This document shows positions 1 through 64,000 of a DNA stretch of 64,000 nt, piece after piece. The stretch is taken from positions 25,124,715 to 25,188,714 of the forward strand of contig CM055819.1 in assembly GCA_029582265.1 (NCBI GenBank), in the 5' to 3' direction. The notes below the pieces were generated by a model. That model was not told the DNA's origin. It did not search any database and saw nothing but the letters and a program-made list of their open reading frames with translations. Numbering within the stretch: position 1 is the first letter of the stretch; every line of letters starts with the position of its first letter. This DNA comes from Zoroaster sp. YZ-2022. Its lineage: Eukaryota > Echinodermata > Asteroidea > Forcipulatida > Zoroasteridae. The translations under genes were made by a program, and so were the position numbers.

Positions 1-324
1 TTAAAGAACCTGTATGGATGCATTGACAGACATCTTACCTAAAGTGTACATGCATACTGGGGGTTAGGATGAAAGAACCTGTATGGATGCATTGACAGAC
101 ATCTTACCTAAAGTGTACATGCATACTGGGGGTTAGGGTTAAAGAACCTGTATGGATGCATTGGCAGACATCTTACCTAAAGTGTACATGCATACTGGGG
201 GTTAGGGTTAAAGAACCTGTATGGATGCATTGACAGACATCTTACCTAAAGTGTACATGCATACTGGGGGTTAGGATTAAAGAACCTGTATGGATGCATT
301 GACAGACATCTTACCTAAAGTGTA
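1..324. repeat. 69-bp tandem repeat array, about 4.7 copies
   Basis: The unit starts at AAAGAACCTG and recurs at 3, 72, 141, 210 and 279, an exact 69-bp period. Copies differ almost only at one position (GGATTAA or GGGTTAA). Each unit ends in GGGGGTTAGG, which resembles one telomere-type TTAGGG step. The same repeat occurs at 22690-23370 and as single remnants near 41557 and 57340, so it marks the left edge of the large duplicated units. No coding role is seen. Confidence 0.97.
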
Positions 325-1253
325 TATTGGCTTTATGGGACCAACTAAACGTAACCATTTGTCAGACACATCTAGTCATTATGCATTATAACTCACTCAT
401 TGTTTGCACACTGCAGAAAGCTGTGGTGACACATGTATGAGCTATATTTGGTCACATTCATGTGAGTCAGCTGTTGAGCTGGTGGTCCCTCAATTTTTGC
501 TGTTCAAGGTTTGTGGCTCCATGCAAGTTTGGGGCTGGTTTTGACTGATTATAGACTCTGAAGCAAAACATGACTTTTTTTCAACAAAGCTCATATTGTT
601 ACGGTCACAGTTTGTGTCCATAGTTATTTTCAGCTCATATTCACTGAGCCGTTAATCCTTTGGTTTCTTAACTTTCTCTACCAATGTCTTGGTACATGTG
701 TGTAACAGCTCACATCTATAGTTCTGTACCCACCTCATCACTGGACGATCCGTGGGCGTGGTTGACATGCCTACCTAGTCTATCTACTCTATGACTACCT
801 ACTCTGAGTGGCACTGATGGGCTGTGATGTTCCCCACAGGGCTACCTACTCTGTTCAACAAGATGCCTGGTGGTAAGTGCTGGAGCCGAGCCCCCCCCCC
901 CCCCCCCCAGTCCCGAGCCCCCGAGTTGACCGAGCAAGCTGGCATTCCGATTTCTTTATGGTAATGATTTAATATTCGGCCGAATACTTATTTGTTGATT
1001 TATTTCTGCTGTAAACCACTTCATGTCTTGATTTATTATTTCCTAAATTAATGTCATTCACTTGTAGTCACCCGTTGAGATTGGTATAAATAAATTCATG
1101 TAATTATTGTTATAATTATTATACAGAATGTCTCAACCTGTGTCCTTTGTCATCAGTTGCTGGTTTCCCTATTCATTTATCATTTTGGTTATTCCCTTGT
1201 TTATCGTCTGCCTTGCGCACCGGCTTTGATGGCTATTCACCGGATCAGTTGGT
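325..1253. other. Non-coding duplicated flank with an 18-base C run
   Basis: No gene is seen. Positions 330-400 hold the empty target site of the large tyrosine-recombinase element (ATT at 399-401 followed by GTTTGCACAC). A homopolymer C run covers about 891-908. The stretch is repeated at 30416-32660 and 50101-52420, where an extra segment of about 1.4 kb (30760-32171 in the second unit) lies between the bases matching 727 and 728. Confidence 0.7.
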
Positions 1254-1938
1254 CGTATGTAACAATCTGATGACAAGTTCTGCAGGCCAGAGTTAAATTC
1301 AAGGAGCGTGGAGTCTGAAAAGATGTCCAGCTCAGCTAGACTGAGCACACCCCTAGTTTCAACTTCAAACAGGTCCAATAGCAAACGGACATCAGATTTA
1401 CAGTTTAAAGGGATGGTACATCATTGGTATTGTTGGCAAAACTGCTTCTGCGAGGATCAACTCTCTTTGAATCAAGACAGGTGTTGTGTCTGCTTTATTG
1501 TATTAGCGCCCTCAATTGTCAGTGTTGAGATATGATAAGCCAGATTGGAAATGTAGTTATGAAGTTCAAGAACATACAATAATTTTACCATTAACTAAAA
1601 TTGTTGTCAGTGTCATTTATTTCCATTCAGTTATGTGTGTATTCAGTTTAATGTGGAATTTAAGAAAGAGAACTCTTTCCTAAATTCAAACTAGAAGTTA
1701 TTTCACTTTTCTCAAAAATGACAGAGCTTCGGACACAATTATTTCAAGTGAAGATTGATACCATCGTTAGCTTTTACACCTAGTACGTTTCACAATACAA
1801 TTCAACCAAATTTGGTTATTTTTGATTTATAAATCCTATTCCTTACCATTAACAAATCAAAATTAAATCTTAAAAATAATTGTCACACTAAATTCTAGAA
1901 CTTGTATTCAATAGACAGTGCCCAATACATTGTGAATG
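1254..1938 (-). other. Conserved 3' flank / likely 3' UTR of GPCR copy 1
   Basis: This block is repeated downstream of the other receptors (4386-5071, 15786-16453, 32661-33358, 52420-53127) with high identity. On the minus strand it follows the receptor stop codon. A candidate AATAAA polyadenylation signal (TTTATT on the plus strand) lies at 1616-1621 and is conserved at 4751-4756. The short plus-strand ORF here has no support as a protein. Confidence 0.55.
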
Positions 1939-2922
1939 TTACTGAGCTTCAACTGTTTCCATTTCTGGACGAACTTGATTTGGTTGTCTCCATCGATCAC
2001 ATTTGCACACCATAGACTTGAATGCTTTCCGAAGCTGATCATATTTGAATCCATACAAGACTGGGTTTATAGCAGAATTCACCAATGATAAGAAAGTAAA
2101 TATGTCCCAAATGATGAAATTATCACTGTCACTAATTATATCGGAACCACTTAAGAATGGACCTATGAAGAACCAGATTGTTCCAGGTAACACAAGAATG
2201 AAGAAAGCCATGGTGACAATAGCAAGACTGCTGGTGACTTTCTTGTGAGCTTGGTGCAGCTGTTGAGCTGGTCCCTGGATTCCTTGCTCTTCTAGGTTTC
2301 TGGCTCCTTGTTTGAGGTTGGCAAGGATTCTGATGTACATCCAAAATGTAGCTCCAGCCGGTAGAAGAAACACTATCATTGACACAATGCCAAAAATGGT
2401 TTTAGCTGCACTGTTTTTAAATGAGCAGTTATCAGATTGGTACTGGATGATCATAAAAACTGTACGAGGCAAATGCACCATGGGTGGAATAACCCAAACA
2501 GCAAGTAATAACAGGGTGATCTTTCTTCTAGTGAAGTAGTTTGGATACTGCAAAGGTCGGTTGATTCCAATAAAGCGTTCAAAATTTGCCAATGTGAGGC
2601 TCAGTACAGAGTTGACACTGAAGCAGTTGATAAAGAAATAATATGTCCATGTACTTTTGTACAGAAAAATTAATTCCGAAGTACAATGAGTACTGTTGAG
2701 AGTGAACTGTAAGGTAATGAATGGATACAGAGATAAACATGTAGAAACTAATGCATCTGTGATAGCTAGATTCAGAATCATGAAGTTGGTGACATTATGC
2801 AGTGTCCTTGTATAACATATAGTCACACATACAAGAATGTTTCCGATCAACCCCACAATTCCTACAAGTATCATCACAACTTGATAAAATGTCTGTATCT
2901 CCTCATTAATATTGTCATCCAT
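1939..2922 (-). CDS. Rhodopsin-like (class A) GPCR, tandem family copy 1
   Basis: A single-exon receptor of 327 residues that would sit in the plasma membrane and signal through G proteins; the ligand is unknown. Seven hydrophobic segments are visible: TM1 about 14-36 with GN (N28), TM2 with LAITD (D56), TM3 preceded by C80 and ending in ERF (E115-R116-F117, replacing DRY), TM4 with W143, TM5 with P188, TM6 about 229-253 with P246, and TM7 with NPVLY (286-290). C80 can pair with C166 in loop 2. N76 and N165 are N-glycosylation sequons. C306 and C308 after TM7 could be palmitoylated. The TM6 toggle tryptophan is replaced by valine. The start is the ATG shared by all paralogues. Tandem intronless clusters of this type resemble chemosensory GPCR expansions of marine invertebrates, but that role is inference. 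Confidence 0.93.
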   Translation of the reverse strand: MDDNINEEIQTFYQVVMILVGIVGLIGNILVCVTICYTRTLHNVTNFMILNLAITDALVSTCLSLYPFITLQFTLNSTHCTSELIFLYKSTWTYYFFINCFSVNSVLSLTLANFERFIGINRPLQYPNYFTRRKITLLLLAVWVIPPMVHLPRTVFMIIQYQSDNCSFKNSAAKTIFGIVSMIVFLLPAGATFWMYIRILANLKQGARNLEEQGIQGPAQQLHQAHKKVTSSLAIVTMAFFILVLPGTIWFFIGPFLSGSDIISDSDNFIIWDIFTFLSLVNSAINPVLYGFKYDQLRKAFKSMVCKCDRWRQPNQVRPEMETVEAQ

Positions 2923-3344
2923 CTCCAGTGTCTTTGCTCACTCTTCAGTGTCTTTGCATGCTGTATGTAAACAATGAAAATGATTCAATCACCCTGCAAA
3001 CAGTTCAAGTAGGACCAATGTTACTGGCAGGAAGCTATGTGAGATCATAGACACAGCAGAGCAGCTTTGAGTGCATAAATTCCAGCCGACTGTCAATATC
3101 CCATTGTGGATGACCCTGAGCTTCACGAATAGACCCACCCAGTATGTCAACCAAACGGCACAGATAAACCAATAGGATTTAGCCTTTCCATGACAATTCG
3201 TACGATGCAGCTAGGTCAAGCCTTTGGTTTTAGACGAGTAAAGTCATAAAAGTCATTATTAGCCACTGTTGCCAGCCATTGTTCCTCACAATAAGAGGAG
3301 TCGTACACTTGGTCTGCATATTACTCTCAGAGTAAAACTGAATA
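2923..3344. other. Upstream flank of GPCR copy 1
   Basis: Non-coding sequence upstream of the receptor start, conserved above the other copies (6068-6480, 14857-15140, 17447-17860, 34343-34740). It would contain the receptor promoter and 5' UTR, but no core promoter element can be defended from the sequence alone. Confidence 0.45.
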
Positions 3345-3765
3345 GAGTCTAAAACCCAATGTACAAATTAAAAAATTTCATGCGATGCAAGTACATGTAG
3401 GAACGAAGCTGGTCTGGTAATTATGAGCGAGTAATAAACGACCGTCTCTGAAAAACTAACTGTGGGCGCACTAACAATGCACTTACCAATATCACTAGAT
3501 TGCAAATTGAGGCCTTTATATTAAATCTCTTTTTCAAATTGATAGGTGCATGTAGAGTCTAAAACCCATTCTACAAATGAAACAATTTAGTGTGGTGCAA
3601 GTAGAGGCAAAGCTGGTCTGGTAATTATGAACGAGTAATAAACGACCGTCTCTGAAAAACTAACTGTGGGACCACTAACAATGCAATTACCATTACCACT
3701 AGACTGCAAATTGAGGCCTTTATATCAAACCTCTTTTTCAAATTGATGTGTACATGTAGGATGTG
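3345..3765. repeat. Two direct repeats of about 210 bp
   Basis: Both copies begin with GAGTCTAAAACCCA (3345 and 3555) and end near CTCTTTTTCAAATTGAT. They share the stretch around AATAAACGACCGTCTCTGAAA. The same double repeat occurs upstream of GPCR copy 6 and after the first gap (about 37660-38010), but only one copy is present near 17865-18075. Confidence 0.85.
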
Positions 3766-4027
3766 CATACAAATTTACTGCATTAATTTAATACAAAAAC
3801 AGATAAAAGTCTTGCATACATGTACTTTAACCCTAACCCCTTACATGCTTTTCACAGACACCCTGCTAAATGCAACAATACAACCAGAAAAGTGTGCTAA
3901 ATGCAACAAGATCTACCAGCTAGAACAATGGTTCTTTTGTTCTCCTCCGAGGGTAACAAGATGCAATGACTGTTTACATGCATTGCAAGTTGTTGCATTG
4001 AGTATGGTTAGTGTTAAATGTTACTGA
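3743..4027 (+). CDS. Cysteine-rich exon-like ORF, copy 1 (function unknown)
   Basis: A 94-codon open frame, divergent from the neighbouring receptor. The conserved part holds KCAKCNKIYQLEQWFFC followed by RCNDC. This gives a cysteine pattern C-x2-C-x11-C-x7-C-x2-C that could bind zinc. An internal candidate exon runs from after TTTTCACAG (3857) to before GTAACA (3953), about 95 nt, so the true gene may be spliced rather than a single ORF. It recurs at 15138, 18085, 35728 and 38703, each upstream of a GPCR unit, with few amino-acid changes. I do not recognise the family. It may be an exon of a decayed gene carried along by the duplications. Confidence 0.4.
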   Translation: MMCTCRMCIQIYCINLIQKQIKVLHTCTLTLTPYMLFTDTLLNATIQPEKCAKCNKIYQLEQWFFCSPPRVTRCNDCLHALQVVALSMVSVKCY

Positions 4028-4057
4028 AGATATTAAACAAAAATAACAATAAATTAA

Positions 4058-4384
4058 CCCTAACTCCCTATGCCCATTTCTGAATCCTCCAAAATCCTTC
4101 AGTAGTAAAGCAAGCACATGACATGTATGCACACATGTGTTTCTAATCTGTGATACATGTACATGTACATGACCAGGGACCCTCCCTGCATGCATGGAGC
4201 AATAAACAGTGTCCACTGGCCCAAGCACTGACCTTGCAATCACTACAACAAACATGAATGTACGTACATGTACCATGGAAAGGCAAGTATGCCTAATTAT
4301 AATAACCTCAATCCTCCAAAATCCTGCACTTTAGCAAAGAGGATTTTGGAGGATTTTGGAGGATTTTGGGCGTAAGGGTAAGGG
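4058..4384. mobile_element. MITE-like element built from GGATTTTGGA motifs, copy 1
   Basis: The left end reads TTAACCCTAACTCCC and the right end GGCGTAAGGGTAAGGG, so the two ends are roughly inverted. Just inside, AATCCTCCAAAATCC on the left is inverted as repeated GGATTTTGGA on the right (about 4340-4369). Related segments are at 15416-15782, 18380-18650 (right end missing) and 41112-41553. The last has clear TTAA target duplications; here only the left TTAA (4054-4057) is seen. Confidence 0.5.
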
Positions 4385-4385
4385 T

Positions 4386-5071
4386 CAGATCAGTTGGTCG
4401 TATGATGACAAGTTCCGCGGGCCAGAGTTAAATTCAAGGAGCTTGGAGTCTGAAAAGATGTCCAGCTCAACTAGACTGAGCACACCCCTAGTTTCAACTT
4501 CAAACAGGTCCAATAGCAAACGCACATCAGATTTACAGTTTGAAGGGATGGTACATCATTGGTATTGTTGACAAAACTGCTTCTACGAGTATCAACTCTC
4601 TTTGAATCAAGACAGGTGTTGTGTCTGCTTTATTGTATTAGCGCCCTCAAGTGTCAGGGTTGAGATATGATAAGCCAGATTGGAAATGTGGTTATGAAGT
4701 TCAAGAACATGCAAGAATTTTACCATTAACTAAGATTGTTGTCAGTGTCATTTATTTCCATTCAGTTATGTGTGTATTCAGTTTAATGTGGAATTTAAGA
4801 AAGAGAACTCTTTCCTAAATTCAAACTAGAAGTTATTTCACTTTTCTCAAAAATGACAGAGCTTCGGACACAATTATTTCAAGTGAAGATTGATACCATC
4901 GTTAGCTTTTACACCTAGTAAAGTTCACAATACAATTCAACCAAATTTGGTTATTTTTGATTTATAAATCCTATTCCTTACCATTAACAAATCAAAATTA
5001 AATCTTAAAAATAATTGACACTAAATTCTAGAACTTGTATTCAATAGACAGTGCCCAATACATTGTGAATG
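4386..5071 (-). other. Conserved 3' flank of GPCR copy 2
   Basis: Near-identical to 1266-1938 and lies downstream of the second receptor on the minus strand. It carries the conserved TTTATT (4751-4756) that would read AATAAA on the transcript. The small plus-strand ORF at 4356-4571 is the same non-coding block read in another direction. Confidence 0.5.
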
Positions 5072-6067
5072 TTACTGAGCTTCAACTGTTTGCATTTCTG
5101 GACCAACTTGATTTGGTTGTCTCCATCGATCACATCTGCACACCATAGACTTGAATGCTTTCCGAAGCTGTTCATATTTGAATCCATACAAGACTGGGTT
5201 TATAGCAGAATTCACCAATGCTAAGAAAACAATTATGTCCCAAATGATGGCATTACCACTGTCACTAATTATATCAAAACTACTTAACAATGGATCCATG
5301 AAGAACCAGATTGCTCCAGGTAACACAAGAATGAAGAAAGCCGTGGTGACAACAGCAAGAGTGCTGGTGACTTTCTTGTGAGCTTGGTGCAGCTGTTGAG
5401 CTGGTCCCTGGATTCCTTGCTCTTCTAGGTTTCTGGCTCCTTGTTTGAGGTTGGCAAGGATTCGGATGTACATCCAAAATGTAGCTCCAACCGGTAGAAG
5501 AAACACTATCGTTGACACAATGCCAAAAATGGTTTTACCTGCACTGTTTTTAAATGAGCAGTTATCAGATTGGTACTGGATGATCATAAAAACTGTACAA
5601 GGCAAATGCACCATGGGTGGAATAACCCAAACAGCAAGTAATAACAGGGTGATCTTTCTTCTAGTGAAGTAGTTTGGATACTGCAAAGGTCGGTCGATTC
5701 CAATAAATCGTTCAAAATTTGCCAGTGTGAGGCTCAGTACAGAGTTGACACTGAAGCAGTTGATAAAGAAATAATAAGTCCATGTACTTTTGTACAGAAA
5801 AATTAATTCCGAAGTACAATGAGTACTGTTGAGAGTGAAATAAGATACAAACTGTAAGGTAATGAATGGATACAGAGGAAAACATGTAGAAACCAATGCA
5901 TCTGCAATAGCTAGATTCAGAATCATCAAGTTGGTGACATTATGCAGTGTCCTTGTATAACATATAGTCACACATACAAGAATGTTTCCGATCAACCCCA
6001 CAATTCCTACAAGTATCTTCACAACCTGATAAAATGTCTGTATCTCCTCATTAATATTGTCATCCAT
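5072..6067 (-). CDS. Rhodopsin-like (class A) GPCR, tandem family copy 2
   Basis: An intact single-exon receptor of 331 residues with the same plan as copy 1: GN in TM1, LAIAD in TM2, ERF after TM3, W in TM4, P in TM5 and NPVLY in TM7. The frame opens one GTG codon earlier, but the ATG at 6067 matches the start of the paralogues and is chosen. Compared with copy 1, loop 1 carries four extra residues (VSYF before TLNSTHC) and loop 3 is strongly changed (DPLLSSFDIISDSGNA). The membrane segments are almost unchanged. This pattern fits divergence in ligand choice, which is inference. Confidence 0.93.
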   Translation of the reverse strand: MDDNINEEIQTFYQVVKILVGIVGLIGNILVCVTICYTRTLHNVTNLMILNLAIADALVSTCFPLYPFITLQFVSYFTLNSTHCTSELIFLYKSTWTYYFFINCFSVNSVLSLTLANFERFIGIDRPLQYPNYFTRRKITLLLLAVWVIPPMVHLPCTVFMIIQYQSDNCSFKNSAGKTIFGIVSTIVFLLPVGATFWMYIRILANLKQGARNLEEQGIQGPAQQLHQAHKKVTSTLAVVTTAFFILVLPGAIWFFMDPLLSSFDIISDSGNAIIWDIIVFLALVNSAINPVLYGFKYEQLRKAFKSMVCRCDRWRQPNQVGPEMQTVEAQ

Positions 6068-7116
6068 CACCAGTGTCTTTGCTCACTCTTCAGTGTCTTT
6101 GCTCGCTGTATGTAAACAATGAAAATGATTCAATCAACCTGCAAACAGTTCAAGTAGGACCAACATTACTGGCAGGAAGCTATATGAGATCACAGACACA
6201 GCAGAGCAGCTTTGAGTAAATTCCAACCGACTGTCAATATCCCATTGTTAACGACCCTGATCTTCACGAATACACCGACTCAGTATGTCAACCAAACGGT
6301 ACAGAGTAACCAATAGGATGTATTTAGCCTTTCCATGACAACTGGTACCACATGATGTATCTAGACGTCAATTAAACCTTTGGCTTTTGATGCATGTACA
6401 CCACACTATACATGTAATGTCATACGTCATTATTATCCATCATTGTTCAGCCATTATTCCTCACAATAAAGCCATTTTCACATGAGTCAAACAGTAGGCG
6501 TTTTCATACTTGGATCGCTTTACCAAAGTATTAGTGCTGGAACAATTAAAAGTCTGTTAACCTACCAACCAACCTAAACTGCACTATCAACCGTTACTGA
6601 AAACCAATATTAAAAAAAAAAAATTAAAAAAACCCCACAATTTTGAAAGAATTTGCTGCCCAGATGTTCATGACTTTCTTTTTTCCACATTGGTTATTAA
6701 ACAATCATTGCGGGAAGTTTACTGATGCTTTTTGATTGACACTCAACCCCTGTGATATCGACTCAACTCATACCCAAGTCATCTTGTACCCAGTTCAACT
6801 CCTACCTAAACAACCCAAGTCAAGTGACTCAACTCGTACCAGAGTCAACTTGTTCCCAGGTCAACCCAGAAAGACCAGCTACATGTAGAAGACAAACATG
6901 AAGTAAAAAAGGCTTGAAAAAGAAATGGCAGTGAAAGAATAATAAGTTTATAAAGTGCTGCTTATTACATTTGTAGGAATGAATTTGTTCGCTAAAACGT
7001 AGACAACATTTTGTTTAAAAAATAAAATGGATGTACATACGTACATGTACATGATGTAGTCTGACTGACTGTGTCTCATAGTATCCTCCTTTAGTACATG
7101 TAATATGTTAAAGGAA
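6068..7116. other. Upstream flank of GPCR copy 2, with GTACC/GTCAACT short repeats
   Basis: No gene is seen. The first 400 bases match the upstream flanks of other receptors. Positions about 6760-6870 hold irregular copies of GACTCAACTCGTACCAGAG, which are expanded at 18655-18895 and degenerate at 54850-54980. TACATGTA at 7095-7102 replaces a plain TA found at 19105-19106 in the paralogous segment. Confidence 0.6.
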
Positions 7117-7819
7117 GAGATTGCCTACAACTCCCACAGTCTCCTCATTTAACAATTGTTAACCAGTTCACGTCGGGAATATGTATTTTTTTCCGGTTCC
7201 CCCGTGCGGGTTTATTTTCAGTGAAAAATTAGAAAAAAATTTCTAGCCATTAATAACTTTTTTTGTCAATGAAACTAAGTCCGGACACCCAAATAAACAC
7301 CTTTACTCATTGACATTTTGAGAATTAAATAGCTTGTTTTTTTAATTACAGTTGTGTTTGCTCAGCACAATTAGACCGTTGGCAAGCTCCGACAGCCTAT
7401 TAGCGACCAGCACCCGGTCGAACAGAAGGCATACCGGGAGAGAGGAAAGGCCTCGTAAACAATGGATATAAATCCGTCTTTACAAATTCTTGGCTGGTAC
7501 GTCAAAGGAACAGGTCTTGGATAAAGGGATTACGCAAAAATCAACAAAAAGAGTGAACTCGTTCATTGTTTGCAGTGCCTTTTGTCCGGGGCCACCGAAC
7601 CGTGACCCCATGGACTCCAAGAAACAATTGCTTGTATAATACAAGTCAGCCGCCACGACGGCACGGCACGTGTGGTGTGTTGACAAGTCTCCCGGTAGCA
7701 CACACAAAAATCAGAATGCGTGTTTAGACGCTCTCCAATCCCCGGTTCAAAAAATGCGTGTACACACAGCCTCCGACGCGAACTGGTTAAAGGAGATGGC
7801 AGGAGTTGAGAGGCAGTCT
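7117..7819. repeat. Long hairpin (imperfect palindrome) split by an inserted element
   Basis: The left arm is 7117-7162 and the right arm 7787-7819. Together they correspond to the uninterrupted 85-bp palindrome seen at 19121-19205, centred on AACAATTGTT. A 624-bp element lies exactly in the TTAA of the loop. Confidence 0.75.
7163..7786. mobile_element. TTAA-target MITE-like element (piggyBac- or Kolobok-type signature)
   Basis: The left end is TTAA then CCAGTTCACGTCGG, and the right end is CCGACGCGAACTGG then TTAA, giving 14-bp terminal inverted repeats with one mismatch and a TTAA target duplication (7159-7162 and 7787-7790). The paralogous sites at 19150-19170, 36195-36210 and 39172-39187 lack the insert and carry a single TTAA. 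No transposase ORF is present; the short ORFs inside are not conserved elsewhere in the window. TTAA duplication is typical of piggyBac and Kolobok elements. Confidence 0.85.
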
Positions 7820-9560
7820 CAACAGGATGCATGGAGCTTATTCAAAGGCAGGTTCAAACTTCATGAGGATGTACTGTAAAAGTCAAGTGATAACTGAGAA
7901 TGTTGACAATTAAGATGCTCTTTTACCACTGTTGACATCAAGAAATTTGCTTCACCTTCAATGACCACCCCACTCCCAATTTATCTTCTTTTTTTTCTTC
8001 CTTTTTTAAAATTTTAAATCACTTGCATTCATGTACAATGTACACATGACAACACCCACTGCCCTCCTAGTACTACATGTACATGTACTACAGTGTACTA
8101 CAATGTAATTAAAGTAGGAAAAAATTGGTGTATGAGCTTTGCATTCCTCAGAACAGAGGTGCCTACATGTACAATGTACATGTACCTGTAGAGTACATTT
8201 GAATTTATTACAGCTCTGTTGTTCAGTAATTAAAACATGCTTTTATTTATTTCATGTCAAATTGCAGGAAATATCACCATGTTGGTTATCGGCAAGAAGT
8301 GAGGTTGTGTCGGGGATATACATGTACATGTATCAAGGATGCCCGCCGCACAACTTTTTGGATCCTAATGGACAATATACAGTAAGGGATTTTCATATCC
8401 TCTAGTAAACTAGTTTGCTAAATATGATGCGATCTACGTGTTTTTACAACATTCAATTATTTTCCCTCGCAATTAACAAATTGGTTTCCTTATTGGTGAC
8501 ATTTCTGTAGTGAGCTTTATTACACGTACATGTAGTTAAACAATTTTTAGTACATGTATGTACAAGTGTACACAGATCCCAACCAATTTGGACTCGCACT
8601 CAGACTCAAGCTTTCAGATGAACTTAGCAGCAAAGGGTCATTCCACATCAAATCACACACTTCCCAAGGTTAGTTTTTTTTCCAAATTCCAAATTAAAGG
8701 CAAAAATATACTCATTGTGTAGACCAAATATAAAAATTTGCTCTTAATTAAGTAATTATGTGAAATACATGTAAGGGTGTACATACATGTACTTTTAAAG
8801 ATGTGCAGGGCACTCAATGTACAATATGTACGTACTTTGTGTTTGCATCATTTGATATGGTGTGACTGGGTGTGACTGGGGTTGGTTCTGCAGTGTGAAT
8901 AGGGGGACCCAGGATTTACTTGGGGGACGAACAGACCTTAGGTGGGGGGAGTGTCAGAATTCTACCTCACTTAGTCTTTTGGTCATGGCTAAGCTCGAGG
9001 GTTAGTTGTGACAGGGAACGCGAGTCCAAATTGGGTTGAGTCCGAGTCCGAGTTATTGTACATGATGATTCAAGTCCGAATTGGTTAAAATCAGACGATT
9101 TTGGATTCAAGTCCAAATCAAAGGTTATATAAGGCTGTCAGCATCAATTTCAATAAAAACAGTTTTTGTAGCAACAGCTTCTTTGTCTGAAGTATGGTGC
9201 TGGTAAAATGTCTAAAAAGTGAAGAGATACAAAACCGACCTGTGAAAGGTTTAGCCTATATTTACTTGTATGGTTTACAATAAAACAGCAAAACAATCTC
9301 CAATTTCCAGCTTTGTCTGTACGCATTCTTATATTGAAAAGTGTTATTTCTTAAAATTTCTTAAAATTTGAAAAAGACAGCATTTGAGATGGAATAAGTT
9401 CACAGAATGTTTGGTACCATTAGATCTTCAAACCAAATAAGCTTTAAGATAATAATTCACAACATTTGTTTTCAGGCAATTACCCATAGTATAAACTGCC
9501 TATAATGCTTACACTAATGCTATTCTTGAGTAATGTAAACAATTAGATTTACATGAAACT
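7820..9560. other. Intergenic repeat block with exon-like relics and an inverted repeat
   Basis: No intact gene. The block recurs at 19206-22480, 36250-37020, 39225-41100 and 55300-57300. A relic at about 8268-8400 starts after a 3' splice-like CAAATTGCAG and reads EISPCWLSARSEVV and later CPPHNFLDPNGQYTVRDF. The paralogues differ by frame-changing indels, so it is not a working exon here. Sequence near 8575-8610 (CCAATTTGGACTCGCACTC) is inverted near 9010-9050, forming a pair about 430 bp apart. Confidence 0.5.
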
Positions 9561-10475
9561 TACTTGCTGTTATTGGATTAGTACAAGTGTGGGACACATA
9601 AATTATTTTTGTATGTGTTTAGGGAATGGGGATGCTAGGAGTCATTTTTAATATAGAGGCAGGAAATTATTACAGTCCGTGTAAGTACATTTTGTGTTCG
9701 TAATATATATTTTATACATTCGGATGTATGTATTTACGTGTTTTTACAAAATTGTTTACGGGTACCCGGGTGTCTGTAGATCTCCAATTTCGGGTATCCG
9801 GTTCCCAAAATAACAGCACAGCCTTACATGTATTGTCATATGACATACATACACATGAAATAGCCGAAAATCAAATAACACAAAAAGGTGTCTAACCAAT
9901 ATCAGTTTTTCAGATACGATCACAACAAGTAATGTCATTATCTTTATAATCACCCATCTTTGCTCTTATACATGCATACATACTGTACGCATTTAGAATT
10001 CAGTTGAGTTTGATCAGTAAATAATTTCAACTTCAAACACCTCCAGTACCAATTTACTAACTGCACATCAGATTTACAGTTTGTAGGGAAGGTACATAAT
10101 TGGTATTGTTGGCAAAACTGCTTCTACGAGTATTAACTTGCTTTGGATCAAGATATACATGTATGTTATACAACCAACTGTTTACATGTAGGTTATTACA
10201 ATGTACATTAACATTTGTGTGTATTCAGTTTTAAAATGTGGAAGTCTTTTCTAAATTCAAACTGGAAGTTTATTTTACTTTTCTCAAATGACAGAGCCTC
10301 AGACACCACTGTTTCAAGGGAAGATTGATACCATCATTAGCTTATACACTTTTGTTATTTTTGATTTACAAAAATCCTGTATCTTTTCATTAACAAATCA
10401 AAATTAAATCTTCCAAACAATTGTCACTCTAAAGGGTAGAACTTTATATTGTGATTGTTACTAAGCTTCAACTGT
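9561..10475. other. Unclassified insertion block plus 3' flank of GPCR fragment
   Basis: Positions about 9780-10020 resemble 12060-12860 (shared features include AGAAATCAAATAA-like sequence and ATTCAGTTGAGTTTGATCAG), so an unclassified repeat has been inserted in both units. Positions 10020-10475 are a diverged copy of the receptor 3' flank. No gene of its own. Confidence 0.5.
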
Positions 10476-10706
10476 TTATATTTCCTGACTAATTTCATTT
10501 GGTTGTCTCCATCGATCACATCTGCACACCATAGACTTGAATGCTTTCAGAAGCTGTTTATATTTGAATCCATACAAGACTGGGTTTATAAAAGAATTCA
10601 CCAACGATAACAAACAAAATATGTTCCACACAATAACTTTGTCACTCTCATTAATTATATGAGAACCATATAACAATGCATCTATGAAGAACCAGATTGC
10701 TCCAGG
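10476..10706 (-). pseudogene. GPCR family fragment (end of TM6 to C-terminus)
   Basis: Only the last quarter of the receptor remains: PGAIWFF from the end of TM6, a distinct loop 3 (DALLYGSHIINESDK), TM7 with NPVLY and the C-tail with CRCDRWRQPN. The C-terminus stops early, after SQEI. Upstream, receptor sequence ends abruptly at about 10706 and continues as a minus-strand SINE head, so the 5' three quarters of the gene are missing. It cannot make a seven-helix receptor. Confidence 0.9.
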
Positions 10707-10771
10707 AACCCACATTCTGAAGACTCAGCCATCAGAACACAAATCCGATGCACCAAACCGCTCGACAATGG
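10707..10771 (-). mobile_element. SINE fragment (tRNA-like head) at the break in the GPCR
   Basis: The sequence from GAACCCACATTCTG to AACCGCTCGAC is the reverse complement of the tRNA-like head of the SINE at 13318-13694. The fragment begins at the B-box side exactly where receptor similarity stops. Confidence 0.85.
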
Positions 10772-11504
10772 CAATAATTGTATGTGTTTATATTCAAATG
10801 TGATTTTACAAATATGTAAAAAAAATAATAATAATTAACTCCATAAAAAAAAAACCATTTAAATAAAGGGTTCAGCAAAACGATGCATGTCTGACGGAAT
10901 TTTTGCAATAAGTAAAAATACCCCTGAATGGAAAGCATGCAATATGCTGAATTTGTTCCTTCCCCATGGAAAAAATAACTTTGAACCCTACCACCAATTT
11001 AATATGTATATTATAACTTTCGCCTGTGTAAAAAAAATTATTTACTCAAAATAGACATTTTTAAGTGTAAAATTTCCGTCCGACATGTTCCAGATTCTCA
11101 AAAAGTTTTTTTGCAAATTTAATTTTGGTAAAATAAAAGTGAAAACATTGACAACTATCAATGAATAGTACAAGCAATAATCTTAATCAAAGATTTGAAG
11201 TTCAATTGTTTTTCACCAAAAAAAATAGCGTAAAAAAAATATAACTTGATCATGTCGGATGATTAAACATCCCTTGATATATGTCTGTGTCAGGTGTTAT
11301 CATTTTAGTGCAATTGATCACATTATTTCAAAAAATAAACTGTTGTATACCAGAGACATAAATTCCATGTTGGAGTGAATATGACAAATTATCCACTGTT
11401 TTCTAATATCTTGAAATAAGATTGAAACTTTCACATGTTTTTTATTCATGTATGTATCTCTTGATTCAAGTATGGATGCATTTAAAGACATCTTACCAAA
11501 AGTG
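10772..11504. other. AT-rich non-coding stretch
   Basis: Nothing recognisable in 10772-11260, which is AT-rich with several A and T runs. From about 11260 the sequence matches 22510-22690 (TTATCATTTTAGTGCAATTG and TCCATGTTGGAGTGAATA), the tail of a duplicated unit. A remnant of the 69-bp repeat (GTATGGATGCATTTAAAGAC) lies near 11470. Confidence 0.6.
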
Positions 11505-11582
11505 TGTACCGGCTTTCTGGGACTAACAAAATGTTACCATTTGTGTACCGGCTTTCTGGGACTAACAAAACGTAACCATTTG
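11505..11582. repeat. 39-bp tandem duplication
   Basis: Two consecutive copies of a segment containing GTACCGGCTTTCTGGGACTA and ending in ACCATTTGT. The related sequence at 325-362 has one copy. Confidence 0.85.
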
Positions 11583-13317
11583 TCAGACACATCTAGTCAT
11601 TATGCATTATAGCGCACTCATTGTTTCCTCACTGAATAAAGCTATGGTGACACACATATGAGCCACTTGGTCACATTCATGTGAGCTCCGTGCATTGGTC
11701 CCACAATTTTTTGCTCTTCAAGGTTTCTGGCTCCATGCAAGTTTGGGGTTGGTTTTGTAAAAATTCTGATTTGACTAGATTATAAGCAAAACATGACTGT
11801 TTTTCATCAAAGCTCCTACGATGATGACAAGCTCAGCAGGTCCAGCGTTAAATTCTTGGGGCTTGATGGAGTCTCACATACATGTATGTCCAGCTCAGGT
11901 AGCACAGAGTGCATGGACACAGATAGTAGCAGCTGAGAAAGTTATGTCTGTTGTGTCCACTTAAAAGCAAAGTTATGGAGTACATTGTGAAGTGCAATTG
12001 GCTCCACAGTGCAATGTACATAACAAAAGGAACCGATACACACAGAAACCAATGCATCTACAAGAGCTGGATTCAGACTCCGGATGTTGGTGACACTGCA
12101 GAGTTTTCATGCGACATATGTATGAAAAAGCCAGAAATCAAATAATACATGTACAAATACATGAGTCTTTTCAGACTGTAGTAACCTTGTTTTATTACAT
12201 TCCTTGTAAATACTCTTGGAACCTGTACGCATGCGCACCATGTACACGGTGCACATTCTTTTGAGTCTGGTTTCCAAACGACTTTCTACATGTTGTGCCA
12301 TGCAGGAAAAAGTACTCTAACTTTACACTCTCTCTGCGCAGTTTTCTTCGGAAACGATCGACACGTTGTGAATTTTTGAGTGATAACTCCTGTTTTTTTC
12401 TCAAGTTTCTCTACGGGACTACGACAACTTTTACAATTCGTCGTCCTTCTAAATATTGACTGTTATACTGTGGATTTGTGGCTTGTGCTCACCGAGGTTT
12501 TCATCAGTTTTGGACCGCGTTTCTGTGGAGCTAGAAAACGAGCTTTCCGGACCAATATACGTGTGTAGTGATTGCATACGTCACACGCGTATGCCTGTAC
12601 TGTGTAGGCCTACAGCCGAATGGGTGCCGCACCATCCAGCGTGCGGAGCAGTTTTTCGTACCGCTGTTCGGTGGCGGTGGACGATTGAAGCCCAGACAAA
12701 AGATACTGACATTGTTGGTAACTGGTTATAACTTTTATCTACAACCATCACAACAAGTAATGACGTGATTATCTTAATATAATCATCAGCCATGTTTGGT
12801 AATGCTTTTATAGCATGTGCGTAAGCATAATTCAGTTGAGTTTGATCAGCAAATATTACAAATAAACAAATAAACAAATAAACAGTTAGCAAAAAAAAGT
12901 GAGTTTCAACTTCAAACAGATCCAGTAGCAAACGCACATCAGATTTACAGTTTGAAGGGATGATATATCATTGGTATTGTTGGACAAAACTGCTTCTACA
13001 AGTATTAACTCTATTTGAATCAAGACATGTGTTGTGTCTGCATTATTGTATTAGCGCCCTCAGGGTTGAGGTATGATAAACCAGGTTAGAAATGTGATTA
13101 CGAAGTTCAAGGACATGCAAGCATTTTACCGTTAATTAAGATTGTCAGTGTCATTTATTTCCATTCAGTTACGTATGCGTGTATTCAGTAGAATTTGAGA
13201 AAGAGATCTCCTAAATTCAAACTGGAAGTTACATGTATTTCACTTTTTTCAAAAATGACAGCCTCAGACACAATTATTTCAAATGAAGATTGATACCATC
13301 ATTAGCTTTTACACAAT
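11583..13317. other. Duplicated flank carrying an insertion of about 1 kb
   Basis: The outer parts (11583-11880 and 12900-13310) match 360-600 and 1360-1800 of the first unit. Between them about 11890-12890 is extra. It contains a CpG-richer part (12190-12700), an (AAATAAAC)n run near 12856-12880, and a right part shared with 9780-10020. The ORFs inside are short and show no recognisable domain. It is likely an unclassified mobile element. Confidence 0.5.
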
Positions 13318-13694
13318 GGAGTGCCATGGTCGAGCGGTTTAGTGCATCGGATTTGTGTTCTGATGGCTGAGTCGTCAGAATGTGGGTTCAAATCCCAACC
13401 GCGACCATGGTGCTTGTGTCCTTGAGCAAGACACTTGACCATAATTGCTTCTCTCCACCCAGGGGTAAATGGGTACCTGTGAGGGCAGAGTTGGTTGTTG
13501 TGTTTGATTTGTCCTATATGCACTGTAATGGCAGCAATTGAGCTGTATACTCAACAGGGAGCTGAGATGGTTTCAGGAATGATTTAAGAGCCTGATGAGC
13601 AGGGGTAATAATGTAATTGTGCCTTGAGCACCAGTTTGGTGGATACGTGCGCTATATAAGTCCACATTATTATTATTATTATTATTATTATTAA
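13318..13694 (+). mobile_element. tRNA-derived SINE with (ATT)n tail
   Basis: The head carries an A-box-like TGGTCGAGCGG (about 13326) and a B-box-like GGTTCAAATCC (about 13386), with spacing suited to a long-variable-arm tRNA (Leu/Ser type). A body follows with CTTGAGCAAGACACTTGACC, CCCAGGGGTAAATGGGTACC and GCGCTATATAAGTCCAC, and it ends in an ATT run. Other copies are at 27852-28224, 47659-48052 and 61941-62312 on the minus strand, plus the head piece at 10707. It lies in the 3' flank of GPCR copy 4. Confidence 0.9.
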
Positions 13695-13857
13695 ATGTAG
13701 TACGGTAAGTTTCACAATACAATTCAACTATTTCGTTTTTTTAATTTATAAATCGTATTCATTACCTTTAACAAATAAAAATTAAATCTTAAAAATAATC
13801 ACTCTAAATGCTAGAACTTGTATTAAATAAACAGTGCCCATTACATTGTGATTGTTA

Positions 13858-14856
13858 CTAAGATTCAACTGTTTCCATTTCTGGACCAACTTGATTTGGT
13901 TGTCTCCATCGATCACATTTGCACACCATAGACTTCAATGCTTTCTGAAGCTGTTCATATTTGAATCCATACAAGACTGGGTTTATAGCAGAATTCATCA
14001 ATGCTAAGAAAGTAAATATGTCCCAAATGATGACACTATGACTGTTACTAATTACATCAGAACCACGTAACAATGGATCCATGAAGAACCAGATTGCTCC
14101 AGGCACCACAAAAATAAAGAAAGCCGTGGTGACAACAGCAAGAGTGCTGGTGACTTTCTTGTGAGCTTGGTGCAGCTGTTGAGCTGGTCCCTGGATTCCT
14201 TGCTCTTCTAGGTTTCTGGCTCCTTGTTTGAGGTTGGCAAGGATTCTGATATACATGTACATCCAAATCGTAGCTCCAGCCGGTAGAATAAACACTATCA
14301 TTGACACAATGCCAAAAATGGTTTTACCTGCACTGTTCGTAAATGAACATTTATTTGATTGGTACTGGATGATGATAAAAACTATACGAGGCTAATGCAC
14401 CATGGGTGGAATAACCCAAACAGCAAGTAATAACAGGATGATCTTTCTCCTAGTGAAGTAGTTTGGATACTGCAAAGGTCGGTTGATTCCAATAAAGCGT
14501 TCAAAATTTGCCAATGTGAGGCTCAGTACAGAGTGGCCACTGAAGCTGCTTGTAAAAAAATAGTAAGTAAATGTATTATTGTGCAGAAAAATTAATCCTG
14601 AAGTACACTGAGTACTGTTGAGAGTGAAATAAGATATAAACTGTAAGGTAATGAATGGATACAGAGGAAAACATGTAGAAACCAATGCATCTGCGATGGC
14701 TAGATTCAGAATCATCAAGTTGGTGACATTATGCAGTGTCTTCGTATAACATATAGTCACACATACAAGAATGTTTCCGATCAACCCCACAATTCCTACA
14801 AGTATCATCACAACTTGATAAAATGTCTGTATCTCCTCATTAATATTGTAATCCAT
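13858..14856 (-). pseudogene. GPCR family copy 4, full length with one in-frame TAG
   Basis: All seven segments are present in one frame over 332 codons, from MDYNINEEIQ to METVES. Codon 155 is TAG (14392-14394) where the paralogues have TTG (Leu) after PPMVH at the TM4/loop-2 border. No frameshift is present. The C-terminal part carries an extra Met-Tyr pair (WMYMYIRIL) caused by TACATGTA at 14252-14259. Loop 3 is unique (DPLLRGSDVISNSHS). A single base change explains the stop, so this is a young pseudogene or a segregating null allele; a sequencing error is possible. Confidence 0.88.
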
Positions 14857-15137
14857 CTCCAGTGTCTTTGCTTGCCGTATGTAAACAATGAAAATTATTC
14901 AATCAACCTGCAAACAGTTCAAGTAGGACCAACGTTACTGGCAGGAAGCTATATGAGATCACAGACACAGCAGAGCAGCTTTGAGTGCGTAAATTTCAGC
15001 CGAATGTCAATATCCTATTGTTAACGACAATGATCTTCACGAATAGACCAATCCAGTATGCCAACCAAACGGCACAGGTTAACCAATAGGATTTAGCCTT
15101 TCCATGACAATTGGTATGATGCAGCTAGCTCAAGCCT
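14857..15137. other. Upstream flank of GPCR copy 4
   Basis: Matches 2923-3230 and 34343-34640. It then joins directly to the cysteine-rich exon-like block, without the 210-bp repeats seen in the other units. No gene. Confidence 0.5.
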
Positions 15138-15386
15138 TTGGATTTTGATACAAAAACAGATAAAAGTCTTGCATACATGTACTTTAACTCTAACCCCTTA
15201 CAGGTTTTTCACAGACACCCTGCTAAATGCAACATAATACAACCAGAAAAGTGTGCTAAATGCAACAAGATCTACCAGCTAGAACAATGGTTCTTTTGTT
15301 CTCCTCCGAGGGTAAGAAGATGCAATGACTGTTTACATGTGTTGCAAGTCGTTGCATTGAGTATGGTTAGTGTTAAATGTTACTGA
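15138..15386 (+). CDS. Cysteine-rich exon-like ORF, copy 2 (function unknown)
   Basis: Shares with the copy at 3743 the core KCAKCNKIYQLEQWFFC and RCNDC. A two-base insertion near 15233 (CAACATAATAC against CAACAATAC) changes the frame before the core, so the N-terminal residues differ. The cysteine part is unchanged. Confidence 0.35.
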   Translation: MDFDTKTDKSLAYMYFNSNPLQVFHRHPAKCNIIQPEKCAKCNKIYQLEQWFFCSPPRVRRCNDCLHVLQVVALSMVSVKCY

Positions 15387-15415
15387 AGATATTAAACAAA
15401 AATAACAAATAAACT

Positions 15416-15782
15416 AACCCTAACTCCCTATGCCCATTTGCTTACACATAACCTGAATCCTCCAAAATCTTTCAGTAGTAAAGCAAGCACATGACATGTA
15501 TGTACACATGTGTTTCTAATCTGTGATACATGTACATCGCCAGGGACCAAGGTTCCTGCATGCATGGAGCAATAAACAGTGTCCATTGGCCCAAGCACTG
15601 ACCTTGCAATCACTACAACAAACATGAATGTACATGTACCATGGAAAGGCAAGCATGCCTAATAACCTCAATCCTCCAAAATCCTGCACTTTAGCAAAGA
15701 GCATGTAGCATGTAACCTCAATCCTTCAAAATCCTTAACTTTAGCAAAGAGGATTTTGGAGGATTTGGGGCGTAAGGGTAAG
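15416..15782. mobile_element. MITE-like GGATTTTGGA element, copy 2
   Basis: Same left end (AACCCTAACTCCC) and right end (GGCGTAAGGGTAAGGG) as 4058-4384, with inverted AATCCTCCAAAATCC / GGATTTTGGAGGATT motifs. A partial internal duplication (ACCTCAATCC...AAAATCC) occurs at about 15664-15740. Confidence 0.5.
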
Positions 15783-15785
15783 GGT

Positions 15786-16453
15786 CAGATCAGTTGGTCG
15801 TATGATGACAAGTTCCGCAGGCCAGAGTTAAATTCAAGGAGCTTGGAGTCTGAAAAGATGTCCAGCTCAGCTAGACTGAGCACACCCCTAGTTTCAAACA
15901 GGTCCAATAGCAAACAGACATCAGATTTACAGTTTGAAGGGATGGTACATCACTGGTATTGTTGACAAAACTACTTCTACGAGTATCAACTCTCTTTGAA
16001 TCAAGACATGAGTTGTGTTAGTGCCCTCAAGTGTCAGGGTTGAGATATTCTAAGCCAGGTTGGAAATGTGGTTACGAAGTTCAAGAACATGCAAGCATTT
16101 TACGGTTAACTACGATTGTTGTCAGTGTCATTTATTTCCATTCAGTTATGTGTGTATTCAGTTTAATGTGGAATTTAAGAAAGAGAACTCTTTCCTAAAT
16201 TCAAACTAGAAGTTATTTCACTTTTCTCAAAAATGACAGAGCTTCGGACACAATTATTTCAAGTGAAGATTGATACCATCGTTAGCTTTTACACCTAGTA
16301 AAGTTCACAATACAATTCAACCAAATTTGGTTATTTTTGATTTATAAATCCTATTCCTTACCATTAACAAATCAAAATTAAATCTTAAAAATAATTGTCA
16401 CACTAAATTCTAGAACTTGTATTCAATAGACAGTGCCCAATACATTGTGAATG
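15786..16453 (-). other. Conserved 3' flank of GPCR copy 5
   Basis: Near-identical to 1266-1938; likely 3' UTR and downstream sequence. No gene. Confidence 0.5.
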
Positions 16454-17446
16454 TTACTGAGCTTCAACTGTTTCCATTTCTGGACGAACTTCATTTGGTT
16501 GTCTCCATCGATCACATCTGCACACCATAGACTTGAATGCTTTCCGAAGCTGTTCATATTTGAATCCATACAATACTGGATTTATAGCAGAATTCACCAA
16601 TGATAAGAAAGTAAATATGTCCCAAACGATTAAATTATCACTGACACTAATTATATCGGAACCACTTAACAATGGATCCATGAAGAACCAGATTGTTCCA
16701 GGTAACACAAGAATGAAGAAAGCCGTGGTGACAACAGCAAGAGTACTGGTGACTTTCTTGTGAGCTTGGTGCAGCTGTTGAGCTGGTCCCTGGATTCCTT
16801 GCTCTTCTAGGTTTCTGGCTCCTTGTTTGAGGTTGGCAAGGATTCGGATGTACATCCAAATCGTAGCTCCAACCGGTAGAAGAAACACTATCATTGACAC
16901 AATGCCAAAAATGGTTTTACCTGCACTGTTTTTAAATGAGCAGTTATCAGATTGGTACTGGATGATCATAAAAACTATACGAGGCAAATGCACCATGGGT
17001 GGAATAACCCAAACAGCAAGTAATAACAGGGTGATCTTTCTCCTAGTGAAGTAGTTTGTATACTGCAAAGGTCGGTTGATTCCAATAAATCGTTCAAAAT
17101 TTGCCAGTGAGAGGCTCAGTGCAGAGTTGACACTGAAGCAGTTGATAAAGAAATAATAAGTCCATTTACTTTTGTACAGAAAAATTAATTCCAAAGTACA
17201 ATGAGTACTGTTGAGAGAGATATACTGTGAGGTAATGAATGGATACAGAGGAAAACATGTAGAAACTAATGCATCTGCGATAGCTAGATTCAGAAATATC
17301 AAGTTGGTGACATTATGCAGTGTCCTTGTATAACATATAGTCACACATACAAGAATGTTTCCGATCAACCCCACAATTCCTACAAGTATCATCACAACCT
17401 GATAATACATGTATGTCTGTATCTCCTCATTAATATTGTAATCCAT
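16454..17446 (-). CDS. Rhodopsin-like (class A) GPCR, tandem family copy 5
   Basis: An intact receptor of 330 residues. The frame is open upstream to 17695, but the ATG at 17446 (MDYNINEEIQ) is the start shared with the paralogues and the upstream extension lies in conserved non-coding flank, so 17446 is chosen. The usual GN, LAIAD, ERF, TM4 Trp, TM5 Pro and NPVLY motifs are present. Two extra residues before TM1 (QTYMYYQVV against QTFYQVV) come from TACATGTA at 17406-17413. Loop 1 is shortened and changed (SQYISLNSTHC). Loop 3 is DPLLSGSDIISVSDN. Confidence 0.92.
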   Translation of the reverse strand: MDYNINEEIQTYMYYQVVMILVGIVGLIGNILVCVTICYTRTLHNVTNLIFLNLAIADALVSTCFPLYPFITSQYISLNSTHCTLELIFLYKSKWTYYFFINCFSVNSALSLSLANFERFIGINRPLQYTNYFTRRKITLLLLAVWVIPPMVHLPRIVFMIIQYQSDNCSFKNSAGKTIFGIVSMIVFLLPVGATIWMYIRILANLKQGARNLEEQGIQGPAQQLHQAHKKVTSTLAVVTTAFFILVLPGTIWFFMDPLLSGSDIISVSDNLIVWDIFTFLSLVNSAINPVLYGFKYEQLRKAFKSMVCRCDRWRQPNEVRPEMETVEAQ

Positions 17447-18084
17447 TTTCAGTGTCTTGGCTTGCTCTCCAGTGTCTTTGCTCACTGTATATAAACAACA
17501 AAAATACTTCAACAACCTGCAAATACATAGTTCAAGCAGGAACAACGTTACTGGCAGGAAGCACAGATTGTAGACACAGCAGAGCAGCTTTGAGTGCATA
17601 AATTCCAGCAGACTGTCAATATCCCATTGTGAATGACCCCGAGTTTCACGAATAGACCCACCCAGTTTGTCAACCAAACGGCACAGATAAACCAACAGGA
17701 TTTAGCCTTTCCATGACAATTTGTACGATGCAGCTAGGTCAAGCCTTTGGATTTCGACGAGTGAAGTCATAAACGTCTTTACTAGCCACTGTTTCCAGCC
17801 ATTGTTTCTCACAATAAGAGGAGTCGTACACTTGGTCTGCATATTACTCTCAGTGTATAACTGAATAGTCTAAAACCCAATCTACAAATTTAACAATTTC
17901 ATGCGATGCAAGTAGGAACGTAGCTGGTACATAATTATGAGCGAGTAATAAACGACCGTCTCTGAAAAACTACATTGAAATATGGGAGCACTAACAATAC
18001 AATTACCATTACCACTAGACTGCAAATTGAGGCCTTTATATTAAATCTCTTTTTCAAATTGATGTGTACATGTACATGTAGGAT
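17447..18084. other. Upstream flank of GPCR copy 5
   Basis: Matches the flank of copy 1, with a single copy of the 210-bp repeat at about 17865-18075. No gene. Confidence 0.5.
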
Positions 18085-18351
18085 ATGTGCATAAAAATTT
18101 ACTGCATTAATTTAATACAAAAACAGATAAAAGTCTTGCATACATGTACTTTAACCCTAACCCCTTACATGCTTTTCACAGACACCCTGCTAAATGCAAC
18201 AATACAACCAGAAAAGTGTGCTAAATGCAACAAGATCTACCAGCTAGAACAATGGTTCTTTTGTTCTGCTCCGAGGGTAAGAAGATGCAATGACTGTTTA
18301 CATGTGTTGCAAGTTGTTGCATTGAGTATGGTTAGTGTTAAATGTTACTGA
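18085..18351 (+). CDS. Cysteine-rich exon-like ORF, copy 3 (function unknown)
   Basis: Same frame and residues as the copy at 3743 apart from a few substitutions (CSAPRVRRCNDCLHVLQ). The splice-like sites TTTTCACAG and GGGTAAGA are kept. Confidence 0.35.
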   Translation: MCIKIYCINLIQKQIKVLHTCTLTLTPYMLFTDTLLNATIQPEKCAKCNKIYQLEQWFFCSAPRVRRCNDCLHVLQVVALSMVSVKCY

Positions 18352-18379
18352 AGATATTAAACAAAAATAACAAATAAAT

Positions 18380-18650
18380 TAACCCCAACTCCCTATGCCC
18401 ATTTGCTTACACATAACCTGAATCCTCCAAAATCTTTCAGCAGTAAAGCAAGCACATGACATGTATGCACACATGTGTTTCTAATATGTGATACATGTAC
18501 ATGGCCAGGGACCCTCCCTGCATACATGGAGCAATAAACAGTGTCCGCTGACCCAAGCACTCACCTTGCAATCACTACAACAAACATGGATGTAAATGTA
18601 CCATGTTAAGGCAAAGTATGCCTAATAACCTCAATCCTCCAAAATCCTTC
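18380..18650. mobile_element. MITE-like GGATTTTGGA element, copy 3, right end missing
   Basis: Starts with TTAACCCCAACTCCCTATGCC like 4058, includes the AATCCTCCAAAATC motif, but stops at AAAATCCTTCACTTTG, where a different repeat block begins. Confidence 0.45.
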
Positions 18651-18654
18651 ACTT

Positions 18655-18895
18655 TGTACCCAGGTCAACTCTTACCGAAAAAATCTTACCCAAGTCAACT
18701 GACTCAACTCGTACCAGCAGAGTCAACTCGTACCAGCAGAGTCAACTCGTACCAGCAGAGTCAACTCGTACCACAGTCACTTTGTACCCAGTCCAACTCC
18801 TACCCAAAAAATATTACCCAAGTCAACTGACCGCGTACCAGAGTCAACTCGTACCAGAGTCAACTCGTACCAGAGTCAACCCAAAAAGACCAGCT
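18655..18895. repeat. Minisatellite of AGTCAACTCGTACCAGCAG-like units
   Basis: About ten irregular copies, three of them consecutive and near-perfect with a 20-bp spacing (18710-18770). The block is a longer version of the one near 6760-6870. The ORF at 18603-18830 reads through this repeat and is not regarded as a gene. Confidence 0.85.
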
Positions 18896-19120
18896 AGAAG
18901 ACAAACATGAAATGAAAAAGGTAGGAAAAGGAAATTTTAGTGAAAGAATAATAAGTTTATAAAGTGGCTGCTTATTACATTTGTAGGAATTAAATTGTTT
19001 ACTAAAACGTAGACAGCATTTTGTTTAAAAAATAAAATGGATGTACATACGTACATGTACATGATGTAGTCTGACTGACTGTGTCTCATAGTATCCTCCT
19101 TTAATAATATGTTAAAGGAA

Positions 19121-19205
19121 GAGACTGCCTACTACTCCCACAGTCTCTTCATTTAACAATTGTTAAATGATATGGCAGGAGTTGGCGGGAGTAGAGAGGC
19201 AGTCT
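19121..19205. repeat. 85-bp imperfect palindrome (hairpin)
   Basis: GAGACTGCCTACTACTCCCAC on the left pairs with GCGGGAGTAGAGAGGCAGTCT on the right. Inside, CTCNTCATTTAAC pairs with GTTAAATGATATGGCAGGAG, and the centre is AACAATTGTT. The hairpin recurs at 36164-36248 and 39139-39223, degenerate near 55215-55300, and is split at 7117-7819. Confidence 0.85.
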
Positions 19206-20481
19206 GACCAGGATGCATGGAGCTTATTCAAAGGCAGGTTCAAACTTTATGAGGATGTACAATGTAAAAGTCAAGTGATAAAGGAGAATGTTGACAAAGA
19301 ACATGCTCTTTTACCATTGTTGACATCAAGAAATCTGCTTCACTTCCACTTTCATTCCCAATTTATTTATTTATATATTTATTTATATATTTTTTAATCA
19401 ATGCATTCATATGCACAAGACCCACTGCCCTCCTAGTACTACATGTACATGTATTACAGTGTACTAATTATAGTAGGAAAAAGAAGTATGAGCTTTGCAT
19501 TCCACAGAACAGAGGTGCCTCAGTATTGAGTTTGTGTCGGGGCTACATGAACGTACATGTACATGTATCATGGATGTCCTCCACACAACTTTTTGGATAC
19601 TAATGGACAATATAAGGGATTTTCATATCCTCCAGTAAACTACATGTACATGTAGTTTGCTAAATATGATGTGATCTACTTGTTTTCACAACATATTCAA
19701 TTATTTTCCCTCGCAATTAAGAAATTGGTTTCCTTATTGGTGACATTTCTGGAGTAAGCTTTATTTTTTAGTTAAACAATTTTCATTTCATACAAGTGTA
19801 CACAGATCCCATTCAGACTCAAGGTTTCAGACTCGGAACTCGGCAGCAACGGGTCATTCGACATCAAATCACACACTTCCCAAGGTCAGTCCCACAATGT
19901 TATTTTTTTAAATACTTTTTCCTGAAAGTTCCAAATTGCAAATTAAAGGTCAAAGGTATACTCATTGTGTAGACCAAATATAAAAATTGGCTCTTAAGTA
20001 ATTACAAATGTATATGAAATAGGGTGAACATGTACTTTTAAAGATGTGCAGGGCACTCAATGCTGATATATGTACATGTACATTATGTACTGACTACATG
20101 TATACTCAGGTACATGTATGTGTACATATAGTACTGATGTATTTGATGTACAGTACGTGTATAGCTACATGTACATTGTACACTCAGCGGTGTGAGTGGG
20201 GTTGACTGGTGTTGGTGCTGCAGTCTGAATAGGGGAAACAAGGATTTACTTGGGGGGGAGGAACAGACCTTGGGTTGGAGGAGTGTCAGAATTCTACCTC
20301 ACTAAGTCTTTCGGCCATGACTAAGCCCGAGGGGTTAGTTGTGACAGGGAGCGCGAGTCCAAATTGGGTTGAGTCCGAGTCCTAGTCATTGTACATGTAC
20401 ATGATGATTAGAGTCCAAATCGCTAAAAATTGGATTCGATTTGGATTCAATTTGGATTCAAGTCCAAATCAAAAGTTATAC
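19206..20481. other. Intergenic repeat block rich in TACATGTA
   Basis: Copy of the 7820-9130 block. No intact gene; the open frame beginning at 19167 carries GVERQSDQDAWSLFKGRFKL but runs out of a hairpin into AT-rich repeat. The octamer TACATGTA and its variants are dense at 20080-20190. At 19641-19654 the sequence TACATGTACATGTA replaces a plain TA at 8410-8411 of the paralogue. Confidence 0.55.
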
Positions 20482-21925
20482 TGATGAAATACCAGTAGAA
20501 GCACTCAGAGCATTGGATGACGTAAACATCAAACACTTGACTAACCTCTGCAACAGAATATATTTGAGTGGTTACATTCCTGTAGAAATGAGGAAATCCA
20601 TCTTCATTCCTATAGCGAAAAAGATCAAAGCAGAAAATTGTACAGATTATCGAACCATCAGCTTAATGAGCCAAGTAACAAAGCTGATTCTTAAAATCAT
20701 ACAACAACGAATCTCTATCAGGGTCGAAGCAGAAATAAGTAGATTCCAGAGTGGTTTCAGGAAAGGCACCGGAACAAGAGAAGGAATATTTCACCTGAGG
20801 ATCATCTGCGAACGGGCTTTACAAGTTAATAGGGAGGTGTTTGCATGTTTCATTGATTACAGTAAAGCATTTGACTGTGTTAAACATGATCATTTGATTC
20901 ACATTTTGAAGGAGGTTGGTGTGGATAACAGGGATTTAAAGATAATTGCTGGTTTGTATTGGCAACAAAGTGGAAGCGTCAGAACAGAGCATGGATTATC
21001 CAGTGAGTTTCAAATTAAGAGGGAGTCAGACAGGGCTGTGTGCTATCACCTAGCTTATTCAATTTGTATGTGGAGCGCATTTTCAAGGCTGTTGAGGATA
21101 AGAAGGGAATCATAGTTGGAGGGATAAATATTAATAATCTACGTTACGCAGATGATACGGTTCTCATTTCTGACAGTGAACATAATGTACAAGTCTTATT
21201 AAATGCTGTTAACGAAGAAGGTGAAAAATGGGGAATGAAGATAAATGTGACCAAAACAAAAGCGATGGTAATCCATAAGAGAGAGGTAGCGCCAAACATC
21301 AATGTAAGACTAAATGGGAATAAATTGCAACAGGTGTCAAGCATTGTTTACCTAGGCCACCTAATTACAGAAGATGGTACAATGTAGGTGTGAGAAGGAG
21401 ATCCTGAGGAGAATAGGGATAGCAAGGGTTGCATTTGAGAAAATGGCAAATGTTCTCACTTCACGGAGCATCCATATTACAACAAGGTTGAAGCTGGCAC
21501 AATGTTACATCTGGTCCACACTACTCTATTCTTCTCAAACATGGACACTTGGTACAGATATAATTAACAGAATAAATGCTTTTGAGATGTGGGTATACAG
21601 ACGCATCTTAAAAATCTCATGGAGAGACAGAACCACAAACACTGAAGTCTTAAGAAGAATGAGAACAGAAAGGTCACTTATGAATAACATCAAGAAAAGG
21701 AAAATGGAGTACTTCGGTCACATAATAAGAAAAGGAGCTTTGCAACGAGAAATTATGGATGGAAAGATAGATGGTAAAAGAGGAAGAGGTAGACCAAGAC
21801 AAAGTTGGACAAGTAACATCAAGATGTGGACAGGAATGGAGTACAGGGAGTGTGTGAGGACGGCGCAGGAGACAAAGGAGTGGAGATCTGTGGTAGCCAA
21901 CCTGCTGCAAGCAGAGGACACCAAC
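20482..21925 (+). mobile_element. 5'-truncated non-LTR retrotransposon (LINE) with broken reverse transcriptase
   Basis: Encodes part of a reverse transcriptase. Recognisable blocks are QSGFRKGTGTREGIFHL, FIDYSKAFDCVKHDHL, VRQGCVLSPSLFNLY, LRYADDTVL (catalytic YADD) and a C-terminal part with YFGHIIRK and KRGRGRPRQSW, as in many jockey/RTE-like elements; the clade is not resolved. The endonuclease and the start of the RT are absent. Three frames must be joined: a one-base loss near 21020 (before GVRQGC) and a shift near 21380. The flanks AGTTATAC (20474-20481) and AGTTAAC (21926-21932) are a likely target duplication. The empty site is seen at about 40350. No poly(A) tail. Confidence 0.92.
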
Positions 21926-21932
21926 AGTTAAC

Positions 21933-22689
21933 AAGGCTGTCAGCATCAACTTCAATAAAAACAGTTTTTGTAGTAACAGCTTCTTTGCCTAAATTATGGT
22001 GCTAGAAAAATGCCTTCATATTGTACATTGAAGGGGGGTGTACACTATTGGTAAAATGTCTAAAGGGCATCTACATGTATACTTTATAAGAGTGAAGAGA
22101 TACATGTATAAAAACAACCTGTGAAAGTTTCAGCTTATTTACTTGTATGGTTTATGAGAAAATAGCAAAACAATGTCCAGCTTTGTTTGTATGCATTCTA
22201 ATGTTGAAAAGTACATGTAGTGTTATTTCTTAAATTTGTAAATTGTCAACAACATGTTCATGTTTTCTTGAAAAAGACAGCATTTGAGACGGAATAAGTT
22301 CACAGAATGTTTGGTACCATTAGATCTTCAAACCAAGTAAGCTTTTAGATAATAATTCACAACTTTTGTTTTCAGGCAATTACCCATAGTAAAAACTGCC
22401 TATAATGCTTACACTAATGCTATTCTTGAGTAATGTAAATGATTTCAGATTTACATGAAACTTACTTGGTGTATTTAAATTGATGATGGGATCAAACATA
22501 AATTGATACATGTATATTTCTGTCTCAGGTATTATCATTTTAGTGCAATTGATCAAATTATTTTAAAAAATAAATTGTTGTCTACCGGAGACGTAAATTC
22601 CATGTTGGAGTGAATACGTCAAATCTGAATGCATATCCACTGAGTTCTATTTTCTTGAAATTAGATGAAACTTTCACGGGTTGTTAATT
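21933..22689. other. Intergenic repeat block, end of a large unit
   Basis: Matches 9130-9560 plus 11260-11460, and 40358-41110 and 56580-57335. No gene. Confidence 0.6.
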
Positions 22690-23370
22690 AAAGAACCTGT
22701 ATGGATGCATTGACAGACATCTTACCTAAAGTGTACATGCATACTGGGGGTTAGGATTAAAGAACCTGTATGGATGCATTGACAGACATCTTACCTAAAG
22801 TGTACATGCATACTGGGGGTTAGGGTTAAAGAACCTGTATGGATGCATTGACAGACATCTTACCTAAAGTGTACATGCATACTGGGGGTTAGGATTAAAG
22901 AACCTGTATGGATGCATTGACAGACATCTTACCTAAAGTGTACATGCATACTGGGGGTTAGGGTTAAAGAACCTGTATGGATGCATTGACAGACATCTTA
23001 CCTAAAGTGTACATGCATACTGGGGGTTAGGATTAAAGAACCTGTATGGATGCATTGACAGACATCTTACCTAAAGTGTACATGCATACTGGGGGTTAGG
23101 ATTAAAGAACCTGTATGGATGCATTGACAGACATCTTACCTAAAGTGTACATGCATACTGGGGGTTAGGAAATAATAGAACCTGTATGGATGCATTGACA
23201 GACATCTTACCTAAAGTGTACATGCATACTGGGGGTTAGGATTAAAGAACCTGTATGGATGCATTGACAGACATCTTACCTAAAGTGTACATGCATACTG
23301 GGGGTTAGAGTTAAAGAACCTGTATGGATGCATTGACAGACATCTTACCTAAAGTGTATACTTACTTGCT
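22690..23370. repeat. 69-bp tandem repeat array, about ten copies
   Basis: Same unit as 1-324, starting at 22690, 22759, 22828, 22897, 22966, 23035 and 23104. A slightly changed copy (AATAATAGAACC) follows, then 23244 and 23313. The last copy is partial. The GGATTAA/GGGTTAA variant alternates over the first four junctions, which hints at a 138-bp higher-order unit. Confidence 0.97.
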
Positions 23371-23439
23371 TTATGGGACCAACAAAACGTAACCATTTAT
23401 CAGACACATCTAGTCATTATGCATTAGAACTCACTCATT

Positions 23440-24611
23440 ATACTCAGACTCCAATAAAACAAAGAAAGATGCAGGTTGGTTGAATGAATTCATGCCACAG
23501 TCAAAACAACTGTTTTTATTTTGTGCCTGATACCATTTGTTTGGGCAAACCGGTCACTAAGAACAAAAACGGCAGGTACACCAGACCCAAAAAGCGGTAC
23601 ACCAGACCCAAAAAAGCGGGTACACCAGACCCTTAAAAGCGGGTACACCAGACCCCAAAAAGCGGGTACACCAGACCCAAAAAGCGGGTACACCAGACCC
23701 AAAAAGCGGGTACACCAGACCCAAAAAGCGGGTACACCAGACCCAAAAAAGCAGGTACACCAGACCCTTAAAAGCGGGTACACCAGACCCTTACAACAGC
23801 GGGTACCCTACAAATTGCTGGATATGCCAGCTAAAAACCAAACATTCTTGGGTAGGCCTACACCAGGTTAACTTTACATGTACCTCCATGTCTGTATATA
23901 ATTATAATAAAATGACAAAAGCATGTTTCATAACATAATCAAAAGATACAGTTGCACTTCCACCGATGGAACATTGTCGGAATCATAGCCTCATGAAACT
24001 TGCGAGCGCTATGGCAACCATACCCAAACAAAACAAATTTAATGACATGAATACTGTAATTATTACAGGTTGATCACCACTCACCAAAATGGGGTTAATG
24101 GCTGTCTGAACCCTACAAAAAATGCCATTATACATAGTAGGAGCAAAAGGCATTAACCAACCTTACCAACCTAAAAAGAGGAGGAGCCTGTGGGATGGCA
24201 GTGGGAATATTTTCTAGCATCTTCATTAATCCAGTGACTGTGACAAAGTGGAAGATAAATTCATTAAGCCCGCCTAACCTAAAGTTTAATGATGCTTAGA
24301 TGAGCAAATTAATTGGTTAAGCCTGTAAAGAATTTGCATACGAGCACGTACCTGCCTAACAACCAGTAAACAAATAGCCCAAGGTCAGCCGATTGTTTTG
24401 GCATACAGCCAAATACCAGGGGCCAATAATGAAAGACAAGTGATGAAACACTTCTCACGAGTGAGGGCGCAATACAACAAATATGATGCCAAGCATTTTG
24501 CATAAAGTGCAATAACATGCAATCGGAGAGGAAAGCCCCAGCATGGGATAGAACAATGTAAGTTTACGCTGAGCATAAAGACCTTTTATCCTAAAGGTGA
24601 TAAAAGGAATT
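23440..24611. repeat. Short A2-B2 unit of the split-repeat element
   Basis: Positions 23440-24122 match the left end of the long unit (24612-25177) and 24206-24611 match its right end (30005-30415). An 83-bp stretch between them (24123-24205) is not in the long unit. It sits immediately next to the long unit, with GGAATT joined to ATACTCAG. Confidence 0.9.
23571..23818. repeat. 22-bp minisatellite GCGGGTACACCAGACCCAAAAA in B2
   Basis: About eleven copies with A-run or CTTAA variants between GCGGGTACACCAGACCC cores. Copy number differs among related ends (24739-24870, 41827-41974, 44481-44551, 57607-57722, 58687-58811). The long ORFs on both strands here are produced by the repeat. Confidence 0.95.
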
Positions 24612-24738
24612 ATACTCAGACTCCAATAAAACAAAGAAAGATGCAGGTTGAATGAATTCATGCCACAGTCAAAACAACTGTTTTTATTTTGTGCCGGATA
24701 CCATTTGTTTGGGCAAACCGGTCACTAAGCACAAAAAC

Positions 24739-24870
24739 GGCAGGTACACCAGACCCTTAAAAGCGGGTACACCAGACCCTTAAAAGCGGGTACACCAGAC
24801 CCAAAAAGCGGGTACACCAGACCCTTAAAAGCGGGTACACCAGACCCTTAAAAGCGGGTACACCAGACCC
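24739..24870. repeat. 22-bp minisatellite in B1
   Basis: Six copies of the GCGGGTACACCAGACCC core, mostly with the CTTAAAA spacer, at the same place in the element end as in B2. Confidence 0.93.
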
Positions 24871-25361
24871 TACAAATTGCTGGATATGCCAGCTAAAAAC
24901 CAAACATTCTTGTGTAGGCCTACACCAGGTTAACTTTACCTCCATGTCTGTATATAATTATAATAAAATGACAAAAGCATGTTTCATAACATAATCAAAA
25001 GATACAGTTGCACTTCCACCGATGGAACATTCAGTCGGAATCATAGCCTCATGAAACTTGCGAGCGCTATGGCAACCATACCCAAACAAAACAAATTTAA
25101 TGACACGAATACTGTAATTATTACAGGTTGATCACAACTCACCAAAATGGGGTTAATGGCTGTCTGAACCCTACAAAAAAGCGCGCCCACACAGAGAAAG
25201 ACAGCCACACCCCCATCCTGGAATGATGAAGTGATGGTAACAAACAAAACCAATTCATCAATAATAATTTTATTGAAACATAGAACCTTGCCATACAGTA
25301 CAACAACAAAGTGTAGAAAATTGAGGAAAAAATACGTCAATAAAGAGGGTTCCGTAAACCA

Positions 25362-25906
25362 TTACATATGTGAAAAAATAAGCCCATGCAAATTACTAAT
25401 GAACAACTGATTACCAAGTGGAGACAAATGTACGCCATCATACAAGTACAGGCTGATCTCCGACCATTTAAACTGAGGGTGATGAATACAAGGAACTTGC
25501 ACCGCACTGCACTGAGATGCTGCCCAACGATTAATTGTTCGGCGCTTACGCTCAATGGCCGGTTGAGAACGGGCGCCGACGTAAAACACACGCGGCAGCA
25601 CATCAGACCAAACAATGGTTGAGCCCGGATACGCCCAACAACAATCGCGAGCATCACGGCCATCTGCTGCCGCAGTGCAAACTCGTCTGTATCAACTAGG
25701 TCATTAGTACCCAAGTGAATGATTATGAAAGCTGGGGAAGGTGCCCGTTTGCTGAGGTCAATCAGCAGGTCGCTGCAGTCGCCAATACCTGCCCCACCTT
25801 TGCCTTTCCAAAACACTTCCATAGGAAGGCCGAACGGGCGTTCTGCACTCCGCACTAGCGAATCCCCAACGATCCAAATTGCACCTATTGAAAACAAATT
25901 GAACAC
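25362..25906 (-). pseudogene. SGNH-family hydrolase of the mobile element, frameshifted
   Basis: SGNH hydrolases are esterases/lipases with a Ser-Gly-Asn-His catalytic set. The motifs appear in order on the minus strand: IVGDSLVRS (catalytic Ser, near 25860), a Gly-rich GKGGAGIGD, IIIHLGTND (Gly-Thr-Asn-Asp, near 25715) and DGVHLSPLGNQLF (Asp-x-x-His, near 25430). The last block lies in another frame, so one shift near 25600 breaks the gene. It follows the recombinase on the same strand, the place where some Ngaro-type elements carry such a domain. Its role in the element is not known to me. Copies with more damage are at 42585-43056, 45155-45620 and 59424-59900. Confidence 0.85.
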
Positions 25907-26006
25907 GATAACAATGAAATAAACACAGCAGCCAATGTGTAAGATTGCAAAAATTGAACCCGCCCCATAGACAAGTTACTATGAGTTTGCAAGTTGCAAG
26001 TTGGAA

Positions 26007-26325
26007 CTGGGCGGATGTAGGACAAGACAGCATTTGAACGCCAACGTCCCATGCTACGAATGTCAACCTGTGAAAGCCCGAGCGCAGATGCGGAAGATGC
26101 CGTGCAATGTCGAAATGAGTGACCCGTATGTGATGCACTTTAGGCCTGCCAATGAAACTGTTCTCTTAAACACCGAGTTAAACTGGTACCGAATTCACGG
26201 GGTTCCATCAAAATGACAGAAAAATGGCCCCAAACATTGGGGGCGAATGGCGATGAAAGCCATTAAGGCACGGACCGGACAGAGGAAGTCGTTACCAGAC
26301 TGCACTAGCCGAATGCGTGATCCTA
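26007..26325 (-). pseudogene. Tyrosine recombinase, C-terminal catalytic half, broken
   Basis: Minus-strand motifs in order: NDFLCPVRALMAFIAIRP, GPFFCHFDGTP, a TGA stop where the next codon should be, IRYQF, FKRTVSLAGLK, a one-base shift, GHSFR (the H-x-x-R part of the active site), MGRWRSNAVLSYIRP (the Trp in place of the second His, and the Tyr nucleophile). These enzymes cut and rejoin DNA through a 3'-phosphotyrosine and insert circular element DNA. The copy near 43010-43380 has HIQGHSFRIGAASSASALG, so the family consensus is clear. The N-terminal half is not visible. The TGA is shared with that copy, so the inactivation predates their duplication. Confidence 0.87.
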
Positions 26326-26329
26326 TGCG

Positions 26330-27851
26330 TGGACGTCTTGAGCGCCGGTTTTTATTTTTTATTTTTATTTTTTGAGACGCATAGAATTATGGTCATCAAA
26401 AAATTGATGTTGGTAATGTGGAGAAAATCACTTTTCTCCAGAAGCAAACCTTACAGAACAAGAGTTAAGCTTAAGCTATACTGTATTGATTTCTAAACTA
26501 AATTTATTAGAGCCCCAGTAGCCTTACACCAGTACTTAAACATGGTTAAGTTTTACCAATGTAAAGTACTTGTGTAGTGACAGCAGTGTTTACACACACA
26601 GCAAGTTCGTATCTGTGAGAATGTAATACATTGTATTACATTTTGTACATGAAGACATGCACTTTGACCTTGCAGTAGAGAAACTTCAGGTAAACTTTAC
26701 CAATGAGTTAATTAATGTTAATTTTAGCCAGTGGATTGAATATGCATATGTCAAGCTGTGAAGTGCCAATCACTTTGGTCGCAAGCACATCTTGTTTACT
26801 AGCTTAACCAATTACTTGTGGTCGCACGCGCATTGTGCGTACATGTTATTGCTACCCATCGTCAACCATAGACATGCTACAAGTCCTTGATTGATCGGTC
26901 ATGCATAATCCGTCACTGTGCGTGATCCTTGAATTACTGATTTAGTATAGGGACCCTACATCAAGTTTAGATAGAATCCCCATTAATTAAATGGAAGAAA
27001 TTTAAGAGAACTAATGAATGGAAGACATTGAAGAGAGTTAATAAAGAAGCATATACCGGTTGAATTGAAAGTAAACCCTTTTGTTTCAGTGTAACCTTTT
27101 ATTATCAGGTTTGGTCGTCCGTCTCGTCATCATCTTGTCAGTCCTCATTCTTGACTCTGTAAAACTCATCATCATCATCCTCTCCACCATCACACACCAT
27201 CTTCACTTACAACCTCAAGCCCAGATTGTACACTCGTACATCACACCTCAGACTTCCGCGTTCTGTAAAAGCGGGTTGTTGAGACACGCCCGTTTTAGTA
27301 GTGATAAGAGCGGCAGGGTTGGACCCGACCGTTACAGTATAATGACCCACCCCCAGCTGTTGTTAAAGTTGATGGGGGCACAGAAATTTTACTGAAGAAG
27401 AAAAACGGTTGACCCATGCTTCATCTTATTCCAGATGGTTGTAAAATTGTTTTTAAACTTGAAAATAAAATTGTTTTAGTTTTTAAAAATAAAATGGTAT
27501 AATTTATTTTTCAAATCAAATATTTCTTTCCATAACCATGATATTAATGATCATTTTCTCAATAATTTACCACAACAGACGAAATAACACCAACGAATTA
27601 AGAAGTAGGCCTAGCCTTTGTTCGCTTCTCCTATAAGGAATGTGTCCATTTTGAGGATCAGTAGGCCCCTATTCCTTAAAAAAAAATCATTGCAAATGCA
27701 ACGCATTCACCTCTTTTGGTTTCCACTGACAACAGCTCATTGACGGCATAGAACAATAAAATCACAGATGTTCGTGTACAACAAATTGAGGTTATGTAAA
27801 TCCCTTACTATTTGTATAAAATCAGTGGTTAAACAACTTTTCCATTTTCAC
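26330..27851. other. Internal region of the split-repeat element, no gene read
   Basis: AT-rich sequence with an A/T run near 26350-26380. Short ORFs such as 27081-27395 have no recognisable domain and are broken in the related copies at 46830-47080 and 61130-61340. No reverse-transcriptase motif was found. Confidence 0.5.
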
Positions 27852-28224
27852 AATAATAATAATAATAATAATAATAATAAGTGGACTTATATAGCGCACG
27901 TATCCACCAACTAAGTGGTGCTCAAGGCGCATTATATCATTACCCCTGCTCATAAGGCTCATAAATCATTCCTGAAACCATCTCAGCTCCCTGGGGAGTA
28001 TACAGCTCAATTGCTGCCATTACAGTGCATATACTGTACATGTAGGGCTAATCAACCAACTCTGCCCTCACAGGTACCCATTTAACCCCTGGGTGGAGAG
28101 AAGCAATTATGGTTAAGTGTCTTGCTCAAGGACACAAGTGTCACGGCCGGGATTCGAACCCACATTCTGCTGCTAACACCAGAACTTGAGTCTGGTAAGT
28201 TAGACCGCTCGGCCACGACGCTCC
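27852..28224 (-). mobile_element. tRNA-derived SINE nested in the split-repeat element
   Basis: Reverse orientation of the SINE at 13318-13694. The (AAT)n tail at 27852-27881 is followed by GTGGACTTATATAGCGC, and the tRNA-like head lies near 28140-28224 with a B-box GGATTCGAACCC. It occupies the same place in the copies at 47659 and 61941, so it inserted before the element or segment was duplicated. Confidence 0.9.
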
Positions 28225-30004
28225 ACAAGCACCAACTTTACAGTAAATCATACAATTTCACTTATGATTTTCTTTTTTGTAACAAGCACGACTTCTTAGA
28301 TAAGTTTATGCAACATAAAATCACAGATGTTCGTGAACAACAAATTGAGGTTATGTAAATCCCTTACTATTTGTATTTAGTAAAATCAGTGGTTAAACAA
28401 CTTTTCCATTTTCACAAGTACCAACTTTACAGTAAATCATACAATTTTACCTATGATTTTATGCAAACAGTAGCCTAATACTCCATATTAAAGCCAAAGG
28501 CAAGTTCGTTATTTCACGAGTGCGGCGAATTACTTACGTAAATGGACGATACATGAACGATACATGAACATGGGCAGATCCAGAACATTTTTTAGGGGGG
28601 GGCTGAGAACCCAAAAACAATTATTTTTCAGTACTACAAAAATTACAATGAAATAATCAAAGGGAGAGAAAAACAAAGCACACTGTGGGAATGCGTTTTT
28701 CCCCTCCCCTCCTCTCTCTCTCCTCTCTTTCTCTCCTTTTTTTAAATAAATTATTTTAAAAAAATGATTTTAGGGGCTACAGCCCCTTAGCCTCTTAGCC
28801 TCGGACCCGCCAATGATGAACCATTAACTTTACAACTTGCCCGATCATTGCCCACTGTAGCTGGTTGGATATTTCCCAACACACCGCTACCGTGTTGGTA
28901 GTGATGGGAGATACCATGATCACTAGAGCACAACGACGACTGCCGGCCACTCATGGTGCAGTGTCTGTCATTCGCAGGAGGCCGACCTTGAGCCGCCGTC
29001 GGACCCCTGGCACCTCGGCGTTGCCTTGGTCCCTGTCCTCGATGTGCTGACTGCTTCAGCGGCGATGATAGCCGTGCTGGCGTTCATGTTTGTCTCTTCA
29101 GCCGAGGCATATCCCTCAGCCGGCGGCTACAACAACGCAACGAATTCTCTGTCTTTACTGTTCCAATCACAGTTTATGCCGTTAGGGCCTATAACAAGTT
29201 ACGGGTAGACCTCAGTCCGAATGAATAAGCGCCGGAAAAGTTGAAGCAACCCCCGTGTAAAAGTGCTGATGAAATTGAAGATAACAGTTTTGTACACTGG
29301 AAAAAAAAACAATAGTCAGACGTTCTATCCGTTAAGTTAAACCTCAGGCCGAACAGTGGAGGCCTAGCTATGCCTGTAACGTTACTGTAATAATGTTCGG
29401 TAGCTCAAATTACCGCGACCACAGAGACGTCAAAATTCCACCAAACATATGTAAATCCAAAGAATACGTTGTCAATCCAATAACTGAATATATATCCACG
29501 AAATTACTAAAGACAAGAGGAACTATGCGGCCTCATAGAAAACTACATGAGGAAACGGAGAGAACTTTTATTTGTGTAACAGTGGCATTGAAGAACTGAG
29601 CCGATGTTATGTAGAAATCCACAGAAAAAACAAACTTGATAAACAAAATCCGCTGGATAATGTTGATAGTCAATTGTTTTTAAACCAAAAATTGCGGCTG
29701 GAGAACCCAAGTCCAATATGAATTATCCTTCACAAATTGAAAAGGAAAATAATATTGTCCTTGGAGATTTGTCCTTGCACAAATTCCAACAATAATTTAC
29801 CGGATACAAATCGTCGAGAACGCCTCCGATGCTTGCGTCTGGAACACTAGCTTCGAAAAATACAGCTGCAAAATATCAAAAATTGTCAGCTGCTGAAATA
29901 AACAACTGAAGCGACGTCTTTTTAATTGATGATCCACAAGCCAAAGCGATTTATCCAGCTGCAGAAGAACCGAGGCGAAATTTTTATATCACCTTCGTCA
30001 CACC
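28225..30004. other. Internal region of the element with a GC-rich patch
   Basis: Positions 28680-28745 form a C/T-rich run. The patch 28860-29220 is GC-rich and could be a relic of the first ORF; on the minus strand it reads MNASTAIIAAEAVSTSRTG before a stop. Plus-strand ORFs (29393-29599, and the copy at 48815-49087 with SADEIEDNSFVHWKK) show partial conservation but no family I recognise. Confidence 0.4.
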
Positions 30005-30415
30005 AATATTTTCTAGCATCTTCATTAATCCAGTGACTGTGACAAAGTGCAAGTTAAATTCATTAAGCCCGCCTAACCTAAAGTTTAATGATGCTTAGAT
30101 GAGCAAATTAATTGGTTAAGCCTCTAAAGAACTTGCATACCAGCACGTACATGTACCTGCCTAACAACCAGTAAACAAATAGCCCAAGGTCAGCCGATTG
30201 TTTTGGCATACAGCCAAATACCAGGGGCCAATAATGAAAGACAAGTGATGAAACACTTCTCACGAGTGAGGGCGCAATACAACAAATATGATGCCAAGCA
30301 TTTTCCATAAAGTGCAATAACACGCAATCGGAGAGGAAAGCCCCAGCATGGGATAGAACAATGTAAGTTTACGCTGAGCATAAGACCTTTTATCCTAAAG
30401 GTGATAAAAGGAATT
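30005..30415. repeat. A1 terminal repeat of the split-repeat element
   Basis: Matches 24206-24611 from AATATTTTCTAGCATC to GTGATAAAAGGAATT with few differences. One difference is TACATGTA at 30148-30155, where the other copy has TA (24349-24350). Confidence 0.9.
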
Positions 30416-33358
30416 GTTTGCACACTGCAGAAAGCTGTGGTGACACATGTATGAGCTATATTTGGTCACATTCATATGAGCTCCATGCAGCTGTTGAGCT
30501 GGTGGTCCCTCAATTTTTGCTGTTCAAGGTTTGTGGCTCCATGCAAGTTTGGGGCTGGTTTTGTCTAATTTGACTGATTATAGACTCTGAAGCAAAACAT
30601 GACTTTTTTTCAACAAAGCTCATATTGTTACGGTCACAGTTTGTGCCCAAAGTTATTTTCAGCTCATGTTCACTGAGCCGTTAATCCTTTGGTTTCTTAA
30701 CTTTCTCTACCAATGTCTTGGTAACAGCTCACATCTATACACTGTACATGTAGTTCTGTTGCATTCCCCACTTTGTGGGTCAACAAATAATAGTCGGACA
30801 CAAACTTTGTTGTGACAATCTCAATCAATGGGGTTGGTTTATTATTAACATCACTATTTAACAATGGCACTAGTAACATGTATGACAGGAGTGGTAGCGT
30901 ATAGGTACATGTCAATAGTTAAACTTATATACTTGTGCTAAGTTCCGAATAGGGTGTACGAATACCAACTATTGGGTACAGTAGTGGGGACCATCGTTCG
31001 TTCATTCATGCGGCTTGTCACTCGGCATACGCTACGGGCACTGCTATACCGAGAGACGGGCGGCTGGTCGGTCTCTACGACGGGGACCACCGGGGCTTGA
31101 CTACAATGGGTGTCTGGACGGTGCCAGAGTGTGTATCAGACCGCATTAGCTACAGTAGGCGAACCAATGGCCATATCGATGCCCTGCACCATTGGTTCAA
31201 CGAACGAGGCTCTGGACCGTAATAGTTCGGTATATCGCACTGTCATGGATCGGATCGGATCGAGTCGCATAGATTTCATTCGGAACCGCACTACCGCCGA
31301 GATCAGGAAATCTTGGGGATTATATAGAAATCTGGGGCCTAGGAATGAATAAAACATTAGCCTACTTTAGCATCTTAGCCAATGAGAAGCTTGGCTTCCG
31401 CGTCTAAGGGTAGAAACGTGTGCAAAATCAGGACATACAACAGGTCCTTGTTCCATATAAGTTAAGGTATTTGACGAAAGTGAAGCGATCGACAACTTAG
31501 AAAGGAGGGCATGTTCAAGGGGAAAAATGCTTACCGGGCATGTTAAGCTATTTGCTTGGATGCTAAGCTATTACTGCATGAGGGGAACAGCGGCTGTGCT
31601 TGGGTTAGGGAGCATTACACGCGTGCCACGGCTAATGACTGAGCGGGTCAGTCACGGTGACTGTTTGGCCGTGATTCACCCACGAACCGTGTTCGGTGTG
31701 AACTCCGAGGAAAGTATTCGGAAAATAGACTAAGTCCAAAGGACCGCTCCAAGCCACGTGGCGGGAGGGTGTGGCACGCACGCAAGGCTCTCGCTGGTGT
31801 TGCATTATGCATTGCGTTAGCGCTGGATATGCATGAGGAAAAGTAGCGTCCTTGTATGGATTGCATATTCATAGCGGACAATCGAGGGTCTGGGGAAACA
31901 ACCCTGGGACTTAGACTGCTTGAAATTGCATCGTCAGCAAAATATTGGAAGTGGAAGAAGTGAACTATAAGGGGTGCTAATATTTATCAAAATCAAAGGG
32001 TAAGATTCGTAACAGTTCTTATACATAGTTCTATTGTTAGCAAGTGGTCCCGCTTGGATGAATACTGATGTGGGTATAAAATGACAATGTCCACCCTCGC
32101 TGAGGCCTCCTTCAATTCACGTTACCTCGGGATGGGAGGCTGACCAGTGCTACCATGGGGGCTGGCGCTGCTACCCACCTCACTGGACGATCCGTGGGCG
32201 TGGTTGACATGCCTACCAAGTCTATCTACTCTGTGACTACCTACTCTGAGCGGCACTGATGGGCTGTGATGTTCCCCAGAGGGCTACCTACTCTGTTCAA
32301 CAAGGTGCATGGTGGTAAGTGCTGGAGCCGCCCCCCCCCCTTCCCGAGCCCCTGAGTTGACCGAGCAGGCTGGCATTCCGATTTCTTTATGGTAATGATT
32401 TAAAATTCGGCCGACTACTTATTTGTTGATTTATTTCTGCTGTAAACCACTTCATGTCTTGATTTATTATTTCCTAAATTAATGTCATTCACTTGTAGTC
32501 ACCCGTTGAGATTGGTATAAATAAATTCATGTAATTATTGTTATAATTATTATACAGAATGTCTCAACCTGTGTCCTTTGTCATCAGTTGTTGGTTTCCC
32601 TATTCATTTATCATTTTGGTTATTCCCTTGTTTATCGTCTGCCTTGCGCACCAGCTTTGATGGCTATTCACCGGATCAGTTGGTCGAATGTAACAATTTG
32701 ATGATGACAAGTTCTGCGGGCCAGAGTTAAATTCAAGGAGCTTGGAGTCTGAAAAGATGTCCAGCTCAGCTAGACTGAGCACACCCCTAGTTTCAACTTC
32801 AAACAGGTCCAATAGCAAACGGACATCAGATTTACAGTTTGAAGGGATGATACATCATTGCTATTGTTGACAAAACTACTTCTACGAGTATCAACTCTCT
32901 TTGAATCAAGACATGAGTTGTGTTAGTGCCCTCAAGTGTCAGGGTTGAGATATGATAAGCCAGGTTGGAAATATGGTTACAAAGTTCAAGAACATGCAAG
33001 AATTTTACCATTAACTAAGATTGTTGTCAGTGTCATTTATTTCCATTCAGTTATGTGTGTATTCAGTTTAATGTGGAATTTAAGAAAGAGAACTCTTTCC
33101 TAAATTCAAACTAGAAGTTATTTAATATTTTTCAAAAATGACAGAGCTTCGGACACAATTATTTCAAGTAAAGATTGATACCATCGTTAGCTTTTACACC
33201 TAGTAAAGTTCACAATACAATTCAACCAAATTTGGTTATTTTTGATTTATAAATCCTATTCCTTACCATTAACAAATCAAAATTAAATCTTAAAAATAAT
33301 TGTCACACTAAATTCTAGAACTTGTATTCAATAGACAGTGCCCAATACATTGTGACTG
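30416..33358. other. Duplicated flank, including a 1.4-kb segment absent from the first unit, and 3' flank of GPCR copy 6
   Basis: Positions 30416-30759 continue 402-727 of the first unit. Positions 30760-32171 are extra relative to the first unit and recur at about 50400-51910. They have no clear inverted ends and no recognised gene; the ORF at 31110-31352 is unsupported. Positions 32172-33358 match 728-1938, with a C run near 32330-32340. Confidence 0.6.
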
Positions 33359-34342
33359 TTACTGAGCTTCAACTGTTTCCATTTCTGGACCAACTTCATT
33401 TGGTTGTCTCCATCGATCACATCTGCACACCATCGACTTGAATGCTTTCCGAAGCTGATCATATTTGAATCCATACAAGACTGGGTTTACAGCAGAATTC
33501 ACCAATGCTAAGAAAGTAAATATGCCCCAAATGATGTCATTATCACTGGCACTAATTATGTCAAAACCACACAACGACGCATCTATAAAGAACCAGATTG
33601 CTCCAGGTAACACAAGAATGAAGAAAGCCGTGGTGACAATAGCAAGACTGCTGGTGACTTTCTTGTGAGCTTGGTGCAGCTGTTGAGCTGGTCCCTGGAT
33701 TCCTTGCTCTTCTAGGTTTCTGGCTCCTTGTTTGAGGTTGGCAAGGATTCTGATGTACATCCAAAATGTAGCTCCAGCCGGTAGAAGAAACACTATCATT
33801 GACACAATGCCAAAAATGGTTTTACCTGCACTGTTTTTAAATGAGCAGTTATCAGATTGGTACTGGATGATCATAAAAACTGCACGAGGCAAATGCACCA
33901 TGGGTGGAATAATCCAAACAGCAAGTAATAACAGGATGATCTTTCTCCTAGTGAAGTAGTTTGGATACTGCAAAGGTCGGTTGATTCCAATAAAGCGTTC
34001 AAAATTTGCCAATGTGAGGCTCAGTACAGAGTTGACACTGAAGCAGTTGATAAAGAAATAATATGTCCATGTACTTTTGTACAGAAAAATTAATTCCGAA
34101 GTACAATGAGTACTGTTGAGATTGAACTGTAAGGTAATGAATGGATACAGAGGAAAACATGTAGAAACTAATGCATCTGTGATAGCTAGATTCAGAATCA
34201 TCAAGTTGGTAACATTATGCAGTGTCCTTGTATAACATATAGTCACACATACAAGAATGTTTCCGATCAACCCCACAATCCCTACAAGTATCATCACAAC
34301 CTGTAAAAATGTCTGTATCTCCTCATTAATATTGTAATCCAT
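33359..34342 (-). CDS. Rhodopsin-like (class A) GPCR, tandem family copy 6
   Basis: An intact single-exon receptor of 327 residues: GN in TM1, LAITD in TM2, ERF after TM3, TM4 Trp, TM5 Pro and NPVLY in TM7. C-x-C after TM7 (CRCDRWRQPN) and sequons in loops 1 and 2 are kept. Loop 1 is QFNLNSTHC and loop 3 is DASLCGFDIISASDNDI, again the most changed part. TM1 begins with FLQVV, where copy 1 has FYQVV. It lies nearest the first gap, which may hide a further copy. Confidence 0.93.
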   Translation of the reverse strand: MDYNINEEIQTFLQVVMILVGIVGLIGNILVCVTICYTRTLHNVTNLMILNLAITDALVSTCFPLYPFITLQFNLNSTHCTSELIFLYKSTWTYYFFINCFSVNSVLSLTLANFERFIGINRPLQYPNYFTRRKIILLLLAVWIIPPMVHLPRAVFMIIQYQSDNCSFKNSAGKTIFGIVSMIVFLLPAGATFWMYIRILANLKQGARNLEEQGIQGPAQQLHQAHKKVTSSLAIVTTAFFILVLPGAIWFFIDASLCGFDIISASDNDIIWGIFTFLALVNSAVNPVLYGFKYDQLRKAFKSMVCRCDRWRQPNEVGPEMETVEAQ

Positions 34343-35107
34343 CTCCAGTGTCTTTGCTCACTCTTCAGTGTCTTTGCTCGCTGTATGTAAACAATGAAAA
34401 TGATTCAATCAACCTGCAAACAGTTCAAGCAGGACCAATGTTACTGGCAGGAAGCTATGCAGAGTAGCTTTGAGTGCGTAAATTTCAGCCGACTGTCAAT
34501 ATTCCATTGTTAACGACCCTGATCTTCACGAATAGACCAACCCAGTATGCCAACCAAACGGCACAGGTTAACCAATAGGACTTAGCCTTTCCATGACAAT
34601 TGGTATGATGTAGCTAGCTCAAGCCTTTGGATTTTGAAGAGTGAAGTCATAAAAGTCATTATTAGCCACTGTTGTGAGCCACTGTTGTGAGCCATTGTTC
34701 CTCACAATAAGAGGAGTCGTACACTATGGTCTGCACATATTACTTAGTGTATAACTACAAATTAAACAATTTCATGCGATGCAAGTAGGAACAAAGCTGG
34801 TCTGGTAATTATGAGCGAGTAATAAACGACCGTCTCTGAAAAACTAAATATGGGAGCATTAACAATGCAATTACCATTACCACTAGACTGCAAATTGAGG
34901 CCTTTATATTAAATCTCTTTTTCAAATTGATAGGTGCATGTAGAGTCTAAAACCCATTCTACAAATGAAACAATTTAGTGTGATGCAAGTCGAGGCAAAG
35001 CTGGTCTGGTAATTATGAACGAATAATAAACGACCGTCTCTGAAAAAACTAAATATGGGAGCACTAACAATGCAGTGTACCACTAGACTGCAAATTGAGG
35101 CCTTTAT
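34343..35107. other. Upstream flank of GPCR copy 6 with two 210-bp repeats
   Basis: Same organisation as 2923-3740. The double repeat ends at GAGGCCTTTAT, where a MITE-like element has inserted. No gene. Confidence 0.6.
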
Positions 35108-35704
35108 CCCTCCTACTCTAGGTGCACTTTAGTGGGAAGTTGCTACAGTGGTCAAAATCAGTCAATTGACCGTTTTGACTGTTGAATCAACTGTGCACAC
35201 ATGGGCACTGTGACTTGTTTTGACCATTTGGGTAGCTGCCACACACTGTGCTATGACTGCTGGTGACTGATAAGATCATTATCAGCTTCAGGGGATCACT
35301 GACTTGTTTTGACTGAACAAACAATGATAGGGGTACTGAAGGCTGCCAGTTTTTGACTGATAAATCAATGCAGGGCCACTTAGGCTAGGAGTCAATGACT
35401 TGTTTTGACTGATAAATTAATTTATTTTGACCATAGTGCTTATATCAGTCCAAAACGCTGACTCATTTTGAACACCATCCACATTACATGTACAAATTAA
35501 AAACAGTCAACTCATTTTGACCACCTTCAACATTGCATGATAATGCTTTTACCACTACCAGTCAAAAACAGTAGACTGTTTTTGACTGATTGATGTACTT
35601 GCTACACATTAGGTTTGACAGTATTTGACCTGTAAGTGCTGTAGATATACACTGGCATGAACTTTGAAATTTTGACTGATTTTGACCCTTGTAGTATAGG
35701 AGGG
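35108..35704. mobile_element. MITE-like element filled with TTTTGACTG motifs, copy 1
   Basis: The ends are CCCTCCTACTCTA and TAGTATAGGAGGG, inverted with two mismatches. The flanks are TTAT on the left and TTAA on the right. The site without the insert is at 3717-3733 (GGCCTTTATATCAAACC). The interior consists largely of scattered TTTTGACTG and its complement, often as GACTTGTTTTGACTGA. No ORF with a domain. The CCC ends and TTAA-like target suggest a piggyBac-type non-autonomous element. Confidence 0.82.
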
Positions 35705-35727
35705 TTAAATCAAACCTCTTTTTCAAA

Positions 35728-36012
35728 TTGATGTGTACATGTAGGATGTGCATACAAATTTACTGCATTAATTTAATACAAAAACAGATAAAAGTCTTGC
35801 ATACATGTACTTTAACTCTAACCCCTTACAGGTTTTTCACAGACACCCTGCTAAATGCAACAATACAACCAGAAAAGTGTGCTAAATGCAACAAGATCTA
35901 CCAGCTAGAACAATGGTTCTATTGTTCTCCTCCGAGGGTAAGAAGATGCAATGACTGTTTACATGTGTTGCAAGTTGTTGCATTGAGTATGGTTAGTGTT
36001 AAATGTTACTGA
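35728..36012 (+). CDS. Cysteine-rich exon-like ORF, copy 4 (function unknown)
   Basis: Same 94-codon frame as 3743 with KCAKCNKIYQLEQWFYC and RCNDC. The splice-like TTTTCACAG and GGGTAAGA are kept. Upstream it now abuts the MITE-like element. Confidence 0.38.
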   Translation: MMCTCRMCIQIYCINLIQKQIKVLHTCTLTLTPYRFFTDTLLNATIQPEKCAKCNKIYQLEQWFYCSPPRVRRCNDCLHVLQVVALSMVSVKCY

Positions 36013-37020
36013 AGATATTAAACAAAAATAACAAATAAATTAACCCTAACTCCCAATGCCCATTTGCTTACACATAACCTGAATCCTCCAAAATTTTTCG
36101 TACATGATGTAGTCTGACTGACTGTGTCTCATAGTATCCTCCTTTAATAATATGTTAAAGGAAGAGACTGCCTACTACTCCCACAGTCTCCTCAGTTAAC
36201 AATTGTTAAATGATATGGCAGGAGTTGGCGGGAGTAGAGAGGCAGTCTGACCAGGATGCATGGAGCTTATTCAAAGGCAGGTTCAAACTTCATGAGGATG
36301 TAAAAGTCAAGTGATAACTGAGAATGTTGACAATGATTTTTTTTTTTTAATCACTTGTATTCACGTACATGTACACAAGACAACACCCACTGCCCTCCTA
36401 CATGTAGTACTACAGTGTACTAATTAAAGTAGGAAAAAAGAAATTGGTGTATGAGCTTTTCATTCCACACAACAGAGGTGCCTACAAGTGCATATTATGT
36501 ACCTGGAGAGTACATTCGAATTTATTACAGCTCTGTTGTTCAGTAATTAAAACATGTTTTTATTTATTTCATGTCAAATTGCAGGAAATACATTGTATAT
36601 TGGTTATTGGCAAGTAGTGAGGTTGTGTTGTGGCTATATCTACGTATATGTATCATGGATGTCCTCCGCACAACTTTTTGGACCCTAATGGACAATATAC
36701 ATGTACAGTAAGGGATTTTCATATCCTCCAGTAAACTAGTTTGCTAAATACATATATGATGTGATCTACGTGTTTTGACAACATATTCAATTACTTTCCC
36801 TCGCAATTAAGAAATTGGTTTCCTTATTGGTGACATTTCTGTAGTGAGCTTTATTTTTTAGTTAAACAATTTTCATTTCATACAAGTGTACACAGATCCC
36901 ACTCAGACTCAAGGTTTCAGACTCGGAACTCGGCAGCAAAGGGTCATTCCACATTAAATCACACACTTCCCAAGGTCAGTCCCACAATTTTTTATTTTTT
37001 TAAAAACTTTTCGAAAGTTC
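36013..37020. other. Intergenic repeat block up to the first gap, with the 85-bp hairpin at 36164-36248
   Basis: Matches 19080-19900. The hairpin is intact. TACATGTA at 36698-36705 replaces a TA at 8378-8379. No gene. Confidence 0.6.
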
Positions 37021-37520
37021 NNNNNNNNNNNNNNNNNNNNNNNNNNNNNNNNNNNNNNNNNNNNNNNNNNNNNNNNNNNNNNNNNNNNNNNNNNNNNNNN
37101 NNNNNNNNNNNNNNNNNNNNNNNNNNNNNNNNNNNNNNNNNNNNNNNNNNNNNNNNNNNNNNNNNNNNNNNNNNNNNNNNNNNNNNNNNNNNNNNNNNNN
37201 NNNNNNNNNNNNNNNNNNNNNNNNNNNNNNNNNNNNNNNNNNNNNNNNNNNNNNNNNNNNNNNNNNNNNNNNNNNNNNNNNNNNNNNNNNNNNNNNNNNN
37301 NNNNNNNNNNNNNNNNNNNNNNNNNNNNNNNNNNNNNNNNNNNNNNNNNNNNNNNNNNNNNNNNNNNNNNNNNNNNNNNNNNNNNNNNNNNNNNNNNNNN
37401 NNNNNNNNNNNNNNNNNNNNNNNNNNNNNNNNNNNNNNNNNNNNNNNNNNNNNNNNNNNNNNNNNNNNNNNNNNNNNNNNNNNNNNNNNNNNNNNNNNNN
37501 NNNNNNNNNNNNNNNNNNNN
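37021..37520. other. Assembly gap (500 N)
   Basis: Exactly 500 N, a placeholder size. The reported open frame across it is meaningless. Confidence 1.
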
Positions 37521-38012
37521 ATGTAGCTAGCTCAAGCCTTTGGATTTTGAAGAGTGAAGTCATAAAAGTCATTATTAGCCACTGTTGTGAGCCATTGTTC
37601 CTCACAATAAGAGGAGTTGTACACTTGGTCTGCACATATTACTTAGTGTATACATTTAACTACAAATTAAACAATTTCATGCGATGCAAGTAGGAACAAA
37701 GCTGGTCTGGTAATTATGAGCGAGTAATAAACGACCGTCTCTGAAAAACTAAATATGGGAGCATTAACAATGCAATTACCATTACCACTAGACTGCAAAT
37801 TGAGGCCTTTATATTAAATCTCTTTTTCAAATTGATAGGTGCATGTCGAGTCTAAAACCCATTCTACAAATGAAACAATTTAGTGTGGTGCAAGTCGAGG
37901 CAAAGCTGGTCTGGTAATTATGAACGAATAATAAACGACCGTCTCTGAAAAAACTAAATATGGGAGCACTAACAATGCAGTGTACCACTAGACTGCAAAT
38001 TGAGGCCTTTAT
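37521..38012. other. Second copy of the GPCR 6 upstream flank
   Basis: Starts at the equivalent of about 34610 and repeats it almost base for base, including the two 210-bp repeats. No gene. Confidence 0.8.
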
Positions 38013-38679
38013 CCCTCCTACTCTAGGTGCACTTTAGTGGGAAGTTGCTACAGTGGTCAAAATCAGTCAATTGACCGTTTTTGACTGTTGAATCAACTGT
38101 GCACACATGGGCACTGGTGACTTGTTTTGACCATTTGGGTAGCTGCCACACACTGTGCTATGACTGCTGGTGACTGATAAGATCATTATCAGCTTCAGGG
38201 GATCACTGACTTGTTTTGACTGAACAAACAATGATAGGGGTACTGAAGGCTGCCAGTTTTTGACTGATAAATCAATGCAGGGCCACTTAGGCTAGGAGTC
38301 AATGACTTGTTTTGACTGATAAATTAATTTATTTTGACCATAGTGCTTACATGTACATCAGTCCAAAACGCTGACTCATTTTGACCACCATCCACATTAC
38401 ATGTACAAATTAAAAACAGTCACCTCATTTTGACCAAAATGCCTTTACCAGTCGAAAATGGTCAACTCATTTTGACCATGGTCAACTCATTTTGACCACC
38501 TTCAACATTGCATGATAATGCTTTTACCACTACCAGTCAAAAACAGTAGACTGTTTTTGACTGATTGATGTACTTGCTACACATTAGGTTTGACAGTATT
38601 TGACCTGTAAGTGCTGTAGATATACACTGGCATGAACTTTGAAATTTTGACTGATTTTGACCCTTGTAGTATAGGAGGG
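38013..38679. mobile_element. MITE-like element filled with TTTTGACTG motifs, copy 2
   Basis: Same ends and insertion site as 35108-35704. It is about 70 bp longer, mostly from extra GTCAACTCATTTTGACCA-type motifs near 38430-38490. Confidence 0.82.
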
Positions 38680-38702
38680 TTAAATCAAACCTCTTTTTCA
38701 AA

Positions 38703-38987
38703 TTGATGTGTACATGTAGGATGTGCATACAAATTTACTGCATTAATTTAATACAAAAACAGATAAAAGTCTTGCATACATGTACTTTAACTCTAACCCC
38801 TTACAGGTTTTTCACAGACACCCTGCTAAATGCAACAATACAACCAGAAAAGTGTGCTAAATGCAACAAGATCTACCAGCTAGAACAATGGTTCTATTGT
38901 TCTCCTCCGAGGGTAAGAAGATGCAATGACTGTTTACATGTGTTGCAAGTTGTTGCATTGAGTATGGTTAGTGTTAAATGTTACTGA
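38703..38987 (+). CDS. Cysteine-rich exon-like ORF, copy 5 (function unknown)
   Basis: Identical in protein to the copy at 35728. It lies on the other side of the first gap and may be the same locus assembled twice. Confidence 0.35.
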   Translation: MMCTCRMCIQIYCINLIQKQIKVLHTCTLTLTPYRFFTDTLLNATIQPEKCAKCNKIYQLEQWFYCSPPRVRRCNDCLHVLQVVALSMVSVKCY

Positions 38988-41107
38988 AGATATTAAACAA
39001 AAATAACAAATAAATTAACCCTAACTCCCTATGCCCATTTGCTTACACATAACCTGAATCCTCCAAAATTTTTCGTACATGATGTAGTCTGACTGACTGT
39101 GTCTCATAGTATCCTCCTTTAATAATATGTTAAAGGAAGAGACTGCCTACTACTCCCACAGTCTCCTCATTTAACAATTGTTAAATGATATGGCAGGAGT
39201 TGGCGGGAGTAGAGAGGCAGTCTGACCAGGATGCATGGAGCTTATTCAAAGGCAGGTTCAAACTTCATGAGGATGTAAAAGTCAAGTGATAAAGGAGAAT
39301 GTTGACAATGATTTTTTATTTTTATTTTAAATCACTTGCATTCACGTACATGTACACAAGACAACACCCACTGCCCTCCTAGTACTACAGTGTACTAATT
39401 AAAGTATGGAAAACAAATTGGTGTATGAGCTTTTCATTCCACACAACAGAGGTGCCTACAAGTGCATATTACATGTATGTACCTGGAGAGTACATTCGAA
39501 TTTATTACAGCTCTGTTGTTCAGTAATTAAAACATGTTTTTATTTATTTCATGTCAAATTGCAGGAAATATATTGGTTATTGGCAAGTAGTGAGGTTGTG
39601 TTGTGGCTACATGTACATGTACGTACATGTATCATGGATGTCCTCCGCACAACTTTTTGGACCCTAATGGACAATGCATGTGCAGTGAGGATTTTCTTAT
39701 CCTCCAGTAAACTAGTTTGCTAAATATAGTGTGATCTACGATGTTTTGACAACCTGTTTAATTACTTTCCCTACATAATTAAAAGTGGTTTCCTTATTTG
39801 GTGACATTTCTAGCAAGTAAGCTTTATTTTTAGTTAAACAATTTTCATTTCATACAAGTGTACACAGATCCCACTCAGACTCAAGGTTTCAGACTCGGAA
39901 CTCGGCAGCAAAGGGTCATTCCACATTAAATCACACACTTCCCAAGGTCAGTCCCACAATTTTTTATTTTTTTAAAAACTTTTTCGTGAAAGTTCCAAAT
40001 TCGAAATGAAAGGTCAAAGGTATACTCATTGTGTAGACCAAATATAAAAAATGTATATAGTACTGATGTATTTGATGTACACTCAGAGGTGTGAGTGGGG
40101 TTGACTGGTGTTGGTGCTGCAGTCTGAATAGGGGAAACAAGGATTTACTTGGGGGGAGGAACAGACCTTGGGTTGGAGGAGTGTCAGAATTCTTTCGGCC
40201 ATGACTAAGCTCGAGGGGTTAGTTGTGACAGGGAGCGCAAGTCCAAATTGGGTTGAGTCCGATTCCTAGTCATTGTACATGTACATGATGATTAGAGTCC
40301 AAATCGCTAAAAATTTAATTCGATTTGGATTCAAGTCCAAATCAAAAGTTATACAAGGCTGTCAGCATCAACTTCAATAAAAACAGTTTTTGTAGTAACA
40401 GCTTCTCTGTCTAAAGTATGGTGCTAGAAAAATGACTTCATATTAAATTCAAGAGTGTACACTACTGGTAAAATGTCTAAAGGGCATCTATAATTTATAA
40501 GAGTGAAGAGATACATGTATAAAAACAACCTGTGAAAGTTTCAGCTTATTTACTTGTATGGTTTATGAGAAAATAGCAAAACAATGTCCAGCTTTGTTTG
40601 TATGCATTCTAATGTTGAAAAGTACATGTAGTGTTATTTCTTATAATTTGTAAATTGTCAACTAACATGTTCATGTTTTCTTGAAAAAGACAGCATTTGA
40701 AGACGGAATAGTTCACAGAATGTTTGGTACCATTAGATCTTCAAACCAAGTAAGCTTTTAAGATAATAATTCACAACATTTGTTTTCAGGCAATTACCCA
40801 TACAGTATAAACTGCCTATAACAAGCTATACACTAATGCTATTCTTGAGTAATGTAAATGATTTCAGATTTACATGTAACTTACTTGGTGTATTTAAATT
40901 GATGATGGGATCGAACATAAATTGATACATGTATATTTCTGTCTCAGGTATTATCATTTTTGTGCAATTGATCAAATTATTTAAAAAAATAAATTGTTGT
41001 CTACCAGAGACGTAAATTCCATGTTGGAGTGAATACGACAAATCTGAATGCATATCCACTGAGTTCTATTTTCTTGAAAATTAGATGAAACTTTCACGGG
41101 TTGTTAA
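38988..41107. other. Intergenic repeat block with hairpin (39139-39223)
   Basis: Matches 36013-37020 and then 19900-22690. The site of the LINE insertion is empty here (near 40350). Small indels relative to the paralogues begin around 39.6 kb. No intact gene. Confidence 0.6.
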
Positions 41108-41111
41108 TTAA

Positions 41112-41553
41112 CCCTAACTCCCCTTGGGTATTTTTACTAGAAAAGTATCCTGAATTCACCAAAATCCACCATTTTGTCACACACAAAATGCTGGTGTCCT
41201 GAATCCATCAGAATCCGCCAGTGTAGATATTGGACATATCCTGAATCAGCCAAAATCCACCACTAAATTTCTGGCGGATTTTGGCTCACATGAAAATTTG
41301 TATAGTATGTTGCTGCATAGAATCCATCAAAAATTCTAACACATACAAAGTGTTACTGTACATGTACAGTACATGTAACTATAATCCATCAAAATACATC
41401 CAACCAACATGACCAAGCAAGTTTAAAAAACTATTGAAATCCTGGAATCCATCAAAAGTCCACCATATGCTCAATGTGGAGATATCCTGATCATCCTTGA
41501 AATCACACTCCAAAACAGGGGGATGGATTTTGATGGATTCAGGGTGGATTAGG
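41112..41553. mobile_element. TTAA-target MITE-like element with AATCCATCAAAATCC motifs
   Basis: Flanked by TTAA at 41108-41111 and 41554-41557; the empty site TTAATTAAAGAACC is at 22684-22697. Ends are CCCTAACTCC and GGATTAGG. The interior repeats AATCCACCAAAATCC-type motifs, inverted at the right as GGATTTTGATGGATTC. A run of nested TA-flanked inserts lies at 41354-41377. No ORF with a domain. It is related to the elements at 4058, 15416 and 18380. Confidence 0.8.
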
Positions 41554-41557
41554 TTAA

Positions 41558-41610
41558 AGAACCTGTATGGATGCATTTACAGACATCTTACCTAAAAGTG
41601 TATACTTACT
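41558..41610. repeat. Single remnant of the 69-bp repeat
   Basis: AAAGAACCTGTATGGATGCA followed by a slightly altered continuation. Only one copy, where the previous unit had ten. Confidence 0.85.
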
Positions 41611-43529
41611 TGCTTTTATGGGACCAACAAAAACTTAAACCATTTGTCAGACACATCTAGATCATTATGCATTATAACTCACTCATTATACTCAGACTCC
41701 AATAAAACCAAAAGAAAGCACGCAGGTTGAATGAATTCATGCCACAGTCAAAACAACTGTTTATATTTTTGTGCGGATACCATTTGTTTGGGCAAACTTG
41801 GGTCACTAAGCACCAAAAAGCGCAAGCAGGTACACCAGACCCAAAAGCGGGTACACCAGACCCTTAAAGCGTGTACACGCAGACCCTTAAAAGCTTGTAG
41901 GCAGACTGCCAGACCCAAAAAAGCGGGTACACCAGACCCTTACAACAGCGGGTACACCAGACCCTACAAATTGCTGGATATGCCAGCTAAAAACCAAACA
42001 CTGTTCTTGGGTGAAGCCTACACCAGGTTAACTTTACCTCCATGTCTGTATATAATTATAATAAAATGACAAAAGCATGTTTAATAACACTTAATCAAAA
42101 GATACAGTTGCGCTTCCACCGATGGAACATTCAGTCGGAATCATACTGGCGCCTCATGGAAACTGCAGCGGCGAAAGCTATGGCAACCATACCCAAACAA
42201 AACAAATTTAATGACATGAATACTGTAATTATTACAGGTTGATCACAACTCACCAAAATGGGGTTAATGGCTGTCTGAACCCTACAAAAAATGCCACCCG
42301 CGCCAAGCACGCCCACACAACCCCATCCTGGAATGATGAAGTGATGGTAACACAAACAAACCAATTCATCAATAACAATTTTATTGAAACATAGAACCTT
42401 GCCATACAGTATAACAACAAAGTGTAGAAAATTGAGGAAAAAATACGTCAATAAAGAGGGTTCTCGTGAAACCATTACATATGTGAAATAATAAGCCGCA
42501 ATGTACCATTAATGAACAACTGATTACCAAGTGGAGACAAATGCATACGCCATCATACAAAGTACAGGCTGATCTCCGACCATTTTAAACTTCAAGGGTG
42601 ATGAATACAAGGAACTTGCACCGCGACTGCACTGGAGGATGCTGCCCAACGATTGGTGTTCGGGCGCTTACGCTCAATGGCGGTTGAGGAACAGGGCGCC
42701 CGGCACGTGAAACACACGCTGGCGGCAGCATCAGACCAAACAATGGTTGAGCCCGGATACACCCAACAGCAATCGCGAAGCATCCACGGCAATCTGCTGC
42801 CGTAGTACCGCCAAACTCGTCTGTATCAACTGGGTCATTAGTACCCAAGTGAATGATTATGAAAGCTGCGGAAGGTGCTTGCCCATTTGCTGAGGTCAAT
42901 CAGCAGAGTCGCCGCAGCTCGCCAATACCTGCCCCACCTTTGCCTTTCCAAAACACTTCCATAGGAAGGCTCGAGCGGGTGTTCTGCACTCCGCCTCACC
43001 ATGAATCCCTCAACTATCCAAATTGCACCTACATGTATTGAAAACAAATTGAACACGATAACACTGAAATAAACACCACACGGCAGCCAATGTGTAAGAT
43101 TGCAAGAATTGAACCGCGCACCATAGACAAGTTACACTATGAGTTTGCAAGTTGCAAGTTGGAACTGGGCGGATGTAGGACAAGAACCAGCATTTGAGCC
43201 ATGGCGTCCCATGCTCACGTAATGTCAGCCTGTGAAAGCCGAGCGCAGACGCGGAAGATGCCGCGCCAATACGAAATGAGTGACCCTGTATGTGATGCAC
43301 TTTTAGGCCTGCCAATGAAACTGTTCTCTTAAACACTGAGTTAAACTGGTACCGAGTTCACAGGGTTCCATCAATATGACAGAAAAATGGCCCCAAACAT
43401 TGGGGGCTAATGGCGATGAAAGCCATTAAGGCACGGACCGGACAGAGGAAGTCGTTTCCAGACTACACTAGCCGAATGCGTGATCCTATGCATGGACGTC
43501 TTGAGCGCTGGTTTTTATTTTTTGATGTG

Positions 43530-44480
43530 AATTTGTGACCCTGAAATTGTCTTGTTTCTTTTTCTTTTAAAATACTTTGAACAGTGTAGCCAGGATAATT
43601 CGAAGGCGTCTTTACAGTTGGCCTATGTTTTTTTAAAAACTTCGCTGAGCTTTTTTTTATTTACACAATAACTGTGGACTTGGAATAGAGCTCTTACCTG
43701 CTGTCCAATAAAATACTTTACGAAATTATTTACCTGGTTGGAAAGCTTGACTGCAGGGTTTCGTTTGTAAGAACCATTTTATTTATAGTTTGTCAAGTTT
43801 AATTTAAAAGTAGGCAAAAGTCAAGGCATACATTGTAATGTATTGTATATAATTTTTTTTGATCATATCTGGCTTTGAAATTATTGATAAAAACGATTAA
43901 CTTTACTCACATCGTTTAAAGCTACAATTACTAACAACAATCCAATGTAAAGTGAATAAAACAACACATATCGCGAACTGTATCGGTGGACCCGGATAAT
44001 ACCACCACAAAATCAAGGCTTCCTATCCTGTGCATATTATAAGCGATACGAAGCGAAAGAGCGCTGCGACACGATCTTGGAAACCGTAGGTGTGGTAGGG
44101 GCGGCGATTATTTTCACCATACCACTAACCCGTCCAAGGCGTGTGTTAAGTCTATGGTAGCGATAACTTCGAAAACATGTCTTAACGTTGAGACTAGTAC
44201 ATGGAGCCCGGTTTAGTGGTATGGTAAAAGAATCCAGCGTCTGAGGCAGACGAACATTACGTTTATTCATTTGTTGATTAGCGATGTAGATAACCAATGG
44301 TAGCGTGCGTGCAAAGCATGTTCACTTTTACGTTATGATCAGTGGGTACATGTTACCCTCTGCTCCAGTCTTTATTTTATATTGAGAAAATCGGAATTTA
44401 ATGACACAAATTCGTAATGCGGAATCTACATTAAAAAATCGTAATAATTCCGCCAAAATCGGAATGGTTGGCAGGTATGC
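43530..44480. other. Unrelated 0.95-kb stretch between two partial element copies
   Basis: Does not match any other part of the window. Its right end reads CCAAAATCGGAATGGTTGGC then AGGTATGC, with AATCGGAAT repeats nearby, which looks like the end of some DNA transposon. The ORF at 44037-44297 has no recognisable domain. It could be an insertion or the result of a misjoin. Confidence 0.4.
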
Positions 44481-47400
44481 AAAAAGCGGGTACACCAGAC
44501 CCTTAAAAGCGGGTACACCAGACCCTTACAACAGCGGGTACACCAGACCCTACAAATTGCTGGATATGCCAGCTACTAAAACCAAACGATTCCCAGGTTG
44601 GGCCTGCAGGCCTACTTACACTGTATTAGGTCTTTACCTCCATGTCTGTACATGTATATAATTATAATAAAATGACAATAGCATGTTTCATAACATAATC
44701 AAAAGATACATTCAGTCGGAATCATAGCCTCATGAAACTTGCGAGCGCTATGGCAACCATACCCAAACAAAACAAATTTAATGACATGAATACTGTAATT
44801 ATTACAGGTTGATCATTAACTCACCAAAAATGGGGGTTAATGGCTGTCACCAACCCCTACAAAAAATACCACCCGCGCCAAGCGCACCTGGTCTGAAGAA
44901 CAGACCTGGCAACCCCATCCTGGAACTGATGAAGTGATGGTAACAAACAAAACCAATTGTCATCACAATAATTTTATTGAAACATAGAACCTTGCTACAC
45001 AGTACAGTATAACAAACAAAGTGCTTAAAAAATTGAGAAAATCGTCAATAAAGAGGTTCCGTAAACTTGGCCACATTACATGTGAAAAATAAGTTTCCCG
45101 CAAGTTACTAACTAAACAACTGATTACCAGAGTGGGAGACAAATGTACGCAGCATCATACAAGTACAGGCTGATCTCCGACCATTTTAAAACTGAGGGTG
45201 ATGAATACAAGGAACTTGTATCGCTGACCGAGATGCTGCCCAACGATTAATTGTTCGGAGCGCTTACGCTCAATATGGCGGTTGAGAACAAGCGGCGGCG
45301 TAAAACACACGCCGTGCACAGCATCAGACCAAACAATGGTTGAGCGATATGCATGCACGCCAACAACACCGAAGCATCCGCGGCAATCTGCTGTATCGCC
45401 AGTGCAAACTCGCCTGTCTACTGCAACTTCGGTCCATTGGTCATTAGTACCCAAGTGAAGTGATTATGAAAGCTGGGGAAGGTGCCCGTTTGCTGGGGTC
45501 AATCAGGCAGGTCGCTGCGTCGTCGCCAATACCAGCCCCACCTTTGCCTTGCTTCCAAACACCTTCCATAGGAAGGCCGAGCGGCATTCTGCGCACTCCG
45601 CACTAGCTGTAATCCCCAAACGATTCCAAATTGCACCTATTGAAAACAAATTGAACCGATTATAACAATGGAAATATTTACAGCAGCCAATGTGTAAGAT
45701 TGCAAAAGAAATTGGAACTGGTAGGATGTAGGACAAGAACTTAACATTTGGCAAGCATGGCCAACGCCCATGCTCGGCTTAGATCGTCAGCCTTGAAAGC
45801 CCGCGCTGAAGCTAACGGGAAGATCCTTCTGTACAACACGAAATAAGTGACCCCGTGTGATGCACTTTTAGGCCTGCCAATGAATGGCTGTTCTCTTTAA
45901 AACACCGGGTTAAACTGGTATGAGTTCCGGAATTCACGGGGTTCCATCAAAATGACAGAAAATGGCCCAAACATTGGGGGCTTAATGGCGGCGATAAGCC
46001 ATTAAAGAGCCTGGACGGGACAGAGGAAGTCAGTTACACAGGAGCTGCGCGAATCATTATGATCCTATGCGTAGACGTCTTGGGCGCCGGTTTATTTTTT
46101 TATTTTGTATTTTTTGAAGACGCCTTAGAATTATGGTCATCAAAAAATTGATGTTGTATTATGTGTGAGAGAAATTACTTTCTCTCAGAAGCAGCAACTT
46201 TATAGAACAAGAGTAGCTTAGCTATACTGTATTGATTTCTAAACTAAATTTATTAGAGCCCTGTGACCAGCATACCACTTAAACATGCCAGTTAAAGTTT
46301 TACCAATGTAAAAGAAATACTTGTGTAATGTGACAGCAGTGTTTACACACACAGATTCAAGTTCTGTCGAGAATGTAATACATTTGTATTACATTTTGTA
46401 CATGAAGACATGTACTTTTGACCTTGCAGTAGAAACTTCATAAACTTTACCAATGAGTTAATTAATGTTAATTTGTAGCTACCCAGTTGGATTGAATATG
46501 CATATGTCAAGCTGCTGTGAAGTGCCAATCCAATTTGAGTCATAAGCACATCTTGTTTACTAGCAACCAATTACTTGTGGTCACACGCCAGACGTGTCGT
46601 ATATGTTAATTGCTACCATCGGCCAACCATAGACATGCTACAAGTCCTGATTGATCGGGTCATGCACAATCCACATGTGCGCGATCCTTGAATTACTGAT
46701 TTAGTATAGGGACCCCTACATCAAGTTTAGATAGAATCCCATTAATTAAATGGAAGAAATTTCTAAGAGAACTTAATGAATGAAGACATTGAAGAGTTAA
46801 TAAAAGAATATACCCGGTTGAATTGAAAGTAAAACCCTTTTGTTTCAGTGTAACCTTTTATTGTATCAGGTTTGGTTACCGTCGTCGTCCATCATCTTGT
46901 CAGTCCTCAGCCTTTGACTCTGTAAAACTCATCATCATCATCATCCTCTCCACCGCATCACACCATCCTTCACTTACAAACCTCAAGCCCAGATTGTACA
47001 CTCGTATCATCACCTCAGACTTCAGCGTTCTGTTAAAGCAAGCGGTTGTTGAGCTCACACGCGCCCGCTTTTAGTAGTGATAAGAGCGGAGGTTGGTTTC
47101 GACCGTTACAATGTTACGTATAATGACACCACCCCCAAACTGTTAAAAGTTAAAGTTGATGGAACTGGCACAGACATTTCATCACAGAAAAGAAACAGTT
47201 GACCGCATGCTTCATCTTATTCCAGATGGTTGTAAAATTGTTTTAAACTTGAAATAAAATTGTTTTAGTTTAAAAACAACAAGCGGTATAATTTATTTTC
47301 AAATAAAATATTTCTCTTTCTTTCCATAACCATGATATTAATGATCATTTTCTCAACAATTTACCACAACAGACAAATAAGCTGACCAACGACTAAGAAG

Positions 47401-47658
47401 TAGGCTGGCACTTTGCTTCGCCCCTATAAGGAATGTGTCCATTTTGAGGATCAGTAGGCCCCTATTCCCTTTTAAAAAAAATCATTGCAAATAAAACGTT
47501 CATCCACCCTTTTTTGGTTTCCACTGACAACAGCTCATTGGACGGCATAGAACAATAAAATCACAGATGTTAGGTGTGCAATAACAAATTGAGGTTATGT
47601 AAATCCACATACTATTTGTATTTACTAAAATCAGTGGTTAAACAACTTTTCATTTTCA

Positions 47659-48052
47659 ATAATAATAATAATAAGTGGACTTCATAGCGCGTATTTATCC
47701 ACCAACTAAGTGGTTGCTCAAAGGCGCATTATATCATTATCCCCCTGCTCATAAGGCTCATAAATCATTTCTCCTGCAAAACCATCTCAGCTCCCCTGGG
47801 GGAGTATACACCAAATTGCTGCCATTACAGGCGCATATAGGGCCTAATCAACCAACTCTGCCCTCACAGGTGCCCATTTAACCCCTGGGTGGAGAGAAGC
47901 AATTATGGTTGAAGTGTAATGTTTGCTCAAGGACACAGGTGTAGTAACACTGGCCGGTTTGGGATTCAACCCACATTCTGGCTGCTAACACCAGAACTTG
48001 AGGTCTGGTGGGATTGAACCAGCTACAACCTTTCGCCGGCCACGACGCCACC
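47659..48052 (-). mobile_element. SINE copy in the second element
   Basis: Same position and orientation as 27852-28224, with several indels and a shorter AAT tail. Confidence 0.8.
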
Positions 48053-50100
48053 ACCAGCACCAACTTTACAGTAAATCATACAATTTCACTTATGATTTTC
48101 TTTTTGTAACAAGCACGACTTCTTCAGATAAGTTTATGCATGCACATAAAATCACCAGATGTTACCGCGTGAACAACAAATTGAGGTTATGTAAATCCCT
48201 TACTATTTGTATTTAGTAAAATCAGTGGTTAAGCACAACTTTTCCATTTTCACAAGCACCAACTTTACAGTAAATCCTTTATATTTTACCATGATTTTAT
48301 GCAAACGCCTAATACTCCTATTATGTAATAAAGCCAAAAGGCAAGTGTTCGCGCTCAATGAGTGCTAATCACGGTCTTCACAGTGCCCGCATACGGACAG
48401 CTACCTTCAGCCCCTTAGCCCCGGATCCAATGCCATGTGAACCATGATAACTTTAACTTGCCCGATCATTGCCCACTGTAGCTGGTTGGATATTTCCCAA
48501 CACACCCGCTACACCGTGGTTGGTAGTGATGGGAGTACCGGGATCACTGGAGCACAAACAGCGACTTTACCGTCGCCACTGCCATGGTGCAGTGTCTGTC
48601 ATTCACAGAGGTCGAAACCTTGAGCCGACCCTAGGCACCATGGGACTTGCCTTGGTCCCTGTCCCCATGTGCTGACCGCTTAATGGCGCGAGCGATAGCG
48701 TGCCGGCAGTTAAATGCCGTCTCTTCGCCGAGTAACGAGCATATCTCTCAACCCGCGTGGCGTTACAACAACGCAACGTAATTCTCTCTGTCTTTACTGT
48801 TCCAATCACAGTTTATGCCGTTAGGGCCTATAATGTTACGGCAGACCTCAGTCCGAATGAATAAAGCGTCGGAAAAGCAGCAACCCCGTAAAAGTGCTGA
48901 TGAAATTGAAGATAACAGTTTTGTACACTGGAAAAAAAACAAGTCAGGTCAGTTGCTCTATCCATTGAAAGTTAAACCTCGAGCCCGAACAGTGGCCTCA
49001 GCTGCCTGTAAACGTTACTGTGTAATGTTGGCAGCTCAAAATTCACGCGCCACAGAGACGTCAAAATTCGCACCAAAACATATGTAAGTCCAAAGAATAC
49101 GTTGTCAATCCACAACTTGAATATGTATCCTGAAATTACACTAAAGACAAAGAGGAACTGCCAGTTCTATAGCCTCATAAAACTACATGAGGAAAGCGGA
49201 GAGAGACTTTTATTTGTGTAACAGTGGCATTGAAGAACTGAGAGTCGATGTTATGCGAAATCACAGAAAAAACAAACTTGATAAACAAAACCGGCTGATA
49301 ATGTAATGATCAGGTCAATTGTTTTAAACCAAAAAATTGCAGTTGGAGAACCCCCACAGTCCAATATGAATGAATATCCTTCACAAATTGAAAAGTGGGA
49401 AAATAATATTGTCCTTGGAGATTTGTCATGGACAAATTCCCCAGCCATAATTTACCGGATACAAATCGTCAAGAAAACGCCTCCCGATGCTTGCTAAGCG
49501 TCTGGAACACTAGCTTCAAAAATACAGCCGCATAAAAATATCAAAAATCATCAGCTGCTGAAATAAACAACTGAAGCGACAGTCTTTTTGATTGATGATC
49601 CACAAGCCATGTATTTATCCAGCTGCAGAAAGAACCTAGGCGAAATTTTCATATCGCAACCCTTCACACAATCAATATTTTCTAGCATCTTCCATTAATC
49701 CAGTGACTGTGACAAAAGTGGAAGTTAAATTCATTAAGCCCGCTTTAACCTAAAGTTTTATGGCCTTGAATGACGCTTTAGATGATAAAATTAATTGGTT
49801 AAGCCTGAAAGAATTTGCAAACGACGCGACCACTCGCCTCAACAACAACCAGTAGTAACACATAGCCCAAGGTCAGCCGATTGTTTTGGCATATACAGCC
49901 AAATACCGGGGCCCAATAATGAAAAGACAAGTGAAACGCACTTCTCCACGAGGGCGCCAATACAACAAATATGATGCCAAACATTTTCCATAAGTGCAAT
50001 AACACGCAATCGGAGAGGAAAGCCTCAGCATGGGATAGGCCTGCACAATGTGGTTCACGCTGAGCATAAGACCTTTTTACCCAAGGTGATAAAAGGAATT

Positions 50101-53100
50101 GTTTTGCTTACACTGCGAGAAAGCTGGTGACACATGTTACATGTAGCTACTCATGTTGGTCACATTCTATTATGAGCAGCCGCAACTGTTGAGCTGGTGG
50201 TCCTCAATTTTTGCTGTTAAAGCTGGGTTTGTGGCTCCATGCAAGTTTGGGGCTGGTTTTGTCTAATTCTGACCGATTATAGACTCTGAAGCAAAAGTTA
50301 TTTTCAGCTCATGTTCACTGAGCCGTTAATCACTTTTGGTTTCTTAACTTTCCTACCAATGTCTTGGTATAACAGCTCACATGGCCTATACCATGTGGTT
50401 CCTGTTTATTCCCACTTTGTGGGTCAACAAATAATAGTCGGACACAACCTTTGTTGTGACAATCTTCAATCAGTAAATGGGGGTTGGTTTATTATTAACA
50501 TCACTATTTAACAATGTGCACTTAGTAACACAAGTAAGCAGGAGTGGTAGGCAGATATAGGTACGTGTCAATAGTTAAACTTATATATAACTTGTGCTAA
50601 GTTCCGAATAGGGTATACGCAATCACCAACTATTGGGCACAATCAGTAGGGGACCATCGTTTGATTTCATTCATGCGACTCTTTCACCGGCGCATACGCA
50701 TTTCGCTACGGGCACTGCCTTTATACCGAGAGAAAGGGGCGGCTGGTCGGCCCTACGGCGGGGACCACGAGGAGGCTTGACTTCAGCAATGGGTGTCTGG
50801 GGGCGGTAGCCAGGCGTGTGTATCAGACACGCGACCGCGTGCTTCTGATGTGGCGAGCAACCAATGGCCATATCGACGCCCTGCACCATTGGTTCAGAAC
50901 GAGCAGGGCTCTGGACAGTAATAGTTCGGTATATCGCACTGCCTGTCATGGATCCGGATCGGATCGAGTCGGCATAGATTTCATTCGGGAACACTTCATC
51001 CGCGCCGAGATCAGGAAATCTTGGGGATTATATAGAAATCTGGGGACTCTAGGAATGAATAAAACATTAGCCTACTTTAGCATCTTAGGCCAATGAGAAG
51101 CTTGGCTTCCGGCGTCTAAGGGTAGAAGCGTGTGCAAAATCAGGACATACAACAGGTCCTTGTTCCCACATAAGGTAAGGTATTTGTGAAGTGAAGTGAT
51201 TCGAGCAACTTAGAAAGGAGGAGCATGTTCAAGGGAAAATGTTACCGGGCATGTTAAGCTATTTGCTTGGATGCTAGGGTTATTACTGCATGCTGAGGAA
51301 CAGCGAAGCGTGTGGGTTGAGGGGAGCACACCATGCGCATGACAGCTAATGACTCGAGCGGGTCAGCTCACAGGTGACTGTTTGGCCGCGTGATTCACCC
51401 CAACAGCGTTGGGTGAACTCCAGGAAAGTATTCAGAAAATAGACTAAGTCCAAAAAAGGCGGCTCCAAGCCCACGTGTCGCGCGATGAGAGGTGCTGGCA
51501 TGCACGCACGCAGGTTCGCTGGTGTTGCATTGCATTGCACATTAGCATGGATATGCATGAGGAAAAGTAGCGATCCTTGTATGGATTGCATATTCAGCGG
51601 ACAATCGAAGTCTGGGGGGTCACGACAACCCTGGGACTTAGACTGCTTTTGAAATTGCATAAATCAGCAAAATAATGGAAGTGGAAGAAGTGAACTATAA
51701 AGGGGTGCTAATATTTATCAAAATCAAAGATGAATTAAGTAGTTCTTATACATACATGTAGTTCTATTGTAGCAGCAAGTGGTCCTGCTTGGATGAATAC
51801 CTGAGTGTGGGTATAAAATGACAATGTCCACCCTGAGGCCTCACTCTCAATTCACGTTACCTCGGGATGGGAGGCTGACCAGTGCTACTATGGGGCTGAG
51901 GCGCTGCTGCCACCTCCACTGGACGAGTCCGTGTATGTGGTTGGACATGCCTCACCAAGTCTCATCTACTCTGTGACCACCTACTCTGAGCAAGCTGACG
52001 CAGTGGGCTGTGATGTTCCCCAGAGAGCTACCTACTCTGTTCAACAAGGTTGCATGGTAGGTAAGTGCTGAGCCGCCCCCTTCGAGCGAGCCCTGGGTGC
52101 TGACCCGAGCAAGCTGGCATTCGATTTCTTTTATGGTAATGATTTAAGAATTCGGCCGACTTACTTATTTGTTGATTTATTTTCTGCTGTAAACCACTTC
52201 ATGTCTTGATTTATTATTTCCTAAATTAATGTCATTCACTTGTAGTCACCGTTGAGATTGGTATAAATAAATTCATGTAATTGTTATTTATAATACCTAT
52301 TATACAGAATGTCAACCTGTGTCCTTGTCATCAGTTGTTGGTTTCATTCATTTTATCATTTTGGTTATTCCTTGTTTGTAAATCTTGCCTGCCTTTTCAC
52401 CAGCTTTGCTATTCAACGGATCAGGTTATCTGAATATGGCAACAATTTGATGATGACAAATTCTGCGGGCCAGAAGTTAAATTCAAGGGCTAAGGTCTGA
52501 AAAGATGTCCAGCTCAGCTTGTACTGAGCATTGCCCTCAGTTTCAACTTCAAACAGGTCCAATAGCAAACGGACATCAGATTTACAGTTTGAAGGATGGG
52601 GTAATATCATTAGTATTGTTGACAAAACTACTTCTATGAGTATCAACTCTCTTTGAATCAAGACATGACAGTTAGTGTTTAATTTTCAAGTGTCAGGGGT
52701 TGAGATATGATAAGCCAGGTTGGAAATGTGGTTTACCAAAGTTCAAAGAACATGCAAAAATTTTTACCATTAACCAAGATTGTTGTCAGTGTCATTTACA
52801 AATGTATTTCCATTCAGTTATGTGTGTATTCAGTTTAATGTGGAATTTAAGAAAGAGAACTCTTTCCTAAATTCAAACTAGAAGTTATTTCACTTTTTTT
52901 TTAAATGACAGAGCTTCGGACACAATTATTTCAAGTCAAGATTGATACCATCGTTAGCTTTTACACCTAGTAAAGTTCACAATACAATTCAACCAAATTT
53001 GGCTATTTTTGATTTATAACTTCATCCTATGTACCATTAACAAATCAAAATTAAATCTTAAAAATAATTGTCTTGCACTAAATTCTAGAACTCCTATTCA

Positions 53101-53127
53101 ATAGACAGTGCCCAATACACATGAATG
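50101..53127. other. Duplicated flank and 3' flank of GPCR copy 7
   Basis: Matches 30416-33358 including the 1.4-kb segment (about 50400-51910), with many one- to six-base differences. No intact gene. Confidence 0.65.
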
Positions 53128-54130
53128 TTAATGAGCTTCAACTGTTTCCATTTGGACCAAATTTGATTTGTTGTCTCCATCGATCACATCTAACACCATA
53201 GACTTGAATGTTTCCCAAGCTTGTTCATATTTGAATCCATACAAGACTGGGTTTCTATAGCAGAATTCACCAATGATAAGAAAGCAAATATGCCCTCAAA
53301 TGATGTCATTATCGTTACTAATTATACCGTAGAAACATCGTAATCAATGGATCTATTAAGGCACCACAATGCTCCAGTAACACAAGAATGAAAAAAGCCG
53401 TGCGGGTGATAATAGGGCAAGAGTACTGGTGACTTTCTTGTGAGCTTGGTGCAGCTGTTGAGCTGGTCCCTGGATTCCCTTGGTTCTAGGTAGTCCTGGC
53501 TCCTGTGTTTGAGGTTTGGCAAGAGTTTCTGATGTACATCCAAAATGTAGCTCCAACCGGTAGGAAGAAACACTATCATTGACACAATGCCAAAATGGTT
53601 TTACCTGCACTGTTTTTAAATGAGCAGCATTGATTGGTACCTGATGATGATAAAACTACCCGCACTGCAAATGCACCATGGGTGGAAATAACCCCAAACA
53701 GCAAGTAATAACAGGGTGATCTTTTCTTCTAGTGAAGTAGTTTGGATACTGCAAAAGGTCGTGCTGATTCCCAATAAAAGCGTTCAAAATTTGCCAGTGT
53801 GAGGCTCAGTGCAGAGTTGACACCTAAAGACCCAGTGATAAAGAAATAATAAGTCCATTTACTTTTTGTACAGAAAATTAATTCAAGTACAATGAATACT
53901 GTTGGAGAGTGAACTGTAAGGCAATTGAATGGATACAGAGACAACATGTAGAAATTAATGTATCTGATAACTAGCTGATTCAGAATCATGAAGTTGGTGA
54001 CATTATATGCAGTGTCTCTTGTATACATATATAGTCACACATACAAGAATGTTTCCGATCAACCCCTGACACCCTACATATGTGCCATCACAACCTGATA
54101 AAATGCATCATCATTAATATTGTAATCCAT
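53128..54130 (-). pseudogene. GPCR family copy 7, multiply frameshifted
   Basis: All regions from the start (MDYN..., ATG at 54130) to the stop (53128-53130) can be followed, and fragments such as SALSLTLANFERF, NVTNFMILN and GIQGPAQQLHQAHKKVTST are readable, but at least six small indels break the frame. Neighbouring non-coding DNA shows indels at a similar rate, so the damage may come from poor base accuracy rather than true decay. Confidence 0.8.
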
Positions 54131-57100
54131 CTTCAGTGTCTTTGCATGCTGTATATGTAAGCAATGAAAATGAGTTCAATCAACCTGCAAACAGTTCAAG
54201 TAGAGGATCAACATTACTGCAGGAAGCTATATGAGACCACAGACACAGCAGCAGAGCACAACTTTGAGTAAATTCCAAATCAACTATCAACATCCCATTG
54301 TTAGCGACCCACTTGACTACTTCACGAATACACCCACTCAGTATGTCAACCAAACGGCACAGAGTAAACCAGCCAAGTTTTATTTAGCTTCCTTTCCCAT
54401 GACAACTGGTACCACATGATGTATCTGGAGACACCAGGTTAAACCTTTGGCTTTTGATGCGTATGTACACCACACTATACATGTAATGTCATACGTCATT
54501 ATTATCCATCATTGTTCAGCCATTATTCCTCCCCAATAAAGCCATTTTCACATAGGTCAAAACAGTAAGCGTTTTCTTACTTGGATCAAGCTTTACACAA
54601 AGTACTAGTGCTGGAACAATTAAAGTCTGTTAACCTACCAACCAACCAAAACTGCAACTATCAACCGTTGGTAAGCTTTGTTGAAACTGAAAACCAATAT
54701 TTAAAAAACAAAAAAAAACGTAACAAAAACAAAACCACAATTTTGAAAGAAATTATGCCCAGATGTTCTAGACTTTCTTTTTTTTCCAGCATTGGTTATT
54801 AAACAATCATTATGGGAAGTTTACTGGATGCTTTTTGATTGACACTCAACCCCCTGTGATATCGAAACAACTCCATACCCAAGCTCATCTTGTACCCAGT
54901 CTCAACTCCTACCTAAACAACCCAGAGTCAAGTGACTCCAACTTTCGTACCCAGAGTCAATCTTGTTCCAGGTCAACCCAGAAAGACCTCAGTTTGAAGA
55001 CAAACATGAAGTAAAAAACCTTGAAAAGAAATGGCAGTGAAAGAATAAAAGTTTATAAGAAGAATTGCAGCTTATTACCGTAGGGAATGAATTTGTTACG
55101 GCTAAACGCGTAGACAGTACATTTCCTTGTTTAAAAATTAAACGATGTACATGTACATGATGAAGATCTGACTGACTCAGTCTCATAGTATCCTCCTTTA
55201 TAATATGTTAGCGGAAGAGATTCTGCCTACAACTCCAGTCTCCTCATTTAACAGGCATTGTTAAATGATATGGCAGGAGTTGGCGGGAGTAGAGAGAAAT
55301 TGACCAGGATGTATGGGCTTATTCAAAAGGCAGAGTTCAAACTTCATGAGGGATGTACTGTAAAGTCAAGTGATAACTGAGAATGTTGACAACAACATGC
55401 TCTTTACCATTGTTGACATCAAGAAATCTGCTGTTTTACTTCCACTTTCACTCCCAATTTATTTATTTATATATTTATTTATTTTTAATCAATGCATTCA
55501 TATATGCACAAGACCCATTGCCCTCCTAGTACTACATATATGTTACAAATTTACATGTATTACAGTGTGGCCTAATTATAGTAGTAAAAAGAAGTAAGGA
55601 GCTTTGCATTCCACAGAACAGATCTAGAGGTGCCTTAGTATTGAGGTTGTGTTGGAGCACATGAACATGGTACATGTACATTTGTATCATGGATGTCCTC
55701 CACACAACTTTTGGATACTAATGGACAATATAAGGAATTTTCATATCCTCCAGTAACTATGATGTTTGCTAAAATATATGTGATCTACGTGTTTTGGACA
55801 ACATATTCAATTATTTCATAATTAAGAAATTGGTTTTGTTATGGCAGACATTTCTGTAGTAAGTTTTACTTTTTTAGTTAAACAATTTTCATTTAAGGCT
55901 GCCGCGTACAGAGATCCCACTCAGACTCAAGGTTTCAGACTCGGAACTCGGCAGCAAAGGGTCATTCCACATCAGTCCCACAATTTATTTTTTTTGGTTA
56001 CTTTTTCCTGAAAGTTCCAAATTCCAAATTAAAGGTCACAGGTATACTCATTGTGTAGACCAAATATAACAATTGGCTCTTAAGTGATTACAAATGTATA
56101 TGAAATAGGGTGAACATGTACTTTTAAAGATGTGTAGGGTACTCCAATGCTGATGTACATTATGTGTACTAACTACATGTATAATTCAGGCACATGTATG
56201 TGTATAGTATTGATGTACTTAGTGGCATGCATCATTTGATGCACGACGTGTATAGCTACATTGTACGCGCTCAGCTGGTGTGACTGGGTTTGTTGACTGG
56301 TACAGTGCTGCAGTCTGAATAGGGGAAACAAGGGTTTACTTGGGAGTGAACAGACCTTGGGTTGGAGGAGTGTCAGAATTACTACCCTCACTCAAGTCTT
56401 TCGCCATGAGACCAAGCCCGAGGGTTAGGTTGTGACAGGAGCCTTGAGAGTCCAAATTGGGTTGAGTCCTAGTCCCAGTCATTGTAATATGTACATGATG
56501 ATTAGAGTCCAAATCGCTAAAAAATTGATTAGATTTGGATTCAATTTGGATTCATGTCCAAATCAAAAGGATTACACAAGGCCGTTGCATCAACTTCAAT
56601 AAAAACATTTTTGTAGTAACAGTTTCTTTTGCCTAAATTATGGGAAAGAAAAATGCCTTCATATTACATTGAAGGGGTACACTAATGGTAAAATGTCTAA
56701 AGGGCATCTATACTTTATAAAGAGTGAAGAGATACATGTATAAAACAACCTGCGAAAGTTTCAGCTATTTACTTGTATGGTTTATGAGAAAATAGCAAAA
56801 CAATGTCCAGCTTTGTTTGTATGCATTCTATCATGTTGAAAAGAAAGTACATGTAGTGTATTTCACTTAAATTTGTAAATTATCATCAAAATGTTCACGT
56901 TTTCTTGAAAAAGACAGCATTTGGAGATGGAATACATGTGTTCTTAGAATGTTTGAATTTACCATCAGATCTTCAAACCAAGTAAGTTTTTAGATAATAA
57001 TTCACTTTTGTTTTCAGGCACCATTGCCCATAGTAAAACTGCCTATAATGCTTACACAAAATGCTATTCTGAGTAATGTAAATGATTTCAGATTTACATG

Positions 57101-57335
57101 TAACTTACTTGATGATGTATTTAAAATTGATGATGGGATCAATATAAATTGATACATGTATATTTCTTTGTCTCAGGTATTATCATTTTAGTGCAATTGA
57201 TCAAATTATTTAAAAACATAAATTATGTTGTTCTATCGGGCGTAAATTCCATGTTGGAGTGAATACGTCAAATCCTGAATGCATATCCACTGAGTTCTTT
57301 TTTCTTGAACACCAGATGAAACTTTAAGGGTTGTT
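54131..57335. other. Upstream flank of copy 7 and intergenic repeat block
   Basis: Matches 6068-7160 and then 19120-22690 without the LINE. It includes degenerate copies of the GTACC/GTCAACT repeat (54850-54980) and the hairpin (about 55215-55300). No cysteine-rich ORF is found here. No intact gene. Confidence 0.6.
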
Positions 57336-57339
57336 ACCG

Positions 57340-57385
57340 AAAGAACCTGTATGGATGCATCAATGAGACATCTACTAAACATACC
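57340..57385. repeat. Degenerate single remnant of the 69-bp repeat
   Basis: GAAAGAACCTGTATGGATGC, then a damaged continuation, at the left edge of the last large unit. Confidence 0.75.
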
Positions 57386-57479
57386 TTCTTACTTGCTTTA
57401 TGGGGACCAACAAAACGGAACCATTTGTCAGACACATCTAGTCATTATGCATTACGACCTCACCCATTACATCAGACTC

Positions 57480-60400
57480 CAATAAAACAAAGAAAGTACC
57501 TAGAGTTGAATGAATTCATGCCACCCAGTCAAAACAAATGTTTTTATTTTTGAGTTTACGCGGATACCAATTTGTTTGTTTGGCAAACTGTCACTAAGAA
57601 CAAAACAACAGGTACACTAGACCCAAAAAGCGGTGCCAATTGTACCTTTAAAAGCGGGTACACCAGACCCAAAAAGCGGGTACACCAGACCCTTACAACA
57701 AGCGGGTACACTAGACCATACAAATTGCTGGATATGCCAGTTAAAACCAAACATCTTTGGGTAGGCCTACACCAGGTTACTTTACCTGTGTCTGTATAAT
57801 TATAATAATAAAATGACAAAAGTATGTTTAATAACATAATCAAAAGATACAATTATTCCAAAGCCCACCGATGGAACATTCAATGAATCATAGCCTCATG
57901 GCGAAATCCTTAAGTAGCAGTAGCTATGGCAACCATACCCAAACAAAACAAATTTAATGACATGAATACTGTAATTATTACAGGGTTGATCACCACTCAC
58001 CAAAATGGGTTAAGTACGTGGCTGTCTGAGACCCTACAAAAATGCCATTATACATAGTAGACAAGAGGTATTAACCAACCTACTACTACAACCTAAAAAG
58101 AGGAGGAGCCTGTGGGATGGCAGTGGGAATATTTTCTAGCATCTTCATTAATCCAGTGACTGTGACAAAGTGGAAGATAAATTCATTAAGCCCGGCTTTC
58201 TAACCTAAAGTTTAATGATGCTTAGATGAGCAAATTAATTGGTTAAGCCCTGTAAAGAATTTGCATACTGAAACACATTACCTGCCCAACAACCAGGTAA
58301 ACAACATGCCCAAGGTCAACCCGATTGTTTTGCATACAGCCAAATACTATACCGGGGCCAATAATGAAAGACAAGTGATGAAACACTTCTCACTAGTGAG
58401 GGCGCTAATACAACAAATATGATGCCAAGCATTTTTGCATATAAAGTGCAATAATATGCACCGGAGAGAGAGCCCTAGACATGGGATAGAACAATGAAAG
58501 TTTACACTGAGCATAAAGACCTTTTATCTAAAGGTGATAAAAGGAATTATACTCAGACTCCAATAAAACAAAAAAAGAAAGATGCAGGTTGAGATGAATT
58601 CGGCACCACAGATCAAATAATCAGACTATTTTTATTTTATGCGGATACCATTTGTTTGGGCAAACGGTCACTAAGCACAAAAACTGCAGGTTACACCAGG
58701 ACCCTTAAGCGGGTACACAGACTAGCCGTTACCTGAACCCTTAAAAGCGGGTACACTAGACCTCAAAAGCGGGCACACCAGACCCTTCAAAAGCGGGTAC
58801 ACCAGACCCCATGAAATTGCTGGATTATGCCAGCTAAAGACCAAACATTCTTGCAGGCTCACCAGGGTTTAACTTTACCTCCATGTCTGTAATTATAATA
58901 AAAATATAATGACAAAGCATGTTTCATAACATAATCAAAAAGATACACGATTGCGCTTCCAATCCCGGCGGAACATTCAGTCCTAATCACAGCCTCATGA
59001 AACTTTGGAGCGCTTATGGCAAATCCATATGCTCCATACAAAACAACATTTAATGACATGAATACCGTGTAATTATTACAGGTTGATCACCACTCACTTA
59101 AAATGGGGGTTAGCCGGGCTGTCTGGAACCCCTACAAAATACCACCCATGCCAAGCACGCCTGGCCAACAGAGAAAGATGTTACTGAACCTATCCTGGGA
59201 ATGATGAAGTGATGGTAACAACAACAAAACCAATTCATCAATAACAATTTTTATTTGAAACATAGAACCTTGCCATACAGTATAACAACAAAGTGTAGAA
59301 AATTTAGGGAAAAATATATGTCAATAAAGAGGGTTCCAAACTATTACATATGTAAAAAATAAGCCCATGCAAATTACTAATGAACAACTGACAATACTGG
59401 TAGTGAGACAAATGTACGCCCCATCATACAGGTACAGGCTGGATCTTCCCACCATTTAAACTGAGGGTAGAATACAGCACGAACTGCACCGCACTGCACC
59501 GAGATGTTGCCCAACGCGATTGGTGTTGGGCGCTACGCTCAATGGCCGGTTGAGAACGGTGGCGGCGTAAAACACTAATGCTGCAGCACATCAGACCAAA
59601 CAATGGTTGAGCCCCGGATACGCCCAACAACAATGTGAAAAGCATGCTCACGTGCAATCTGCTGCCGCGGTGCAAACTTCGGGTTCTGTATCAACTAGGT
59701 CGTGGCTAGTACCCGGTGAATGATTACGAAAGCTGGGAAAGGTGCCCGTTTGTTGAGGTCAATCGGGTCGCTGTAGTCGGCCGGGCAAATGCCCCACCTT
59801 TGCCTTTCCAAAACACTTCCACTAGTTTGGAAGGCGAGCGGGCGTTCTGCCTCCATCAAGCACTAAGCTTAATCCCCATCCATCCAAATTACTGCCCTAG
59901 TTGAAACAAATTGAACATTTCATTAACAATGAAATAAACACAGCAGCTAATGTGTAGGGTGCAAAATTGAACCGCCCGCGAACAAGGTTACTACTGGTTT
60001 TGGTGTTTGCAAGTTGGAATTTCAGCTGGATGTGGACAAGACAACATTTGAACGCCTAACGTCCCATGCACGAATCGTCAACCCAGAAAGCCCGAGCCAA
60101 AGTGAAGATGTGCAGGAAGATGCCGTGTCAATACGGGTAAATGAGTGACCCCGTATGTGATGTACCTCTTTTTAGGCTGCCAATGAAACTGTTCATACTT
60201 AAACACGCGAAGTTAAACTGGTGCTGGAACAGTTCCACGGGGTTCCCATCAAAAGATAGCGAAGAACATGGCCCCAAACATTTGGGGGCGACGGCGATGA
60301 TGAAGCCATTAAGGCCGCTGGACCGGACGAGGAAGTCATTACCAGACTTTTGCACTAAGCAGATAGCCAATGTGTGATCCACATAAGCGGGATCGCCTTG

Positions 60401-63359
60401 GCGCAGGTTTATTTTTATTTTATTTTTTGAGATGCATGGAGAATTATGGATGTCAAAAACGTAAGTTGGTATTTTGTGTGAGAAAATCACTTTTCTCCAG
60501 AAGCAAACCTTACAGAAACAAGAGCGTTTTGCCATACTGTGTTGATTTCAAACTAAATTTATTAGAGCCCCAGTATTAGCCTTACACCAGCATTTTAAAC
60601 AAGTTAAGTTTTACCAAAATGTAAAGTACTTGTGTGGTGACAGCAGTACATTTTAGCAAGTTCCATATTCGGTGAGAATGTAATACATTGTATTACATTT
60701 TGTACATGAAGACATACACTTTGACCTGTGCAGAGAAACTTCAGGCAAAGCTTTTACCAATGAGTTAATTAATGTTAATTTTAGCCAGTGGATTGAATAT
60801 ATATGTCAAGCTGTAGAAGTTGCTAATCTACTTTGGTCGCATCGCACATCTTGTTTTACTAGCTTAACCAATTACTTGTGGTCGCACGTATTGACGTGCA
60901 TGTTATACTACCCATCGTCCAACCATAGACATGCTACAAGTCCTTGAGTTGATCGGTCATTGCCAATCCGTCCGTCATCGTGATCCTTGGAATTACTGAT
61001 TTGAGTATAGGGACCCCATATCAAGCTTAGATCAAAATCCCCGACTAATTAAATGGAAGAAATTTAAGAGAACTAATGAATGGGAGACATTTGGAAGAGA
61101 GTTAATAAAGAAAGTTATATAGGTTGAATTGAAAGTAAACCTTTTACATTTCCAGTGTAAACTTTTATTATCAGGTTTGAGTCAGCCTGTCCGTCTGGCC
61201 ATCGTATCTTGTCAGTCCTCATTCTTGACTCCTGTAAAACTCATCCATCATCATCCTCTCCACCATGCTTCACTACAAGCCTCAAGCCCAGATTGTACAC
61301 TCGTGCATATCACACCTCAGACTTCGCTGGCGTTCTGTTAAAGCGTGATTGTTGAGACACCACGCTTTTAGTAGTGATAAGAGCGGCAGGAGTTTGGACC
61401 CGACCGCTACAGTATATTGCCCATCCACCCCAAACTGTTGTTAAGAGTTGATTTAGGGCACAGAAATTTAATGAAGAAGAAAAACGGTTGACCCATGCTT
61501 CATCTTATTCCAGATGGTTGTAAAAATTGTTTTAACTTGAAAATAAACATTGTTTTGTTTTTTAAAATAAAATGGTATAATTTATTTTTCTCAGAATCAA
61601 ATATTTCTTTTCCATAACCACTGATATTTAATGAGTCATTTTCACACTAATAATAGTTATACAACGAAACGAAACCAACTGTGATTAAGAAGTAGGCCCC
61701 CGCGCGGTAGCTTTCTCCTATAAGGAATGTGTCCATTTGAGGATCAAATGAAGCCCCTATTCCTTAAAAAATCATTGCAATGGTAAACGATTCACCTCTT
61801 TTGGTTTCCACTGACAACAACTCATTGTTGATCATATTAGAACAATAAAATCACAGATGTTCGTGTACAAAATAAATTGATATATAAACCTTTACCTGAT
61901 TTGTATAAAATCAGTGGAAAAACAAATCCTTTCCATTTTCAATAAATAATACACACACACAATAAGGTTCTGGACTTGGTGGGCTAATCAACCAATTCAC
62001 CAACTCTGGTGCTCAAGGCATTTTATCATTACCCCTGCTCATAAGGCTATAAATCATTCCTGAAACCATCTCTGCAGCTCCCAGAGTATACAGCCCCAAA
62101 TTGCTGCCATTACAGCGTTTACATGGGGGGCTAATCAACCAACCCCAGTTCTGAAATTCCATTTAACCCTGGGTGGAGAGAAGCAATTATGGTTAAGTGT
62201 CTTCCTCAAGGACACAGTGTCACCGGCCGATTCGGAACTCAATATTCTGCTGCTAACACCAGAACTTGAGGTCTGGTGGTTAGAATCCGCTGCGACCGGC
62301 CACGACGGCTCCACAAGCACCAACTTTACAGTAAATCATGCAATTAACTTTATGATTTTCTTTTTTGTAACAACACCGACTTCTTAGATAAGTTGCTATA
62401 ACATAAAATCACAGATGTTCGTAAACAACAAATTGAGAGTTACAAAATCCCTTTACTATTTATTATGCAAAATCAGGTGGTTAAACAACTTTCCATTTTT
62501 CACACAAGCACCAACTTTACAGTAAACTGCATACAAATTTTACCTATGATTTATGCAAACTGCAACCGTAATTAATACCTCATATTAAAAGCCAAAAGCA
62601 GGAGTTCGTTATTTCACGAAAAGGGCGACTATTTGCCACGTACATGGGCGATACATGAACACATGGGCGGATCCAGAACATTTTTTAGGGGCTGAGAACC
62701 CAAAACAAAATTTTTTTTTCAGTACCACAAAATTTAATTGAAATAATCAAAGGGAGAGAAAATGAAAGCACACTGTGGGAATGCGAAAAGGTCGTTTTCC
62801 ACCCTTCCCTCTTTTCTCCTTTTTTTTTATATATTATTTTTTAACGTTTTAGGGGTCTACAGCCCTTAGTCTCTGGATCCGGCCACGATGAACCAATTTA
62901 ACTTTACAACTTGTTCGATCATTACCCACTGTAGTTGGTTGATATTTCCCCAACACACCCGCGTACCCGTATTGGTAGTGATGGGGAGTACAGGTCACTG
63001 GAGCACAAACGACGCATCGCCGGCACCATGGTGCAGTGTCTGTCACTACGCAGGAGGCAACCTTGAACCTTGCCATAGTGACGCCTGGGCACCCCGGCGT
63101 TTGGTCCTGTCCCCTGATGTGCTGGAATGCTTTCGAAAGCGGAGATGATAGTCGTACTGTAAGGTATTCGTGTTGTTTGTCTCTTTGGCGAGGTAGGCGC
63201 CAGTCCCTCAGCCGAAGCGGCGGCTGCTTAGCAACAACGCGAACGAATTCTCTGTTCTTTACTGTTCACAATCACAGTTTATGCCGTTAGGCTTCAACAA
63301 ATTGTTGGGTAGGCCTCAGTCCGAAATAGAATAGCACGAGAAAACCGGGGTTGACAACC
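57480..63359 (-). mobile_element. Third copy of the tyrosine-recombinase/SGNH element, A1 end missing
   Basis: Inserted at the same host position (CCCATT/ACATCAGACTCC). The short A2-B2 unit is 57480-58548 and the long unit starts at 58549, again with GGAATT joined to ATACTCAG, so the split-repeat layout is preserved. SGNH relics lie at 59424-59900, recombinase relics at about 60050-60350, and a SINE at 61941-62312. The match to the first copy stops at about 63359 (equivalent to about 29255), so the A1 repeat is absent. Confidence 0.78.
61941..62312 (-). mobile_element. Degenerate SINE copy in the third element
   Basis: Recognisable from CTTCCTCAAGGACACAGTGTC and AACCCTGGGTGGAGAGAAGC; the AAT tail is replaced by an irregular ACACAC run. 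Confidence 0.7.
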
Positions 63360-63484
63360 CCGTCTACCATTAACAAATCAATTAAATCTTAAAATAATTT
63401 CAGACACTAAATTTCAGAACTTGTATTCAACAGACAGGTGCCCAATACATTGTGAACAAAGCACTGAGCTTCAACCCTTTTTTT
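63360..63484 (-). pseudogene. 3' end and flank of a further GPCR copy, cut by the gap
   Basis: TACCATTAACAAATCAATTA through CACTGAGCTTCAAC equals the stop region and 3' flank of the other receptors (compare 1850-1952). Only the last few codons would be present before the N run. Its direct joining to mid-element sequence is abnormal. Confidence 0.6.
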
Positions 63485-63984
63485 NNNNNNNNNNNNNNNN
63501 NNNNNNNNNNNNNNNNNNNNNNNNNNNNNNNNNNNNNNNNNNNNNNNNNNNNNNNNNNNNNNNNNNNNNNNNNNNNNNNNNNNNNNNNNNNNNNNNNNNN
63601 NNNNNNNNNNNNNNNNNNNNNNNNNNNNNNNNNNNNNNNNNNNNNNNNNNNNNNNNNNNNNNNNNNNNNNNNNNNNNNNNNNNNNNNNNNNNNNNNNNNN
63701 NNNNNNNNNNNNNNNNNNNNNNNNNNNNNNNNNNNNNNNNNNNNNNNNNNNNNNNNNNNNNNNNNNNNNNNNNNNNNNNNNNNNNNNNNNNNNNNNNNNN
63801 NNNNNNNNNNNNNNNNNNNNNNNNNNNNNNNNNNNNNNNNNNNNNNNNNNNNNNNNNNNNNNNNNNNNNNNNNNNNNNNNNNNNNNNNNNNNNNNNNNNN
63901 NNNNNNNNNNNNNNNNNNNNNNNNNNNNNNNNNNNNNNNNNNNNNNNNNNNNNNNNNNNNNNNNNNNNNNNNNNNNNNNNNNNN
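63485..63984. other. Assembly gap (500 N)
   Basis: Exactly 500 N. Open frames reported across it are artefacts. Only 16 bases follow. Confidence 1.
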
Positions 63985-64000
63985 AGACGGACACCCACAT

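Follow-up and report, generated by a model that had tools for sequence, protein, structure and literature searches.

Short insertions at TA between duplicated segments of a sea-star genome as probable footprints of Tc1-family transposon excision

Background

Excision of Tc1 in C. elegans leaves terminal bases of the element between duplicated TAs, and TACAGTA and TACTGTA are the canonical scars of Sleeping Beauty. The typical Tc1 scar is +4, which makes up 78% in the soma (Eide and Anderson, as cited in an excerpt of PMC13148408). An excerpt of PMC2170065 describes the transposase of ISY100, a bacterial relative, as making its cuts precisely at each 3' end and, at each 5' end, two bases into the element, and ANNTANNT is given as the target preference of Sleeping Beauty in a passage of PMC2756404. 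Grass Stowaway/mariner elements are described in part of PMC1925063 as leaving between the duplicated TAs one to four bases of the element, with several footprints at a site and an insertion adjoining an old footprint. The excisions of rice DNA transposons reported in an excerpt of PMC4423477 mostly carry flank deletions (mean 18 bp) or filler. Tc1-Mariner DNA is annotated in Patiria pectinifera according to a passage of PMC10511450.

Here we analyze a stretch of a sea-star genome in which a plain TA in one copy of a duplicated segment is repeatedly TACATGTA in another. We conclude that this word and its variants are very probably the excision footprints of Tc1-family elements with 5'-CA...TG-3' ends that insert at TA. 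The literature searches that we made returned no paper pairing "excision footprint" with TACATGTA and none on Tc1 excision footprints in a sea star or other echinoderm; PMC3520976, a study of oomycete transcription-factor sites, mentions Tc1, footprint, excision and TACATGTA.

Sequences and comparisons

The window, by which we mean the whole stretch of 64,000 nucleotides analyzed, is C4:25124715-25188714 of an assembly of 1.0 Gb in 616 contigs. One of its duplicated genes, the single gene tested, codes for a rhodopsin-family receptor (PF00001), whose closest named relatives are sea-star proteins of Asterias amurensis (best about 61-62% identity), with unnamed ENA proteins at no more than 82%; this suggests a sea star near Asterias. 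When the window was compared with itself by BLAST, 202 pairs were obtained, and filtering on the flanks left 634 distinct indel positions. These are not to be equated with independent events, as the paralogous copies of one event may be counted more than once. A strict set of 26 non-overlapping pairs, drawn up without the satellites and the poorly assembled region, comprises 24,356 aligned bases with 790 substitutions. The direction of change and the TA-x-TA words were counted in the window together with 50 kb of flanking sequence (114 kb). A dinucleotide search collected cases of NN in one copy and NN-x-NN in another with matching flanks, simple repeats being removed; the site at 7872/19258 is absent from the resulting list of 134 events, probably through an A run that meets the simple-repeat filter. 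The scar search required clean flanks, so that excisions accompanied by deletions or filler would escape it.

From 41500 to 63500 the window appears poorly polished, with 29.7 one-base gaps per kb in alignments involving any copy from 41.5 kb on, against 2.3 elsewhere. The scars used from this part are six to eight bases long, unlike one-base errors. The window also holds several larger inserts. One of about 630 bp with inverted ends, at TTAA (7163-7790), which we take to be a piggyBac-like non-autonomous element, is absent in four paralogs, and inserts with CCCTCCTA...TAGGAGGG ends (35108-35704 and 38013-38679) are absent at 3723 and 18039. A LINE-like insert with a reverse transcriptase (PF00078; 20476-21930) is missing from the paralogs at 40354 and 56569, and a SINE-like insert that by eye starts like a tRNA and ends in an ATT-repeat tail (13315-13704) is absent in five window copies. 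Arrays of a 69-bp satellite occupy 1-324 and 22687-23358, and a 22-23-bp minisatellite, GGTACACCAGACCC, occurs at several places.

Results

The recurrent six-base insertions, first noticed in a sequence-only reading of the window, are confirmed, and the observation is stronger than that reading had stated. Seven of the eight pairs that it quoted read as given, 7095/19105 with one flanking mismatch; in the eighth, the double insertion TACATGTACATGTA at 19641-19654 is correct and the empty TA lies at 8411-8412 instead of 8410-8411. Other hexamers, whose equal frequency would have told against the idea, are far rarer: the CATGTA class, in any rotation, accounts for 20 of the 35 six-base positions among the 634 from the window self-BLAST, and the next class for four. 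The strict pairs contain 171 gaps, including 36 of one base, 32 of two and 30 of six, and TACATGTA stands on the longer side at 23 of these 30, a figure from a nearness test, which can also take in chains already present that changed by a unit. Few kinds of small insertion between the duplicated segments are thus as common as these scars. The word itself occurs 90 times in the window (62 once paralogs are collapsed) against 2.1 expected from dinucleotides, and each of the remaining 23 orders of A, C, G and T between two TAs is found zero to five times. TA is also the dinucleotide most often duplicated, in 49 of the 134 window events (AT follows with 30) and in 131 of 450 such events once the flanks are added (TG follows with 95). 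The polymorphic sites are collected in Table 1. The double insertion is filled at 19641 only, with TA in seven other listed copies from the window and flanks. Because it is six bases long, the main scar keeps the reading frame.

Table 1. Scars and chains in the window, with the states of the corresponding sites in other copies
Scar	Position	Strand	Other copies
TACATGTGTGTA	693..704		TA in 30722; TATA in 50368
TACATGTA	3392..3399		TA in 17913, 34786, 37691
TACATGTA	6880..6887		TA in 18895; other, longer states in two flank copies
TACATGTA	7095..7102		TA in 19105, 36148, 39123; A in 55202
TACTGTA	7872..7878		TACAATGTA at 19258; TA at 36301, 39276
TACAATGTA	8099..8107		TA in 19465, 36421, 39396
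TACAGTA	8378..8384		TA in 19613, 55731; nested TACATGTACAGTA in 36698
TACGTA	13170..13175		TA in five window copies
TACATGTA	13230..13237		TA in four window copies, TTA in one
TACATGTA in GPCR reading frame (+2 residues)	14252..14259	minus	TA in four window copies
TACATGTA in GPCR reading frame (+2 residues)	17406..17413	minus	AA, not TA, in four other copies
TACAATGTA	19258..19266		Shares its site with 7872
Double footprint, TA-CATG-TA-CATG-TA	19641..19654		TA at 8411, 36737, 39713; ATGAT at 55759
TACATGTA	22072..22079		TA in 40489, 56709
TACATGTA	23875..23882		TA in 24937, 42035
TACATGTA	30148..30155		TA in 24349; two flank copies also filled, so no single-copy gain
TACATGTA	36399..36406		TA in 39380; one flank copy filled as well
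TACATTGTA	36589..36597		TA in 39569
Nested, TA-CATG-TA-CAG-TA	36698..36710		Same site as 8378
TACATGTA	38348..38355		TA in 35441
TACATGTA	39470..39477		TA in 36496
Chain of four (CATG, CATG, CG, CATG between TAs)	39608..39631		
Chain of four (CTG, CATG, CAG, CATG between TAs)	41354..41377		
TACATGTA	43030..43037		TA in 25886, 45638
TACATGTA	44649..44656		TA in 23895, 24951, 42049
TACATGTA	51753..51760		TA in 32026
TACAAATGTA	52797..52806		TA in five window copies

The inserts at polymorphic sites form a series, CG, CA, CAG/CTG, CATG, CAATG/CATTG and CAAATG, in which the bases vary at the junction of CA with TG. With paralogs collapsed, the 104 TA-x-TA events in the 114 kb comprise 32 with CATG, five with CAG/CTG, four each with CA/TG and CAATG/CATTG, three with CG and one with CAAATG; the remaining 55 comprise chains, isolated oddities and unrelated words (AGGCTCA, AAATTTCT, GACCA). 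The same series is seen in plain word counts of the window, paralogs not collapsed: CA-N-TG between two TAs occurs 90, 18, 12, 12 and 7 times for N of zero to four, against 2, 1, 1, 2 and 1 for the control of reversed order, TG-N-CA. The inserted bases would derive from the ends of an element. Different scars can occupy one and the same site: ggatg-TA-aaagtc has TA in two copies, TACTGTA in one and TACAATGTA in one, and ggacaata-TA-aggg has TA in two copies, TACAGTA in one and the nested TACATGTACAGTA in one. Scars differ between window copies at sites in nine groups, several of which are long chains. The 136 chains in the window are mostly of one unit (118), with 15 of two, one of three and two of four.

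The flanks show a modest preference for ANNTANNT. T at +3 (A at -3) occurs at 47 of 92 TACATGTA flanks against 28.6 expected (p = 5e-5), and at 34 of 66 (p = 4e-4) when possible older scars are set aside, p-values that serve as a guide only because TACATGTA flanks depart at +1 too and other TA-N4-TA control words, which have 56 of 226 against 70.3 expected at +3, depart strongly at +2, repeats disturbing the statistics. The sampled genome stretches described below give 43 of 95 against 31.8 expected, and the variant scars have no excess (15 of 51 against 15.9). As can be read from the word, each TA of TACATGTA supplies half a ANNTANNT target.

The scars extend beyond the window. In 20 stretches of 10 kb each, picked arbitrarily from this genome (200 kb), TACATGTA occurs 82 times against six expected, the density in the window being about 3.5 times that of this sample, and TACATGTACATGTA is present at 29,683 places genome-wide. 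The length series is less clean in the sample (82, 26, 15, 14, 17); simple-repeat words exceed CATG among its TA-x-TA words, and CAATG and CAAATG fall outside the top eight listed for their lengths. In these sampled stretches (L005-L024), TAGGCCTA (GGCC; 20 against 1.6 expected), TACCGGTA (CCGG; 13 against 1.5) and TACACGTA/TACGTGTA (CACG/CGTG; 22 against 4.6) are likewise in excess, and these are perhaps scars of other families or repeats. An equilibrium between the rate of gain and loss by substitution predicts 242-577 TACATGTA in 112.5 kb, where 172 are observed, and window-only versions predict 134, 180 and 172, where 90 are observed. The prediction is of the same order and too high, which may reflect faster recent gain, loss beyond eight substitutions' worth or biased pairs; we do not count it as support.

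A fitting element is present in the genome. At L019:3198-3457 lies a 260-bp Tc1-like element with inverted ends, TA-CACTCACTGGCC...TG-TA, and L013 holds another copy, which matches it at 99.1% identity over the shared 229 bp (two of 29 loci). CTGGCCAAAA in its end resembles the end of C. elegans Tc1. The copy at L013:7532-8829 is split by an insert of roughly 1 kb with an AAT-type repeat tail. This is apparently a young TA-target element with CA...TG ends, and its family would be the source of the window's scars. A search of the window for an intact element with TACA...TGTA ends had as its best inverted-repeat matches pairs of scars and a repeat internal to a different element. In tblastn with a Sleeping Beauty-like protein, the best match in the window had a non-significant E of 1.2, none was found at E 1 in the 29 loci, and the protein had no relative in the viral contigs searched.

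Discussion

The Tc1-type excision proposed by the sequence-only reading is supported, also by the junction variants, the different scars at one site, the nesting and the ANNTANNT preference. It needs correction in one respect: C. elegans Tc1 typically leaves +4 in the soma, whereas here +6 dominates, with both terminal dinucleotides kept, and the inserts that would correspond to a Tc1-like +4, CA/TG, are rare (4 of 104 TA-x-TA events). We propose that the source would be Tc1-family cut-and-paste transposons, either full elements or short non-autonomous copies, whose transposase would insert them at TA, the TA being duplicated. On excision, the element would be cut two bases in from each of its 5' ends, leaving the flanks with ...TACA as a 3' overhang. 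The two-base 3' overhangs are suggested because the junction lies between CA and TG, and the two-base stagger of the proposal is taken from ISY100 (excerpt of PMC2170065). End joining with both overhangs kept would then give TA-CA joined to TG-TA (+6), and trimming or adding one or two bases at the junction could give CG, CA, CAG, CTG, CAATG, CATTG and CAAATG. Every TA gained in this way is already half of a preferred ANNTANNT target and might be hit again to yield chains, some of which may later have been lengthened by slippage.

The sequence-only reading had proposed a search for a TA-target element with CA...TG ends that occupies a site scarred elsewhere; the element exists in the genome, and none was seen at a site scarred in another copy. 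At the scar sites of the 114 kb, with inserts of up to 4 kb considered, no site has an element in one copy and a scar in another; the eight long candidate inserts at scar sites have no inverted ends by eye. Many scars beside no occupied site is also what would be seen if transposase or paired ends broke TA and left CATG in a hit-and-run or abortive action, the element being gone before it could be inherited. However, this ratio would equally result from high rates of excision, just as a short residence of the element would likewise leave no pair of occupied and scarred copies, and residence time is all that separates this alternative from excision of a resident element. We know of no enzyme that acts by hit-and-run scarring at TA, and we regard such an action as improbable.

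The abundance of TACATGTA could further be ascribed to the birth and slippage of a microsatellite, a (TACATG)n array gaining and losing units, of which TACATGTA would be the one-unit form. The sequence-only reading had held that slippage of an existing repeat does not explain the insertions, and this stands at most sites: CATG lies within 10 bp of just two of the 21 empty sites, compared with 315 of 4319 plain TAs (7.3%), so that 19 of the 21 single gains are not the unit changes in an existing array that characterize a hexanucleotide microsatellite. It does not extend to the events at 4154, 18065 and 19553, which fall in pre-existing chains and could be slippage, and five units stand in tandem in the flank copy at 93589 (in flank coordinates). 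Yet slippage cannot yield CG, CAG, CTG, CAATG or CAAATG between TAs, and as the origin of the scars it is contradicted by the plain TA of the empty copies. It remains a secondary process, and as the primary account we consider it quite improbable.

Excision of inserted elements also has the direction of change on its side. In the 114 kb, a lone filled copy faces at least two empty ones at 22 sites, and a lone empty copy faces at least two filled ones at three, further copies in other states being allowed in these counts. Seven sites are one-to-one, and seven have at least two copies of each state, a class in which one palindromic copy may be listed on both strands. The window alone has 13 sites of the gain type against one of the reverse, and a site 10.9 kb left of it is filled in one of 10 copies. 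The site at 30148, one-to-one in the window, becomes one of the three reverse cases when the flank copies are added. A further 42 groups carry an identical scar in all copies found and are uninformative on direction. Were TACATGTA ancestral and lost by recombination between its two TAs, the three reverse cases among the 25 lone-copy sites would be as expected, but at the other 22 a single copy is filled and two to nine are empty, making such deletion very hard to uphold. An account by selection, in which for example a CATG or ACA-TGT motif would be kept for the binding of a protein, has in its favor that TACATGTA is palindromic and that CATG-binding BEN-domain proteins are described in an abstract, but is scarcely credible, as it leaves the six-base insertions at TA, the junction series and the mixed-scar chains unexplained, and the one-mismatch neighbors of TACATGTA are in excess (91 against 44.6 expected, part of this from a satellite word), as decaying scars would give.

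If excision is indeed the source, a single transposon process would account for up to about 13% of all gaps in the duplicates that were compared (23 of 171), or about one scar gap per 34 substitutions. The scars could then mark germline transposition even where the elements are gone, and transposition rates and end-joining outcomes would be measurable from assemblies alone. A wider conjecture, which we offer tentatively and think rather unlikely to hold in full, is that few single sources contribute more small insertions to the germline of this animal than the action of transposase at TA. Scars would outpace settling and create preferred half-targets, their chains would seed (TACATG)n, and the transposon would persist mainly as scars, in the extreme case as scars without residence.

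Comparison with known systems

The present case shares with C. elegans Tc1 the duplicated TA with terminal element bases between the TAs, and it departs from it, as far as the excerpted account of Tc1 goes, in that +4 is typical there and the sea star has +6 with both dinucleotides. TACAGTA and TACTGTA link it to Sleeping Beauty, as does the ANNTANNT target consensus given in a passage on that element; unlike there, the three-base scars are minor forms here, making up a minority of five of the 104 events. With the rice excisions, as described in part of their source, it has in common a comparative catalog and excision as a source of small indels, whereas the sea-star scars found are short and much alike, in part an effect of the clean flanks that the search required. 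The excerpted account of grass Stowaway/mariner elements likewise has bases between TAs, distinct footprints at a site and insertion by an old footprint; it discusses two genes, whereas here TACATGTA stands at 23 of the 171 gaps between duplicates. Footprints of this kind are known, and what is unusual in the sea star is their abundance, the bias to +6 and the chains.

What the first reader, a model, noticed from the sequence alone, without database searches (positions are those of the whole stretch)
19641..19654. TA to TACATGTA: recurrent six-base insertions that look like Tc1-type excision footprints
Comparing duplicated segments, a plain TA in one copy is TACATGTA in another at many separate sites: 23875-23882 against 24937-24938; 44649-44656 against 24951-24952; 43030-43037 against 25886-25887; 30148-30155 against 24349-24350; 36698-36705 against 8378-8379; 39470-39477 against 36496-36497; 7095-7102 against 19105-19106. 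At 19641-19654 the copy has TACATGTACATGTA against TA at 8410-8411, as after two rounds. The empty copies have no CATG at the site, so slippage of an existing repeat does not explain them. Tc1/mariner elements insert at TA, and Tc1/Tc3-type excision leaves a few terminal bases between two TAs; ends CA...TG would leave TA-CATG-TA exactly. The abundance of TACATGTA and its chains in this window would then be a record of very many excisions, each footprint offering new TAs for the next insertion.
Basis: partly seen in the sequence, partly recalled or inferred. Interest (0 to 1): 0.9.

Follow-up and report, generated by a model that had tools for sequence, protein, structure and literature searches.

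The report
Hundreds of thousands of transposon scars
In this sea star genome the word TACATGTA occurs about 390,000 times, at dozens of compared sites it stands where sister copies have only TA, and it is likely the scar left when Tc1/mariner-type jumping genes cut themselves out.

Summary
Seven of eight quoted pairs are exact; the eighth empty TA is one base further on. TACATGTA occurs 90 times in the window (2-6 expected) and 393,335 times in the 1.0-Gb genome, a sea star by protein hits. Comparing copies, six-base gains duplicate a TA at 41 sites; 32 of these insert CATG, 2 GGCC. At 23 of the 32 the empty copy has no CATG nearby. Of 16 sites with four or more clean copies, the filled form is the minority at 13, so these are gains. 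Related gains at TA are CA, CAG/CTG, CAATG and CAAATG; types mix in chains sharing TAs (20 against 0.3 in shuffles). One TA carries nothing, CTG or CAATG in sister copies. The genome holds Tc1-type transposase frames without stops and TA-flanked elements with CA...TG ends (845 perfect ends of one family); one sits at a TA that is empty in the window. Excision footprints are the best reading. No site was found both occupied and scarred, and residents found in random stretches are about 40 times fewer than scars.

The parts
19641..19654 (.). TACATGTACATGTA; three sister copies have plain TA (8411-8412 and the copies near 36737 and 39713)
3392..3399 (.). TACATGTA gained at TA; three clean sister copies have TA
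6880..6887 (.). TACATGTA at TA; filled also in L041 and L042, empty in the copy at 18.9 kb and in L043
7095..7102 (.). TACATGTA in one copy; six clean empty copies
7872..7878 (.). TACTGTA (+5) at a TA that is empty in the copies at 36.3 and 39.3 kb and TACAATGTA at 19258-19266
19258..19266 (.). TACAATGTA (+7), same TA as 7872-7878
8378..8384 (.). TACAGTA (+5); empty TA in the copies at 19.6 and 55.7 kb; TACATGTACAGTA at 36698
36698..36710 (.). TACATGTACAGTA: CATG and CAG units sharing a TA, where two copies have TA only
13230..13237 (.). TACATGTA in one copy; empty in the six other copies aligned (one of them with the gap one base shorter)
17406..17413 (.). TACATGTA in one copy; three clean empty copies (with one substitution at the junction)
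18067..18080 (.). TACATGTACATGTA; three copies have TACATGTA (second unit next to an existing CATG)
22072..22079 (.). TACATGTA in one copy; two clean empty copies
23875..23882 (.). TACATGTA in one copy; three clean empty copies
28032..28044 (.). TACTGTACATGTA in a dispersed SINE-like repeat; copies in L006, L007 and L010 have TA only, and the copy in L019 has TAACTGTA
30148..30155 (.). TACATGTA; one clean empty copy at 24.3 kb
36399..36406 (.). TACATGTA; one clean empty copy at 39.4 kb
36589..36597 (.). TACATTGTA (+7); TA in the copy at 39.6 kb
39470..39477 (.). TACATGTA; TA in the copy at 36.5 kb
41354..41377 (.). mixed chain TA-CTG-TA-CATG-TA-CAG-TA-CATG-TA (no sister copy aligned there)
43030..43037 (.). 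TACATGTA; two clean empty copies
44649..44656 (.). TACATGTA; three clean empty copies
51753..51760 (.). TACATGTA; TA in the copy at 32.0 kb
52797..52806 (.). TACAAATGTA (+8); TA in the sister copies compared
5912..5913 (.). empty TA; the GPCR copy at C4:39.52 Mb holds here a 331-bp element TA-CAATCCCGGCCAAA...TTTGGCCGGGATTG-TA (locus L080, 45-375)

Best explanation
TACATGTA is here a six-base gain that duplicates a TA, and it is most likely the excision footprint of Tc1/mariner-type transposons whose ends read CA...TG, two bases of each end being kept when the break is rejoined. Shown: the gain at TA, its direction, its relatives (CA, CAG/CTG, CAATG, CAAATG, and GGCC as a second word), mixed chains on shared TAs, and resident TA-flanked elements and transposase frames with fitting ends. 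Inferred: an element stood at each such TA, its transposase cut with 3' overhangs of about two bases (CA on both flanks, which cannot pair), and end joining copied both overhangs, giving TA-CA-TG-TA. One overhang alone would give the +4 scar, a three-base cut +5 (CAG/CTG), one extra base on one side +7 (CAA+TG or CA+TTG, as the CAATCCC family would leave). Inferred too: many families share the terminal CA, so that one word accumulated over a long time, and each scar offers two TAs for the next insertion.
For: TA duplication: 44 of 75 six-base insertion rows, 41 sites after merging, 32 of them CATG and 2 GGCC; in the looser count TA is compatible with 37 of 72, the next dinucleotide, AC, with 18, largely the same events slid. 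Direction: filled form in the minority at 13 of 16 CATG sites with at least four clean copies, equal at 1, majority at 2; 1 of 36 dispersed copies. Of 16 end types CA has by far the largest TA-XY..yx-TA excess in the window, falling with the number of bases between: 90, 18, 12, 12 for 0-3 bases, 3.3-4.0 expected; GG (5 against 0.1) and GT (5 against 0.6) are small. Other TA gains fit the same ends: 3 of 4 TA-type five-base sites are CAG/CTG, 4 of 8 four-base sites CA/TG, 4 of 5 seven-base sites CAATG or CACTG. One TA with three outcomes (7872: TA, CTG, CAATG). Composite TA-GGCC-TA-CTG-TA-CATG-TA against TA in L005; 20 mixed chains against 0.3. Resident ends: L080; 419+426 perfect TACAATCCCGGCCAAA, reversed control 0; two more TA-flanked copies; 2.2-kb family, 99% alike, TIR CAGTTTTTCTC; 150 DDE_3 matches scored of 1709 candidates, many without stops. 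Staggered cuts two to three bases inside the ends, footprints of 2-4 bases, and TIR bases kept beside both TAs are described for relatives (PMC2170065, PMC7913693, PMC1925063, PMC4490562; passages).
Against: No locus was found occupied by an element in one copy and scarred with TACATGTA in another. The +6 form dominates, whereas +4 is typical for Tc1 in C. elegans soma, +5 for Sleeping Beauty, and 0-3 bases were seen for the zebrafish element ZB; the +4 words TACATA/TATGTA are not enriched (55 against 67 in the window; 228 against 224 in 200 kb). Residents are scarce: in 200 kb of random stretches my scans found three candidate CA-ended elements (L006, L024, L016; two with ambiguous end reading) against 133 TACATGTA, about 9 expected, and none in the window; scans for five known ends and for long TIRs will miss others. 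The density is very uneven, 0 to 41 per 10 kb, unexplained. No element with GG...CC ends was identified for TAGGCCTA. Nine of 32 gains lie near an existing CATG, so some chain growth may be slippage, and at 2 of 16 well-covered sites the filled form is the majority. Of 41 six-base TA sites, 7 carry other words. The three-outcome site could also arise from one scar altered by small indels.
Confidence: 0.8

Rival explanations
1. A TA-directed process inserts a tiny palindromic unit directly, with no transposon ever resident: for example a transposase or domesticated nuclease cuts at TA and an end-joining polymerase adds a fixed short filler.
For: Scars outnumber the candidate residents found about 40 to 1 in random stretches, none was found in the window, and the insert is remarkably uniform (CATG at 32 of 41 TA-type six-base sites).
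Against: The variants keep CA and TG outside and vary inside, which is what two element ends joined imperfectly give; a second word GGCC exists; CAG/CTG, a known scar of this superfamily, occurs at the same TAs; elements with exactly such ends are resident.
Confidence: 0.1
2. Replication slippage of a (CATGTA)n or (ATGTAC)n microsatellite.
For: 8 of 82 chains in the window have two units; longer chains up to four units occur in L013; 9 of 32 gains have a CATG close by.
Against: 23 of 32 empty copies have no CATG near; single units dominate, 74 of 82; chains are of mixed units that share only the TA (20 against 0.3), which slippage does not make.
Confidence: 0.04
3. TACATGTA is ancestral and is lost by deletion between its two TAs.
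For: TA...TA repeats six bases apart could mediate such loss; at 2 of 16 well-covered sites the filled form is the majority.
Against: Filled form in the minority at 13 of 16 well-covered sites and in 1 of 36 dispersed copies; other TANNNNTA words, 362 of the 452 in the window, give few six-base differences, so loss would have to be specific to this word.
Confidence: 0.03
4. TACATGTA is a functional protein-binding motif kept by selection, like a transcription factor site.
For: It is palindromic and CATG-binding proteins exist (a BEN-domain paper, PMC11472053, appeared in the listing; only the start of its abstract was seen).
Against: It arises as a whole six-base insertion with TA duplication, often private to one copy, is found in dispersed repeats, and is thin in the six reading frames counted (2 chains, 8.9 expected).
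Confidence: 0.02

Closest known systems
Excision footprints of Tc1 (C. elegans) and Sleeping Beauty / Frog Prince (Tc1/mariner superfamily)
   Same: TA target duplication with a few terminal bases of the element between the TAs; the CAG/CTG scar listed as C(A/T)GTA (PMC3878927, passages) is present here at TA.
   Different: Typical lengths are +4 (Tc1 soma, PMC13148408, passages) or +5; here +6 CATG, read as two bases from each end, dominates by far.
Stowaway / Osmar5 excision footprints (PMC1925063, passages)
   Same: TIR fragments of 1-4 bases next to the TAs, several different footprints at one site, and insertion of a new element into an old footprint.
   Different: There a handful of footprints at one intron; here one genome holds the word 393,335 times.
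TA-bounded internal eliminated sequences of ciliates (recalled; only search listings seen)
   Same: Germline TA-bounded sequences derived from Tc1/mariner-like elements that are cut out.
   Different: Ciliate excision is developmental and leaves one TA (recalled); here the genome itself carries the scar.

Membership tests
Tc1/mariner excision footprint | insert lies between two TAs where the empty copy has one TA | tested here: met
   41 six-base sites, 32 of them CATG
Tc1/mariner excision footprint | insert consists of terminal bases of an element present in the genome | tested here: met
   CA...TG ends: CAGTTTTTCTC family; CAATCCCGGCC family in L080, L085, L086 and 845 perfect ends. Not met for GGCC: no such element found
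Tc1/mariner excision footprint | variable junctions with the outer bases kept | tested here: met
   CA, CAG/CTG, CATG, CAATG, CACTG, CAAATG at TA; one TA with three outcomes
Tc1/mariner excision footprint | usual scar length of the superfamily, +4 or +5, predominates | tested here: not met
   +6 CATG 32 sites; +5 CAG/CTG 3 sites, +4 CA/TG 4 sites. This lowers the match to the classical Tc1 scar, not the excision reading
Tc1/mariner excision footprint | transposase gene of the superfamily in the genome | tested here: met
   DDE_3 matches without stops, some in 99%-alike elements; 377-aa and 353-aa frames match DDE_3, the second also HTH_Tnp_Tc3_2. Activity itself not tested
Tc1/mariner excision footprint | same site seen occupied by the element and scarred | tested here: inconclusive
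   one occupied/empty pair found (L080 against window 5912-5913), no occupied/scarred pair; the last query for one did not complete
Tc1/mariner excision footprint | excision shown by experiment to give this junction | not testable with these tools
   needs cells or embryos
microsatellite | variation by whole repeat units in existing tandem arrays | tested here: not met
   23 of 32 gains at a plain TA without CATG near; mixed chains

The most novel reading that the evidence does not exclude
In this sea star lineage nearly every Tc1/mariner-type insertion is erased again: the germline joins the excision break by one almost uniform fill-in reaction, so that a few thousand resident elements have written several hundred thousand TA-CATG-TA (and TA-GGCC-TA) scars, the commonest non-microsatellite palindromic octamer sampled and a dated record of hit-and-run transposition.
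Probability: 0.35. Interest if true: 0.9.

Novelty: new variant of a known kind. Interest (0 to 1): 0.74.

Why it matters
Excision footprints are usually met one at a time. If this reading holds, one eight-letter word becomes a genome-wide counter of transposon excisions in the germline: where they happened, how often, how breaks were joined, and how old they are (the excess of one-mismatch forms puts the mean at roughly 0.056 substitutions per site). It would also show a genome in which loss by excision, not decay, governs a transposon superfamily, and would explain a strong sequence bias in an animal genome without selection on the word. The claim is directly testable with population data.

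Tried and rejected
Resident elements in the window: inverted-repeat and TA-bounded TIR scans found none with CA...TG ends; what matched were chains of the word itself, a tandem array, parts of TTAA-type elements or weak chance pairs. A scan for the CAATCCC end with up to four mismatches found no real copy outside L080 in the loci then held. A 92-bp perfect palindrome in L021 beginning TACATGTA is an AT-centred inverted repeat, not an element. Insertions longer than 40 bases in alignments of fetched loci gave no convincing TA element. Other inserts in sister copies proved to be of other types: a 1786-bp insert with TIR GGGTCATTCCACC and a four-base duplication ATAA, a TTAA element, and one with TIR (T)GACATAAAAC whose duplication may be TA or ATAT. 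PF01359 gave no match in the genome, and nothing in its controls either, so it shows nothing. The 501-base piece inside a 1.5-kb CAATCCC copy showed no transposase frame. Much of the TACAATGTA excess in the random stretches is one tandem array: 22 of 41 in L008. The reversed word ATGTACAT used as control is itself produced by chains, so it is a conservative control (190,587). My merge by hand (33 sites) missed one strand duplicate; one search recounted it by script and replaces it (32 sites).

Literature: full-text searches for the word and its chains, for Tc1 footprints, for echinoderm transposon footprints and over-represented palindromes listed nothing that describes this; of 290 papers holding the word 40 were listed. 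Listings only, except the papers whose passages were read. (X-family polymerases) was a listing only; the idea that such a polymerase fills the overhangs is recalled and untested.

Full report
What was checked. The eight quoted pairs were read at their coordinates. Seven are exact; in the eighth the empty TA is at 8411-8412. TACATGTA occurs 90 times in the window. Length differences between window copies were listed: of 31 clean six-base ones, 16 are the CATGTA class, and six is over-represented as a length.

Where it is. The window carries tandem intronless class-A GPCR genes. Protein hits with names are sea stars first: Asterias amurensis at about 60%, then Patiria and Acanthaster. The genome held is 1.0 Gb, the window lies at contig 4, 25.12-25.19 Mb. 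A 3.1-kb piece of it has 46 matches at E = 0, fragments not merged, 39 of them on C4 24.7-25.3 Mb; 40 candidates were scored. TACATGTA occurs 393,335 times in the genome. The order-2 expectation from 200 kb of random stretches scales to about 47,000 (9.4 per 200 kb); the reversed word, itself made by chains, occurs 190,587 times. The excess is therefore of the order of 200,000 to 350,000.

Direction and target. I aligned the window and loci L005-L082, counted insertions of 4-40 bases with clean flanks, and left out known tandem arrays. Six-base rows: 75, of which 44 duplicate a TA. After merging both strands there are 41 TA sites: CATG 32, GGCC 2, seven others once each. In 23 of the 32 the empty copy has no CATG near. 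Of 16 CATG sites with at least four clean copies the filled form is the minority in 13, equal in 1, the majority in 2. In a dispersed ~630-bp element (36 copies, mean identity 96.6%) the only insertion of five or more bases out of 24 is TACATG at TA. So the word is mostly gained, at TA, and not only in this cluster.

The family of inserts. TA-duplicating sites of other lengths: four bases 8, four of them CA/TG; five bases 4, three of them CAG/CTG; seven bases 5, three CAATG/CATTG and one CACTG/CAGTG; eight bases 4, among them CAAATG and CACATG. In one search the rows of these lengths, TA or not, numbered 111, 76, 30 and 30. In the window TACA-N-TGTA is in excess for 0, 1, 2 and 3 inner bases (90, 18, 12, 12; 3.3-4.0 expected); of 16 end types CA stands far out, GG and GT are at 5 each against 0.1 and 0.6. 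A second word, TAGGCCTA, is 20 against 1.4 in 18 random stretches, second among non-microsatellite palindromic octamers after TACATGTA, and is itself a clean gain at TA in L005 and L041. The +4 words TACATA/TATGTA are not in excess.

Layering. Units of different type share TAs: 20 mixed chains in 264 kb against 0.3 in order-2 shuffles; the unit list was drawn up after seeing the data. Examples are TA-GGCC-TA-CTG-TA-CATG-TA in L005 against plain TA in an inverted sister copy, and 41354-41377 in the window. At 7872 one TA is empty in two copies, CTG in four, CAATG in one, with one further copy reading TAGTGTA. At 8378 the states are TA, CAG and CATG+CAG.

Elements. DDE_3 transposases: 150 scored of 1709 candidates, many without stops and in groups of near-equal score. 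Of 16 stretches fetched, 12 showed a TIR pair. The family of L025-L027 (2.2 kb, 99% alike) has TIR CAGTTTTTCTCAATCGC behind TA and a 377-aa frame; L034-L035 (1.6 kb) have TACACTGCTC ends whose TA duplication is ambiguous and a Tc3-type 353-aa frame; other families end in TAGG or TAAACC. Searching GPCR copies for breaks turned up a 331-bp element at C4:39.52 Mb: GCTA-CAATCCCGGCCAAA...TTTGGCCGGGATTG-TAGATTC where the window has GCTAGATTC at 5912-5913. Its ends CAA...TTG are what CATG (2+2), CAATG (3+2) and CATTG (2+3) call for. TACAATCCCGGCCAAA has 419 and 426 perfect matches on the two strands, reversed control 0; among the first 100 places listed, opposite neighbouring ends lie from 138 bases to about 5 kb apart, pairing assumed. 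Two small copies were read and are TA-flanked. No autonomous member of this family was identified.

Mechanism. From passages of PMC2170065, PMC4490562 and PMC1925063: transposases of this superfamily cut two to three bases inside the 5' ends, Tc1 leaves non-complementary two-base 3' overhangs, and TIR fragments can stay beside both TAs. With CA overhangs on both flanks, copying both gives TACATGTA; keeping one gives +4. That the sea star joins mostly in the first way is inference.

Limits. No occupied/scarred pair was found. Residents found in the random stretches are about 40 times fewer than scars; the scans will have missed some. Density varies from 0 to 41 per 10 kb without explanation. 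The comparison rests on copies within one assembly. Mean age (about 0.056 substitutions per site) is a rough estimate from one-mismatch forms.

Verdict. Excision footprints of CA-ended Tc1/mariner-type elements, 0.8. Footprints as such are known; the dominant 2+2 form, the second word and the scale were not described in anything that the named literature searches showed me.

Noticed in passing
L005-L024 (20 random 10-kb stretches), window: TAGGCCTA is a second dispersed TA-bounded palindrome (21 in 200 kb, 1.4 expected); clean gains at TA in L005:5179 and L041:837. TACCGGTA is weaker (8 against 1.6). No element with GG...CC ends was found.
   Followed up: partly
L013: 41 TACATGTA in 10 kb, with chains up to four units, against 0 in L009, L014 and L020; the cause of this unevenness is unknown.
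   Followed up: no
window 7163-7790: TTAA-flanked ~620-bp element with TIR CCAGTTCACGTCGG, young dispersed family (36 copies read, mean 96.6% identical).
   Followed up: partly
window 35108-35704 and 38013-38679: element with CCCTCCTA...TAGGAGGG ends at a TTAT/TTAA-like site.
   Followed up: no
window 13315-13704, 27853-28223, 47657-48051: tRNA-type SINE-like insert of about 390 bases with an ATT-rich tail, in both orientations (by eye; not tested with a tRNA search).
   Followed up: no
window 1-324 and 22687-23358: 69-bp satellite unit in two places, 4.7 and 9.7 copies.
   Followed up: no
window 20408-21112: reverse transcriptase fragment (RVT_1) inside a 1.45-kb insert.
   Followed up: no
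contig C4 24.7-25.3 Mb, also C9 3.84 Mb and C4 39.52 Mb: large cluster of class-A GPCR copies around the window (39 of 46 E = 0 matches of one 3.1-kb query).
   Followed up: no
C4:25222402-25224189: 1786-bp insert with TIR GGGTCATTCCACCAGGTTGGG and four-base duplication ATAA in a GPCR copy.
   Followed up: no
L085 and L086 (C1:46.365 and 46.602 Mb): the same CAATCCCGGCC insertion in two inverted copies of a duplicated segment; further copies of the segment could show its scar.
   Followed up: partly
C1 places: three opposite pairs of CAATCCC ends about 4.9-5.1 kb apart (13.18, 19.38, 49.23 Mb); possibly a larger member of the family.
   Followed up: no
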